The notes: a model not told the origin generated them from the sequence alone. DNA of 64,000 nucleotides from a virus (IMGVR_UViG_3300020166_000019:1-64000), one strand, 5' to 3'; positions 1 to 64,000 are shown, numbered from the stretch's first letter. Translations and numbers: made by a program.

Positions 1-1776
1 AATTCTTACATTATTACCTGCGCCCACTGAACTTGTAGATGTATTGATTACTATATTTTGTGTTTCATTCAAAATTTTACTACTATCTAAGTTTGTCATG
101 TTAGTAAGTAATCCTAGATACTGTACAGTAGTTTCTTTAACGATAAATCTACCACCGTTTTCAGGATTATCAACTTTTCTTATATATCCAATGGCATCTT
201 GTATAGTTACCGCATCTGGACCAGTGGATAAATCCCAGCCTGCCCCATTCCATAAATATACTGAAGGAGTTTCTGCATCTAAAATAGTTTCTCCGTCTAG
301 ACCGCCATTAAATTCTACATCAAAATATGTTGAACCTCCCTGTGAGTGACTATAATAACCATAAGGAGATTCTCCCATAAATGATGCAAGTCTAGGATCA
401 CTTGATAAATCTACAACTATTTCAGAAGAAATTTGAAAGTTGTCAACATCGTTCCAATTTGTGGTATAAAATGTAATAATATTACCCTGTCTAATTACTT
501 TAATTCTAGTATAGTCTGGAGACCATGAGCCGGAAGTTGAACCGGCAGTCATATTACTTTCTGCTATCATCCAGGTTGGATCCCATGGTCCATTTTCAGT
601 ATAGAAAACCCCCCAATGATTACTAGGGTTCTGTCCGCCTTTAGTTCTTGCAGCGACTAATGTTTTATTTATTGAACCTTCTCTGGTAAATGCTGCAATC
701 AAACCAATGGTATCATTATCACCGGCTGCATCTGATCTGACATTTGCGGAAAATACATAATCATTATATTTTTCAGGAGATACAAATCCGCCGCCGTACG
801 AAGTATTTGTAGGCTGAACAATTCTTGTTGGATTCTGTTGTAATGTCCAATCTGCTGCTTGCCCGCCCGGTGGTGTTCCACCTGGATAATATCCAGATCC
901 GTCAAATCTGTCCCATGAATTGAAAACATCTGCTTGTGAAGGGGGACTTATAACTTGGGTTGCTGCTAATGCTTCGTCGGCATCCCAAAACATTAAAGAT
1001 GGCTTTTCAGGAAGTGGAGTAATATTTATATATGCTTTTCCATTTGCTGTTTCTGTTCCATTAGTCACAATATAATCAAAACTAGCAGGCTGACCTGACA
1101 GTCCAGTGGAATTAAATTCTATTGTTCCTGAAGATAGTGATACTGTACCGCCAACTGGATTACTAACTGCAGTAACAGTTAATGTACGTCCCTGTCCATC
1201 GATATCATTATTAGATAAATTAGATGCTGATGTTAGTAATGTTTCACCTTGGCGCACACTTAACGTATCAGGTATTGCAATGATTGGAGGTATTGCAAGA
1301 ACTGTCATACTAACTGTTCCAGTCTCGTTTATATTAGAACTATTACGAACAGTATATGAAAAACTGGCAGCATTGCTACCTAATGTTCCGCTGGTAGATG
1401 TGAATTCTACATTAGATCCATTCAATACAACTGTTCCGTTAATAGGAGACTGCACTGATATCAATGTCAATGCATCAAGGTTTCCACTCCATTCATCTAC
1501 GCTTCCTGCTAAAATAGAGGCAACTGGTATAATCGTAGAATATGTCGTTATTACTTCAAATGTGTTATCTGCTAATAATATTCTGTAATTTGAAAGTCCG
1601 TAAAAATTTGATAGTGCTATTGGATCACCTGCAGACTTGCCTATCATGTCTCCCATAACATTTATTAAATCAGTTAAAGTTACGTTATTCAAATCCGCAA
1701 TATCAGCTGGCAATCGACTACTAAATTCTGCTACAATATCTGCTACTGAAATTTTTCCACTATTCTGTATTGGCAT
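1..1776 (-). CDS. Adhesin-like tail or surface protein (3' end outside window)
   Basis: The reading frame is open from an ATG at 1776 to the left edge (592 codons, no stop), so the C-terminus is missing. The N-terminus (MPIQNSGKISVADIVAEF) and a nearby 'PIALSNFYGLS' segment match the short leader I know from many marine phage fibre proteins. Next come two cadherin-like/tandem-95-type beta domains (pattern 'NNDIDGQGRTLTVTAV...GTVSL', about residues 70-220). A jelly-roll, concanavalin-like region follows (about 240-460), with 'WGVFYTENGPW' and a 'STYFDVEFNGG' edge strand. The gene starts 2 bp after the stop of the S74 fibre and is probably co-transcribed with it. The role in host or glycan binding is inferred from the domain types. 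I cannot name a T4 equivalent. Confidence 0.75.
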   Translation of the reverse strand, partial: MPIQNSGKISVADIVAEFSSRLPADIADLNNVTLTDLINVMGDMIGKSAGDPIALSNFYGLSNYRILLADNTFEVITTYSTIIPVASILAGSVDEWSGNLDALTLISVQSPINGTVVLNGSNVEFTSTSGTLGSNAASFSYTVRNSSNINETGTVSMTVLAIPPIIAIPDTLSVRQGETLLTSASNLSNNDIDGQGRTLTVTAVSNPVGGTVSLSSGTIEFNSTGLSGQPASFDYIVTNGTETANGKAYINITPLPEKPSLMFWDADEALAATQVISPPSQADVFNSWDRFDGSGYYPGGTPPGGQAADWTLQQNPTRIVQPTNTSYGGGFVSPEKYNDYVFSANVRSDAAGDNDTIGLIAAFTREGSINKTLVAARTKGGQNPSNHWGVFYTENGPWDPTWMIAESNMTAGSTSGSWSPDYTRIKVIRQGNIITFYTTNWNDVDNFQISSEIVVDLSSDPRLASFMGESPYGYYSHSQGGSTYFDVEFNGGLDGETILDAETPSVYLWNGAGWDLSTGPDAVTIQDAIGYIRKVDNPENGGRFIVKETTVQYLGLLTNMTNLDSSKILNETQNIVINTSTSSVGAGNNVRI

Positions 1777-1778
1777 AA

Positions 1779-4673
1779 TTAATTACCTTTCAGTTTTTCC
1801 ACTTCATCTTTTAACTCTTTGATAGCCTCTATTAATAATGGAACTAGTTTTTCATATTGTACTGTTTTATAGTCAGTTTCACCATCTAAACTAATCGGAG
1901 CAGTTTTAACCACTTCTGGTAGGATTTCTTCTACTTCCTGTGCACTAACACCTACTTGTCTTTCATCTGTGTTATATCCAAATTCAGCCGCTACATCATT
2001 TCCTTTATAGTAATATCCATTAATTTTATCTATTTTGTCTAATGCATTATCTATTTTACCTTCAAAATCTTTTAATCTTTCATCAGAATAGAATGCAGTT
2101 ATATCACCTGTTGCAGCAATTTCACCATCAACATGCAACTTCTTTGCAGGCGTTTCTATACCTACACCTAAATCGCCACCAATAGACATTGAATTTGTTG
2201 TTACTGAACCTACATCAGTTACCATTTGTAGATCCATCGAAGGTGCTACAGGAGATAAATCTATCCATGCTCCAATAGTTGTGGAATATACATATGCTCT
2301 ATCTTCTGTTAACGTATCATACCAAATATCACCGTCGCGTACATTTACAGTGGGAGCATTATCTGATAATATCACCGTTTTTCTGTTAAACGTTAGTAGC
2401 CCAGTAGTATTATCATATGACAGTTCGTCACTGTCCGTTCCTATCGCAATAGATTGTCTAGCACGTGCAGTTGTGAAATAAAGATTATTGGTACCTTCAT
2501 TTAAATCATCTGTTGTATGTGGTATTGGTCTATAAACATTGCCATCGTTTGTGAATTCCCATATATCCGTAGTTTCATTCCATCTAATCTGTGAATTGAA
2601 CAACGAACCTCTATTAACTTCAATTCCTGCATTTTCAGTTGGCGTGGAACCAGTATAATTACTATTCAATGTAATAATATTATCAGCAAGTAGAATTTCC
2701 TCTGTGTTAATAGTGGTAGTAGTTCCAGAAACTGTTAAATCACCAGATATAACAGTTGAGCCGGAAATATTTACGTCACCTGCAATATTAGTATTGCCAG
2801 TAGAATAATCAACCGTTAATTTATTTAATCCAGCGCCGTATTTAAAGTCGCCAGTTGAACCCAATTGCATACGGTGTGTGCCGGTAGTATAAAAATCTAA
2901 CTCATCGTTGTCGGCACCAGGTGCAGTTTCTGGAGTAATATATGTATCTTGATCTACATCTTTAACTCCTCCAAGTGATCCCCATGCTATTCCATCATAA
3001 CCTTCAAATATTGTATCGGATTCATTAAATCTTATTTGCCCTGCCGTTACTGTCACGTTACTTCCTGACTCACCAGGACGTTGTACAGTGGTTCCCACTG
3101 GAAGTTTTATTGCTGAGGTATTTTCGAAATCAGTATATCCTGCTATCGAGGTAACGCCGGAAGTAACTTCAACATTAAAGTTGCCTTGACCTATATCAAA
3201 TGCTGATCCATCAAATGTAAAATTAGCATCATCTTCTAATTCACCAGTTGCACCTACTATAACAATTCTATTATTTGTTAAATCTTCAACATTAACACTT
3301 GCTAATGTGGATTGGCTGTCAACATTCAATGTTCCTTTTATCTGTGTATCCCCAGTTGATACATCAACTGTGAAGTTGCCTTGACCTATATCAAATGCTG
3401 ATCCATCCATAGTAAAGTTGGCATCGTCTTCTAATTCGCCGGCAATACCTACTATAACAATTCTATTATTTGTTAAATCTTCAACATTAACACTTGCTAA
3501 TGTGGATTGGCTGTCAACATTCAATGTTCCTTTTATCTGTGTATCTCCAGTTGATACATCAACTGTGAAGTTGCCTTGACCTATATCGAATGTGACGCCG
3601 TCCATAGTAAAATTAGCATCGTCTTCTAACTCTCCAGAAATACCTGCTATAGTAATTCTATTATCTGTTAAATCTTCAACATTGACGCTTGCTAATGTTG
3701 ACTGGTCATCTACATCTAATGTTCCTTTTATCTGTGTATTCCCAGTTGATACATCAACTGTGAAGTTGCCTTGACCTATATCGAATGCTGATCCATCCAT
3801 AGTAAAGTTGGCATCGTCTTCTAATTCGCCATCGATACCTGCTATAATAATTCTATTATTTGTTAAATCTTTAACATTAGCACTTACCATAGTTGTTTGT
3901 CCATCGACATTAAAGTTACCAGACGTATACATGTCTCCTGCTGCGACATCAACTGTAAAGTTACCTTGGCCTATATCAAATGTTATACCATCCATAGTAA
4001 AGTTGGCATCGTCTTCTAATTCGCCATCAATACCTGCTATCGTAATTCTATTATTTGTTAAATCTTCTACATTAGCACTTGCAAATGTGCTCTGACTATC
4101 AACATCTAATGTACCAATTATATGCGTATCAGCAGAATCGACATCAACAGTAAAGTTGCCTTGTCCTATATTAAATGTTGTTGCGTCAAATGTAAAATTG
4201 GCATCATCTTCTAATTCACCATTTGTGCCCACTATAACAATTCTATTATTTGTTAAATCTTCAACATTAACACTTGATAATGTAGATTGCCCATCAACAT
4301 GTAATGTGCCATTGATAAGAGTATCACCAGTTGCATGAAAATTTCGGACAACTAAATCAGTACCTCGGGTACTCCAACTATCTAATGTTTCATCCCAAAC
4401 ATAAAATACATTATCTCCATTGCCTCGAAATATTTCAAATCCCACATCTTCTGTTGGGACACCAGTATGGTCATAATTCATACCCACAATAGGGTCTGCT
4501 ATGAATAAGTCAGTTGTGTCAATCGTAGTTACTGTTCCGTTAACATCTAGGTTACCTTGAATTACTACATCTCTATTAACTTTTAAATCTCTATTGATTT
4601 GTGCATCTTCTTGTACAATAACTCTTTCGCCGCTCAAAAACAGTCTATCACCAAATTTAATTTGTTCTGCCAT
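1779..4673 (-). CDS. Tail fibre protein with C-terminal S74 chaperone domain
   Basis: A long fibre protein. The N-terminal part (MAEQIKFGDRLFLSG) leads into six repeats of 65 residues, each with a 'GELEDDANFT' core and a 'GQGNF' turn. Then comes a second beta-rich shaft ('GSTVISGDLTVSGTTTTIN') and, in about the last 100 residues, an intramolecular chaperone of the peptidase S74/endosialidase type. It begins 'FYSDERLKDFEGKIDNAL', has the 'VGVSAQEVEEILPE' block, and ends in a helical coiled coil. In this family the S74 domain trimerises the fibre and then cuts itself off. I chose the ATG at 4673 because GGAAG sits 5 bases before it; an in-frame ATG at 4691 would add six residues. A late promoter lies 34 bases upstream. 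Receptor-binding function is inferred. Confidence 0.88.
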   Translation of the reverse strand: MAEQIKFGDRLFLSGERVIVQEDAQINRDLKVNRDVVIQGNLDVNGTVTTIDTTDLFIADPIVGMNYDHTGVPTEDVGFEIFRGNGDNVFYVWDETLDSWSTRGTDLVVRNFHATGDTLINGTLHVDGQSTLSSVNVEDLTNNRIVIVGTNGELEDDANFTFDATTFNIGQGNFTVDVDSADTHIIGTLDVDSQSTFASANVEDLTNNRITIAGIDGELEDDANFTMDGITFDIGQGNFTVDVAAGDMYTSGNFNVDGQTTMVSANVKDLTNNRIIIAGIDGELEDDANFTMDGSAFDIGQGNFTVDVSTGNTQIKGTLDVDDQSTLASVNVEDLTDNRITIAGISGELEDDANFTMDGVTFDIGQGNFTVDVSTGDTQIKGTLNVDSQSTLASVNVEDLTNNRIVIVGIAGELEDDANFTMDGSAFDIGQGNFTVDVSTGDTQIKGTLNVDSQSTLASVNVEDLTNNRIVIVGATGELEDDANFTFDGSAFDIGQGNFNVEVTSGVTSIAGYTDFENTSAIKLPVGTTVQRPGESGSNVTVTAGQIRFNESDTIFEGYDGIAWGSLGGVKDVDQDTYITPETAPGADNDELDFYTTGTHRMQLGSTGDFKYGAGLNKLTVDYSTGNTNIAGDVNISGSTVISGDLTVSGTTTTINTEEILLADNIITLNSNYTGSTPTENAGIEVNRGSLFNSQIRWNETTDIWEFTNDGNVYRPIPHTTDDLNEGTNNLYFTTARARQSIAIGTDSDELSYDNTTGLLTFNRKTVILSDNAPTVNVRDGDIWYDTLTEDRAYVYSTTIGAWIDLSPVAPSMDLQMVTDVGSVTTNSMSIGGDLGVGIETPAKKLHVDGEIAATGDITAFYSDERLKDFEGKIDNALDKIDKINGYYYKGNDVAAEFGYNTDERQVGVSAQEVEEILPEVVKTAPISLDGETDYKTVQYEKLVPLLIEAIKELKDEVEKLKGN
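3102..4271 (-). repeat. Six tandem 195-bp repeats coding 65-residue fibre units
   Basis: The 'GELEDDANF' codons recur exactly every 195 bp (ends of the same codon run at 3240, 3435, 3630, 3825, 4020 and 4215). The units differ mainly at the residues around 'GIxGELEDD' and 'DGxxF'. The two downstream-most units are nearly identical at the DNA level. This suggests recent unit duplication or homogenisation by recombination. Confidence 0.92.
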
Positions 4674-4706
4674 CTTTACTTCCCAATACAATGTTTTATA
4701 TAATTG

Positions 4707-4714
4707 TATTTATC
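4707..4714 (-). promoter_or_regulatory. T4-type late promoter for the fibre genes
   Basis: Read on the minus strand this is AACT-GATAAATA-CAAT, one base from the T4 late element TATAAATA. It lies 34 bases upstream of the S74 fibre start and downstream of the gp23 terminator. Confidence 0.6.
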
Positions 4715-4748
4715 AGTTATAGAATATATTATAGGATCCGAACCACAA

Positions 4749-4774
4749 CAAAACCCGGAAGCGAACTCCCGGGT
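4749..4774 (-). terminator. Rho-independent terminator after the capsid gene
   Basis: On the minus strand ACCCGG (4774-4769) and CCGGGT (4758-4753) form a GC-rich stem around a 10-base loop, followed by TTTGTTG. It sits 29 bases past the gp23 stop codon. Confidence 0.7.
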
Positions 4775-4802
4775 CTAATTATTTTAATCGTTTAAGTAAA
4801 AC

Positions 4803-5960
4803 TTATACGAATGCTAGGTTTGATACAGCGATTTTTGAAACATAATCTGCTGCGTTGCCTAGTGATGATGCTGTGTTTGTTAGCTCAACGTAACCGTAGC
4901 GTGTCATGAATGATACTACTGGCTCGAATGATGCTGGATCAACAACAACGCCTGATGACATTAGAGGTACATATGGGCAATAGAATGCTGCTGCATCGAT
5001 TTCGCCTTGACCTTTGTAGCCTAGAAGTACTGGTGCATCGTCTGCTGCATATGTGTTTACATAGATACGCATTGTGCCATTTAGAGTACCAACGAATTTT
5101 GTATTTGTTGGTGCTTCGAATGTGCCTTCTGTTGTACGTGCAAATGCTGATGTAGTTGCTGACTGTAGCACTGTTAGTGCTGACGGTGAAACAACTGCCC
5201 AGTTTGCTGCACCGCGACGAGTGCGCTGTGCTACTAGGTTAGCCTGCTGGTTGATTAGCGTTGCTAGAACTGCATGCTTGTCACCTACGAATGTTGGTGT
5301 ACCAGTGAATGTCTGTGACATGTCAAATGATGCGCCTTGTGTCGCTAGATTTTCTAGTGAACCTAGAACTTCTTGGTCGATTTCAGCAGTGATTTCCATA
5401 GCAAGTGCTGCCATGATTTCTGCTTCGATGTCTAGACCGTGCATTGCATTTGCGTCTTGTGCCGCTTCGAATGTCCAACGTGCTGATAGTTTGCGTGTTT
5501 TTGCTTCTACTGTCTGCTTTAGGACTTGGATTGACATACGGTTGCCCGCTGTGCCTTCCATTGATGCTGTTGCTGCTGGTGCGCCGTTTGCGTCACCTGA
5601 GTAGTTCTTTGCAATATCAAATGGTGATAGTGCTTCCGCGCCTGCTGTTACGCCTGCTGCTGTGTCTGAATAACGAACACGTAGCGTGTGGATTTGACCT
5701 ACTGGGCCTGTCATTGGCTGAACGCCGATGATTTCGTTTGCAATAACTGTTGGCATAACGCGACGGATAACTGGTAGGATCACTTTGTTTAGTGTCGCAA
5801 TGTTACCTGACTGTGTTGCGCCTGCTGTTGCTGACTCGTTAAGAGCAACTTTTGTATTTTCTAGAACTGATGACATAACGTCACGCTTTGTTCCTTCTAG
5901 ACCTTCTAGAAGTGCTTCACGTGTTGTGTCCCAGTTGTTACCTTCAAAAAGATTTTCCAT
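4803..5960 (-). CDS. 23: Major capsid protein gp23
   Basis: The 385-residue T4-type major capsid protein, which builds the hexameric lattice of the head. Recognisable blocks are 'NKVILPVIRRVMPTVIANEIIGVQPMTGPVGQIHTLRVRY' in the first third (written here as a family landmark, residues about 57-98), the 'EIMAALAMEITAEIDQEVL' helix and a C-terminal 'SFMTRYGY' segment. T4 gp23 is 521 residues; this form is compact, as in marine relatives, and lacks the T4 insertion domain. The start at 5960 has AGGAG nearby. It follows scaffold gp22 by 24 bases and is followed by a terminator. The gene is visibly richer in GCT/GGT codons than its surroundings, as expected for a highly expressed product. In T4 the precursor is trimmed by gp21. 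Confidence 0.96.
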   Translation of the reverse strand: MENLFEGNNWDTTREALLEGLEGTKRDVMSSVLENTKVALNESATAGATQSGNIATLNKVILPVIRRVMPTVIANEIIGVQPMTGPVGQIHTLRVRYSDTAAGVTAGAEALSPFDIAKNYSGDANGAPAATASMEGTAGNRMSIQVLKQTVEAKTRKLSARWTFEAAQDANAMHGLDIEAEIMAALAMEITAEIDQEVLGSLENLATQGASFDMSQTFTGTPTFVGDKHAVLATLINQQANLVAQRTRRGAANWAVVSPSALTVLQSATTSAFARTTEGTFEAPTNTKFVGTLNGTMRIYVNTYAADDAPVLLGYKGQGEIDAAAFYCPYVPLMSSGVVVDPASFEPVVSFMTRYGYVELTNTASSLGNAADYVSKIAVSNLAFV

Positions 5961-5981
5961 CTTTTTATCTCCTGTAATAAG

Positions 5982-5989
5982 TGTTTATA
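5982..5989 (-). promoter_or_regulatory. Possible late promoter upstream of gp23
   Basis: On the minus strand this is TATAAACA, one mismatch to TATAAATA. It overlaps the gp22 stop codon, 22-29 bases before the gp23 start. T4 gp23 also has its own late promoter. The match is imperfect, so confidence is low. Confidence 0.35.
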
Positions 5990-7094
5990 GTCCTGCTAAT
6001 TTCTTTAGCACAACAATATTAGCATCGTCACTTGATGTCTGTCGTGTATCAACAGATACTCCACGGTCACCAGTATGTTCTGTAACTTTGCTTTCAGTTA
6101 GGGTTGTTGTTTCTGCTTGCGCAGTAACATTTTCATTTAAAACTGCTGGTAGATATTTCTTAAAAGCAGTTTTTAGTTTTGAAGTTTTTACTGATTCTAA
6201 TAGGTCAGACATTACTCTGCGTTTCTCGCCTGCTAATGGTGATAATAGAGAATCCATCTCAGTCTTACGAGACATACGATCTTCCATTATACGCTGCTTA
6301 CGTGATGCTTCAGTAATAGCTGCTTCTTTATCAGCAATCATTTCTTCTAGTTCTGCAACTTTTTGCGCAGATTCGTTTAGTTTGCCGTTCATTTTTGCTA
6401 CTTCAGTGCCCTCATTCAATTGTGATGACATGAATTCGCCAGCAAATGCTTCAAACAACTTACGACCAAATTCGTTTTCTTTGGCTGCAGTGATGTCTTC
6501 TTTTAATGCTGTTAATTCTGAACGTAGAGCATTAGAAATTGTACTTTCTACTAACTCTGCTGAACGTTTAACAAATGATTCTTTTGTTTTCAAAAGAAGT
6601 TCTTTGCCTTCTGCTACCATGCGTACTTTAGTTTCTACTAATTCACGCTTGTCGTTATGGAACTCTGCTAATTCACGTGCAAGTTGTTTTGTAACAAACT
6701 CTTTAGTTTTATCTAAATTTTCTGCTACTTTTGTACGGTCATCACGTAGTTCTTTGACTTCGGTTGCAAGTTGAGAAGTAATGAATTTTTCAAGGATTTT
6801 AGCGTGTTCAGAAATTGCTTTCTTATACGCAACTCGTTCTGCGATTAGAGATTCGCGGTCAGTTTTAAATTCTTCCATCTCAGCACGGATTGCTGTTTCC
6901 AACATATTATCCATAGCTTCAACGATAACACCTTTATCATGTTCGAATTTTTGAGCGAACTCTTCACGCAACTCGGCTGTAATTTCCTCTCTTGCTTCAT
7001 TTAGTTTTGCTTCCATAGCCTCTGTAATAGCGGCACCAGCCTCTTCGGATAATGCGCCAGACTCTAGAAGGTTAGCAAGGATTTCGTTTGCCAT
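5985..7094 (-). CDS. 22: Prohead core scaffolding protein gp22
   Basis: A 369-residue, highly charged, almost wholly alpha-helical protein. Long heptad-like stretches of E/K/A run from about residue 20 to 280, for example 'AKLNEAREEITAELREEF' and 'LRDDRTKVAENLDKTKEF'. A conserved C-terminal segment 'SDLLESVKTSKLKTAFKKYL' is typical of the gp22 family. gp22 forms the inner core of the prohead and is degraded by gp21 during maturation. Gene order gp20 ... gp21-gp22-gp23 is the T4 order and supports the call. It is larger than T4 gp22 (269 residues). The start at 7094 follows AGGAGAAGCAAC. Confidence 0.9.
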   Translation of the reverse strand: MANEILANLLESGALSEEAGAAITEAMEAKLNEAREEITAELREEFAQKFEHDKGVIVEAMDNMLETAIRAEMEEFKTDRESLIAERVAYKKAISEHAKILEKFITSQLATEVKELRDDRTKVAENLDKTKEFVTKQLARELAEFHNDKRELVETKVRMVAEGKELLLKTKESFVKRSAELVESTISNALRSELTALKEDITAAKENEFGRKLFEAFAGEFMSSQLNEGTEVAKMNGKLNESAQKVAELEEMIADKEAAITEASRKQRIMEDRMSRKTEMDSLLSPLAGEKRRVMSDLLESVKTSKLKTAFKKYLPAVLNENVTAQAETTTLTESKVTEHTGDRGVSVDTRQTSSDDANIVVLKKLAGL

Positions 7095-7108
7095 TGTTGC
7101 TTCTCCTG

Positions 7109-7738
7109 TTAAAGTTTCAATTCACGAATGAATTTAACTATTTGTTCTGATAAGTGCTGTTGCGCAGCCTTATCACTGTGTGCATGTTGTGCGAGTTTCC
7201 ATGCTTGGTAACCGCCTTTCATGTTCATCAATCCCTCGTAGATCGCCTTTGGGTACGCCTCAGGTGCACTTGGTTGCGCTACGATATCTACTGTGACAAT
7301 TTCGAAGTTTTTCACATTTCCACTGTTATCAACTTCACCAGAACCTCTTGATGAGACACCTAATGTGGCGCCTGATTCGATTAATGTTCTAATGATGTTA
7401 CCCATGGGTGTAGGAACAATTTTCAATTTGCCATAGCCGTTGGGACCATCCATCCACATGTTCTCAATCATATGAGATACACGGTCAACATTTACTGTTA
7501 ACTCTGGTGGGTGATCACATTCTCCAAGAACTGGAAAGCCTTCAGAAATTTTCTTCTGAACACTTTCCACTGCTCTTGAGATTTCAGAAACTGGATAAAC
7601 ACGTTGGTTAGCATTTTTAACGCCGCCTTGGACGAAAATACCTTCCATGAACATACTCTTTTCACCATTTTCATTCTCAACGATGCGTGATTGCACGCCC
7701 GCTTGATTATGAGATAGTGTTTCAATAAGTATTGTCAT
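7109..7738 (-). CDS. 21: Prohead core protease gp21
   Basis: A 209-residue T4-type prohead protease, which cleaves scaffold and capsid precursors. The visible catalytic landmarks are His76 in 'GECDHPP' and Ser129/Ser130 in 'GVSSRGSG', in the order and spacing of the herpesvirus-assemblin-like fold of this family. 'DIVAQPSAPEAYP' near residue 160 is another family block. The length agrees with T4 gp21 (212). It lies between the acidic core protein and the gp22 scaffold, 14 bases before gp22. The start at 7738 is preceded by AGGAGAAATACA. Confidence 0.93.
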   Translation of the reverse strand: MTILIETLSHNQAGVQSRIVENENGEKSMFMEGIFVQGGVKNANQRVYPVSEISRAVESVQKKISEGFPVLGECDHPPELTVNVDRVSHMIENMWMDGPNGYGKLKIVPTPMGNIIRTLIESGATLGVSSRGSGEVDNSGNVKNFEIVTVDIVAQPSAPEAYPKAIYEGLMNMKGGYQAWKLAQHAHSDKAAQQHLSEQIVKFIRELKL

Positions 7739-7762
7739 TGTATTTCTCCTGATCTCTGTGGA

Positions 7763-8554
7763 TTACTTTGCAGGTTTCATTGCCGGTGCAGATTTATTAC
7801 CTGACACATTAACGTTGCCTGTATTCATATCTTTTGCTGCTTCACCTGTGCCGCCTGATGTGTTGCCATCATTTGTTTTTACTGGTGCTGCACTTGAATC
7901 ATCGCCTGGACGCTTTGCGTTTGCATTGACTGTTGATGCTACGTTATCGCCATCATCACCTTCTGATGCTGATACCGGTGTAACATATTCGTTCAACTCT
8001 TCATCGTCTACTGACTCTTCTAAGTCTTCATCGTCTGATTCTTCTAGTTCTAGTTCGAATGATTCGTCCATGTCTTCATCTGAATCATCTTCCATGTCCA
8101 TGTCATCATCTTCATCTGAGTCATCACCTGCCATAATTTTTTCAAATTCTGCTTCTAGGTCTGCTAGTGCTGTTTCTAAATCATCTACGCGGGTTTCTAC
8201 ATCGTCGTCTGAATCACCTTCATTGTCGCCCATTTCTAGGTCATCTAATGCTTCATCATCTTCCATCTCATCTTCATCATAAAATTCTTCTGATTCGATT
8301 TCTTCTGCATCTGATTCTAATTCTTCTGTATCACTGTCTGCTTCTAGTGAAAGTTCACCTTCTTCTAGTTCTTCTTCTTCTGACTCATCTAGATCCTCAA
8401 GGTCTTCTTCTACAACTTCATCACTTTCGTTCAAAAGTTCCTCGTGGATTTGACGAGCGTTCTCTACGATGAAATCATGTAGTAGCTCTTCTGCTGCTGC
8501 ACGTTCTTCGTTGATAAGAAGTTCTAGTACTTGTTCTAGTTTGCTTCTTGACAT
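7763..8554 (-). CDS. Acidic prohead core protein (gp67-like position)
   Basis: A 263-residue protein with a short helical N-terminal domain (about residues 1-40, 'LELLINEERAAAEELLHDFIVENARQI'-type sequence) and then an extremely acidic, low-complexity D/E/S segment (about 45-190). A Gly/Asn/Pro-rich tail ends in 'SAPAMKPAK'. The N-terminal pattern resembles the prohead core proteins next to gp21 in cyanophages. In T4 the genes between gp20 and gp21 are 67 and 68, both core proteins cleaved by gp21. The role in the prohead core is inferred from position and composition. It has its own late promoter about 80 bases upstream. Confidence 0.65.
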   Translation of the reverse strand: MSRSKLEQVLELLINEERAAAEELLHDFIVENARQIHEELLNESDEVVEEDLEDLDESEEEELEEGELSLEADSDTEELESDAEEIESEEFYDEDEMEDDEALDDLEMGDNEGDSDDDVETRVDDLETALADLEAEFEKIMAGDDSDEDDDMDMEDDSDEDMDESFELELEESDDEDLEESVDDEELNEYVTPVSASEGDDGDNVASTVNANAKRPGDDSSAAPVKTNDGNTSGGTGEAAKDMNTGNVNVSGNKSAPAMKPAK

Positions 8555-8631
8555 ATTATGTCTCCTTATCTAAGTTAAAGCCACGCCAAAATAATAGTGG
8601 CAAGGTTGTAGAAACACTCTTGTTTCAAAAG

Positions 8632-8639
8632 TATTTATA
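8632..8639 (-). promoter_or_regulatory. T4-type late promoter TATAAATA for the head operon
   Basis: A perfect TATAAATA on the minus strand (context CT-TATAAATA-CTTTT), 78 bases upstream of the acidic core protein start and just past the terminator at 8673-8694. It would drive the core protein, gp21 and gp22. Confidence 0.75.
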
Positions 8640-8672
8640 AGTAAATTTTTAATTGTTTAGGAAATAGCAAAA

Positions 8673-8694
8673 AAACGGCTATTTTTAGCCGTTT
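8673..8694. terminator. Bidirectional rho-independent terminator
   Basis: AAACGGCTA (8673-8681) pairs with TAGCCGTTT (8686-8694) across a 4-base loop. Both flanks are A- or T-rich, so either strand gives a stem plus a U tract. On the minus strand it ends transcription coming from gp20 and the 71-residue gene. Confidence 0.88.
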
Positions 8695-8767
8695 TTTTTG
8701 TCGTAGAGATATTTAGTTCACTTCGTATAGTTAAAACATACAATATAATTAAAATATTAAATATATT

Positions 8768-8983
8768 TTACATCTCTGCAGTAGATGAATCTGCTGAACC
8801 GCCATATTGTGTTTTTAGTTGTTCACTCTTTAAACTTTTTTCATAATTACGATAATCTCTAATTTTTCTAAGTTTAGATAAATGGCGTAAAGTCAAACGA
8901 ACCTTTCTGGTATCGTCTAAACTTGCAACTACCGACTTATCTTCGGCGGGATCATAATTTTCTTTTAATTCTGAATATCTCAT
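8768..8983 (-). CDS. Small basic protein downstream of gp20 (gp68-like position)
   Basis: A 71-residue protein. Its central segment 'RKVRLTLRHLSKLRKIRDYR' matches a small conserved gene that follows the portal gene in marine T4-like phages, often called a prohead core protein. The composition is basic and helical, with an acidic N-terminus. The start at 8983 lies directly after a TATAAATA element and the gp20 stop. In T4 the small genes between 20 and 21 encode core proteins, so a core role is plausible but not shown. Confidence 0.65.
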   Translation of the reverse strand: MRYSELKENYDPAEDKSVVASLDDTRKVRLTLRHLSKLRKIRDYRNYEKSLKSEQLKTQYGGSADSSTAEM

Positions 8984-8988
8984 ATTAG

Positions 8989-8996
8989 TATTTATA
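8989..8996 (-). promoter_or_regulatory. TATAAATA element overlapping the gp20 stop
   Basis: A perfect late-promoter octamer on the minus strand, formed in part by the gp20 stop codon (GTATAAATA). It ends only 5 bases before the start codon of the 71-residue gene. A transcript begun at the usual distance would therefore have almost no leader. It may be chance or a real leaderless promoter. Confidence 0.4.
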
Positions 8997-15959: not shown

Positions 15960-16136
15960 CTACATATTATTTTTCTTTTCTTGAATTTCAGCTCGGCGAG
16001 ATTTGGTTAGTTTACCAATTTCACCAAGTGCTTTTCTAGCACGTGCCGCCGCCGCTTTAACACCCTTTTCTTCGAATGCTGCATGTTCCTTAACATATAC
16101 TTCAATTTGCTCTAAAATTTGATCATGGTTTGTCAT
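15960..16136 (-). CDS. Histone H1-like (Hc1-type) small basic protein
   Basis: A 58-residue protein. After an acidic helix ('ILEQIEVYVKEHAAFEEK') comes 'GVKAAAARARKALGEIGKL', the Ala/Lys/Arg pattern of Hc1/histone H1-like proteins found in bacteria and phages, then 'TKSRRAEIQEKK'. Such proteins bind and compact DNA. The ATG at 16136 follows AGGAGAAAAC. It lies 27 bases after gp46 and is the last gene of the recombination/late-sigma operon. The family assignment rests on a short, compositionally biased match, so it is moderate. Confidence 0.65.
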   Translation of the reverse strand: MTNHDQILEQIEVYVKEHAAFEEKGVKAAAARARKALGEIGKLTKSRRAEIQEKKNNM

Positions 16137-16163
16137 TGTTTTCTCCTATATGACGGTATCTAT

Positions 16164-17942
16164 TTAAACACTGGGTTCTAGTGTTTCTGTTTCTTGTGCA
16201 AATGTAGTGAACCCGTTTTCTTTAACTACATTCAATACATCACTAACTCTGCCTACAAGTTCATCTCTATGTGATACTAGAAATAGTGAACGTCCACTAT
16301 CTCTTACCATTTTCTTTAGTACTGCGAGTGATGCTTCAACACCATTGGTGTCCATTCCACTGTCAATAAGTTCATCAATGAATAATACATTGATTGTGCT
16401 ATACAGTGATTCGAATATATCACGGAATGCCCATGATAAACCTAGAATAAGTCTATTACGTTCTCCTCTTGATAAATTATCAAAATCTAAATCTCTGCCC
16501 AATTCTGTAATTTCTACAGATAAATCACTTTGGAATCGTACTTCGTGAGGAAGTCCTAACTTGTCCAAATATGTTTGTAGTCTTGTATTTAAAAAACTTA
16601 AATTCTGATCTATAATCTTCTTCCGAATAAAACTATCTTTGTTTGTTAATAATTTCATAAGAAACTCTTGATGTTCACGATATGAAATCAATGTGTTCAT
16701 ATTAGTATAGTCCAATTCTTCAAGTGCACTATCTCTCATTTCATTGATTTGATCTTCGTATGGATCTTCAGTCAGTTTTTTCTGTTCAATTTGTTCTTCT
16801 AGTAATCTAACTGAGTTTTGATGTTCGTATGCATCATTTACGGTTTTATAAAAAACTACAGGCTTAGTACCAAGTTCGCCAATTTCTGTGACAATAGTTT
16901 CATGTTCTACCAACTGTTTATTATTTTCAAGTAGATTACTGGTTGCTTCCTGCTTTTGTTCTTCTTTTGCAGCAAGAATACTTTCTTGTTTATCATCATG
17001 CATTTCTTGTCCACATGCATAGCAAGTATGTTCTTTTAATAATTTGATTTCGTTTTTTAGTTTTGCAATAACTTTTTCTTGTTTCGCATCGTCTATGTTG
17101 AGATTATTTATCCAACGAACTGCATCATCTAAACGAGTCTTCTTTTCATTGTACTCCAAAATCAGTATATGGTTTTTAATCTCTTCATCAATGTCTATAT
17201 GTGATAACGCATCTAGGCCTGTTTCTAGGTCTTCGATATCTGTAAAATGCTTCTGTGACCATACACGTTGTCTACGTTCAATATCTTTAATGGATTTTAA
17301 AATACGTCCATTGGCATCTTCAATGGATTTAAGACGATATTCTTCGTCTTTAATCCGTTCTTTGGTTAATTTGATATCATCGCGTAAGCATTCCGCCTTA
17401 CGAGATAGTTCAGTAATGCCTAGTAGTTCCTCAATAATATCACGCTGATCACCCGCTCTCATACTAAGAAATGGTTCAGTGTATGTATTTAGAGCAACAA
17501 TATGTTTAAACATTGAATGTGAAATACCAATAATTGAATCAACTTCAACTTGAGTTTGTCGCATCTCACCTTGTGCTTCATCCTCAATATTGTTGATTTC
17601 AACATTGTCACGTTTCAGTCTGAATACATTTGGTGAACGCCCACGTTCAATGCGATACTCACTACTGTTAAATTCAAAATCAACAGTAACTAACATGCCT
17701 TTACCATTAGTTTTATTAATAAGGTTATTCTTTTTAATATTAGTTAAAGCATTGCCATACAAACCATATGATAGTGCATTAATAAGTGTGGTCTTGCCAG
17801 TTCCATTCCGTGACCCATCTCCTCCCAAGTCTAGGTTATTACCTAAAACCAGTGATAATGAATCTCTTTCTAAGTCAATCGCTTGTGTGACATTGCCTAC
17901 ACTCATAAAATTACGAATAGTAATATTTTTTATCTTTAGCAA
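16164..17942 (-). CDS. 46: Recombination endonuclease subunit gp46 (Rad50-like ATPase)
   Basis: About 592 residues, an SMC/Rad50-type ATPase that works with nuclease gp47 to resect DNA ends for recombination-dependent replication and to degrade host DNA. Walker A is 'GSRNGTGKT' (about residues 43-51). Coiled coils flank a zinc hook 'CYACG' near the middle. The C-terminal part has the ABC signature 'LSRGERNRLILGL', Walker B 'INVLFIDELID' and the switch His in 'LVSHRDEL'. I place the start at the TTG at 17942 (MLKIKNITIRNF), because a GAGAGAGG site precedes it and the family begins there. An upstream in-frame TTG at 17966 would overlap the SDR gene. Confidence 0.93.
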   Translation of the reverse strand: MLKIKNITIRNFMSVGNVTQAIDLERDSLSLVLGNNLDLGGDGSRNGTGKTTLINALSYGLYGNALTNIKKNNLINKTNGKGMLVTVDFEFNSSEYRIERGRSPNVFRLKRDNVEINNIEDEAQGEMRQTQVEVDSIIGISHSMFKHIVALNTYTEPFLSMRAGDQRDIIEELLGITELSRKAECLRDDIKLTKERIKDEEYRLKSIEDANGRILKSIKDIERRQRVWSQKHFTDIEDLETGLDALSHIDIDEEIKNHILILEYNEKKTRLDDAVRWINNLNIDDAKQEKVIAKLKNEIKLLKEHTCYACGQEMHDDKQESILAAKEEQKQEATSNLLENNKQLVEHETIVTEIGELGTKPVVFYKTVNDAYEHQNSVRLLEEQIEQKKLTEDPYEDQINEMRDSALEELDYTNMNTLISYREHQEFLMKLLTNKDSFIRKKIIDQNLSFLNTRLQTYLDKLGLPHEVRFQSDLSVEITELGRDLDFDNLSRGERNRLILGLSWAFRDIFESLYSTINVLFIDELIDSGMDTNGVEASLAVLKKMVRDSGRSLFLVSHRDELVGRVSDVLNVVKENGFTTFAQETETLEPSV

Positions 17943-17949
17943 AAGTAAT

Positions 17950-18552
17950 CTACCTCTCTCTTGCAAATGTTCCTGTTTGAATTGGATCTAGACTGATCTC
18001 GTTTATATTAACATATTCCGGTTGAGAAAGCAACCATAAAATAATTTCTGCGATATACCTTGTATCAATAAGTTTTCTATCCGGATGTTTTTTAATCACA
18101 TTTGGAGTAGTCAGACTTCCAGGAGATAGCAATGTTGTCTTGACATTAGAACCTCCTATTGCCATATAAGATAAATCTCTGTTATAGTTTTTCAATGCTT
18201 TTTTTTCAGTTGGGTATCTCCATGTTCTGCCCTTTACACCAGTATCAGCAGTGCTTCCAATATGTATGAAATGTGCAGCGATATCTGCCTCAACTATACG
18301 ACTATACATTGTTTCGGCTAACAATGTCTGTTGAAATTTCCACATTGCAGAATTGTTTATGAATACATTGAAACCTTCTGAAATAAAAAAATCAGCGAGA
18401 TTGTCCTGATTTGACTTATTTGTTAATTCCCAGCCATTTGACCTAGAAACATTAGTATAATCAATATTATCCATATCATCAAAAATATAACATATTTCTT
18501 TACAAAGTCCATAGTCTTTATTACCTGTTATTAAAATTTTTTTATAATCCAT
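17950..18552 (-). CDS. SDR-like NAD(P)-dependent oxidoreductase
   Basis: A 200-residue Rossmann-fold protein with short-chain dehydrogenase landmarks. 'ILITGNKDYGLC' is at residues 6-17 (one residue longer than TGxxxGxG, with Cys for the last Gly). 'NNSA' is at 66-69 and the catalytic Ser is in 'HIGS' at 100. 'YPTEK' with Tyr113/Lys117 matches YxxxK, and 'SPGSLTT' is at 143-149. The substrate is unknown; relatives act on sugars, lipids or nucleotide sugars. It overlaps gp47 by 11 bases and ends 7 bases before gp46, so it is translated with the recombination nuclease, an odd place for a metabolic enzyme. The altered glycine motif leaves cofactor binding open. Confidence 0.75.
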   Translation of the reverse strand: MDYKKILITGNKDYGLCKEICYIFDDMDNIDYTNVSRSNGWELTNKSNQDNLADFFISEGFNVFINNSAMWKFQQTLLAETMYSRIVEADIAAHFIHIGSTADTGVKGRTWRYPTEKKALKNYNRDLSYMAIGGSNVKTTLLSPGSLTTPNVIKKHPDRKLIDTRYIAEIILWLLSQPEYVNINEISLDPIQTGTFARER

Positions 18553-19555
18553 TATAAATCTCTATTAACACATTAGTATCATAACTACCATCTAATGATG
18601 TTAATTGTGATAGAACAATCTGATCTATAGTTTCAAAATGAATTTCTGCTGATGTATCTTCTTCGTGTTCACTTGATTTAACGGGTACTAGTGTTATATC
18701 ACGCAATGAATATGTTTCAATAAATGTATCTTTGATAAAATTAGCTTCTTCATAAGAAATATCAATATCAAGTGAAACTTTAATTGTTGACTTAGGTAGT
18801 AAATATTTGTCAGGATCATCTAATAATCTTGAAAGTTTTATTGTCTTATATTTAGGGGCATCTTTCCATGTAAAAAATTCAGGTTCATTGTCCCATTCTA
18901 GGAACATCCAACCACGTTCATCGTCCCATGCATCCGAAAAGTTATGCGGGAATGCATTACCAGTATAAATTATTTTATCTTTTATTTGACGTTGGTGGAA
19001 ATGTCCTGTGAACACATAATCTTGGTGAGCAAACATTTCTCGTTTTAAGCCACCGTGGTCAGGCATTTCTACCATAGCATTTAATTTAAATGTGGGAAGT
19101 TCAAAGTGACCAAACATATACTTGGATTTTATCTTTGGTACTTTCTTCCATTCATCGCCTACTAGCCAACTTACAAGAGCAACATCTCCTATCACTGTAG
19201 TATCATCTATAACTGTAATATTTTCAAATTCTTTAGCAAACTCCACGCTACTAACTTCTCGGCTCTCACGATAAAACAAATCATGGTTGCCTTTAATGAA
19301 GTATATATTATCGAATGCATCATTCAGTTTTCTCAAACTTTCAATTGAATATTTCATTGTTGATATGTTCAAACTAGCACGATTATGGTGCCAATCGCCA
19401 CCGAAGATGCATGTTTCGCATCCCTTTTCACGTGCTTGTTCAATAAACCAATCAACAAAATCACTACAATCTTTATTATGTTGTTGTGCGTTATTACGCA
19501 TTCCAAAATGTATATCTGTAAAGTATGCTAATTTTTTGAATAAATTATCATTCAT
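18542..19555 (-). CDS. 47: Recombination endonuclease subunit gp47 (Mre11-like)
   Basis: A 337-residue calcineurin-like metallophosphoesterase, the nuclease partner of gp46. The metal-binding motifs appear in order: 'TDIHFG' (Asp14, His16), 'FGGDWHHNR' (Asp54), 'IKGNHD' (Asn90, His91) and 'TGHFHQRQI' near residue 185. The length matches T4 gp47 (339). The start at 19555 overlaps the end of gp55 by 8 bases, and the end overlaps the SDR gene. The gp55-gp47-(SDR)-gp46 order keeps the 47-46 pair of T4 with one gene inserted. Confidence 0.94.
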   Translation of the reverse strand: MNDNLFKKLAYFTDIHFGMRNNAQQHNKDCSDFVDWFIEQAREKGCETCIFGGDWHHNRASLNISTMKYSIESLRKLNDAFDNIYFIKGNHDLFYRESREVSSVEFAKEFENITVIDDTTVIGDVALVSWLVGDEWKKVPKIKSKYMFGHFELPTFKLNAMVEMPDHGGLKREMFAHQDYVFTGHFHQRQIKDKIIYTGNAFPHNFSDAWDDERGWMFLEWDNEPEFFTWKDAPKYKTIKLSRLLDDPDKYLLPKSTIKVSLDIDISYEEANFIKDTFIETYSLRDITLVPVKSSEHEEDTSAEIHFETIDQIVLSQLTSLDGSYDTNVLIEIYNGL

Positions 19556-20438
19556 CGTCTGCGTAAATCTCTTTAATAGTTTCTGTTGGTATTTGTTCGT
19601 CTGTAATATTAGTTCTAATAATCTTCTTCCACCGTTCTTGAGATTTCATTTCATGTTCAAGTTGTCTTGTCCAACTAGGAGCCTGACCTGACTTCTCTAA
19701 GAGATCATCTCTAATGCCTTGATTTTTCTTCTCAATATTAAGAACACGTGTAAATGAATTATTAACTGCTGCAGTGTAGTAAGCAAATGGATTATCTGAT
19801 TTTGCTTCATTAAACTGTAGACCAATCTGTGTCAACTGTAGTAAGGCTTGTCCTCTCATTTCATCAATATATGTGTAACCACGCCAGTTGCCACGCTGTG
19901 AATAACGTTCTACCAGTTTAATATACATATTTGCTAATGTAGCAGTAATTTTACCAGATGTCAAGTCAAATTCTTTATCTTTATTGTGATGAGATATGCC
20001 TACTTCGGCAACTTCGCCATTTCTAAGAATATAATGCTTGTACGGTGGAAAGTTTAATTTAACTTTGTGATCTGCTACTGTTTTGGGATTTAGTTTTCTT
20101 CCTGGTTCATCCGGAATATGTTCAAATGTCATAACACGAAATACCAATTCTTCTTCATTAAATGAAGATGCATCTACAGAAAAATCAATTTGTTTTTTCT
20201 TTTTATCTGTGTTCAAATCCCATGCTGCTTTTTGAATACGTGCTGCCCTTGTATTCCTCGCTACTTCTATTAATGAATTTAGTTCTGTTTTTATATCAAG
20301 TTCGCCAGAAACATTATCAATGATTACATCAAATTGATTGTATAGGTCATGATCTTCAAACCATGAAAAATTTGATTTAGAAATATGAATCTGCTTTAGC
20401 ATATCTCTGTTATTTAAGTAGTTTTGCCGTCTGGCCAT
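19548..20438 (-). CDS. 55: Late-transcription sigma factor gp55
   Basis: A 296-residue, highly diverged sigma factor that directs host RNA polymerase to late promoters. The conserved block is 'TYIDEMRGQALLQLTQIGLQFNE' (about residues 195-217), followed by 'NPFAYYTAAVNNSFTRVLNIEKK', the region-2-like part shared with T4 gp55 and marine homologues. The first 150 residues are an extension relative to T4 gp55 (185 residues). The start at 20438 follows AGGAGACTAC. A near-consensus sigma-70 promoter stands upstream, so gp55 can be made by host polymerase, as expected for the protein that opens the GATAAATA promoters elsewhere in the window. Confidence 0.85.
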   Translation of the reverse strand: MARRQNYLNNRDMLKQIHISKSNFSWFEDHDLYNQFDVIIDNVSGELDIKTELNSLIEVARNTRAARIQKAAWDLNTDKKKKQIDFSVDASSFNEEELVFRVMTFEHIPDEPGRKLNPKTVADHKVKLNFPPYKHYILRNGEVAEVGISHHNKDKEFDLTSGKITATLANMYIKLVERYSQRGNWRGYTYIDEMRGQALLQLTQIGLQFNEAKSDNPFAYYTAAVNNSFTRVLNIEKKNQGIRDDLLEKSGQAPSWTRQLEHEMKSQERWKKIIRTNITDEQIPTETIKEIYADDE

Positions 20439-20466
20439 TTTTGTAGTCTCCTAATAAGTTAATATT

Positions 20467-20495
20467 ATTATACATTCTTTTTATTTATTTGTCAA
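20467..20495 (-). promoter_or_regulatory. Sigma-70 promoter for gp55-gp47-SDR-gp46
   Basis: On the minus strand a consensus TTGACA (20495-20490), a 17-base spacer and a consensus TATAAT (20472-20467), 29 bases before the gp55 start. Confidence 0.88.
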
Positions 20496-20515
20496 CCTAT
20501 TTAATATATTCCAAA

Positions 20516-20542
20516 TATACGTAGTTTATATTGTGATAAATA
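20516..20542 (+). promoter_or_regulatory. Extended late promoter (TACGTA + GATAAATA) for gp48 operon
   Basis: TACGTA (20518-20523) and GATAAATA (20535-20542) start 17 bases apart, within a block nearly identical to that at 30154-30180. The gp48-like start lies 26 bases downstream. Confidence 0.75.
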
Positions 20543-20567
20543 CTGATGTAATATAGGAGAAACAGTT

Positions 20568-21314
20568 ATGGCGTACAATCCATACAACGATCATCAGCCT
20601 GTTAATATCATTGATCCAAGTGATCGATTGCTATTTAGTGGAATACGAAAGTTTAACTTTCCGTATACCCCAACCATTAGTAATATGATTAATACAAATT
20701 ATACACAGGCTACTACAACTCACTCAAATTTTCAACAAGCATTCTTCGAATCTGCAGCAAATGCAACATTTTCTGTAACTGCACCTATATTGATTGAGAA
20801 TGAGGCCCAGGCATATCATATTTTAAGAGCATTGGACTTTTTTAGAGGTTCGATGAAAATGAGATTTGGTAAGATGGATAATCAACGTGGCTTGCCTCCC
20901 CCAGTATTGAGATTTAATGCACATGGTGTATTTCAAAATGTTCCTGTTGTGTTAACTGATTTTACATATAACTTGGATGCTGATGTATCTTATATAGAAA
21001 TAGATAATAAAAATACTGTACCACCGCAAGCGGGAGGAAATCGTCGAGACTCGACGATTTTAAATCGTCGAGGCGAAGTTCATGAGATATTAAGAAGAAA
21101 TGAACGTAGACCGGTAGAAGATGGCGTTATGACTGCAGAAGGAAAACTTAGTACACAAAATTCTAGTGGCACACCAGATGAAAAAATTAGATTACCAGTC
21201 AGTGGGGTCTTTGTATTTTCATTAATGGCTACATATTCTCCTAAGAATATAAGAGAGAATTTTACATTACAGGAATATCTTAGAGGAAATTTGAGAGGCA
21301 AAGGTTATGTATGA
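20568..21314 (+). CDS. 48: Baseplate tail-tube cap, gp48-like
   Basis: A 248-residue protein of the T4 gp48/gp54 type, which caps the baseplate hub and starts tail-tube growth. The core is 'FNFPYTPTISNMINTNYTQ', then 'THSNFQQAFFESAANATFSVTAPI', 'FFRGSMKMRFG' and 'RGLPPPVLRFNAHGVFQNVPVVLTDFTYNL' (residues about 30-145). These match the tube-like beta-barrel pattern of the family. T4 gp48 is 364 residues. A low-complexity loop near residues 157-168 contains a DNA inverted repeat. The start follows AGGAGAAACAGTT. It overlaps the gp53 gene by 8 bases. gp54 is an alternative name for the same fold. Confidence 0.7.
   Translation: MAYNPYNDHQPVNIIDPSDRLLFSGIRKFNFPYTPTISNMINTNYTQATTTHSNFQQAFFESAANATFSVTAPILIENEAQAYHILRALDFFRGSMKMRFGKMDNQRGLPPPVLRFNAHGVFQNVPVVLTDFTYNLDADVSYIEIDNKNTVPPQAGGNRRDSTILNRRGEVHEILRRNERRPVEDGVMTAEGKLSTQNSSGTPDEKIRLPVSGVFVFSLMATYSPKNIRENFTLQEYLRGNLRGKGYV
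21038..21072. repeat. Inverted plus direct repeat inside the gp48-like gene
   Basis: AAATCGTCGAG (21038-21048) is followed after one base by its exact inverse CTCGACGATTT (21050-21060), and after one more base by a direct copy (21062-21072). It codes 'NRRDSTILNRRG' and keeps the frame. In RNA it would fold as an 8-bp stem with a 7-base loop. Confidence 0.85.
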
Positions 21315-21597
21315 TAACAAATCACCATGGAGAAACACTCCAATATTATTTAATAAATTTTTAGATATACAAAAACCTAGATTTATAATTAAAGATCCAA
21401 TGGATATGGAATATACAATTCCACAAAGATTGAATAATAGACCTGATCTGTTGAGTTATGAGGAATATGGTACATCTAAATATTGGTGGGTATTCGCACA
21501 GCGTAACCCAGATTCTATACAAGATCCAATCAATGATTTTATTGCCGGCAAGACAATAAGAATACCTAGCAAAAATAATATAGATAGAATGGGCTAA
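21307..21597 (+). CDS. 53: Baseplate wedge protein gp53
   Basis: A 96-residue baseplate wedge protein. The diagnostic pattern is 'RPDLLSYEEYGTSKYWWVFAQRNPDSIQDPINDF' across residues 46-79 (landmark of the family: Y-E-x-Y-G then W-W-V-x-A-x-x-N). A short LysM-like tail 'GKTIRIPSK' follows. gp53 clamps the wedges of the T4 baseplate together. T4 gp53 is 196 residues, and marine forms are often shorter. It overlaps gp48 and stops 3 bases before the hub gene, forming one operon. Confidence 0.85.
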   Translation: MYDNKSPWRNTPILFNKFLDIQKPRFIIKDPMDMEYTIPQRLNNRPDLLSYEEYGTSKYWWVFAQRNPDSIQDPINDFIAGKTIRIPSKNNIDRMG

Positions 21598-21600
21598 AAA

Positions 21601-24600
21601 ATGGCAGATGTTGCTAGAAATATAAGAAACAACAATCCTGGTAATATTAGAATTGGTAGCAACGATTGGGATGGTACTATTGAAGGAATTGATAACGAAT
21701 TTGTAACTTTTGCTACTCCTTCGATGGGAGTTAGAGCGATGGTTAAAACTTTATATACATACCAAGATAGACATAATTTATCTAATGTGAGAGAAATAAT
21801 ATCACGATGGGCACCATACGGAGAAAATGATACTGGTGCTTATATAGATTTTGTTTCTAAGAGAATGGGAATTGACCCTGATAAATCAATAGATTTAAAA
21901 ATAGATACTGATATTACTAAAAAACTAGTAAGCGCAATGATTCAAAAAGAAGGCGGCAATGACGCAACTGAATATTTTAAATCTCATGTTGAAAAAGGTA
22001 TACTACTAGCATCCACAACAGTAGAACCCGCAGCAAAAATACCTGCTACTACACCAAATACGACACAAACATCAAGACAAATTCCACCTGGCAGGGAACG
22101 AGAATCAGCCCCACGGTTAAATGAACTTGCTGATTTGGTTAATACGGATACAACAGATAGTGAAAGACCACAGTTAAATAAAGATAATGCATTCTTTAGT
22201 GCAAGTAATTTTTCAACACTACAAGAAATTATAAATGCTGCTGAAAAAAATAATATCTTCTGGGATAATGAACTTGATAATTATGAAAATTATTCATATA
22301 ACATAGAATTATTTATGGTCCCTAAAAATGATGCTAACGAGTTTAATAGATATAGATTAAGTACGTTTGAAACTGTTATAAAAGGTGGATGGCCAGGGGA
22401 TGACGTGGATTCAATCACTATAGCAAAAACTGCAACATCAACAGAATTTAATATAGAAAATTTAACTTTAGAAAATCTAGGTACAGGTTCTGGATCAGTT
22501 GCCAAAATGGTGGGGGTTGATAATCATCTTTCTTTTGATATAGTTCAAATTGGAAATACCGATCTCAATGATACTCTTCAAACTTGTGCAAATCTTATGG
22601 GATATCCAAGTATTGCAACTGCGGTTTATTTTATTAAAATCACGTATAAAGGATATGATATAGATAATCCTAAAAACTCTACCAGTTTACCATTGGTTAA
22701 AGTTGTGCCATTTTTATTAACTAGTCTAAATGAAATTTCTACCACCACGAGTTCAACAGGTACTACTACTAGTTTGACAGGAACAGCAGTTAATTATCTT
22801 GCAGCAACTCATACTATCAATACAACAAAACATGACATGACATTTGCCATTAAGCCTACACTGAATGAAACTCTTGATTCTTTTATTACAGAGTTAAACA
22901 AATCTTCTTTTAAAGGAACAAGTTATAATGCAGAATCGGAATCTAATTATGTAGATAGTTTTAATTTTGTTTTTAGTACAGATTTCAAAGAAAGATTCGC
23001 AGAATCTAAAGTAAATAATACCTTAGCAAATAAAAGTGCAGCAAATAATGATATTGCACGTAGAGCAAATGGGTTTAATATTGCAGAACAGATTGGACAA
23101 ACAACTGCTGGTATTAGTATTGCTCATTTAATCTATGATATCTGTATTCAATCATCTGATGTTAAAAACGCACTTCTAGTTAAAAGTCCAGGCTTTTCAT
23201 ATGCAGTCCGAATAATTCCAGAAGTTGTAATAAAAGAACATAATATGGTTACGAACAAAACAGCATACGATGTAACTTATTTTATAACTATGCATCGTGA
23301 AATAATAATACAGGATGTAGTTGACCAAAGTATAAAAATTTCTGAGACACGTAAATTACTAAGTGAAGTATTTGATAAGGGAAGATGCAGAAAGTTATAT
23401 TATTATGAGTATACTGGACTAAACGACCAGATATTAGACTTAACTATTTCTTTGGATCGGCAACTTATAAAAAGCTATGGAGCACCAGGTGATGAATTAT
23501 CATGGAATAGGTTCTTAAAAGGTAACACTGACTTGAGTAAATTATTAACTGCAGAACAGTTTTCTAAATACCGTGAATTAACTGGATTAACAAATAAACT
23601 TAATAATAAATTAAAAAAACAAAGCACTGATTTAGAACAAAAAAATGCAGATTTAAAAATCAGACAAGATAAGTTATTTCAGCGTACTCGACAATCAATG
23701 ATTGATAGAGAATTTAATACGGTTAGGTCGCCGGACGGGGCACAAGATGTTATGCAGCGATATCAGGACATTGGTGATAGTTACTCTAGCATGGCTGAAT
23801 TACAAAGACTTAATCCGGAATTGTTTAATGAAGTTCAAAAAGCAAATCAAGCTGATGATCTTAGATCAATCGGCTTAGCAAAAAGTGCTATTGAAAACGC
23901 TAATACTATAATTTCTAACACTAAATCAAGTATTAGTAATACTAATAAAAGTATTGTAGAACTGGAAAATACTACAAAAGAAAGACTAGGAATTTTAATA
24001 AATGAAAAACATCTAAAAAAACAAAACGAGTTTAATAAAAGTATTCGTTCTAATTTATTAAAACCATTAAATAATATATCTCTTGCTGAGGAATTGGGTT
24101 CTAATTTATTAGCAGATATTAATAAATTATCTGATACTGAATTTTCATCAATGATGGATGCAATTTCACTTAATAGTATTACATTTGAACGTGATGTTTT
24201 ATCACACTTTAGAAACGGTACTAGTGTTGCTTCATTTAGTTCTACTGATAGATCAAATGTAGATTTGGCTAGAAGTAAATTTTATGAATCTCTTGATGCT
24301 GATTTAAGTATGCAGCGTCTAAGCATGACAATTAAAGGTGATCCATTTTGGGTAGAGTATTATGTATCAGAGGAAACAAAACAAGAGAAATTCGGCACAA
24401 AGAATAGTTTAGATGATAATAAAGGGCATCTTTCAAATGTTAATGGAACTAATTTTCTTATGCTAGTTGTTAACAAAGCAGATGGTGTAGATGAATTTGA
24501 TAATATAAAAATTGATAATTTGGATATATTTTTATATATGGTTAAAAAGATACATAGTAAATTTAGTGGAGGACAATTTACACAAACCTTAGAATGTATT

Positions 24601-26580
24601 CGACAACCTATCCCATCAAACTTTAAATCGACCACTTTTGCGACTGGTATGGTAGATGGTGAAGGTGATAATATTAATAGTCGCGCAAATAACAATCTAT
24701 TTGATTTTGGTCCAGGTGGGGAGTTTGGAGGCGGTGTCAATCGCATAGGTGGCGGCAGAGGAAGTGATCCTAGTGTATTTGGTGATCCGTCCGGCCCAGG
24801 TGGAAATGATATAACTGGAAATGGTTTAACATCACCGCTATCTGATAGCGGCGTTGCTGAAGTTGGCAGAGGTGGCTCCTTAGATCCTAGGATTGTAGCT
24901 GAAAATAGTTTTAACAGAATGTCGGGCGCGTTATCTACACTTGCTACTACTATATCTGAATCTTCTTTGCCATCTGCTGACCAAGCATCTAGGCTGACAT
25001 CATTAATGAATGAAGCACAAATGGCCAGTAACTTTGGTTCTACCAGTGCAACAACCGCTGTTGCAAATGTAAAATCATTGATGCTAGATACCTTTGGTAC
25101 ACCCGAAGAGGCAAGTTTAATTTTACAAGAGTTAACTGATGATGGAGAAATAGTATCACCAGAATTAATAGCAATGTTAAATACACAGGTGTATGATGGT
25201 GAAACAGTTACTAATCCTACAGGGGTTGATGCAGCAGCAGTACTTGAAGTTATGACAGAGATTACAAATATTAATAATTTAAATACTAGTAGTGTCGATG
25301 AGATAGCATTGGATGTACCAGAATATATGACCCCAGTTGTAGATACTAGCATTGCAAATACTACTCCTCCTACAGGCATTAAATTGTCAAATTCTAACAT
25401 GATGTTAGATGGTTCACTTCCATTAGAGTCAACTGAAACATATTCTGATCCTGGAACTATACAAGTCGATACTAATTTAGAACAATTAGAATCATTAGAC
25501 TTGCCTAGTGAAGTAGTAAGTGGTTATAAAGATGCGCTGGAAACTAGGAATGGAATAACGGTAAGAAAATATATAGATAGTCTACCACAAGACCAAGCAG
25601 AATTATTGAATTCTATTGATAATCCTTATACTGTTAAAACACTTCCATATGATGCACCAACTATCGCAACGATAGCAGCAACTCCTTTAAAAACACCCAG
25701 AGAGGCAATTATGCAAGCAAGAATTGAAGATGCACAGACACAAATGATAGCACAAGCGGGCGGAAGTTATAATAATTTATCTGCTGATGAAAAACGTCAT
25801 TACGAAAATTTGAGTGATGCGTATGATGCGATTGATGAAGCCGCACAATTGGATCCCATTCGCAATGAGTCTAAACTACTTAAAATTAATGATGAGTTAG
25901 ATAAATCTATCAGAATATACAATGACATATTAGCAGGCGGTGACAGTGAATGGAGTTGGAATGAAAAACAAGCAGAAATAAAACAGGAAGAAAAAGATCA
26001 AGCAAAAGATAATGTAGCAGATTTATCTATTGATTCAGTCCAACCTGGTGCCAAAGAGGTTAGGGTTAATGCTGATGGTACAACTAGTGTGATTTTAGAT
26101 TCAACGTTGCCTACTAGTCCCAGTGAAGGTTATACTCTGCCTATTAATACTATTATTAATTCCATGGACGATACATTTGTTCCAACAGATGCACATATTG
26201 CTCAGTTTGAAGATGCACACCTAACACTTGGCAAATTGACCGGTCGGGTAGAGGAGGTGCAAATTAAAATAATACAACCTGATGGTACAATAATTGATGG
26301 TTGGGGAGTAAGTGTACGACCTGATCCTGCATTACTTGAAGAATATGGTTTTAATAGTGGGGTATTTTCAGAAGGTGAAACTGTAAGCGAAGATGACCCT
26401 AGATTTACTTTTATGACTAGGACTGATTTAAACAATATAAAACAACTAGTTGCTGATAAGTATCCATTAGTTGACCTACTGAACAATTTAAGTGAAGAAG
26501 AAATGTCAGAAGAAACCAAAGCCACGAGAATTAAAATCGCCATAGACCCATTTATAATTATTGAAGGCGATGAGGAATAA
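21601..26580 (+). CDS. Baseplate hub protein, gp27-like, with N-terminal lysozyme-like domain
   Basis: A 1659-residue protein. Residues 1-135 form a lysozyme/transglycosylase-like domain seen in phage structural proteins: 'NNNPGNIRIG', 'FATPSMGVRAMVKTLYTYQ' and 'ISRWAPYGENDTGAYIDFV'. A Pro/Thr linker (about 140-175) precedes a large beta-rich region (about 190-1030), which by position and the order gp48-gp53-hub-spike I take for the gp27-like hub. It includes long coiled coils near 680-800. A Gly-rich linker (about 1033-1080) then leads to a helical and beta C-terminal part of unknown role. T4 gp27 has 391 residues, so this is a greatly enlarged hub. The start follows the gp53 stop directly. 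The hub assignment is positional. Confidence 0.6.
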   Translation: MADVARNIRNNNPGNIRIGSNDWDGTIEGIDNEFVTFATPSMGVRAMVKTLYTYQDRHNLSNVREIISRWAPYGENDTGAYIDFVSKRMGIDPDKSIDLKIDTDITKKLVSAMIQKEGGNDATEYFKSHVEKGILLASTTVEPAAKIPATTPNTTQTSRQIPPGRERESAPRLNELADLVNTDTTDSERPQLNKDNAFFSASNFSTLQEIINAAEKNNIFWDNELDNYENYSYNIELFMVPKNDANEFNRYRLSTFETVIKGGWPGDDVDSITIAKTATSTEFNIENLTLENLGTGSGSVAKMVGVDNHLSFDIVQIGNTDLNDTLQTCANLMGYPSIATAVYFIKITYKGYDIDNPKNSTSLPLVKVVPFLLTSLNEISTTTSSTGTTTSLTGTAVNYLAATHTINTTKHDMTFAIKPTLNETLDSFITELNKSSFKGTSYNAESESNYVDSFNFVFSTDFKERFAESKVNNTLANKSAANNDIARRANGFNIAEQIGQTTAGISIAHLIYDICIQSSDVKNALLVKSPGFSYAVRIIPEVVIKEHNMVTNKTAYDVTYFITMHREIIIQDVVDQSIKISETRKLLSEVFDKGRCRKLYYYEYTGLNDQILDLTISLDRQLIKSYGAPGDELSWNRFLKGNTDLSKLLTAEQFSKYRELTGLTNKLNNKLKKQSTDLEQKNADLKIRQDKLFQRTRQSMIDREFNTVRSPDGAQDVMQRYQDIGDSYSSMAELQRLNPELFNEVQKANQADDLRSIGLAKSAIENANTIISNTKSSISNTNKSIVELENTTKERLGILINEKHLKKQNEFNKSIRSNLLKPLNNISLAEELGSNLLADINKLSDTEFSSMMDAISLNSITFERDVLSHFRNGTSVASFSSTDRSNVDLARSKFYESLDADLSMQRLSMTIKGDPFWVEYYVSEETKQEKFGTKNSLDDNKGHLSNVNGTNFLMLVVNKADGVDEFDNIKIDNLDIFLYMVKKIHSKFSGGQFTQTLECIRQPIPSNFKSTTFATGMVDGEGDNINSRANNNLFDFGPGGEFGGGVNRIGGGRGSDPSVFGDPSGPGGNDITGNGLTSPLSDSGVAEVGRGGSLDPRIVAENSFNRMSGALSTLATTISESSLPSADQASRLTSLMNEAQMASNFGSTSATTAVANVKSLMLDTFGTPEEASLILQELTDDGEIVSPELIAMLNTQVYDGETVTNPTGVDAAAVLEVMTEITNINNLNTSSVDEIALDVPEYMTPVVDTSIANTTPPTGIKLSNSNMMLDGSLPLESTETYSDPGTIQVDTNLEQLESLDLPSEVVSGYKDALETRNGITVRKYIDSLPQDQAELLNSIDNPYTVKTLPYDAPTIATIAATPLKTPREAIMQARIEDAQTQMIAQAGGSYNNLSADEKRHYENLSDAYDAIDEAAQLDPIRNESKLLKINDELDKSIRIYNDILAGGDSEWSWNEKQAEIKQEEKDQAKDNVADLSIDSVQPGAKEVRVNADGTTSVILDSTLPTSPSEGYTLPINTIINSMDDTFVPTDAHIAQFEDAHLTLGKLTGRVEEVQIKIIQPDGTIIDGWGVSVRPDPALLEEYGFNSGVFSEGETVSEDDPRFTFMTRTDLNNIKQLVADKYPLVDLLNNLSEEEMSEETKATRIKIAIDPFIIIEGDEE

Positions 26581-26583
26581 AAA

Positions 26584-28641
26584 ATGTTAAAAGATGAGAA
26601 TTTAAATAATTTAGCCGGTGCCTTAAAAAAAGATAAACTATCAAATCTTAACCCTGCCTTAAAAAATATACAAAGTGGTATATATCATGCTATAACTGTT
26701 AGTAATAAACGTGATGGATCGCCATTAGTTGATCCTGAAGGTAGAGGTAGAATAGCGGCATATGTTCCCAAATTGGGAGGCAACCCAGACAGTCCTTTAT
26801 ATTTTCAATATGCTTCTCCGTTCGCGGGTTCTAATTCCCAGGGTAGTTATGGTTTTCATGCGGTCCCGCCATCTGGTGGTATTACGATACTTGTATTCTT
26901 TGCTGATAATGGCGAATTAAGCGAGGGATATTGGTTCTCAGTAGTACAAGAAGTTCCTGATATTGCGGCAGGCGGGGCATCTGGATTGGCAAAAGTAGAT
27001 GGCACAGGGCAAGGTGAAGGTGCATTCAAAGATCAACCTAGTGCAAAAATAAATCATACTGAATTATCAAAGTTACACGGTGCTGATACATCATCAATTG
27101 ACGTAGGGGTAGAACCAATGCAAGTTGCCACTGATGTTAAGGATAGTGGACTAACTTCTAAATTAGATGGTAAAGATGGAATTATAAAAGTTATTGATGA
27201 CGGTGAAAATCCAGAAGATGAAGTTGTTACTGGTAGAAATCAACGTAATGCGTCTAATAATATCAGAAGTTCAAGTAGTAGAGATCAAATTTCTGACAAT
27301 CATCCAAGAAATATCAACACTGCTACACAGGGAATATATGCTGATGGTGTACGAGGACAAACTACAGCATCGCCAATTAGAAATGCAAGTTATAAAAATC
27401 CTAAACCTAATTCAGTATATGGTTTAAAAACACCTGGTTCAACAGTTCTTACAATGGATGACGGTAGTGTAGATGATGACGGTTTTGTTCATCCAAATCA
27501 AATCAGATTACAAACAGGATCAGGCGCCAGTGTTATATTAGATGGAACAAATGATTTAATTTATATGATTAATAGTACGGGTTCAGGATGGGTAGAAATT
27601 GGTTCCGGCGGCGAAGTTATGATATATGCACAGGGTTCACTTAGCATGAGAACGGAAAAAGATTTTAATTTACGTGCTGACCAAAATATTAATATTGAAG
27701 CAGCGGATAAAATAAACATTAAATCAGGAGATGATTTTCAATTAAATAGCGGAGATCAGATACATCTGAAAAGTGAAGGTTCACAGTTTTTTGACAGTGG
27801 TGGCAGTAATCATACTAAAGTAGGAAGTAATATGTATGTATCTACTGGTGGGTTATTGCATTTGAATGGTCCGCAAGCAGCGTTATCGCCTGGAATTAAT
27901 ACAGTATCGCACAGTGACATTCAAAATTTAGAATCTACAAAAATAGAAGAAAGTATTTTATCTACTATGGTATCACATGAACCTATGATTAGAAAAAAAC
28001 CAGCACCCGCAAATACTAGTTCAAGTTCAGAAGAAAGTGATACTGTTAATGGCGGTAAAATACCAGCAACTTTCGAAGATTCTAATAGTGTTGCTACAAA
28101 TGATAGCACCGTCGATCCAGACCAACAAAAAGTAAATGATCAAGAAATTGCAGAACAGGTTGGTAGCGGAAATGGGTTGGTAACATATGTTTCTGGATTT
28201 TCTGGTAGAACACGAAACAAACCTATTCAAAGTCAGTTATTTTCTATCTTAGAATCAGCAGCACAAAATGCTGGTGTCAACGTAGTAATATTCTCTGGTG
28301 GACAAGACCCGGCGGGTCCTGGCGCAAGACGTACAGGTTCTACACGCCATGATAACGGCTATGCTGCTGATGTTTGGTTATACAGTGGTCCCACCTCAGG
28401 TAGTAAACTAAGTTCTAGTAAAAGTTCTGATATACCAATAATAAAGAAATTTGCTAAAGCATGTTTTGATAATAACGCAAACGCGGTGGGTGTAGGTCCA
28501 GGTTATATGGATGATGTTGGTGTACATGTGGATATTGCAACATATAAATCTGATTCTGGTGTATGGGGGTCAACACATTCGGTTGGGTCTGCTTCTAGTT
28601 GGTTAATTGCAGCAAGAGATGAAAGTAATTGGAGAGCATAA
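26584..28641 (+). CDS. 5: Central spike gp5-like protein with C-terminal M15 peptidase
   Basis: A 685-residue baseplate spike. Residues about 35-130 form an OB-fold ('DPEGRGRIAAYVPKLGG', 'FHAVPPSGGITILVFF'), and about 330-430 a VgrG/gp5-type beta-helix ('INIEAADKINIKSGDDFQLNSG'). T4 gp5 carries a lysozyme between these; here that place holds only a low-complexity linker. Instead the C-terminus (about 535-670) is a D-alanyl-D-alanine/M15-type peptidase, with 'RHDNGYAADV' near 588-597 supplying the metal His and Asp and 'GVHVDI' near 647 the second His. So the spike likely cuts the peptide rather than the sugar bonds of the wall. The start is 3 bases after the hub stop. Confidence 0.82.
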   Translation: MLKDENLNNLAGALKKDKLSNLNPALKNIQSGIYHAITVSNKRDGSPLVDPEGRGRIAAYVPKLGGNPDSPLYFQYASPFAGSNSQGSYGFHAVPPSGGITILVFFADNGELSEGYWFSVVQEVPDIAAGGASGLAKVDGTGQGEGAFKDQPSAKINHTELSKLHGADTSSIDVGVEPMQVATDVKDSGLTSKLDGKDGIIKVIDDGENPEDEVVTGRNQRNASNNIRSSSSRDQISDNHPRNINTATQGIYADGVRGQTTASPIRNASYKNPKPNSVYGLKTPGSTVLTMDDGSVDDDGFVHPNQIRLQTGSGASVILDGTNDLIYMINSTGSGWVEIGSGGEVMIYAQGSLSMRTEKDFNLRADQNINIEAADKINIKSGDDFQLNSGDQIHLKSEGSQFFDSGGSNHTKVGSNMYVSTGGLLHLNGPQAALSPGINTVSHSDIQNLESTKIEESILSTMVSHEPMIRKKPAPANTSSSSEESDTVNGGKIPATFEDSNSVATNDSTVDPDQQKVNDQEIAEQVGSGNGLVTYVSGFSGRTRNKPIQSQLFSILESAAQNAGVNVVIFSGGQDPAGPGARRTGSTRHDNGYAADVWLYSGPTSGSKLSSSKSSDIPIIKKFAKACFDNNANAVGVGPGYMDDVGVHVDIATYKSDSGVWGSTHSVGSASSWLIAARDESNWRA

Positions 28642-29283
28642 ATGATATATGATAAGAAAAAAGGTTCACTTTTAAATTTTATTCAATTACCATTACATAC
28701 TATAACTCCATATGGAACTTATCTAGGGACTGGTTATGATCCAACAAATGGAAATCCCACGTATATACTATCATATACACGTGTGACTACATTTCCAGTA
28801 AATCAACTTATATTTTCTAATTTGTCCAAAAATGCTATTATTAATGATGTTATTCCCACTCTTGAAATAAAAAATGGAATTATAGGTTATAACTATCAGA
28901 TTCCAGATGTAGAGTTTAGATACGGTTATATTACTGCTGCATCTAATAGAATTAGTATTAAAAGTCAAAAAATAACAAAACGCGCAGCACAAATAATTTT
29001 AGAAAAACAATTGCGTTCTATAGGCAATGTATTAGAAAGATTTGTGACGCAACCCTTAGGGCAACCACAATTTGATGCATTACTTCATTATTTTTATTAT
29101 GAAGGAATTGATAAAATACCTAATCATAATATTATTAATTTAATTAATAATCAAAAATGGTTTGATATAACAGATGAAATACAAAGTAATATTAAAAGAA
29201 AAAACGGCAAAGTCGATGAACGACTCGCCGCTTTAAGAATTGAGACTGCTAAAATTTTTAGTTATGTGCCTGGCTTTAGTTAA
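28642..29283 (+). CDS. GH24 lysozyme-like baseplate protein, possibly inactive
   Basis: A 213-residue protein. The C-terminal 110 residues follow the phage-lysozyme (GH24) pattern: '[25 protein letters not shown]', '[17 protein letters not shown]' and '[10 protein letters not shown]'. Then '[13 protein letters not shown]' takes the place of the usual 'GLxxRRxxE' end. The N-terminal half, which should hold the catalytic Glu and 'GxxTIGxG' loop, is replaced by unrelated beta-rich sequence. It may therefore bind peptidoglycan without cutting it, or be a split-off relic of the T4 gp5 lysozyme domain. It directly follows the spike gene (1 base or less) and overlaps the convergent clpP by 8 bases. 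Confidence 0.6.
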
Positions 29284-29878
29284 AAGTAGGCCTTTGATCT
29301 ATAACTTGGTCTACTAAACCATATGCAAGTGACTCTTGTGCATCCATAAAATTATCACGCTCCATGGCTGCTAACATTTCATCTAATGTTTTACCAGCAC
29401 TATTGTGTTTAACGTAAATTTCTGTCAATGAACGCTTCATTTTTAGAATTTCTTTAACCTGAATTTCCATATCAGTTGCCTGCCCACCGGCACCACCACT
29501 GGGTTGATGAATCATATGTCTTGCATTTGGTAAAATATATCTCTTTCCAGCAGCACCGGCGGCTGCCAATAATGATCCCATAGAACATGCTTGTCCCATT
29601 ACTGTTGTACTAACGTCAGGTTTAATAAATTGCATTGTATCATATATTGCCATACCAGAAGTAACTACTCCTCCCGGTGAGTTAATATAAAAATGAATAT
29701 CTTTGTCTGGGTTCTCACTTTCTAAGAATAGAAATTGTGCACACAACAAATCTGCCTGATAATCATTGACTTCTCCAGTTAGGAACAATACACGTTCCTT
29801 CAAAAGTCGTGAGAAGATATCATAACTTCGTTCACCGTTAGCAGATTGGTCTACGACCATTGGTACTAGATTAGGCAT
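29276..29878 (-). CDS. clpP: ClpP-type serine protease
   Basis: A 200-residue canonical ClpP peptidase subunit. The N-terminus '[19 protein letters not shown]' resembles the processed form of bacterial ClpP and has no propeptide. The triad is Ser99 in 'GQACSMGS', His124 in '[10 protein letters not shown]' and Asp175 in 'MERDNF', with a two-residue insertion before the last block. '[17 protein letters not shown]' forms the oxyanion loop. ClpP needs a host ClpX or ClpA to feed it; no Clp ATPase gene is visible here. It could join host subunits or alter proteolysis during infection. It is not the prohead protease, which is gp21. It lies 4 bases behind a 68-residue gene in an early operon, inside the late baseplate block. 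Confidence 0.95.
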
Positions 29879-29881
29879 TAA

Positions 29882-30088
29882 TTATTCCTTGTTTTTTGTA
29901 GATTTAAGTTTTCGTATTTCTTCGTTTAGTTCTGTAATTCGATCATAGGCTGCATATAAATTTTTCTGAAGTTCATTTATTTCCAATCGGAACATTTGTT
30001 CTGTGGTGATTGTTTGCATTAATGGTACCTCACGATTTTTACTTTTTTTAAAAAGATCAAGTGGTATTATTTTATCTTTATCAGTCAT
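29882..30088 (-). CDS. Small coiled-coil protein upstream of clpP
   Basis: A 68-residue protein starting at the ATG at 30088, which has AGGAG nine bases before it; in-frame codons further upstream lack a ribosome site and overlap the promoter. The N-terminus is basic ('LFKKSKNREVP'). The rest is a helix with heptads ('FRLEINELQKNLYAAYDRITELNEEIRKLK'-type, residues about 31-60). I do not recognise the family. It is co-transcribed with clpP, so a role as ClpP partner or adaptor is possible but only inferred. Confidence 0.6.
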   Translation of the reverse strand: MTDKDKIIPLDLFKKSKNREVPLMQTITTEQMFRLEINELQKNLYAAYDRITELNEEIRKLKSTKNKE

Positions 30089-30110
30089 TGATAATACTCC
30101 TAATATATTC

Positions 30111-30139
30111 ATAGTATAGTAAAAATTATGTATTGTCAA
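30111..30139 (-). promoter_or_regulatory. Sigma-70-like promoter for the clpP operon
   Basis: On the minus strand TTGACA (30139-30134), a 17-base spacer and TACTAT (30116-30111), 23 bases before the ATG at 30088. Confidence 0.65.
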
Positions 30140-30153
30140 GTACTTTTTTCAAA

Positions 30154-30180
30154 TATACGTAGTTTATACGATGATAAATA
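30154..30180 (+). promoter_or_regulatory. Extended late promoter (TACGTA + GATAAATA) for gp25-gp6-gp7
   Basis: TACGTA (30156-30161) and GATAAATA (30173-30180) again start 17 bases apart, preceded by the same ATA and joined by the same AGTTTATA as at 20516. The gp25 start is 34 bases downstream. Confidence 0.75.
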
Positions 30181-30213
30181 CTCTTAATAAAATATTTAAA
30201 ATTGAGAGACAAC

Positions 30214-30579
30214 ATGGTGGCAAAAACTATTTTTACAGGATTTAGTACAAAAAATAAAAAGGCAATAAATCATAATCTTTATGGTAAAGATTTAGTTATT
30301 GAAGATTTAATGAATAATTTAATGACACGTAAAGGTGAGCGTGTGATGATGCCAAACTATGGTAGTATAATTCATGATTTAATTTTTGAGCCATTAACTG
30401 ATGACGTAAAAGAAATAATTGGCATTGATATAAATTCTATTATAGATGATGATCCCAGAGTTTCTATTAATACTCTCAATATAACAGACGAAGACCATAG
30501 TATAAACATAAAATTATCAGTTTCTATTATTCCAACTGGTGAAGTAGTTGAACTAACAATAAATTTAGAAAGAGAATAA
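30214..30579 (+). CDS. 25: Baseplate wedge protein gp25
   Basis: A 121-residue gp25-family protein, part of the wedge core that joins gp6 and primes the sheath. Diagnostic are 'IEDLMNNLMTRKGERVMMPNYGSIIHDLIFEPL' (residues 27-59; family hallmark 'RKGERxMxPxxGS.i.dliFEp') and the C-terminal beta strands. The ATG at 30214 follows GAGAGAC. An upstream in-frame TTG at 30202 would overlap that site. T4 gp25 is 132 residues. gp6 starts 1 base after the stop. Confidence 0.93.
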   Translation: MVAKTIFTGFSTKNKKAINHNLYGKDLVIEDLMNNLMTRKGERVMMPNYGSIIHDLIFEPLTDDVKEIIGIDINSIIDDDPRVSINTLNITDEDHSINIKLSVSIIPTGEVVELTINLERE

Positions 30580-30580
30580 C

Positions 30581-33500
30581 ATGAGCCAAGAAAGAGTTGA
30601 TAACTTATTCGCTAGTGAAAGTTGGAGCGCAGTATATACTGCATACACTAACATTAGTCTTAAAGCATATGATTTTGATACAATACGTGAAGCATTACTT
30701 GCTTACGTTCAACAAACATACCCTGATAAATTTAATGATTTCATTTCAAGTTCTGAATTTATCGCAATCTTAGATTTGGTTGCATACCTTGGTCATTCTT
30801 TATCCTTTAGATTGGATATGAATACACGTGAAAATTTCTTAGATACTGCTGAACGTAGAGAATCAATTCTTAGAATGGCAAAGAATTTGGGATATATTAA
30901 AACTCGTCCCATCAATGCACGTGGTTATATGAAAATCACTAGTGTAACTACTAATCAAGATGTCGCAGATAATGAAGGTAACTCATTAGCAAATACTACA
31001 GTCAATTGGAATGATGCAAATAATGCTGATTGGTATGAAAACTTTATAGCGATATTAGATTCATCTTTTGCTAAAAATTCTAAAGTACAAGATCCAGTGG
31101 CGTCTTTAAATGTTCTGAACGTAGAAAATAATATCTATGAAATAAACGAAAACCCTTTAACTAAGCGTATTAATTATCCTTTTTCTGCAAATATTTCAGG
31201 TAGTAGTAGAAAATTTGAAACTACCAAGGTAGAAATACTTGATGAAATTATCAGAGAAGCAGAACCAGTGGTTTCTAAAAATTTCACAATTATTAATCGT
31301 AACGATAATTTAGGACCAGCAAGTGATAGAACCGGCTTCTTTGTTTATTCAAAAGCAGGCGAAATGAATTTTAGTGATTATACGTATGATTTAAAACTAT
31401 CTAATAGAACACAAAATATTGATTTTCTTGATATTTCAAATACAGATGTTTGGATTCAACGCACCGATAGTAATAGAAATTACGTATCATCAGTAGCAAA
31501 AGTTGACAATGACAGTAGAGAAACTGCAATATATAATTCTTTGAGAACTGGCAGCGGCGATTTAGTGAGTGTGACAACTAATATAGATAATAGTATTGCA
31601 ATAAACTTCCCTGATGGTATTTTTGGTAATGCTGCATATGGTAATTATCGTATTTGGTTTAGACAAACTGATAATGAAAATTTCACTGTTAATGCAAATG
31701 ATATAGCAGAAGTTGCAATCACTGTCCCATATATTGGCGGTGATGACAGACCTTATGATTTAACATTGACGATGACAACTACAAGTGACTTTAGTGAAAA
31801 TTATGCTGCGGAAACATTCGAAAGTGTTAGACGTATAGCACCAAGAGCATACTATGCACAAGATAGAATGGTGAATGCACAGGATTATAACATCTACCCA
31901 CTTACTCTTGGATCAAATGTTGTAACAAAAGTAAAATCAATTAATACAACATTTTCTGGTAAATCTAGATTTTTTGAAATGGATGATGTAACTGGTCATC
32001 ATAGTAATTTAAGTGCAACCGGCACAGATGGAAGTGTGTTCTTAGAAGATGATATTATATCAATGAATATCAGATTTAATAGGCAAAATGGACAGATTGA
32101 TAATTTTATTAGAAATAAAATCACAGAAGTATTGAAACATCCAAGTTTGATGAATTTATATTATTTTGAAAATATGTATAACCCATCATCATCGATACTA
32201 TCTCCATCTTTGAACTTTTCTGTTCGAAGCACAAACTCTAGTATAATTGATACTACAACATCAAATTCATTGGGAACTGAGTTCCTATATCCTGGAGACC
32301 ACATTTTAACAAAGAGTACAAATGAAGAAGAATTGTCATGGACTAAAGTTAGAAGTATAGAATCAACTGTTGTTGGTTCTTCGGTAGATGCATATTATAT
32401 AGAAAATATTCTACCGGAAACTACAGGTAGTATTGAAAAAATAGTACGTGCGTATAGAACACGATTTGAAGCAGATGAAATAAAGAATATAAAAGTTAAT
32501 AAAATAGAAGACTTATCAGTTCAAAGTTTTATTTTGAAGTATGTTCCCAAAAGTAATACATCTATTTGGGAATGGAAAATACACGATGAAGAAAATGAAC
32601 CTGCATTGGTAGCAGGAGAAGATGTCTTTATAACATTTACATATGTTCCCGGTGTTAGAGAAAATGAAGCAGAATATATTGCTAGATTTACAGGTAAGAA
32701 AATAGTATTTGATAGTCTAAAGCAAGTAAAATTCTTTTATAATAATAATAAATTAGTTGTAGATAACGAAACTAATTTGGCAGAACGTGATAAATTATTT
32801 TTAAAATATTACACTACTATAAAAAGTGCAGGCACAGGTGCAGCAGAAGAGTTAATCAATATTGGTACTGCTAAAGTTAGTAACATTGTAGAACCGGGCG
32901 ACAATACAGTGACATTTGATGCAGATTTTGCAAACACTGGGGCAGTAATAACACATGAATTTGTTAATAATTCTCCATCATATGATGCAATAAGTACTAG
33001 ACATAAACTTATATCACCATTGGGCGGCGAGTATCCAATAACTCCTATCGCACCTACATCTGATACTGTTATTGGTGAATCTCCAGAATATACAGTTAGT
33101 TATGATAAAGATAACTTGAGTGATTTATTATCTTTAAATAGTTATGATGATATTCACCCTATTATTAATAGCGATGAATATGTGTATGCAAGTGCAAATA
33201 CAATAATTTCACACACTGGTAACATTGCACCAAATATTATATACACAACTAGTTACACAGATACTAAATTAGAATTAGAAGGTTTTAAAGGTAACGTAAC
33301 TGATGCATATTTTGATCTTGCATATCCTAATAATTTTGCATGGGTAGACTCATCCGAGTTACCAGTTGGCAAAACAATAGACACCGCATTACCAGGCGAT
33401 AATGGTGTACAAACTGACTTCGGTAGAACATATGACGGAACAAATTATGAATTTATTTTTACTAACATGAGTGCAAATGGCTGGTCAATACAAAATGAAT

Positions 33501-34924
33501 CAAATGATGGAACCGATCTAGATAATCCAGATAATGATGTATATTGGAAACAATTTGCTTTTGGTGAAATCGTTTTCCCAGCAACTAATATAAGTGAACA
33601 TAATATAGTATTGACAGATGTTAATAATAATTTAATTGATAAAAAAGATTGTGAAATTACACAAAACAACGGAGAATATACTATAGTTTTTTGGACGGTT
33701 GATCCGGGTATAGGCAGTGATGTGAATGTTAAAAGTCTTGGAGGAACTGCACAATTCTCAGATTTCTCAGTGAGAGTAGAGCGTAGTCTTGCCCCAATGG
33801 GGTCTGATAGACTTGAAGCATATGATGATGTAGAAACATATGTATATGATTCATATATTACACCTGCAGGTTATATTGATTATACAAAAGTTAAATTGAC
33901 AAGTGTAAGCAATGATCGTAATCCACATGGTATGTTACAAGTTTTAACTAACCGGGGTAATGTAGATAACCCTGAGTTAGGAGACATATCAGAAGTAGAA
34001 TTCTCTCATATCGTATTAGAACAATACACCGATACTGATAATATTGTTTATGAACGTGTAAGTAATAGAATTGTTGCTACTAATCAATCACAGAATGATA
34101 GAATACCAGAAACAGCAATTATCAGGTTCTATATAGAGAGTAATGACCTTGATATTAATGAAGGCGAATGGCAAAGACGTTCTGGATCTGGATGGGAAGC
34201 ATTGCCCACTAGTCAATATTCACTTGTGAATGCTCCTGCAAAAGACAAAATAATTTATGCTGGTAATCAATATAGAATTGTTATAGGCAGAAGTTATGTT
34301 GAGGATAAATTCATGTCCTTCAGATGGGACCATTATGCTGATATTGATAAGAGAATTGATCCAAGTACAAGTAATATAATTGATATGTATATATTGGGAA
34401 CTGATTATGTTAGAAGAGTGAATGCTTGGATAGATGGCGGCTTTTCAGATATTGTTCCAGTAGCACCAAATAACTATGAATTAACTAATATTATGGAAAC
34501 TATTGAACATAAGTCTAGTATATCAGACCATATCAGTTATATCCCAGTTAAGTTTAAATATTTGTTTGGTTCGTTTGCTGCTGCTGAAAACCAAGCGGTA
34601 TTTAAAGTTGTTAAAAAAGCAGGAACATCATATAGTGATAGTGAAATAAAAACTGCAGTTGCAAATGCAGTTAATACATTCTTTGATATAGATAATTGGG
34701 ATTTTGGAGAGACATTCTACTTCTCAGAATTAGCATCTTATATTCATACATCGTTACCTAATTATATTTCTTCAGTTGTAATTACACCAAAATACGGAAC
34801 TAGCACGTTTACAAATTTGCTAAGTATTACTAGTGAACCTACAGAAATTTTCTTGAGTATAACGACATCTGAAGATGTTAAAATTATATCAAGTATTGTA
34901 GCATCAGAATTATTAGGCGAATAA
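30581..34924 (+). CDS. 6: Baseplate wedge protein gp6
   Basis: A 1447-residue protein. The first 450 residues match gp6, the wedge protein that forms the inner baseplate ring: 'IREALLAYVQQTYPDKFNDFISSSEF', 'RLDMNTRENFLDTAERRESILRMAKNLGY', 'VPYIGGDDRPY' and 'RAYYAQDRMVNAQDYNIYP'. T4 gp6 is 660 residues. The C-terminal end ('KFKYLFGSFAAAENQAVFKVV', 'YISSVVITPKYG') also resembles the gp6/gpJ end. The 700 residues between are an enlarged beta-rich insertion with no motif I know. The gene is in operon between gp25 and the gp7-like gene. Confidence 0.9.
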   Translation: MSQERVDNLFASESWSAVYTAYTNISLKAYDFDTIREALLAYVQQTYPDKFNDFISSSEFIAILDLVAYLGHSLSFRLDMNTRENFLDTAERRESILRMAKNLGYIKTRPINARGYMKITSVTTNQDVADNEGNSLANTTVNWNDANNADWYENFIAILDSSFAKNSKVQDPVASLNVLNVENNIYEINENPLTKRINYPFSANISGSSRKFETTKVEILDEIIREAEPVVSKNFTIINRNDNLGPASDRTGFFVYSKAGEMNFSDYTYDLKLSNRTQNIDFLDISNTDVWIQRTDSNRNYVSSVAKVDNDSRETAIYNSLRTGSGDLVSVTTNIDNSIAINFPDGIFGNAAYGNYRIWFRQTDNENFTVNANDIAEVAITVPYIGGDDRPYDLTLTMTTTSDFSENYAAETFESVRRIAPRAYYAQDRMVNAQDYNIYPLTLGSNVVTKVKSINTTFSGKSRFFEMDDVTGHHSNLSATGTDGSVFLEDDIISMNIRFNRQNGQIDNFIRNKITEVLKHPSLMNLYYFENMYNPSSSILSPSLNFSVRSTNSSIIDTTTSNSLGTEFLYPGDHILTKSTNEEELSWTKVRSIESTVVGSSVDAYYIENILPETTGSIEKIVRAYRTRFEADEIKNIKVNKIEDLSVQSFILKYVPKSNTSIWEWKIHDEENEPALVAGEDVFITFTYVPGVRENEAEYIARFTGKKIVFDSLKQVKFFYNNNKLVVDNETNLAERDKLFLKYYTTIKSAGTGAAEELINIGTAKVSNIVEPGDNTVTFDADFANTGAVITHEFVNNSPSYDAISTRHKLISPLGGEYPITPIAPTSDTVIGESPEYTVSYDKDNLSDLLSLNSYDDIHPIINSDEYVYASANTIISHTGNIAPNIIYTTSYTDTKLELEGFKGNVTDAYFDLAYPNNFAWVDSSELPVGKTIDTALPGDNGVQTDFGRTYDGTNYEFIFTNMSANGWSIQNESNDGTDLDNPDNDVYWKQFAFGEIVFPATNISEHNIVLTDVNNNLIDKKDCEITQNNGEYTIVFWTVDPGIGSDVNVKSLGGTAQFSDFSVRVERSLAPMGSDRLEAYDDVETYVYDSYITPAGYIDYTKVKLTSVSNDRNPHGMLQVLTNRGNVDNPELGDISEVEFSHIVLEQYTDTDNIVYERVSNRIVATNQSQNDRIPETAIIRFYIESNDLDINEGEWQRRSGSGWEALPTSQYSLVNAPAKDKIIYAGNQYRIVIGRSYVEDKFMSFRWDHYADIDKRIDPSTSNIIDMYILGTDYVRRVNAWIDGGFSDIVPVAPNNYELTNIMETIEHKSSISDHISYIPVKFKYLFGSFAAAENQAVFKVVKKAGTSYSDSEIKTAVANAVNTFFDIDNWDFGETFYFSELASYIHTSLPNYISSVVITPKYGTSTFTNLLSITSEPTEIFLSITTSEDVKIISSIVASELLGE

Positions 34925-34927
34925 AAA

Positions 34928-37900
34928 ATGGCAAATAATAAAATTTATAATCTCTTACCAGCGCATCTACAAAATAAAGAATTAGAAACAATTTTTGATT
35001 CAACACTAGAAAGAGCATTTTCTAAGGGTAGTATAGAAAAGACTAATGCTTTTATTGGTAGAAAAGAAAAAGGCGTTTATAGTGAAACAGATGCATATGT
35101 ATCATTTCCAGAACATCTTTTCCAACGAGACAATTATGGGTTTGAACCGGTATTTTCAAATACTGATATCGGAGACAATATATTTTATGATGACTTACTG
35201 AATTCTATGTATAATAAAGGTTCATTAACCAATGACCATAGAAGATTATTTAAATCAGATACATATACTATTAACTTACCAATTGATATCGATAAGTTTA
35301 TTAATTGGGAATTATATTATTGGGTAGACAATGGATTTACTAGTGAATATGCATTATATGAATTTGCAGAATACCAAGCAGGAGTTACTGGTTGGATAAA
35401 ACAAAAACCATATATACTCAAAAGTAATTCTGAATATCTATTGGATGAATATTTGCCAAATGAATCATTTGGAGAAATTGGCGATTATGCTGTTGTAATC
35501 AAACAGTCAAGTCTAGTTTATTGGAAAAAAGATAGCATTGAAGGATGGGCCCGTGTTGGTTCTGACGATCCTGGAGCCTCATCATTTACTGCATCTGACC
35601 AAAGACCATTATCTCCTACATTGGGTGATACATATGTAAATATAAATGAATTAAGAATAACATTACTGCAAAATCAAAATGAAACTTTTATTCTTAAAGA
35701 TACAATATATGATAGATGGAATATTGACGTAAACCCTTATGCACTACGCTTTTCAGATACATCTGAGGGATTAATAAGTTTAATAGAATACAGAAGTAAT
35801 GCACAAGATAGCACGCCTGATTGGGAACTATACGATGGTGAGCAATTCGTATTTAATCTAGGGAATAGTAACGACACACATTACATAACAATTGATAAAA
35901 ATACAGATAGAACAACCAAAACAAATTGGTGGAGTGACAGAAATTCGTGGTATCATTATGACGATATCCGTATGTATATCACTGACGACAGTAAATCTTA
36001 TGTGGAACAAGCAAAGCGGCCTATTATTGAATTTGATAAGAATTTAGAATTAAGCACAGAGAGTAGTTCTGCTGTTTCTTGGTCGGTCCCAACATTTAAA
36101 ATATATGACAACGAATTAAATTATTTAAATGATTACATGATATTTCATTATGTAGAAGATGAAGATAGTGTTGTAGATAAGTTCTTGTCAATACGTGCAC
36201 TACTAACACCCGGTGATTATGCGAGTGAATTTACATTTAATATAGAAATGCCAGTAGACGCTAGTTTTAAGGTGGGTTCAAATTATCATACTCTATACAT
36301 CAAATCAGAATTTGATTATAGAAACCTAAGACACGAATATGGTACCGCAACACATTCACAATTATCTCTACTACAAGAACCCAAATCATCAGAGACAATA
36401 GATGTATATGTGGATGGTATCATACAAATAGGAAATTATGTATACAGTTCTAATAGTATTATATTCAATACTCCAGTTACTGGGTATGTATATGTTGACT
36501 TTACTACAAAAGACAATGTAGTAGTTGACGGCGATGGTTCATGGCAACGTATTGATCCTGCACTTGAATATAATCCGGATAACTTATTTCACAATAACAC
36601 AAACTTTACATTCTCTACTATGTATGAGCATATGTTGCGACAGTTATCAACAACAATAGGGTTATCAGGAAATCCAAATGCTGTAAACAATTACCGAAAT
36701 ATCGGCGATAATACTGATAAGATGCGTAATAATAAGTATGGTTCTGTAATGGTTCGTAATTCAATCGATATCAAAAATGCATATTTCTCAATTACACGTG
36801 ATGATTATGATCCGTTTGCTGCAGTTGAATATCTATCAGTTTCATATAATAATTATAAAAACAAATTAATAACAACCATACAGGAAATACTTTCAGACGC
36901 AGGAAGTGAAACAAAGTCTGATGATCTTATCCTCGACGAGGCTATTGCACAAATTGCACTTATTAAGAGAGAAAATATAAGTGTCTTCTCTGGTAGTCGT
37001 ATGATAAATTTTGGTAGTTTTCCAACGCATTATATAACTGGCAATGTAGATCCAGTTATTCCTGGATCAGTTACACAATTTATACCCAATAGTATATCTA
37101 CTGAAATAGTGGATGATAAAAATGTTTCAGTTTATGTTAATGGTATACTAGAAACTAATGTCACTATAATAAATGGTATTGAGATTTCATTTAATGATAG
37201 TGTTATTGCAGAAGGCGATGTTATTGAAGTTAGATATTTTAAATTATTACAAGAAACATTTATTCCGCCGAGTGCATCTAAACTTGGTATCGCTGCGGTT
37301 TATAATCCTGGATATGTAGTTGACCAAGAATTTGATACACCACAAGTAATGATTGTAGGACATGATGGTTCTAGGATGCTTGCCTGGGGCGACAGAACTG
37401 ATGAAATTATATTATTATTTGAAAAATTAGTATATAATCGCATAGATAAAAATTCAGTAACTACTTCTCTTAGAAATATATCTTATGGCATGTACAGAGA
37501 TAGTGATACTGAATATTCATTGAATGAGAAAAAGTTTACAATGTATCCATTCTTTAAGAAGTGGATGTTAAGAAACAACATTGACAATTTATATAATACT
37601 GATTATGATTTTAATGATTACAAAACATGGAATTATCGTGCAAGTAATGATGCCTCACCTGGCTATTGGAGAGGAATCTTTAAATATGCTTATGGTACAG
37701 AAACTCCACTAATAGAACCATGGGTAACTATTGGTTATAGTATTATTCCTGATGGATTTGAAACCAATCCTCTTAGATATTCAGATCCAGACTTTTGGAA
37801 TATGTTAAAGACAACTTATTCAACAACATGGCCAATTCCAGTTGACTCAACTGGTAATCTCAGAGATATTAATGATTTATTCTTTAATTCTCAATTAACA

Positions 37901-40900
37901 CCTAATGATATCTCAGATATGGATCAAGATTGGGAATTCGGAGACGGATCACCAGTTGAAATGGCATGGAGACGTAGTAGTGAATATCCATTTATTGAAT
38001 TCTTATTATCAATGCTTACTAAGCCATTTAAAATAATTGATACATATTCAACTGAGTTGAATAATATTATAAAAATATATCATAAAGTAGAAGGCATCAA
38101 CACTGATACGATTAAAAACGAACAAAATGGTTATGAATTTAAATTAGGATCAAAATTAGGCGGCTTTGTTAATAACTTTAAGTTAAGTAGTGAGAATTCA
38201 GCATTATCTAATTCTAGATATACTGAAATACCCAGAGATAATTATGATTTGTTTATACATACCGGAGAACCAAATCGTAGTGAAAGTTTTAGTGCCATTG
38301 TTTTAGAAAAAGTTTCATTAGATGAATCACACCCAATATACACTTTATCGGATATAGCATCTTATAGGCAAGGTGATATTGTGTATAATTCATCAGATAC
38401 TAGATATTATAAACGAAAAGTTATATCACCGACAGATAACGAAATATCTGCAGTAATCAATTTTGACTACGATGGTTGGACTTTAGTTTCGCAGCCCGAA
38501 GTTAAAAAATATGGATACAGAATTAACGGATTTGATGAATTCAATCCTCAATTTTACAGTATGGATTGGGATAAAACATCAGCACCCAAATCATGGAGTA
38601 CATTAGGCGACAAAGCATTAATAAATGACTGGCAATCAGGATCTTTTTATCCACTAGATTCTTATATAATTCATAATGAGGTTGCATATATATCACTTGC
38701 AGATCACACCGGTTCTCTATCATTTAATGATGACTTGGCAGATTACTGGAAACGTTTAGTAACATGGCCTAGAGTTAATCAGGTAACTGCAAATGGTTAT
38801 AAAGAAACATTACCAGATCAAATTCGCACACATAATTATGGTAATATATTATATTCATTGGATGAAGTTGCACAATTACTAATCGGTTACCAAGATTATT
38901 TGAATGCAGTTGGGTGGAGTTTCACTGATTCAAATGAGTTGGGCGAAAATGTAGATTTCGAAAATTTATTAATTAAATTTCTAGATTGGAGTGCAGATAA
39001 ACATGACATTGGTGAATTTATCACATTAACTCCTATCTTATTATCCGGACGTTTTTCAGCACCTTATGGTGTTGCAAGTGTACAGAGAGAAACAAATAAG
39101 AATTTCTACAGAGTGTTAGATAGTGTTGGTAGACAAATTCCCAATACAGCAATAAAATTTTATTCTGATGGCGATGCAATCATGTGGGAATCGACTATCC
39201 CAATCTATGGGATGAAAATTGATATTGTCGATGTTGAACATGCTTATGTAGTTGATAGGGTTGACAATTACGGTGATGTAATTTACGATCCAATTTCACA
39301 TAATAGAAATCTACGTATGATAATTGATTGTAATAGAACAAGTGACTGGGATGGAACACTCAGTGCAGATGGGTATATTGTATACCAAAATACATTAATA
39401 CCAAACTTTGAGACCATGGTTGCTGATTCTAAATTCCACAGAGATACTATTGTAGACCAAAGTTTATCAAATGTTAATATTATTAAGGCAAGCCACATTG
39501 GATTTACACCCAGAACTTATCTATCAAATCATTTAATAGAACGTGAATCTCAATTGGAATTTTACAAAGGTTTTATCTCAGATAAAGGAACATATAATAG
39601 TTTAAATAATATTGTCAATAATAATTCTAACTTTGATGGAGTGCGTTCAAACGATGTGTGGGCATTAAAATTAGGCGAATATGGAAACTTGAATAGAAAT
39701 GTATCAGTTAGTAAAAGTATTAATACAAAATTAGTATATAGTGATCCATATTCTATAGAATATGATAATCAAACATTGTTTGAATATAAAACAACCAAAA
39801 GAACTACACCTATAAAAACTACTGGATATGTAGATAGTAAAGATGTAAATTATATTGTAAGAAATGCAACAATCTTAGAAACAACAGTAAGTGAGAATTA
39901 CTATGAAGGTGATCTTGCTTGGGTACAATTTGATAATCTCAGAGATTGGGATGTGAGAAAACTAAGTGAGATAACAGAAATATCATATGTTGGTGAAACA
40001 CAAGATTCACAATTGTATATTGTTGTCACATCAGAAGTTGATACCACTGACACTGTATATTTACGCATAATTAATGATGAAATTGATCCAATATTGAATG
40101 GATATTATAATTTTGTAGATGATGGCATTGAAATATTAGACGGTACAACTGTTTATAAGTATCTAGTATTTGATACTGACTTTGAACCGGTAACAGTTGA
40201 GATTGATACATCATCACAAAATAGTATATTTGTCCCCACAAGCGATAATGCTGGCGTTGAAGCAATCAGTCTGAATTCAAATGTACAGATTATTGAAGGT
40301 GAATTTTTAGTAATTGATGGTGTTAGTTACACTTATATTGATGATGGAATAAACATTAATGCAGGTATCAATATTGGTGGTGCTAATGCAACACCAAACC
40401 CAATTATCAACGCCGGCGAACAGATTTCTATTGTTGTTTATGATCAAAATGATATTATAAAAAATACAAACACATTAATAACATTTAGTGGAAATAACAT
40501 ACATGCAACCAATAATGTAACTTCGTTGTCAGGAGATGAGATCACTATCAATGGTAATTTAATTACTATTGAGAATATAGATAATGGAGATATCGAAGCA
40601 ACCTCAACTTTATCAGTAACAGATAATATCAGTTCTGGTTCTACACTAAGTGTACAAGTAGGATCTTCTGCTGCATCAAGTTACACAATAAAGGATATTG
40701 AAATAGTTGGAACAGTGACATCTCCAACATTTGATCAAACTAAATCTATACAAATTAATGGGCAAACAATAGCATTTACTCACAGTGGCTCTACAATAAC
40801 ATTATCTGATATGGTAGATACTATTAATGCATCTCCTGTAAATGTTACAGCGCAAGACATATCAAATCATCTTGTTATAACTACATCAGAACCATCACTT

Positions 40901-43900
40901 GTAATACAAGGACAGACTGCAATAGAATTGGGATTAATTACCACTTCCCCAACTACACATTCAAAATTAGGTAACCTAGCAGCAGAGATAGATTCGCAAG
41001 CAGATGTCAGTGCTAGTATTGTTTCTAACAAATTGGTTATATCTACGCTATTGGATACGATGGAACTTGGTGGATTTGAGTTTAATTTATTTGGTTTCCC
41101 TAGTAGGACCTACCGATCAGAATTAGATCCTACTGCTAATAGTATTGCACAACAGATAAATGATTTAAATATCTCGGATATTAGTGCAGAAGTTGAGGGC
41201 GGCAAATTAAAAGTAATATCACTTGGTGAAAGCCTAACAATAGAAGAATCAGTTGTTGCTGGCTCTATGTTACGTTTGGGGTACACTTTAACTACTATAA
41301 CTTCTAGTATGTTTGATTCCATAATAGATGATATAAATTCTATATTGTCACTTGAAACTGATTTGGTTGCATCAAAATCATTTAACAATAGATTGTTAAT
41401 ATCAGGAGATGAATTTAAAGCAACAATTACAAATACACTCGGTGATCCATTAACTGATTTAGGAATATCCGAAGGGGAATATTTAACTTCGGGTCTAACA
41501 AATTCATCACTTCTTACATTTAGAGATATAATTAATCAACAATCATCTACGTTAACAGCAAGTATATCATCTGATGGACGTTTCATTATAACAAGTCCGG
41601 CATTACAATTATCTTTTGCTGGCACTTCTCAAAATTTGTTAGACAAGATAGGGTTTTACACAGAATATACCAGTGTTACCAGTAATGCAAACTTTAAAGT
41701 TATGAGATGGAAATCAGTTAGATTTACTCCAGGATATAATGGTGCGACATTTGATGAATTCTATAATGATTTAGGATTAAATACTGCTAGTAAAATATGG
41801 GCAGACTCATATCCCGGTCTAAACGATTGGGCAGTACTGAATAGAACCGCGATTGGTAATATTGAAATTGTTAATAGAAAAGCAAATGAAGTAGATGTTA
41901 GCAATGTTAACAGAGTTATCGTAACAGATGGAGAAGAACATATAATTCATACATTGTATGATCCGCTAAACTTAAAATTACCTGGCAAAGTCATGAAAGA
42001 TATTGATTATGTAGATTGGAATGATCCTGCTAAGTATGATGAATATCTAAGTAACGATTTGTGGTTAGAAGAACATTTAGGTGAAATTTGGTGGGATACT
42101 ACTAGCACACGTTTTTATAGATACAATGATTATGGTGATGCCAATGGCAATATCTCGGTTGAGTATGCAATGCGTAACTGGGGTAAAATTGTTGACGGTT
42201 CGGTAGTAGAGATCAAGCAATGGGTTAAGAACAATGTACTTCCTGTTGGTATTACTTGGTTCAATCAAGAAAAAGAATGGGATCCAGTTAAGAATAAAGA
42301 AGTAACTACATTTTATTATTGGTCATCAATTGGCACATTGCCACGCTATGAAAAAGAATATAGCACAGATGAAATTAAGATGATAATTGAGTCTGGCCAG
42401 ATAGAAAATAAATTTTTACCAATTAATACCAATACTATTATTATTAATAATAATAATAATAATAGGAATGTTGATGGTATAATTGATGTAGTAACTGAAT
42501 ATAGCGTTAAATCAAATAATCAAGATAGACACCTTGATTGGGAATTATTATCACGTGAATCTAGCAAACCTATTATGCAAAGTTACTTGAAAGATTTCAA
42601 AAATAGTATTGCAGATTCTAAAATTGAAAATTTAAAACAAATTATAATCGATTATCCTAATTTAGACAATGATGGAGCATTACTTTCAATTGATTTCTTA
42701 CTTGACTTAACGTTGGACGATCTTGCAATTTCAGTTAATAATGAGTTTTTGGAACTTACAAACTTTAGTCTAAACGGCACCGAATTAAGAATTAATAACA
42801 CATTCAATGTTATATTAGGTGATGTTGTCAGAGTTTATCAAGTGGGCGCGATCTCTAATTCTTGGTATAAAAATTTATCAAAGGCTAGAACTAATTTTGC
42901 ATCAATTATTAATGGAATGTTGGATACTAAATTACTAGAGACAGAATATCCTTTTTATGCAGATTATATTAAGTTAGACCATTACATTTTCAATTCAATA
43001 GATTGGTACAAACATCCAGATTACAAAGAAATAACTCAATTTGAATATCTAAGTAATACCCGAGATATTGATATGATTAGTATGTTTAATTCTGGTATTC
43101 GTTCTTTTGGCATAGTTAATCCAGAATATGAAGAGGTTTACTTTGGTTATGGATCGCCAGAAGAAATTACTATGGTTAACAAGATTGGCGGCGCATTGAA
43201 TATAAATTTCAATAATATTGTATTACCAGGACAGACTGGAAATTCAGGTTCTATTTCGCAGTATTATACTAATGTTATTAATGTGCAAATACATGAATTG
43301 ATTAATATGATTTATTCATATTCAAGTAATGATGTCATTAAAGATTTATTCTTTGATATGTTGTCATATACTTATACTGAAAAAGAACATCCAGACTGGT
43401 TATTCAAAACAAGTTATATTGACTTAAAACTAATGAATAAACCGTTACGACAGTATGCGATTTACCAACATGATACTTTTGATGATACAATTGAGTATGT
43501 AATGGAAGCAAAACCATATCATGTTAAACTTAGAAACATTGATAGAATTTATCCTTTAAATGAACCAGTTATCGCAGATGTAGATGCCCTTCATCATGTG
43601 AATTTAAGAATTGACTTGGGCGGCGGCTATAGTAGATATAATTATAAAACATATGATGGCGGCGTGGCACCAAACGATGAGCATCCAAATATCGAAGATG
43701 GCAAATATGATCAAGGCGCATTGTTACGCCAACCATATGATGTTACTGCTGAGAAAGGTGGAATTGATACTGGCGTTGTAGATAGTAGAATTTTAGAGTC
43801 TGCTATTGTAAGAGTAGATGAATATGATTCGAGTGTTGTAGATGGGATCGGAGATTCAGTCATTGACAAACGTTCATTTATAGTATATGATACATTTGGG

Positions 43901-44227
43901 AGAGGCCACTTTATGCATAGTGTCGATACTGATACTGTGGTTGCAGTTACTAGTGAACATGGCTACCGTAATATTGAGATTTCAGATGAATCGAAATTTA
44001 GATATGCGGAAGAAAATACAGTATATCTAATCATAGTTGAAAATACTGATAAGAAAATAGAGTTTATGCATTATAATAAAAAAGATGGAAGTGTATTACA
44101 AATTAATGAGCGTGGATTATTCAACGGTACATGCTTAGATATACAAGTCGGTGATACTGTACATATAGTATCGGCTATTGAAACGATACAATTTATGACA
44201 GAACAAGCAGATAAGCATAAAATATAA
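34928..44227 (+). CDS. 7: Giant baseplate wedge protein, gp7-like
   Basis: A 3099-residue protein beginning 'NKIYNLLPAHLQNKELETIFDSTLERAFSKG', the pattern of the enlarged gp7-type wedge proteins of marine T4-like phages (T4 gp7: 1032 residues). It follows gp25 and gp6, the T4 order. Much of it is aromatic-rich beta sequence with repeated 'WELYYWVDNGF'-like turns. About residues 1850-2250 differ: they are Ser/Thr/Ile-rich and resemble the flagellin/hook 'IN' motif, e.g. 'LSDMVDTINASPVNVTAQDI' then 'HLVITTS', repeated three to four times. Near residue 2504 a run of six Asn comes from an AAT microsatellite. No frameshift is seen. The extra mass may form peripheral spikes. Confidence 0.75.
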   Translation: MANNKIYNLLPAHLQNKELETIFDSTLERAFSKGSIEKTNAFIGRKEKGVYSETDAYVSFPEHLFQRDNYGFEPVFSNTDIGDNIFYDDLLNSMYNKGSLTNDHRRLFKSDTYTINLPIDIDKFINWELYYWVDNGFTSEYALYEFAEYQAGVTGWIKQKPYILKSNSEYLLDEYLPNESFGEIGDYAVVIKQSSLVYWKKDSIEGWARVGSDDPGASSFTASDQRPLSPTLGDTYVNINELRITLLQNQNETFILKDTIYDRWNIDVNPYALRFSDTSEGLISLIEYRSNAQDSTPDWELYDGEQFVFNLGNSNDTHYITIDKNTDRTTKTNWWSDRNSWYHYDDIRMYITDDSKSYVEQAKRPIIEFDKNLELSTESSSAVSWSVPTFKIYDNELNYLNDYMIFHYVEDEDSVVDKFLSIRALLTPGDYASEFTFNIEMPVDASFKVGSNYHTLYIKSEFDYRNLRHEYGTATHSQLSLLQEPKSSETIDVYVDGIIQIGNYVYSSNSIIFNTPVTGYVYVDFTTKDNVVVDGDGSWQRIDPALEYNPDNLFHNNTNFTFSTMYEHMLRQLSTTIGLSGNPNAVNNYRNIGDNTDKMRNNKYGSVMVRNSIDIKNAYFSITRDDYDPFAAVEYLSVSYNNYKNKLITTIQEILSDAGSETKSDDLILDEAIAQIALIKRENISVFSGSRMINFGSFPTHYITGNVDPVIPGSVTQFIPNSISTEIVDDKNVSVYVNGILETNVTIINGIEISFNDSVIAEGDVIEVRYFKLLQETFIPPSASKLGIAAVYNPGYVVDQEFDTPQVMIVGHDGSRMLAWGDRTDEIILLFEKLVYNRIDKNSVTTSLRNISYGMYRDSDTEYSLNEKKFTMYPFFKKWMLRNNIDNLYNTDYDFNDYKTWNYRASNDASPGYWRGIFKYAYGTETPLIEPWVTIGYSIIPDGFETNPLRYSDPDFWNMLKTTYSTTWPIPVDSTGNLRDINDLFFNSQLTPNDISDMDQDWEFGDGSPVEMAWRRSSEYPFIEFLLSMLTKPFKIIDTYSTELNNIIKIYHKVEGINTDTIKNEQNGYEFKLGSKLGGFVNNFKLSSENSALSNSRYTEIPRDNYDLFIHTGEPNRSESFSAIVLEKVSLDESHPIYTLSDIASYRQGDIVYNSSDTRYYKRKVISPTDNEISAVINFDYDGWTLVSQPEVKKYGYRINGFDEFNPQFYSMDWDKTSAPKSWSTLGDKALINDWQSGSFYPLDSYIIHNEVAYISLADHTGSLSFNDDLADYWKRLVTWPRVNQVTANGYKETLPDQIRTHNYGNILYSLDEVAQLLIGYQDYLNAVGWSFTDSNELGENVDFENLLIKFLDWSADKHDIGEFITLTPILLSGRFSAPYGVASVQRETNKNFYRVLDSVGRQIPNTAIKFYSDGDAIMWESTIPIYGMKIDIVDVEHAYVVDRVDNYGDVIYDPISHNRNLRMIIDCNRTSDWDGTLSADGYIVYQNTLIPNFETMVADSKFHRDTIVDQSLSNVNIIKASHIGFTPRTYLSNHLIERESQLEFYKGFISDKGTYNSLNNIVNNNSNFDGVRSNDVWALKLGEYGNLNRNVSVSKSINTKLVYSDPYSIEYDNQTLFEYKTTKRTTPIKTTGYVDSKDVNYIVRNATILETTVSENYYEGDLAWVQFDNLRDWDVRKLSEITEISYVGETQDSQLYIVVTSEVDTTDTVYLRIINDEIDPILNGYYNFVDDGIEILDGTTVYKYLVFDTDFEPVTVEIDTSSQNSIFVPTSDNAGVEAISLNSNVQIIEGEFLVIDGVSYTYIDDGININAGINIGGANATPNPIINAGEQISIVVYDQNDIIKNTNTLITFSGNNIHATNNVTSLSGDEITINGNLITIENIDNGDIEATSTLSVTDNISSGSTLSVQVGSSAASSYTIKDIEIVGTVTSPTFDQTKSIQINGQTIAFTHSGSTITLSDMVDTINASPVNVTAQDISNHLVITTSEPSLVIQGQTAIELGLITTSPTTHSKLGNLAAEIDSQADVSASIVSNKLVISTLLDTMELGGFEFNLFGFPSRTYRSELDPTANSIAQQINDLNISDISAEVEGGKLKVISLGESLTIEESVVAGSMLRLGYTLTTITSSMFDSIIDDINSILSLETDLVASKSFNNRLLISGDEFKATITNTLGDPLTDLGISEGEYLTSGLTNSSLLTFRDIINQQSSTLTASISSDGRFIITSPALQLSFAGTSQNLLDKIGFYTEYTSVTSNANFKVMRWKSVRFTPGYNGATFDEFYNDLGLNTASKIWADSYPGLNDWAVLNRTAIGNIEIVNRKANEVDVSNVNRVIVTDGEEHIIHTLYDPLNLKLPGKVMKDIDYVDWNDPAKYDEYLSNDLWLEEHLGEIWWDTTSTRFYRYNDYGDANGNISVEYAMRNWGKIVDGSVVEIKQWVKNNVLPVGITWFNQEKEWDPVKNKEVTTFYYWSSIGTLPRYEKEYSTDEIKMIIESGQIENKFLPINTNTIIINNNNNNRNVDGIIDVVTEYSVKSNNQDRHLDWELLSRESSKPIMQSYLKDFKNSIADSKIENLKQIIIDYPNLDNDGALLSIDFLLDLTLDDLAISVNNEFLELTNFSLNGTELRINNTFNVILGDVVRVYQVGAISNSWYKNLSKARTNFASIINGMLDTKLLETEYPFYADYIKLDHYIFNSIDWYKHPDYKEITQFEYLSNTRDIDMISMFNSGIRSFGIVNPEYEEVYFGYGSPEEITMVNKIGGALNINFNNIVLPGQTGNSGSISQYYTNVINVQIHELINMIYSYSSNDVIKDLFFDMLSYTYTEKEHPDWLFKTSYIDLKLMNKPLRQYAIYQHDTFDDTIEYVMEAKPYHVKLRNIDRIYPLNEPVIADVDALHHVNLRIDLGGGYSRYNYKTYDGGVAPNDEHPNIEDGKYDQGALLRQPYDVTAEKGGIDTGVVDSRILESAIVRVDEYDSSVVDGIGDSVIDKRSFIVYDTFGRGHFMHSVDTDTVVAVTSEHGYRNIEISDESKFRYAEENTVYLIIVENTDKKIEFMHYNKKDGSVLQINERGLFNGTCLDIQVGDTVHIVSAIETIQFMTEQADKHKI

Positions 44228-44253
44228 TACGTATATAACTAAAATGATAAATA
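44226..44253 (+). promoter_or_regulatory. Extended late promoter (TACGTA + GATAAATA) for fibre/baseplate genes
   Basis: TACGTA (44228-44233) and GATAAATA (44246-44253) start 18 bases apart. The intervening sequence is less similar than in the other two copies. The next gene begins 37 bases downstream. Confidence 0.65.
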
Positions 44254-44289
44254 CTTTAAGTTCTGATATAACAAAGAAGAGAGACCGAA

Positions 44290-44964
44290 ATGTTTAATGA
44301 TGATGTAACATCCCAGATAATTGGTAAAGTAAAAATATATGATAAAGATACTGGAAAAGTACTCTTAGAAAAAAAGAATGCTATTCACCCAGGTAATATG
44401 GCTTATATTCTTGCATCTGCTTTAGCAGGCAAACCAACAAGTGTAAACTCTGCTGGTGCTCCTCCGATAGTAAATTGGATGGCTTTCGGTAATGGAGGTA
44501 GCAATTCTACTTCTACATTAGAATATCGTGCACCTAGAGTTTTTGGTAACTATGATCAATTACCCATAACGTCAAGTAATTCTACACTTTATTCAAAGAT
44601 GTATGAACAAGAAACTGTTAATACTGTATACTATGCAGGCCAAGCAATGGATAGCATAGAATCAGTTCCAGAAAATACTGCAAAGATTGTATGTTCAGTT
44701 GAAGTAAACCACTCTGCATATGAAGAAGCAGTTAAAACAGTTGATCCAAGTTTATCGTTGCCCGAAACAGATAGTTCACCTGATACACAGAGTACAAATG
44801 CTTTTACTATAGATGAAATTGGTCTTATGTCTGGTGTTACCAGTGACAGATTTATGGATGAATCAAAAACAACAATGTTGACTCATGTTACATTTCACCC
44901 TGTTTTATTATCATCTAATAGAACAATTATCATAGACTATACCATAACAATTCAAGTAAATTAA
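44290..44964 (+). CDS. Virion structural protein, fibre or baseplate associated
   Basis: A 224-residue protein. The opening 'IIGKVKIYDKDTGKVLLEKKNAIHPGNMAYILASAL' (residues 10-45; pattern 'G.V.I.D..TG.VLL.K.NAIHP.NMA') followed by 'VNWMAFGNGG' is common in structural genes of marine T4-like phages, where it sits between baseplate and fibre genes. The C-terminus ('FTIDEIGLMSG', 'LLTHVTFHPVLLSSNRTIIIDYTI') is beta-rich. The function is not known to me; attachment of a fibre is likely by position. It has a GAAGAGAGAC ribosome site and its own extended late promoter. Confidence 0.65.
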   Translation: MFNDDVTSQIIGKVKIYDKDTGKVLLEKKNAIHPGNMAYILASALAGKPTSVNSAGAPPIVNWMAFGNGGSNSTSTLEYRAPRVFGNYDQLPITSSNSTLYSKMYEQETVNTVYYAGQAMDSIESVPENTAKIVCSVEVNHSAYEEAVKTVDPSLSLPETDSSPDTQSTNAFTIDEIGLMSGVTSDRFMDESKTTMLTHVTFHPVLLSSNRTIIIDYTITIQVN

Positions 44965-44974
44965 GGAGTGGTGG

Positions 44975-46048
44975 ATGTCCCCGCAAAGTTATCCCCTAAG
45001 TAGCCAATTCACATCTGATGATTTTAATTTGTTAGCAAATGATATTAATGAAATCGTTGGTATTGGTGCAGGCGATGCAGGTTATGGTCAAAATCAATTA
45101 TTTGTTAATCATGTCAACAAAGGACAAAGATTAATGAAGAAAAACTGGATGGACCTTTTTTACGCTATAACTTTTGCAGCATCACATCAAGGAACAGAAC
45201 TTACAACTCCTGCTAATATATATGAAGGTGATTTTGAAACACTTGATGATATAGTTTATCATAAAGATACTATCGAAGCAGATATAAAAACTATTAGGCA
45301 AAATAAACTTCAATCTGATATAGGAAAAATGTCACTACAGAATAACGTGTCTAGTGTATTACAGACTTATGGAAATCCTACTGAAATTTCAGATCCAGAT
45401 ATGATATGGCTAACTTCAAATATTGGCAAGAACATGGTATTTAAAACTTCATTTGATACCGATGATGCACGAAGATGGCACTTTAATGCAGGCGGTGATA
45501 TTAGAATTTCTGCAGAATTATTGATAGACAGTGCACTATTATATATTCCTAGTATTGCTTGGTATAATCTTTTTAACTCAATCGGCGTTGTAATCATTAA
45601 ACATTCCGAAACTGTTTCTTCTAATCAGATTGGTTTGCCCGGACCTGGATTTAACGGACTAACTACAGAATGGCAAACTATTTACACACGTGTTTATTCT
45701 GAATTAGAAAGTCCAAGTTTCTTTGGTAATTCTGTTACGATTTATGCAAAACTTTCAGATAATGGCGGTATAGAAATAGATTTGACATTAACCAATTGTG
45801 ACACAATTGGCGGTAATAATGGATATAATGGATATAATGGATATAATGAATACAGTGATTATTATTGCGGCGCAGGTGTATTAGATACTGATCCAATAGG
45901 AACTACAAATGGACCATTTGTATCTGGTGAACTATCTGTTAGAATTTCACAAAAAAGAGCGGATGATGCACACAGTAGTAATTTGGGAGTTGTTACTGAA
46001 ATGCCAATTTATAGCATACTATCTTATATCTCAGAAATAAACAGTTAA
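44975..46048 (+). CDS. Virion structural protein, probable fibre component
   Basis: A 357-residue protein starting at ATG 44975 behind AAGGAG. The N-terminus 'SSQFTSDDFNLLANDINEIVG' and 'GYGQN' turn recur in marine phage structural proteins. The middle and end are beta-rich ('FNAGGDIRISAELLID', 'SGELSVRISQKRA'). A stretch 'GGNNGYNGYNGYNEY' near residues 285-299 comes from three GGATATAAT repeats and looks like a flexible or sticky linker. No catalytic motif is seen. It is the last gene of the late block; a sigma-70 promoter follows. Confidence 0.6.
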   Translation: MSPQSYPLSSQFTSDDFNLLANDINEIVGIGAGDAGYGQNQLFVNHVNKGQRLMKKNWMDLFYAITFAASHQGTELTTPANIYEGDFETLDDIVYHKDTIEADIKTIRQNKLQSDIGKMSLQNNVSSVLQTYGNPTEISDPDMIWLTSNIGKNMVFKTSFDTDDARRWHFNAGGDIRISAELLIDSALLYIPSIAWYNLFNSIGVVIIKHSETVSSNQIGLPGPGFNGLTTEWQTIYTRVYSELESPSFFGNSVTIYAKLSDNGGIEIDLTLTNCDTIGGNNGYNGYNGYNEYSDYYCGAGVLDTDPIGTTNGPFVSGELSVRISQKRADDAHSSNLGVVTEMPIYSILSYISEINS

Positions 46049-46064
46049 TTATTTTAAATTAGTA

Positions 46065-46093
46065 TTGACATTTTAACCTTGTTATGCTATTAT
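46065..46093 (+). promoter_or_regulatory. Sigma-70 promoter for the modification gene cluster
   Basis: TTGACA (46065-46070), a 17-base spacer and TATTAT (46088-46093), 29 bases before the ATG at 46123. It opens an operon that runs to 57117. Confidence 0.72.
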
Positions 46094-46122
46094 TGATAGT
46101 ATTAATATAGTGGAATTATGCA

Positions 46123-46467
46123 ATGGATGATTTGGAAGATATATTATCGTATAGAAATACGATGCGAACATTTAACCTAAATAAAAAGGTTATGCAAGAT
46201 AAAGTTTCTAGTATTCTAATACATCATGAAAATGGTGGATCGTTTGATATTACTCAGGAACTTATTGGGTTCTTAAACTATGCAGTACAAAATAACAAGA
46301 CAAGTATCGTTGTTCTTGATAGGAATAATTTGCCTATAAAAATAAATGATATTAGTAAATTATTGGAAACCATATCTAGTAAATATTTTGAAGCAATCAA
46401 TGACTTTTATATACAGTATGAACAATTGCGTAGTTCATCTAATATTAAGGTAGCATTAGAAATATAA
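46123..46467 (+). CDS. Unknown small helical protein, first gene of the cluster
   Basis: A 114-residue protein I do not recognise. It looks mostly helical: 'KVMQDKVSSILIHHENGG', 'ITQELIGFLNYAVQNNKTSIVVLDRNNLPIKI', then 'FYIQYEQLRSS'. It has no membrane segment or cysteine pattern. Its last base is shared with the first base of the next gene (TAATG), so the two are coupled. Being first behind the sigma-70 promoter, it belongs to the sugar/peptide-modification operon. Confidence 0.6.
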   Translation: MDDLEDILSYRNTMRTFNLNKKVMQDKVSSILIHHENGGSFDITQELIGFLNYAVQNNKTSIVVLDRNNLPIKINDISKLLETISSKYFEAINDFYIQYEQLRSSSNIKVALEI

Positions 46468-47327
46468 TGAATGGTATAATAATATTTTCACACAACAATG
46501 GATATATTGATTATGTAAAGATAGCATGTGCAAGTGCAGGCTATGCTAGAAGAAATTTGTCTGGATTTGATGAAATATGTTTAATTACAGATGAAGAATC
46601 ATTATCAGATAATAAAGAATTAGTTGATATGTATTTTGATAGAGTTATAAAAATACCAGTCCCTAAAGATTCTACTATGCGTATGTATCATGACACTCAT
46701 AGTAATAAAGAACCAGCTAAATTTATCAATACTAATAGAGGCAATGTATATGACTTATCACCATATGATGAAACTCTAGTAATCGATTGCGATTACTTTG
46801 CCATGACCAATGTATTAGATGGTGTATGGGGAAGTAAAAATGATTTTATGATTACTAAGAATTACTCTGATATTAGTAATGATACTAAAAATGATATTAC
46901 TAAAATATCTGATACTAGTATTGATATGTATTGGGCAACAATACTTTACTTTCGAAAGAGTGAATTTTCTAAAACATTATTTAAATTGGTTGATATCATA
47001 AAAAATAATTGGCAGTGGTATTATATAAGATACTCATGTAATATAAAGTTATACAGAAATGATCATACATTTTCAATAGCATTGCATATTATTACCAATG
47101 GTAGTAATGATACTGTGCCGGAATTGCCCATGCATCGATTAATGAATAGTTTTGATACAGATAAAATTTTTAGAATTGATGGACCTGCTAATATATTAAT
47201 GTTAACTGCGATGAATAAAAAATCCAAAAACATGGTCAGACTTCAACAATCTGATTTGCATATTATGAACAAACAAAGCATTCTGAATCATATAGATAAT
47301 TTCTTTGAATACGGTGATTGTAAATGA
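46467..47327 (+). CDS. Glycosyltransferase-like protein (GT-A type)
   Basis: A 286-residue protein with a GT-A nucleotide-sugar pattern. The N-terminal strand-helix 'IIIFSHNNGYIDYVKIACASAGYARR' leads to 'EICLITDEES' and, near residue 105-110, the metal-binding 'VIDCDYF' (DxD). The paralogue next door shares the order of blocks. It likely transfers a sugar to a phage or host glycan or protein; donor and acceptor are unknown. It overlaps the next gene by 4 bases (ATGA). The call rests on fold pattern and the DxD, not on a close match. Confidence 0.6.
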   Translation: MNGIIIFSHNNGYIDYVKIACASAGYARRNLSGFDEICLITDEESLSDNKELVDMYFDRVIKIPVPKDSTMRMYHDTHSNKEPAKFINTNRGNVYDLSPYDETLVIDCDYFAMTNVLDGVWGSKNDFMITKNYSDISNDTKNDITKISDTSIDMYWATILYFRKSEFSKTLFKLVDIIKNNWQWYYIRYSCNIKLYRNDHTFSIALHIITNGSNDTVPELPMHRLMNSFDTDKIFRIDGPANILMLTAMNKKSKNMVRLQQSDLHIMNKQSILNHIDNFFEYGDCK

Positions 47328-48172
47328 GTAAAGGTTATATTATAATTGCACAAAATTCTGATGTTGATTATTTACGTATGGCATATGCATTAGCGTTGAG
47401 CATTAAGGCAACGCAAGATGTGAATTCTGTATGTTTATGTGTTGATAATACAACAAATGACAGATTGGAACAAAAGCATTTTGATGTATTTGATTACGTT
47501 ATTGATATACCCTGGGATGATGATGCGTTATCTTCTAAATGGAAAATAGAAAACAAATGGAAGTATATTCATATGTCGCCATTTGACCAAACTATTATAC
47601 TTGATTCAGACCAGTTGTTCACTGCATCAGTTGATCATTGGTGGGATATTTTAAACAAATATGATCTGTGCTTATGTTCAAACCCAAGAACATTTAGAGA
47701 CCAACCCATAACAAGTGATTACTATCGTAAAAAGTTCACATCTTGTGATTTACCTGATGTATATAGTAATTTTACTTACTTTAACAAATCTACAAAGTCA
47801 TTCAGTTATTTCCGTTTGGTACAAGATATTATGGAAAATTGGAACTATTATTATACTATATTTTTGAATGATCAAGGACAGGATTGGATAAGTGCAGATG
47901 TTGCATTTTCTCTTGCTGCAAAGTTGCTACAAATAGATTCTATTAATACTGACATTCCAGTGCTTAAATTTATACATATGAAAAGTTATGTACAAGATAT
48001 ACCAAAAAAAAGTATATCCTCTAATTGGAATAAAACACTACCAAGTTATGTAACAGATGATTTGAGAATTTTCGTTAACAACCAGGAACTATTATTGCCG
48101 TTTCATTATGTAGAAAAGGATTGGCTTACAGATACTATTATTAAAAAGTATGAGGACATTTTCTATGTTTGA
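47324..48172 (+). CDS. Glycosyltransferase-like protein, paralogue of the preceding gene
   Basis: A 282-residue protein that repeats the layout of its neighbour. 'GYIIIAQNSDVDYLRMAYALALSIK' is the first beta-alpha unit, then 'NSVCLCVDN', and 'MSPFDQTIILDSDQLF' carries the DxD (about residues 84-99). Later 'SNFTYFNKSTKSF' aligns with 'ATILYFRKSEFSK' in the neighbour, in support of duplication. Aromatic residues (W, Y) are frequent, as in glycan-handling enzymes. Its end overlaps the next gene by 8 bases. The substrate is unknown. Confidence 0.6.
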   Translation: MSKGYIIIAQNSDVDYLRMAYALALSIKATQDVNSVCLCVDNTTNDRLEQKHFDVFDYVIDIPWDDDALSSKWKIENKWKYIHMSPFDQTIILDSDQLFTASVDHWWDILNKYDLCLCSNPRTFRDQPITSDYYRKKFTSCDLPDVYSNFTYFNKSTKSFSYFRLVQDIMENWNYYYTIFLNDQGQDWISADVAFSLAAKLLQIDSINTDIPVLKFIHMKSYVQDIPKKSISSNWNKTLPSYVTDDLRIFVNNQELLLPFHYVEKDWLTDTIIKKYEDIFYV

Positions 48173-48740
48173 GTGCGTAAATAATTCAAATAATTTAGAT
48201 GATTGTAAGATAGTATATTTTGATACTACTGGGAATATCCAATCAATTGAAAACCGTATAATACAAGACAGTGAAAATATATATGTATATTTCAGAACAT
48301 CTGACATTAGTATTTTCTTAGATGGGACTACGAACATAGATGATTATCATATCATTTATAAAAATGACACAATGAGTTACCACATTGTTCGTAAAGATAG
48401 CAAAAAACTTATATCTATAAAAAATAACTTTACAAAAAAATTAGAAATACATAAAGAGCCTACTATTATGATTGACATTACATACAGAGGATTTTCATTT
48501 CAATTAGTTGAAGATATTTTAGGTCAAACTGAGTTGCTAAAAAGACTTAATCAAAATTTTTATGTTACATTATATGAAGAACCAGATTTTATTATTGACA
48601 CAATAAATTTAAACTATGAAAATTTAATTTCTGGCGAAAGATATCTAATTGATTACCAACATAAATATAACAAGATAAGTATGTATATAACTCAAGAATT
48701 ATTAAAAACTTACTCACTGGAGGATAAAAGAATAGCATGA
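48165..48740 (+). CDS. Unknown protein in the modification cluster
   Basis: A 191-residue protein that I do not recognise. I start it at ATG 48165 because TGAGGA lies nine bases upstream; an ATG at 48150 in the same frame has no site. Repeated short beta strands ('YHIIYKNDTMSYHIVRKDSKK', 'ENIYVYFRTSDISIFLDG') are followed by a helix 'VEDILGQTELLKRLNQNF'. It has no metal or nucleotide motif. It overlaps its neighbours by 8 and 4 bases and is clearly in the same operon. Confidence 0.55.
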   Translation: MFECVNNSNNLDDCKIVYFDTTGNIQSIENRIIQDSENIYVYFRTSDISIFLDGTTNIDDYHIIYKNDTMSYHIVRKDSKKLISIKNNFTKKLEIHKEPTIMIDITYRGFSFQLVEDILGQTELLKRLNQNFYVTLYEEPDFIIDTINLNYENLISGERYLIDYQHKYNKISMYITQELLKTYSLEDKRIA

Positions 48741-49693
48741 CTACAATTACCATAAAACACTTAGATATATTTTATCTTAGCTATGATGAACCCAACAAAG
48801 AAGAACATTATGCTGACTTATTAAAAAAATATCCACAAGCAAAACGTATTGATGGAGTTAAAGGATTTGACAACGCACATAAAGCTTGTGCACGTGCTAG
48901 TAATACAGACAGATTTATAACTATTGATGGTGATAATATTGTTGACAAAAAATTCTTTGATCTTGTATTGAATTTTCCTGAGAATACAGATTTAAGCCGC
49001 AGTGTCATATCCTGGGGAGCAAAGAATTTAACCAATGGCCTAGTATATGGCAACGGTGGCATTAAATGTTGGCCTGTTAAACTTGTATTAGATATGAAGA
49101 CACATGAAAATGCAGATAATGAAACTAAGAAACTAGATTTCTGCTGGGACTTAGATTACAAGCAAATGAATAATACTTATTCAATGATATTCAACAGTGG
49201 ATCTCCATTCCAAGCGTTTCGTAGCGGATTCCGAGAAGGTGTTAAGATGTCTCTGGATGAAGGCAAAATTATTGATCCCTCTAAATTTAAAACTAAAGTT
49301 TGGCCAAAGAATTATCATAGATTACTTACCTGGTGTAACATTGGGGCAGATATAGAAAATGGGCTATGGTCAATATACGGAGCACGATTAGGGTGTTATA
49401 ATATAAATTTTGATGGTAATTTTACTGCTGAAAGTATTAGTGACTATGATTGGTTCAAATCATATTTTCATAACGAAATATATCCACAGTTTGTATCGGA
49501 TGATTCTGAAACTGATTTTGACTTATTATATGATAAAACATTAGAATTGGGAGACAGTCTAGTAGATAAGTTGGGAATGGAATTATGTGATCCAACTGTA
49601 GAAATGTCAAACTTTTTTAAATTAGTATACGTAAATCCCAAACGTGTATGGAATCCACTGGCAACTGAAAAATCAACCGGTTGGGACAAATAA
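48737..49693 (+). CDS. Glycosyltransferase-like domain protein
   Basis: A 318-residue protein. 'HLDIFYLSYDEPNKEEHYADLL' is followed by 'YPQAKRIDGVKGFDNAHKACA' and 'RFITIDGDNIVDKKFF', with Asp-Gly-Asp as the probable metal site (near residue 64-68). 'GLVYGNGGIKCWP' follows. The same series of blocks occurs in the gene at 63131, and I know it from marine T4-like phages without an assigned function. GT-A-like folding is inferred. The ATG lies inside the end of the preceding gene. It is followed by about 200 bases with only tiny frames. Confidence 0.6.
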   Translation: MTTITIKHLDIFYLSYDEPNKEEHYADLLKKYPQAKRIDGVKGFDNAHKACARASNTDRFITIDGDNIVDKKFFDLVLNFPENTDLSRSVISWGAKNLTNGLVYGNGGIKCWPVKLVLDMKTHENADNETKKLDFCWDLDYKQMNNTYSMIFNSGSPFQAFRSGFREGVKMSLDEGKIIDPSKFKTKVWPKNYHRLLTWCNIGADIENGLWSIYGARLGCYNINFDGNFTAESISDYDWFKSYFHNEIYPQFVSDDSETDFDLLYDKTLELGDSLVDKLGMELCDPTVEMSNFFKLVYVNPKRVWNPLATEKSTGWDK

Positions 49694-49780
49694 TATTATA
49701 CACCGTACGATAATTATGGTTAAGAAAATCAGATTATTGTATAAACCAGTAGATGAAGTAGCAAAAAGAAAATACTAAAC

Positions 49781-49870
49781 ATGGATATTATTTTAATTGC
49801 AGTAATCTTTTCAGCATTGATCGGATACTGGGCAGAGAGGGTACTGCTAAGGCTAAGAAAGAACAAATGA
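49781..49870 (+). CDS. Possible 29-residue membrane peptide
   Basis: The frame codes one hydrophobic helix 'DIILIAVIFSALIGYWA' followed by a basic end 'LLRLRKNK', the layout of a small inner-membrane peptide. It has no good ribosome site. A 20-codon frame at 49716-49778 just before it (basic, MVKKIRLLYK) is even weaker. Nothing else is seen between 49694 and 49896. Confidence 0.35.
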   Translation: MDIILIAVIFSALIGYWAERVLLRLRKNK

Positions 49871-49896
49871 AAAATAAAAAAGATAAGAGTATATAA

Positions 49897-51471
49897 ATGG
49901 GACAATATGAAGACGAAGCAATTGATGCGAGAGAATCACTGAACAAGATATCGGCATCAATGTGTATGGCCAAATGGTTACAAGTAAGTTTACATTTACC
50001 TCAGGGTAGAACCCACAGTTGCTATCACCCACCAACACACTCAATTCCATTAAATGAACTAAAAAAAGATGTGGGCGCACTACATAACACTGAGTTTAAA
50101 ATGCAAGAGCGCAAGCAAATGTTAAACGGTGAAAGACCTGCCGGATGCCAGTATTGCTGGAATGTAGAAGATGCGCCGGATGCACCGTCGGGTGGACGAT
50201 TGAGTGATCGGCATTATCGTTCAAGTGAATGGTGGGCACAAGAAGCGTGGAATGAAGTAGTTAATAATCCATTCGATCACAAAATTACTCCACGATATGT
50301 AGAAGTTAATTTTAATCAAGCATGTAATCTTAAATGCAGTTATTGTGCACCACACTTGAGCACCGCCTGGGAAGACGATATTAAAAAACACGGTAATTTT
50401 AAATTTGCTAGTGGAACAGTACATAATGATATTCCTACATTAAAAAAAGCGGGTTGGATGCCACTTGATGTTGCACGAAAGGATAACCCATACGTTTCTG
50501 CGTTTTGGGAATGGTTCCCTGTGGTATACAAGGATTTGAAAGTCTTTCGTATGACAGGCGGCGAACCTCTTATGGATAAAAATACATTTAAGATTTTAGA
50601 TTATGTGAATAGTAATCCCAATTCTTCATTAGACTTGAGCATCACATCTAATATGTCACCGCCGGATCCAAAACTGTTTGATAGGTTTATAGAAAAGATA
50701 AAAACACTAGAAGAAGTTAGAGTATGGGAAGATCCAGATAAATTTAATTCAGATTCTGGTAATAATTGGTATGTAGCACCTGCTTGTAAACACTTTAGTT
50801 TATTTGTAAGTGTTGACAGTGTGGGTAAGCAAGCAGAATACTTACGTGACGGACTAGACTTTGATACAATGTATGAAAACTGTCGAAGATTTCTAAGAGA
50901 GACTAGTGGCACTGAAATATCATTTATTAACACATTTAATTTACTAAGTATTCCAAATTTAAGGGGATTCTTACAAATGATATTAGATTTAAGAGAAGAG
51001 TTTGGTTATGATAACCAAGATGACTTTTCATTTCAACCACCAGACCATAATGGATATGTTCACCCACCGTTTATACGAAAAAAAAGACAGAGAATATGGT
51101 TTGATATTCCATACTTACGCTTTCCAGACTGGATGACAATTCAATTAGCAGACGATATGCTACTTGATATGATACAAGACAATATCAACTTTATGAAACA
51201 GAATGTACTGTCAAATGAGGATTATAATATATCATATAATGGGTTTAAAAATTACGAAGTCCTAAAACTTGAACGAGATTTATCTTGGGCAAAACAAGGA
51301 ATAAACATGAGTGATGAACAATTAAGTATAAATATTATTAAATTCTATGAATACTTTACTGAGTATGATCGTAGGCGTGGTAAAAACTTTTTAGATACGT
51401 TTCCAGAAATGACTGAATTTTGGAATGAATCTAAAGAAGAATATGAGGAAAATCATGGCAAGAGACTTTAA
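49897..51471 (+). CDS. Radical SAM protein with N-terminal cysteine cluster (copy 1)
   Basis: A 524-residue radical SAM enzyme. 'ACNLKCSYC' supplies Cys143, Cys147 and Cys150 for the [4Fe-4S] cluster, and 'FRMTGGEPLM' is the SAM-binding GGE motif. Before this domain are four more cysteines, Cys23, Cys42, Cys84 and Cys87 ('SCYHPPTH', 'GCQYCW'), fit for an auxiliary cluster as in SPASM/twitch enzymes but on the N-terminal side. Such enzymes modify peptides or carbohydrates. The substrate is unknown. The second copy follows at once with a 17-base overlap. The start at 49897 has only a weak AAGAG site. Confidence 0.85.
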   Translation: MGQYEDEAIDARESLNKISASMCMAKWLQVSLHLPQGRTHSCYHPPTHSIPLNELKKDVGALHNTEFKMQERKQMLNGERPAGCQYCWNVEDAPDAPSGGRLSDRHYRSSEWWAQEAWNEVVNNPFDHKITPRYVEVNFNQACNLKCSYCAPHLSTAWEDDIKKHGNFKFASGTVHNDIPTLKKAGWMPLDVARKDNPYVSAFWEWFPVVYKDLKVFRMTGGEPLMDKNTFKILDYVNSNPNSSLDLSITSNMSPPDPKLFDRFIEKIKTLEEVRVWEDPDKFNSDSGNNWYVAPACKHFSLFVSVDSVGKQAEYLRDGLDFDTMYENCRRFLRETSGTEISFINTFNLLSIPNLRGFLQMILDLREEFGYDNQDDFSFQPPDHNGYVHPPFIRKKRQRIWFDIPYLRFPDWMTIQLADDMLLDMIQDNINFMKQNVLSNEDYNISYNGFKNYEVLKLERDLSWAKQGINMSDEQLSINIIKFYEYFTEYDRRRGKNFLDTFPEMTEFWNESKEEYEENHGKRL

Positions 51472-52945
51472 AAATGGCGAAACACTACACCAATTCAAAG
51501 AACGTGTAATTGATACTATAAGTGATAGTTATTGTGCTGCAAAATGGTACAATGCAACTATTTGGTTAGGCCACGGCCAAACTGCAAGTTGCCATCATCC
51601 CCCTAGTCATAAAATTCCTTTGGAAGAATTGAAAGATAATCCATCCGCAATTCATAATACTATGCATAAGAAAAAGTTGCGTAAAATGATGCTTAATGGT
51701 GATCGTCCCAGTGAATGCGAATATTGTTGGAAAATTGAAGATATGGGAAAAAATCACATCAGTGATCGTACCTTCAAAACAGAAACAGTTCCAGAAGATA
51801 AAATTTTAGAAAGTGTGTCGGCGAAATGGGATGATAATCCGACACTGACAACACTTGAAATATCGTTTGATAGAGCATGCAATCTCAAATGTAGTTATTG
51901 TAATCCTACATTCAGCACTGCGTGGGTAAAAGATATTAATACATATGGACCATATGTTGATATTCAGAGTGATGGCCGCGGACACTTTGAAACAAACGCT
52001 CCCTGGGCTGAACCTCCAACCAAGAGAGAAGAAGATAATCCATATATCCAAGCCTTTCATAAATGGTGGGATGATGAATTATCTGAAACATTGGATGAAA
52101 TTAGATTGACTGGTGGCGAACCAATAATGCACACTGGTACTTGGAAACTATTTGATTGGTTCGAAGCTAATCAAGATTCTGAAATGAGATTTGCTATTAA
52201 TAGTAATCTTTCGCCTGATTCACCTAAGGTATTAGACAAACTAATTGAAAAGGCACAGTTTATAAAAAAATTATATATATATACATCAGCAGAAGCGACA
52301 AAAGATGCTGCTGAATATATTCGTGATGGGCTAAACTATGATCTATGGAAAAATAATATGGATCGTGTTATGAATGAAACAAATGCCGGAATGCACATGA
52401 TGATGACAATTAATTCATTATGCTTGCCGACAATAACTGATTTCTTAGATGAAATGTTAGATCTAAAAGAAAAATGGGGACACAGGGCACCGATGTTGAG
52501 TTTAAATATACTTAGATTCCCATCATTCCAAAGTGCTGCTATTCTGCCTCCAGAATTGAAATCTATATACAAAGAACAATTACAAGATTGGTTTTTAGGA
52601 GAACGTGCACAAAAATTATGTGGCGACATCGAAAAAGCTAATATTGCAAGACTTATTGATTATCTAGATATAGTAAAGACTCCTCATAAGAATACATCTG
52701 AAACTGAAAAATTACACCATGACTTTAAAACGTTTTATACGCAATATGATATTAGAAGAGGCAAGAATTTTTCCGAAACATTCAAGGGGCCGTTAGCAGA
52801 CTGGTTCGAATCTATCGATATTATAGTTCCAACAAAGAAAGAAATCTTAGATCGTACATTTGTTTCTAGTATGCCTGCAAGACTCAGAACTAGCCCATCA
52901 ACTGTTGAACAATATTCTGGCGGCGACGATGATCATGAGATTTAG
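51455..52945 (+). CDS. Radical SAM protein with N-terminal cysteine cluster (copy 2)
   Basis: A 496-residue paralogue of the preceding enzyme. The radical SAM motif is 'ACNLKCSYC' (Cys142, Cys146, Cys149) and the GGE motif is 'IRLTGGEPIM'. The N-terminal cysteines 27, 46, 88 and 91 ('SCHHPPSH', 'ECEYCW') have the same spacing as in copy 1. Both copies share an 'YDxRRGKNFxxTFP/KG' block near the C-terminus. I start it at ATG 51455, behind TGAGGAAAATC inside the end of copy 1. The pair may act as a heterodimer or on two sites of one product; this is inference. Confidence 0.85.
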   Translation: MARDFKNGETLHQFKERVIDTISDSYCAAKWYNATIWLGHGQTASCHHPPSHKIPLEELKDNPSAIHNTMHKKKLRKMMLNGDRPSECEYCWKIEDMGKNHISDRTFKTETVPEDKILESVSAKWDDNPTLTTLEISFDRACNLKCSYCNPTFSTAWVKDINTYGPYVDIQSDGRGHFETNAPWAEPPTKREEDNPYIQAFHKWWDDELSETLDEIRLTGGEPIMHTGTWKLFDWFEANQDSEMRFAINSNLSPDSPKVLDKLIEKAQFIKKLYIYTSAEATKDAAEYIRDGLNYDLWKNNMDRVMNETNAGMHMMMTINSLCLPTITDFLDEMLDLKEKWGHRAPMLSLNILRFPSFQSAAILPPELKSIYKEQLQDWFLGERAQKLCGDIEKANIARLIDYLDIVKTPHKNTSETEKLHHDFKTFYTQYDIRRGKNFSETFKGPLADWFESIDIIVPTKKEILDRTFVSSMPARLRTSPSTVEQYSGGDDDHEI

Positions 52946-52949
52946 ATAG

Positions 52950-55061
52950 ATGTTTATCCATATTGATTATACTCTTCGTGAATGTATCATTGAATTTGTA
53001 CTATCTGAATTTAAAAATAAAAGAATATATGAATTGGATTCTGTTGCAAAACAACAAATGGATGACATTGTTGATTCATTGGTAGATGATATCATACTTC
53101 TGATAGGGGGAAATAACGATCTATATGCTTATAAGAGTAGAGAATTTAATACAACACTTGTTGGTAATCATTTTAAAATAAAAATATATACCGGTATATC
53201 TAAAAAAATTGCAAAAAATAATTACAAGTTAGCAGAACAATATTTGACAAATAGTTTTGCTGTACTTGAGCCAATTGAATTTGAAAATGACTGGTGCCGT
53301 GTCGAAGTTTATCGTTACATCGATGCTCCGAACGTTGAAAATTTATTATACTCAGATGCAATAATAGATATTGATGATATTAATAACAAGTTTGTTAGGT
53401 ATGTTATTAATACCTATTATTCATCTATTGACGAACATGAGGATTGTTACTATTGTTATGATAGTAATATGAGCAATTTTGTACTATCAACCGATGGCGA
53501 ATTGACAAATATTGATTTTGATTTTATTTCCAAATATTCTTATCATCAGATGATACACGATGTTGTCTGGCAATGGTGCACATTCATGTTCTTAGATAAT
53601 GATAATCCTCGACACGATAATAAAAATTCATATACATTGTCTTACATAGAAAATGGCAATGATATTTTTTCATTGGCAAACAGATTAATAGATGAAATCT
53701 ATAAGAAAATTAGTAAAAATAGGCCTGATAAAAAGTTACAAATACCGTTACCATCAGCACCATATACAGACTCAGTTCAAAATGAAATAACTGAATATAA
53801 TAAAAAACAATTGATGGCTCAATACAAATTTAATTATCTGGGAAACCAGAATGCAAATCCAATGTTTGAACATATGGCAAACTTTATAATGGATCATGAT
53901 TGTACTAATATTCTAGATATAGCGTGTGGACATTCTAGAATTAATGAATTCCTAACTGATCACCAGTATACGCTACACGGAATAGATAATGATACTGGTG
54001 CTGTAGAATACGCAAATATTTTGTATCAAGACGATGATAATATCAATATATTTAATGATGATATTATGGAGATGATAGAAAGAGACACTGATGATAATTT
54101 TGATTGCATAGTTATATCAGGATTTTTGTATTATATGAAACCCGGAGCATTTAAATATTCTCCTAATGAGTTCATTGAAAAACTGGTTGAGAAGTTCAGT
54201 CCACAATACATTTTGGTATGTGAACCTCGCCCTAGTAAATCTTATTTAACCAGTGACTTATCTGAAGTATTCAGTTCTTGGCGTTATCAAAGTAAATTCT
54301 TTGATTTGAATATACGTATGGGAGAACGAGTTGTGTATGCTTTACATACAGATACCAGACGATCAATATACGAAAGGGATATAGTAGCAGAATTTAATCC
54401 AGACAGTATACATAATCATCGTAAAGAACCCGATTATGATGATTCATTATTGTATAATAATGTTTATTTGACTAATACTGAAACACTTAAAGATGTAATA
54501 CCATCTGATGCAACACATTATATTAGTGTGTGTGGTGGACTTAAATGTGTATACCAAGCGTGTATGGATTGGGAGCCAGGAAGAGATTTCAAAATGACGT
54601 ATATTGATGTTGTTCCAACTGCATTGGACTTTAGAATGTATTTTGATTTTCTGTACCCAAAAATTAGAAATCTAACAGATGTTGCAAAATTCTATAAAAA
54701 AGACATTAATTCAGATGTATGGTTTGCAATGGGCGAAGGTAGACATCTATCAGAAGCAAATAATGTGTTATACGAGCAACTTGAATATTTGAATATACAA
54801 GATAAATGGGATGATTTTATTCAAGCATATAACAAAATTGATAAAGAATACATAAGAATAGATGCGGTTAGTGATATTATTACACTTAATAATATTATTA
54901 AGAATGATACATCATCTAAACTATTTTGGTATAGTAATATACATGATTGGCATCAGTTTAGATACACGGAGGAAGACTTTGCTAGGTGGAAAGAAATACT
55001 ACTGACATCTAACAATATAAAATTATTAGGTAAGGTACCTCCGTTTACGAGTTCTCCATAA
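52950..55061 (+). CDS. Multidomain protein: kinase-like region plus SAM methyltransferase
   Basis: A 703-residue fusion. Residues 1-260 resemble small-molecule or lipopolysaccharide kinases: 'STDGELTNIDFDF' at about 180-192 recalls the Asp-loop/DFG region. Residues about 310-470 form a class I methyltransferase, with 'ILDIACGHSR' (motif I), the acidic 'GIDND' after beta-2 and 'FDCIVISGFLYY' for motif IV. Residues about 480-703 are a third, unknown domain ('YISVCGGLKCVYQACMDW', 'KLFWYSNIHDWHQF'), perhaps a second Rossmann-like unit. It follows the radical SAM pair by 4 bases. The combined activities suggest decoration of a glycan or peptide. Confidence 0.6.
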   Translation: MFIHIDYTLRECIIEFVLSEFKNKRIYELDSVAKQQMDDIVDSLVDDIILLIGGNNDLYAYKSREFNTTLVGNHFKIKIYTGISKKIAKNNYKLAEQYLTNSFAVLEPIEFENDWCRVEVYRYIDAPNVENLLYSDAIIDIDDINNKFVRYVINTYYSSIDEHEDCYYCYDSNMSNFVLSTDGELTNIDFDFISKYSYHQMIHDVVWQWCTFMFLDNDNPRHDNKNSYTLSYIENGNDIFSLANRLIDEIYKKISKNRPDKKLQIPLPSAPYTDSVQNEITEYNKKQLMAQYKFNYLGNQNANPMFEHMANFIMDHDCTNILDIACGHSRINEFLTDHQYTLHGIDNDTGAVEYANILYQDDDNINIFNDDIMEMIERDTDDNFDCIVISGFLYYMKPGAFKYSPNEFIEKLVEKFSPQYILVCEPRPSKSYLTSDLSEVFSSWRYQSKFFDLNIRMGERVVYALHTDTRRSIYERDIVAEFNPDSIHNHRKEPDYDDSLLYNNVYLTNTETLKDVIPSDATHYISVCGGLKCVYQACMDWEPGRDFKMTYIDVVPTALDFRMYFDFLYPKIRNLTDVAKFYKKDINSDVWFAMGEGRHLSEANNVLYEQLEYLNIQDKWDDFIQAYNKIDKEYIRIDAVSDIITLNNIIKNDTSSKLFWYSNIHDWHQFRYTEEDFARWKEILLTSNNIKLLGKVPPFTSSP

Positions 55062-55076
55062 ATAATAAATAATTAT

Positions 55077-56063
55077 ATGAGTAATATTATTAATAATACA
55101 ACATCTTGGTCACTTTTTTCCAATGCAAAAAAATCTTATAATAGTAACTACGGCCTTTGTGGCCAAATAATACATCATGGTGATCCAAATATTGAAGAAC
55201 GTTATACTAGTGATTATGATACTAGAACCGATCTGTCAGATGTGAACTATATAAAATCTAAAAAACATATATTGTTTTTTGGTGATAGTTTCACATACGG
55301 ACACGGCATCAGTGGAAAACACACCATTACTAATGTAATGCAACACAAGATGAATGATGATTATATATTAATTAATCTAGGTAAGCCTGGGGCAAGCGGC
55401 GATAAAGTAGTAGAAATTTTTTGCCAATGGATGAATTGCGAATATGCTGATAACGTACATACAGTTGTTGTCAATTTTCCAGATCATTCTCGGAATACAT
55501 TGACACGGACAGTAAATTTTAAAGAATGGGGAAATAAGAGATTACAATTGTATGATGATATGGTTAACCCCAATGCTGACATGAGTTTATTGCCAAAATT
55601 TGTAGCATCTGGCTATGCCGACATAATAAAAGAGGAAGAGGCAAAAGAAATTCACGCCGCCTATTATAAAAATTTTTGTACTCCAGTACTAGATTTAAAA
55701 CGATATGAAAAAAATTTATTATTATTAACAACATTGTGTAAGCTCAACAATTTAAATTTAATTTCATGGCATTGGTATAGTTATTTAAATGCTTTTGAAC
55801 CACCCTATCATGAGTATGCTATAAGTGATAATAAAATTTTTGAAAACATAATACAAAATTTACAGAAATCTTTTTCTGAACAAGGATTAATTTACAAAAC
55901 CATCATTGATATTCGTGAAAAAGTTAAATTAGAATATAACACTCAATATGGAAAAGAAGATCCAAACAAACTGCATCTGCGCCTCGAAGATGGACACTTT
56001 AGTAATAAAGGGAACAAGATATTATCTGAAATAATTTATGACACACTTAAAGGAATTATTTAA
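55077..56063 (+). CDS. SGNH/GDSL-type hydrolase-like protein
   Basis: A 328-residue protein. 'ILFFGDSFTYGHG' (near residue 66-78) is the GDS block with the nucleophile Ser. 'INLGKPGASGDK' gives the Gly block, and 'DGHFSNKGN' near the C-terminus the Asp/His pair of SGNH esterases. Such enzymes add or remove acetyl groups on sugars. A similar but shorter protein occurs at 60176. The start at 55077 has no clear Shine-Dalgarno; an AATAAATA sequence stands just before it, which may be chance. It abuts the 2OG-oxygenase gene. Confidence 0.75.
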   Translation: MSNIINNTTSWSLFSNAKKSYNSNYGLCGQIIHHGDPNIEERYTSDYDTRTDLSDVNYIKSKKHILFFGDSFTYGHGISGKHTITNVMQHKMNDDYILINLGKPGASGDKVVEIFCQWMNCEYADNVHTVVVNFPDHSRNTLTRTVNFKEWGNKRLQLYDDMVNPNADMSLLPKFVASGYADIIKEEEAKEIHAAYYKNFCTPVLDLKRYEKNLLLLTTLCKLNNLNLISWHWYSYLNAFEPPYHEYAISDNKIFENIIQNLQKSFSEQGLIYKTIIDIREKVKLEYNTQYGKEDPNKLHLRLEDGHFSNKGNKILSEIIYDTLKGII

Positions 56064-56675
56064 ATGACTACTAGCAATACCAAGTACATTGTTAACGCAT
56101 TGCAAAAATCTAATATCAATATATTGCCATATGAATGGATGCACATCGAAAATATATTTTCAGATGAATATTATAAACTATTAAAATCCACCCCATTAGA
56201 AGAAGTACAAAAAATGTTGATAGATGATTTTAATGATCCAGATGTATTCGACACTGTTATTGAAAAATTTACTGGTGCACCGTTAAATGGTGATACAATT
56301 AATAGTATATATGCTTTTTGGCAATCACACGGCAAAGGCTACACTTTGAAACCACATGAAGATGGTGAAACTCGTATTTTTACTTTCACTATATATCTTG
56401 CTGATAATAATGATTATCCTGAAGCCGGCACTGCTGTATATGAAGTAAACGAGAATACAAAAGAGTACAAAACTGTGAGTATGATACCATATACCATGAA
56501 TAGTGCAATGCTTATTGCGCCGTGTAAAAAGAGAACGTGGCACGGTGTTAATATGTTAGAACACAATATAAAAAGAGATAGTATAGTTTTAGTATTTGCA
56601 ACACATAAATGGGAGCCTGGCCAAATGCATTATGCTGATTGGAAATCTGGGATAAGTGTGACACATGTTATATGA
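56064..56675 (+). CDS. 2-oxoglutarate/Fe(II) oxygenase-like protein
   Basis: A 203-residue double-stranded beta-helix oxygenase of the prolyl-4-hydroxylase type. 'PHEDGETR' holds His98 and Asp100, 'TWHGVNML' His160, and 'IKRDSIVLVF' Arg171, which binds 2-oxoglutarate. 'FTFTIYLADN' is the strand between them. The length is normal for phage members. These genes are common in marine T4-like phages; the target (protein or nucleotide) is unknown. It overlaps the next gene by 11 bases and belongs to the 46-57 kb operon. Confidence 0.8.
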   Translation: MTTSNTKYIVNALQKSNINILPYEWMHIENIFSDEYYKLLKSTPLEEVQKMLIDDFNDPDVFDTVIEKFTGAPLNGDTINSIYAFWQSHGKGYTLKPHEDGETRIFTFTIYLADNNDYPEAGTAVYEVNENTKEYKTVSMIPYTMNSAMLIAPCKKRTWHGVNMLEHNIKRDSIVLVFATHKWEPGQMHYADWKSGISVTHVI

Positions 56676-57117
56676 AGAAATAGATGGATGGCGTTGTGTT
56701 GTAGTTGTGAGTAGCGATTCTAGATTACACTTGAATCAAAATGCAGTTGATGGTGTAAAAATATCAGATGATGATATAAATTTAATGCGAAGCGATGTAT
56801 ATTATAACTTTAAAGTACTAGCAAATGATTTTGACGGTGTTAAAAATCAATGGTTGGATTACCCTCACATCCAATATTTAACTAATGCATATGAATTCAA
56901 TTCGGTGGAACGAGCCGTAAATATTCCATATAGTAATCTTATATCATTGGACTTGGATAGTAATCCAATGGCTATACATCAAAAAATGGGAAGTATATCT
57001 TTTGGTTGTGGTGATTGTGGTGATACATTTTTTTCGTATGGGTCATCAGAATTAATCTTCAATGGACTGTTTCAAAGCTTTTCGGGCAGCGGTTCTGGAA
57101 GTATTTGGGTGAGATGA
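56665..57117 (+). CDS. Unknown protein, last gene of the modification operon
   Basis: A 150-residue protein. The C-terminal 'NPMAIHQKMGSISFGCGDCGDTFFSYGSSELIFNG' region (about residues 100-135) has a Cys-Gly-Asp-Cys pair and a Gly/Ser-rich end 'SGSGSGSIW'. The N-terminal half is charged and beta-rich. I do not recognise it. It starts inside the end of the oxygenase gene and meets a minus-strand gene 13 bases after its stop. No clear terminator is visible in between. Confidence 0.55.
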   Translation: MLYEEIDGWRCVVVVSSDSRLHLNQNAVDGVKISDDDINLMRSDVYYNFKVLANDFDGVKNQWLDYPHIQYLTNAYEFNSVERAVNIPYSNLISLDLDSNPMAIHQKMGSISFGCGDCGDTFFSYGSSELIFNGLFQSFSGSGSGSIWVR

Positions 57118-57130
57118 TTGTTATCTTTCT

Positions 57131-57916
57131 TTAAATAATTTTCACATAATTCAATCTAGTCTCTTTAATGTCAGGATTCCCCCAAACAGTGCTGCAATCT
57201 TTGACTTTTGCAGTAATACTAAAAATTCCAGTCATATCTGATAATTCATCTTTGGTAGTAAAGAATGAAACGCGATTACCATCGGGAGTAATAGCATTTA
57301 TATTCCATCCAGCCCAAGCAGTTGCCTGACGTTTAGACATAATCTCAATATCTATAGTAACTTTATCATCTTTACTTCCAACGTATTCAGAACCAACCGA
57401 ACGTTCTTCTAATTTCTTTTTATTAGTATCACGTTTTACATATTCAGGAATAAAAGCAATAATGCCCATATGCTTTTGAATATATAATTCATCATCATTT
57501 TCTGCCAAAAATTCATGAATACTGGTTTCAAAATCGTTCATATTATCACCGAGAACTTTGAACATAAATTCCATATTCAGATTATCAAGCATTGATTGTG
57601 CGGCATTCAATAACTCAGTATCTTCTAGAATATTTGGAACTACCTCTTCTAATGTTTGAATAACATGTCGATTACTTTCTTTAATACGTGTGTACCGCTG
57701 GACTTTTTCACCATCTTCAATTTTAGTAACAAAGTCAGACTTTCCACCACGTTTTAAATATTCGCCGTTAATACGTTGTGCTGCAATGGCCAAAGCAAGA
57801 ACTTCTTGTTTTGTTTTTGGTTTAATATAAGCACCATTTTCTTTTAATTCTGGATTACAAAACTTGATAGGATCAATCATTTTATAAAGGTCGTTTATTT
57901 TATTAAGATTGTTCAT
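57131..57916 (-). CDS. Unknown early protein next to radical SAM gene
   Basis: A 261-residue protein. The N-terminal two thirds are helical and charged ('TKQEVLALAIAAQRINGEYLKRGGK'). The last 70 residues read as a small beta domain, 'GNRVSFFTTKDELSDMTGIFSITAKVKD' with an 'ETRLNYVKII' end, similar in pattern to the C-terminal domain of several phage DNA-metabolism proteins of the 'ATVK-x-H...TxLxRVK' type. No catalytic residues are evident. The start at 57916 follows AAAGGATAAATA and shares one base with the stop of the radical SAM gene, so the two are coupled. Confidence 0.5.
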   Translation of the reverse strand: MNNLNKINDLYKMIDPIKFCNPELKENGAYIKPKTKQEVLALAIAAQRINGEYLKRGGKSDFVTKIEDGEKVQRYTRIKESNRHVIQTLEEVVPNILEDTELLNAAQSMLDNLNMEFMFKVLGDNMNDFETSIHEFLAENDDELYIQKHMGIIAFIPEYVKRDTNKKKLEERSVGSEYVGSKDDKVTIDIEIMSKRQATAWAGWNINAITPDGNRVSFFTTKDELSDMTGIFSITAKVKDCSTVWGNPDIKETRLNYVKII

Positions 57917-58971
57917 TATTTATCCTTTTTAATTTCGTTGTGATACGCTTTATTTTTTGCACATGTTTTTATACATCCAGGTAAATGTAAATCATTATAA
58001 GGATGCCAACTTTCTACTAATAATTTTTTATACCACGGATGTTCTAGAACTTCATCTATGCTTTTATCTTTTAAACTATTCCACTCATTACCTTGTGTTG
58101 CTAATTTTTCTAACATTTTATCATTGTTGTATAAAGTATTATCCCAAAGAAAACAACATGGCCATAAAGTTAGATCATTTGCTATAAAAATTTCGCCTTC
58201 GTGTATATATTTACAAATAATACTATTAGTTACAGTTGAGATCTTTTCTTCATCAAGGCGGTTGCGTTGATATTCTTCAATAAAATTATCTAATTCTTTG
58301 ACTACATCTACTTTACTATGTTGTTTTTTACCTGTTGTGGTAATTGTTTTTTCTATTTTCTTATTTTTCTTACCTAATTTAACAAGCCAATCATCCTCAC
58401 TATTACGCATACCGGTACGAATACCAAAATTAAAACCTAAAGATTCTGCATGTTTTCTGGCAGTTTCAAGTTCATGTTCGTTATGATCAAATACAATATA
58501 TATCCACCCTGCTGAATCACTTGCCGCTGTTTTTGCAAAAGCTTCCATATTGCGTTTTACAACATTCCATTTTGTATTTACACGATATATGTGATTTGTT
58601 TCTTTGTGTCCGTCTACACAAAAATGAATATGTAACCTACCAGGATTTTCTGCTGAAATGCGTCCTAATTCTTCCCACCATTCAACAGTATTATATCCTC
58701 CGTTTGTACTATACTGTACATAGCCGCCGCAGCTAATAAGATATCTAGTCATTTCTAAACAATCAGGATTTACAATAGGGTCACCTAATACTCCGCAAAA
58801 TTTGAATTTTACTCCTGAATAGTCATCCACTGGAAATAGTCTTTGTAAATCTTGCAATGAAAAACTATTTACTACTAATTTATCTATGTTTAATGTTCTA
58901 GAACAACCCGGACACGCTGCATTACAATCGCTTGTAATTTCAAGCTCGACTTTTTTTAAATCTTTTAACAT
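57916..58971 (-). CDS. Radical SAM/SPASM-like protein
   Basis: A 351-residue radical SAM enzyme of a different type from the tandem pair. 'ITSDCNAACPGCSR' gives Cys16, Cys20 and Cys23. 'LGDPIVNPD' stands for the GGE/GDP loop. C-terminal cysteines in 'IICKYIHEGEIFIA', 'WPCCFLW' and 'GCIKTCAKN' follow a SPASM-like order for auxiliary clusters. Such enzymes often modify peptides. It sits in the minus-strand early cluster, coupled to the 261-residue gene behind it. I see no good ribosome site before the ATG at 58971. Confidence 0.8.
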   Translation of the reverse strand: MLKDLKKVELEITSDCNAACPGCSRTLNIDKLVVNSFSLQDLQRLFPVDDYSGVKFKFCGVLGDPIVNPDCLEMTRYLISCGGYVQYSTNGGYNTVEWWEELGRISAENPGRLHIHFCVDGHKETNHIYRVNTKWNVVKRNMEAFAKTAASDSAGWIYIVFDHNEHELETARKHAESLGFNFGIRTGMRNSEDDWLVKLGKKNKKIEKTITTTGKKQHSKVDVVKELDNFIEEYQRNRLDEEKISTVTNSIICKYIHEGEIFIANDLTLWPCCFLWDNTLYNNDKMLEKLATQGNEWNSLKDKSIDEVLEHPWYKKLLVESWHPYNDLHLPGCIKTCAKNKAYHNEIKKDK

Positions 58972-58987
58972 TATTTAATAGGACCAA

Positions 58988-59185
58988 TCATTGAATCTTC
59001 TCCACCATATCAGCCGCACGATCAAAATATTCAGAATATGTTTCTCCGTCTAAGAGAACTTGCCACTTTTCGAAAAGATCACTATCGACAAAATTCCAAT
59101 TAATTTCACCGCTTTCTTTTTTGTTTTCTGGGATATAGGTTAGATTAATCAAATCATTGCAAAACCAAGCGAATGTAGCATCCAT
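58988..59185 (-). CDS. Small acidic early protein
   Basis: A 65-residue acidic, aromatic-rich protein ('FAWFCNDLINLTYIPENKKES', 'WQVLLDGETYSEYFDRAADMVEKI'), helical in its second half. The family is not known to me. Its ATG overlaps the stop of the upstream 50-residue gene (TAATG), so it depends on that gene for translation. It is likely one of the small early genes driven by the promoter at 59371-59399. Confidence 0.6.
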   Translation of the reverse strand: MDATFAWFCNDLINLTYIPENKKESGEINWNFVDSDLFEKWQVLLDGETYSEYFDRAADMVEKIQ

Positions 59186-59337
59186 TATACTGCCTCCACT
59201 TTGTAACTACGAACTTCAGCCCATTCACCACTGTTACTAAGACTAGAATGTAATGAACGTGCATTTTCATATGTCAAACCACTGACATGCATACTGTCTG
59301 CATTTTCACCAAAGTTCTTTGCTGCTACTGACCACAT
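59185..59337 (-). CDS. 50-residue early protein
   Basis: The ATG at 59337 has an AGGAG site eight bases before it, and the frame of 51 codons ends in TAATG shared with the next gene. The sequence 'FGENADSMHVSGLTYENARSLHSSLSNSGEWAEV' (residues 9-42) looks like a small folded domain: strand, helix, strand. This is the pattern of short 'modulator' proteins in marine T4-like phages, whose functions are unknown. It is the first gene after the early promoter at 59371-59399. Confidence 0.65.
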   Translation of the reverse strand: MWSVAAKNFGENADSMHVSGLTYENARSLHSSLSNSGEWAEVRSYKVEAV

Positions 59338-59370
59338 AATGTTCTCCTTAACTATCTAACTTATACATTC

Positions 59371-59399
59371 TTTATAGAGTGATTCGCAATGATTGTCAA
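59371..59399 (-). promoter_or_regulatory. Early sigma-70 promoter with shared CGAATCACT block
   Basis: On the minus strand TTGACA (59399-59394), a 17-base spacer ending GCGAATCACTC, and TATAAA (59376-59371). Spacer end, -10 and following 20 bases match the promoter at 60094-60122 almost exactly. Confidence 0.8.
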
Positions 59400-59402
59400 G
59401 AT

Positions 59403-59597
59403 TTAATACAACCATTCCTGTAGTTTTTCGTAAACAAACGAATAGTCATTGTTGATTACGTCAAGTTCTTCTTCTGTGGCTTCAACGCCATTGATAACAG
59501 CAGATTCAATATACGCATCGCAGAACTTAGGATAGTCTGCCATGTCAACACCTTCAAATTCGATATCAGTTACTTTTGTGAAATCTATAATATTCAT
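59403..59597 (-). CDS. Small acidic early protein
   Basis: A 64-residue, strongly acidic protein. 'DIEFEGVDMADYPKFCDAYIES' (residues 11-32) is a pattern found in small genes of marine T4-like phages; the rest is helical ('EEELDVINNDYSFVYEKLQEW'). The function is unknown. The ATG at 59597 follows AGAGAAGATAAT. Its own early promoter lies at 59629-59657, and it ends just before the TTGACA of the next one. Confidence 0.65.
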   Translation of the reverse strand: MNIIDFTKVTDIEFEGVDMADYPKFCDAYIESAVINGVEATEEELDVINNDYSFVYEKLQEWLY

Positions 59598-59628
59598 ATT
59601 ATCTTCTCTTTCTTTTGATTACTTAACT

Positions 59629-59657
59629 AGTATAAAGTGATTCGTTGGATATGTCAA
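59629..59657 (-). promoter_or_regulatory. Early sigma-70 promoter with shared CGAATCACT block
   Basis: On the minus strand TTGACA (59657-59652), a 17-base spacer ending AACGAATCACTT, and TATACT (59634-59629), 32 bases before the ATG at 59597. Confidence 0.8.
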
Positions 59658-59694
59658 CCAAATAAAAACTCAAAATGTTTGTTCATCTTTTTCA

Positions 59695-59856
59695 TCAATT
59701 TATTCTCACTGCTTTTATATTATCTAAACTCGCACCAGTATACTTACTCGCACTGCCGCCTATCATAAATGCTTTTTCACGTGCTGAGTATTCTGTCATT
59801 GCATATTGATATCCAAGAAAGATATTATTGTAAAATATTTGCCAAGTATAAATCAT
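59695..59856 (-). CDS. 53-residue early protein
   Basis: The ATG at 59856 is preceded by AAGGTGGAG. 'WQIFYNNIFLGYQYAMTEYSAREKAFMIGGSASKYTG' (residues 5-41) resembles the short 'Y.V....GY.V.A.S..EA...A....GA.....G' proteins of marine phages, a strand-helix pattern of unknown function. It follows the 65-residue gene by 11 bases, so both belong to the transcript from the promoter at 60094-60122. Confidence 0.65.
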   Translation of the reverse strand: MIYTWQIFYNNIFLGYQYAMTEYSAREKAFMIGGSASKYTGASLDNIKAVRIN

Positions 59857-59867
59857 CAAACTCCACC

Positions 59868-60065
59868 TTAACTATATTTTTCTACATGAACAACAAATCC
59901 AACTTGACGATTTGGATCATCGGCATCATGCCCGCTATCGTGTGCAATTGGCCCACGAATGTGCGTATCGCGGTCTGGCCGCCCAGTTTCTTTTGTATTG
60001 AAACCTTCGATATACGAAAGAGCCTCTTCTTTTGTTTTGAAGAAATAACTGTTTTTCTTGTGCAT
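59868..60065 (-). CDS. 65-residue His/Asp-rich early protein
   Basis: An unrecognised 65-residue protein. The N-terminal half is a strand plus helix ('SYFFKTKEEALSYIEGFN'). The second half 'GPIAHDSGHDADDPN' has two His and four Asp within 13 residues and could bind a metal. The ATG at 60065 follows AGGAAATCATC. It is the first gene after the promoter at 60094-60122. Confidence 0.6.
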   Translation of the reverse strand: MHKKNSYFFKTKEEALSYIEGFNTKETGRPDRDTHIRGPIAHDSGHDADDPNRQVGFVVHVEKYS

Positions 60066-60093
60066 GATGATTTCCTATCTAACTTATACATTC

Positions 60094-60122
60094 TTTATAA
60101 AGTGATTCGTCAATAATGTCAA
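60094..60122 (-). promoter_or_regulatory. Early sigma-70 promoter with shared CGAATCACT block
   Basis: On the minus strand TTGACA (60122-60117), a 17-base spacer ending GACGAATCACTT, and TATAAA (60099-60094), 29 bases before the ATG at 60065. The plus-strand late element at 60135 lies back to back with it. Confidence 0.82.
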
Positions 60123-60134
60123 CCTTTTTCCCAA

Positions 60135-60142
60135 GATAAATA
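60135..60142 (+). promoter_or_regulatory. Late promoter GATAAATA for the carbamoyltransferase operon
   Basis: CCAA-GATAAATA-ACTA on the plus strand, 33 bases before the ATG at 60176. No TACGTA is found at the upstream position. Confidence 0.55.
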
Positions 60143-60175
60143 ACTACGAATATAATAAAGAAGGATTTATAAAAT

Positions 60176-60907
60176 ATGTTATATGCGAATGGATGTAGTT
60201 TTACATACGGTACTGGTCTAGCAAACAAAGTAGATGCTTGGCCTTATGAATTGGCAGAACTATTAGGATTTGATAGAGAACAAACACAAACTGAAGCAGA
60301 CCGTGGAGTTTCAAATGGTTACATTGTACGAACCACTATTAAAACAGTCAGCGATTTACTTGCAGATGGTGAGAAACCATTTGTTGCTATTGGTCTAACA
60401 TCTCCCAGTAGAAGGGAGCATTTTATTGAATCAGCAAATTTATTAATACATAATATACCTTCACCTGAGTATCAGGGCAATGTTAGATTAGATGAAAATA
60501 CGAACAAAGAACTAGCATTATTAAATTCACTTTATATGAAGCATTTTTGGTCGCCGGTATACGATTTTCATCAATATATAATTCATATTATTACTGTACA
60601 AAATTTTTTAGAGAATGCTGGATTGGAATATGTTATATTTAATTCATTAAATTTATCTCCCAATCTTATTGATCCTACAAAATTTTCAAAAATATGTGAA
60701 GATTTTGAAATGAGTAATGTAATGAAACAATTAGACATGACCCATATATACGAAGAACAAACATTTTTTACATATATGTATGACAAGGGACTATTTTTTG
60801 AAGCAATTGACGATGAAAGATATATGCATCCCAATGCCGAAGCACATAAAGATTGGGCTAAAATTATATTCAATGATATAGAACGAACAAGATCGGGTAA
60901 TGGATAA
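60176..60907 (+). CDS. SGNH-hydrolase-like protein (short form)
   Basis: A 243-residue protein that opens with 'MLYANGCSFTYGTGL', the GxSFTxG block of a phage/bacterial SGNH-like family, and ends with 'MHPNAEAHKDWAKII', the Asn/His block in place of the usual DxxH. Between are helices and 'FVAIGLTSPSRREHFI'. Such proteins occur beside carbamoyltransferases and glycan genes in marine phages. The Asp of the DxxH motif is not evident. The ATG at 60176 has AGAAGGATTT upstream. It overlaps the next gene by one base. Confidence 0.7.
   Translation: MLYANGCSFTYGTGLANKVDAWPYELAELLGFDREQTQTEADRGVSNGYIVRTTIKTVSDLLADGEKPFVAIGLTSPSRREHFIESANLLIHNIPSPEYQGNVRLDENTNKELALLNSLYMKHFWSPVYDFHQYIIHIITVQNFLENAGLEYVIFNSLNLSPNLIDPTKFSKICEDFEMSNVMKQLDMTHIYEEQTFFTYMYDKGLFFEAIDDERYMHPNAEAHKDWAKIIFNDIERTRSGNG

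Positions 60908-64000: not shown

Follow-up and report, generated by a model that had tools for sequence, protein, structure and literature searches.

What a virus would build with a run of glycosyltransferase-like and radical-SAM genes, and on which acceptor, is the question raised by the DNA analyzed here, a 64,000-nt window covering positions 1-64000 of a viral record of 78,433 bases (IMGVR_UViG_3300020166_000019). The record represents a 78.4-kb piece of a jumbo phage related to PA5oct. The major capsid protein shares 70% identity with its counterparts in PA5oct-type jumbo phages, and a 3099-amino acid protein (34928-44227) is a match to the giant virion protein known from PA5oct and from Salicola phage SCTP-2. 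A tRNA search found none. The run of eleven genes (46123-57117) comes right after the structural block.

The preliminary description of this DNA placed one promoter before a chain of overlapping genes, and this arrangement is confirmed. Eleven plus-strand ORFs occupy 46123-57117; neighbors overlap or lie very close together, save for one 203-bp gap (49694-49896) that holds a single short hydrophobic ORF of roughly 31 codons. The operon lies behind a strong sigma-70-like promoter, TTGACA-17-TATTAT (46065-46093, plus strand), which matches the consensus at 11 of 12 positions and is conserved in position among relatives. Promoter-like sites are not clearly enriched across the whole region (120 found versus 104 expected, sd 11). 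Upstream of the first gene, S5, a sigma-70-like site with a 10/12 or better match is present in 44% of non-identical sequences versus 3% in shuffles, and a T4-late-like TAAATA in 37% of them. Sites upstream of GA1, GA2, U8, and the radical-SAM genes in the relatives are at background only. The gap between S5 and the preceding tail gene, TF, has a median of 61 bp in relatives, some of which have a terminator ahead of S5, and the genes within the core overlap. The sigma-70-like promoters suggest that in about half of the relatives expression is not confined to late infection.

The operon has two parts, a conserved syntenic core at the front and a lineage-specific back, with all genes on the plus strand. 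The core opens with S5 (46123-46467), a small conserved protein of 114 amino acids that was absent from the gene list of the preliminary description. It is followed by GA1 (46467-47327) and GA2 (47324-48172), a paralogous GT-A-like pair whose families align with each other at 99.8% in hhalign. GA1 has an invariant DxD and is GT-A/GT8-like through this relationship, its family alone reaching only E 0.45 against glycogenin-1. The GA2 family profile matches glycogenin-1 with an E of 2e-7 and the DxD motif aligned. PF01501 (Pfam GT8) matched none of 45 single GA members at an E of 0.1, and GA2 is accordingly classed as GT8-like rather than GT8. Glycogenin glucosylates a tyrosine of a protein, so the resemblance of GA2 to it counts for protein glycosylation. 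U8 (48150-48740) carries a conserved C-terminal [ST][IV]YTxxxFDxY-like motif and has no convincing family. The core ends with GB (48737-49693), which is highly conserved across relatives, has an invariant DGDN, and is weakly GT2-like, as six of 45 members match PF13641 (best E 0.013). PDB profile searches with S5 and GB gave nothing usable, and no family came up consistently in PHROGs or Pfam for S5, U8, GB, or TF.

Behind the core are two radical-SAM genes (49897-51471 and 51425-52945) of the twitch family NF033640, scoring 296.6 and 303.8 bits against a cut-off of 170. Both proteins have an intact CxxxCxxC (CNLKCSYC) and N-terminal auxiliary-cluster cysteines, with four N-terminal Cys in the first; cluster motif and cysteines are invariant across 34 relatives. 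The next gene, KM (52950-55061), encodes a methyltransferase domain at about residues 317-427 (PF13649, E 4e-7) between an N-terminus that may be kinase-like, as read from motifs only, and a C-terminus with no assigned family. It is followed by an SGNH/GDSL hydrolase-like gene, SG (55077-56063; PF00657, E 0.0016, below cut-off, with readable GDS and DGH motifs), a 2OG-Fe(II) oxygenase-like gene, OG (56064-56675; PF13640, E 2.7e-5, just below cut-off, with a readable HED...H), and C34 (56665-57117), which encodes a Cys-containing protein with no family match. These last four genes (52950-57117) are found only in near relatives of the window. One divergent locus, L315, again has KM- and OG-like genes together, with the methyltransferase and C-terminus of KM free-standing. 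Other relatives have a UDP-sugar dehydrogenase, NeuB, a class II aldolase, a carbamoyltransferase, or more radical-SAM genes at the same position. None of 28 locus proteins scanned has a convincing membrane segment, the highest 19-residue hydropathy being 1.56.

Beyond the operon an array of similar genes runs on to roughly 76.7 kb in the 78.4-kb record. It encodes eight more radical-SAM proteins, bringing the record to ten with the two in the operon; one of the eight is on the minus strand at 57916-58971. A NodU/TobZ-type carbamoyltransferase (61555-63090, plus strand) matches the novobiocin, GdmN, and TobZ carbamoyltransferases in the PDB with E values down to 1e-60. It is followed on the same strand by a second GB-type protein (63131-64000, continuing to record position 64222; GB profile E 2e-34). 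The array also encodes two related proteins without an assigned family, a small kinase-like protein, SGNH proteins, and a PP-loop/QueC-like ATPase within the run of radical-SAM genes.

We scanned with radical-SAM 2, which gave 447 relatives. The order TF, S5, GA, GA, U8 or another small protein, GB, radical-SAM was repeated around the best 80 of the 447, from which neighborhoods were taken. A second selection was anchored on GA2 and GB so that loci were not chosen by their radical-SAM gene. After duplicate removal the best-scoring matches of these two anchor scans comprised 117 distinct IMG/VR loci, and the counts that follow describe this best-scoring group rather than all phages. Among the matches listed, TF is upstream of GA1 in all 107 testable loci and S5 in 105 of the 107. 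Downstream of GA1, 103 of 103 listed loci have GA2, all 103 have GB, and 98 have U8. Radical-SAM genes follow the core in 88 of these 103 and are absent from 15, so we regard them as variable tailoring genes; their number ranges from zero to six per locus within the fetched flanks. The gap between GB and the radical-SAM gene is about -1 bp in relatives. Core loci come from both marine and freshwater contigs. Some bacterial MAGs include contigs with the core (L106-L108, L112, L125, L130, L153); these were taken to be phage contigs that had been binned with bacterial sequence rather than bacterial copies. Searches of isolate phages with the window's GA2 and GB, and with those of divergent relatives, gave no match; at E values up to 10, GA2 gave weak cyanophage matches only.

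The constant upstream neighbor, TF (44975-46048, plus strand), lies just outside the operon and is a homologue of PA5oct gp360 (hhalign 99.5%, E 2.9e-23). The gene before it in the virion block, T12 (44290-44964, plus strand), is 34% identical to PA5oct gp357. Both gp357 and gp360 are annotated ESI-MS/MS in the public record. TF is read as a tail or virion protein and is a candidate acceptor. The gp360 gene is the last of its block in PA5oct, and no cassette follows it. With the giant structural protein controlled for, TF distances track those of GA1 (0.53), GA2 (0.48), and S5 (0.46), and T12 distances do so at lower values (0.30, 0.25, and 0.36). Covariation with the core drops as physical distance grows, and physical closeness could be another source of the TF values. 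Likewise, the conserved adjacency of TF and the core can be plain lineage synteny.

The radical-SAM family is found in two further settings. Many Bdellovibrionota genomes encode it, and the neighbors there, as uncontrolled observations, include GT2, NodU-type carbamoyltransferase, FAD/UDP-galactopyranose-mutase-like, and PMT-like genes. These loci lack the TF-S5-GA core and only sometimes have a GB homologue. Among 50,697 isolate phage records there were two hits to NF033640-type radical-SAM proteins, and distant relatives are encoded by Vibrio phages K566 and K567. GT8-like and GT4-like genes are interspersed among the four twitch radical-SAM genes of K566, and a PagP homologue lies nearby; the GT8-like assignment is a probable one, made mostly by reading the sequence, with one weak PDB match (WbbM, E 0.004). 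The K566 genes are not adjacent to annotated tail genes, and no homologues of TF, S5, GA, U8, or GB were found among the K566 proteins tested.

These features make it probable that the operon encodes a sugar pathway of some kind. The best explanation, which we hold tentatively, is a soluble glycan pathway that the phage supplies and that is linked to TF. GA1, GA2, and GB, as putative active transferases, would initiate and lengthen a sugar chain on an acceptor protein, for which TF is the likeliest candidate. S5, proposed to be an adaptor or chaperone, and U8 may serve as adaptors, chaperones, or carriers. The sugars would then be edited by the radical-SAM enzymes, a set that varies between loci and counts two in this operon and ten on the record, together with the methyltransferase, 2OG oxygenase, SGNH hydrolase, and carbamoyltransferase, for example by epimerizing, deoxygenating, methylating, or carbamoylating them. 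This would leave the adsorption apparatus with a variable sugar cap, from which the phage may benefit. Sugars are favored as the radical-SAM substrate because transferases and carbohydrate enzymes accompany the family in all three settings. A cytoplasmic acceptor, most simply TF, is favored by the unvarying association with a tail gene and by the absence of membrane proteins from the locus. That TF or the virion is the target is less certain than a sugar pathway of some kind, and is held as tentatively as the explanation as a whole. The earlier suggestion of a decoration pathway fits these data, though not as one fixed pathway, since the back genes are lineage-specific and the radical-SAM number is variable. 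The refuting condition named in the preliminary description, genes scattered in relatives, does not hold for the front half of the chain, which keeps its order in more than 100 loci; the back four genes are confined to near relatives. The preliminary description had left host surface, fiber, and natural product all possible as targets; we lean to the virion because of the constant link to a tail protein, and a peptide natural product is unlikely as no precursor was seen and the glycosyltransferases, not the radical-SAM genes, are constant.

Several observations count against this explanation. The K566 radical-SAM and glycosyltransferase genes do not adjoin annotated tail genes and are near a PagP homologue, the promoters of about half of the relatives are sigma-70-like, single GA sequences do not match PF01501, and GB is weakly GT-like. 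The same kind of sugar pathway could instead act on the host envelope, remodeling LPS or capsule and, for example, blocking superinfection or the readsorption of progeny. We judge this less probable but a serious rival, kept so by the sigma-70-like promoters of many relatives, the K566 setting with its PagP-like gene, and the reasoning applied to pelagimyophages. NeuB, the UDP-sugar dehydrogenase, and the aldolase of relatives are also consistent with an envelope target, as is the occurrence of the bacterial radical-SAM family in surface-polysaccharide-type loci. However, among the matches listed no testable locus has the core without a tail gene beside it, minimal loci have no sugar-making genes after the core, and no flippase or membrane glycosyltransferase is found among the locus proteins. 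The Gtr systems of temperate phages modify O-antigen by means of a membrane flippase and membrane glycosyltransferases. Sugar transfer is phage-encoded in both cases, but both membrane components are absent among the 28 locus proteins here, and a Gtr seroconversion system was set aside as the leading reading. The GT8 and LPS genes of pelagimyophage host recognition clusters have been interpreted as acting on the envelope (PMC7029224).

An improbable alternative dispenses with sugar. The core proteins would be tail-fiber maturation or assembly factors whose GT-like folds only bind, and the radical-SAM enzymes would modify side chains of tail proteins. The constant position after TF would suit such factors, GB and GA1 are matched to glycosyltransferases weakly or indirectly, S5 and U8 have no family, and some radical-SAM enzymes do act on proteins and peptides. 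Retention of the DxD motifs, the carbohydrate genes that accompany the radical-SAM array, and the 15 of 103 listed loci without radical-SAM genes argue against it. That the cluster makes a natural product, whether a peptide or a small molecule (RiPP-like or aminoglycoside-like), we regard as very improbable. Radical-SAM, methyltransferase, carbamoyltransferase, and 2OG oxygenase genes are common in natural-product clusters, and the carbamoyltransferase of the array matches those of antibiotic pathways. Yet the constant part consists of glycosyltransferases, not tailoring genes, the locus proteins include no transporter, and the GB to radical-SAM junction of relatives leaves no space for a precursor. 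A search of the operon for precursor peptide and export genes found none, the sole gap holding the short hydrophobic ORF, and no membrane protein; a RiPP cluster was likewise set aside as the leading reading. Hypermodification of the phage DNA is just as improbable and was also set aside as the leading reading. DNA glycosylation by phage glycosyltransferases is known from work cited in a recent paper (PMC12619734), and the PP-loop/QueC-like ATPase would fit, but the thymidylate synthase matches PF00303 in full, the incomplete record showed no hydroxymethylase, and the core keeps to tail genes instead of replication genes.

Earlier reports cover radical-SAM arrays in viruses and host-recognition islands rich in GT8. 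In the open-licence literature we found no report of the conserved cassette, no description of the syntenic core or its separability from the radical-SAM array, and no report on the function of this radical-SAM family. Published pelagimyophage host recognition clusters encode GT8 and radical-SAM genes (Zaragoza-Solas et al. 2020, PMC7029224). Like the present locus, they combine GT8, LPS genes, and radical-SAM cassettes in the tail-fiber region of large marine myophages. They are a non-syntenic island of SAR11 phages, whereas the operon here has a fixed core order in a PA5oct-related jumbo lineage. The pelagimyophage island lies between VrlC and gp14; the present operon follows the structural block of a phage with a PA5oct-like capsid. 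A 183-kb T4-like environmental viral genome has 12 radical-SAM genes (Nishimura et al. 2017, PMC5332604); the available part of that paper discusses such radical-SAM-rich genomes as Fe-S metabolism and describes no tail-glycosyltransferase core. In mycobacteriophages, phage-encoded transferases are reported to glycosylate capsid and tail-tube proteins (Freeman et al. 2023, via PMC12363180 and PMC12619734). These are other phages and other transferases, radical-SAM editing is not reported for them, and the acceptor here is a candidate. For a lineage of large aquatic phages, a 2025 paper lists four putative core glycosyltransferases (PMC12619734).

That the cassette is an undescribed, widespread virus-borne protein-glycosylation system, with a transferase core that primes a tail-adhesin sugar and an exchangeable radical-SAM array that rewrites it, is a more speculative and rather unlikely proposal. 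If true, it would give the phage host-recognition apparatus a quickly evolving, chemically diverse coat. The glycan pathway linked to TF, if right, would bring radical chemistry on sugars into the decoration of phage virions and help explain the many iron-sulphur enzymes of some large aquatic phages. The radical-SAM family is very common in uncultured aquatic phages, as the 447 relatives from one scan indicate, and nearly absent from isolates. The tie of the core to a tail protein offers a testable substrate. Vibrio phages K566 and K567, like the phage studied here, have twitch radical-SAM genes beside glycosyltransferase genes, and K566 gives a cultured handle on the pairing.

The tail protein TF (window positions 44975-46048) carries an insert, GGNNGYNGYNGYNEYSDYY, that is private to the window's copy, the other 32 members of the alignment being without it. 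The tyrosines of this insert could serve as glycogenin-like acceptors. U8 (48150-48740) and its relatives have diverged strongly, with identity often below 20%. Despite this divergence, the window copy and its relatives retain a [ST][IV]YTxxxFDxY-like motif at the C-terminus, a possible carrier or docking tail.

The full phage cassette was found on contigs of GTDB genomes (loci L106, L107, L108, L112, L125, L130, and L153), with labels of Pelagibacter, Verrucomicrobia, Rickettsiales, Betaproteobacteria, Neomarinimicrobiota, and Rhodobacteraceae. These thus seem to be phage contigs that were binned with bacteria. Twitch radical-SAM genes are densely clustered on contigs of Bdellovibrionota MAGs and of other bacteria (loci L137, L143, L147, L163, L167, and L174). 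The cultured Vibrio phage K566 (locus L338) encodes four of them in a radical-SAM/glycosyltransferase region (record positions 161548-169287) with GT8-like and GT4-like genes in between, several genes of the region being annotated as "hypothetical". A PagP-like gene lies at 171561 in K566. Midway, the radical-SAM array of our phage encloses a PP-loop ATPase gene (record positions 73000-73707; 9000-9707 of L010, the stretch beyond the window), whose product weakly matches QueC (PF06508, E 7e-4).

Elsewhere in the window, a 970-aa fibre-like protein (1779-4691, minus strand) has, by eye, about six near-identical repeats of about 72 aa each (NVEDLTNNRI...GELEDDANFTMDG), and its C-terminus, similarly read, looks like a peptidase-S74-type chaperone. 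An 89-aa protein (60907-61176, plus strand) appears on visual inspection to resemble a GIY-YIG/T5orf172-type domain.
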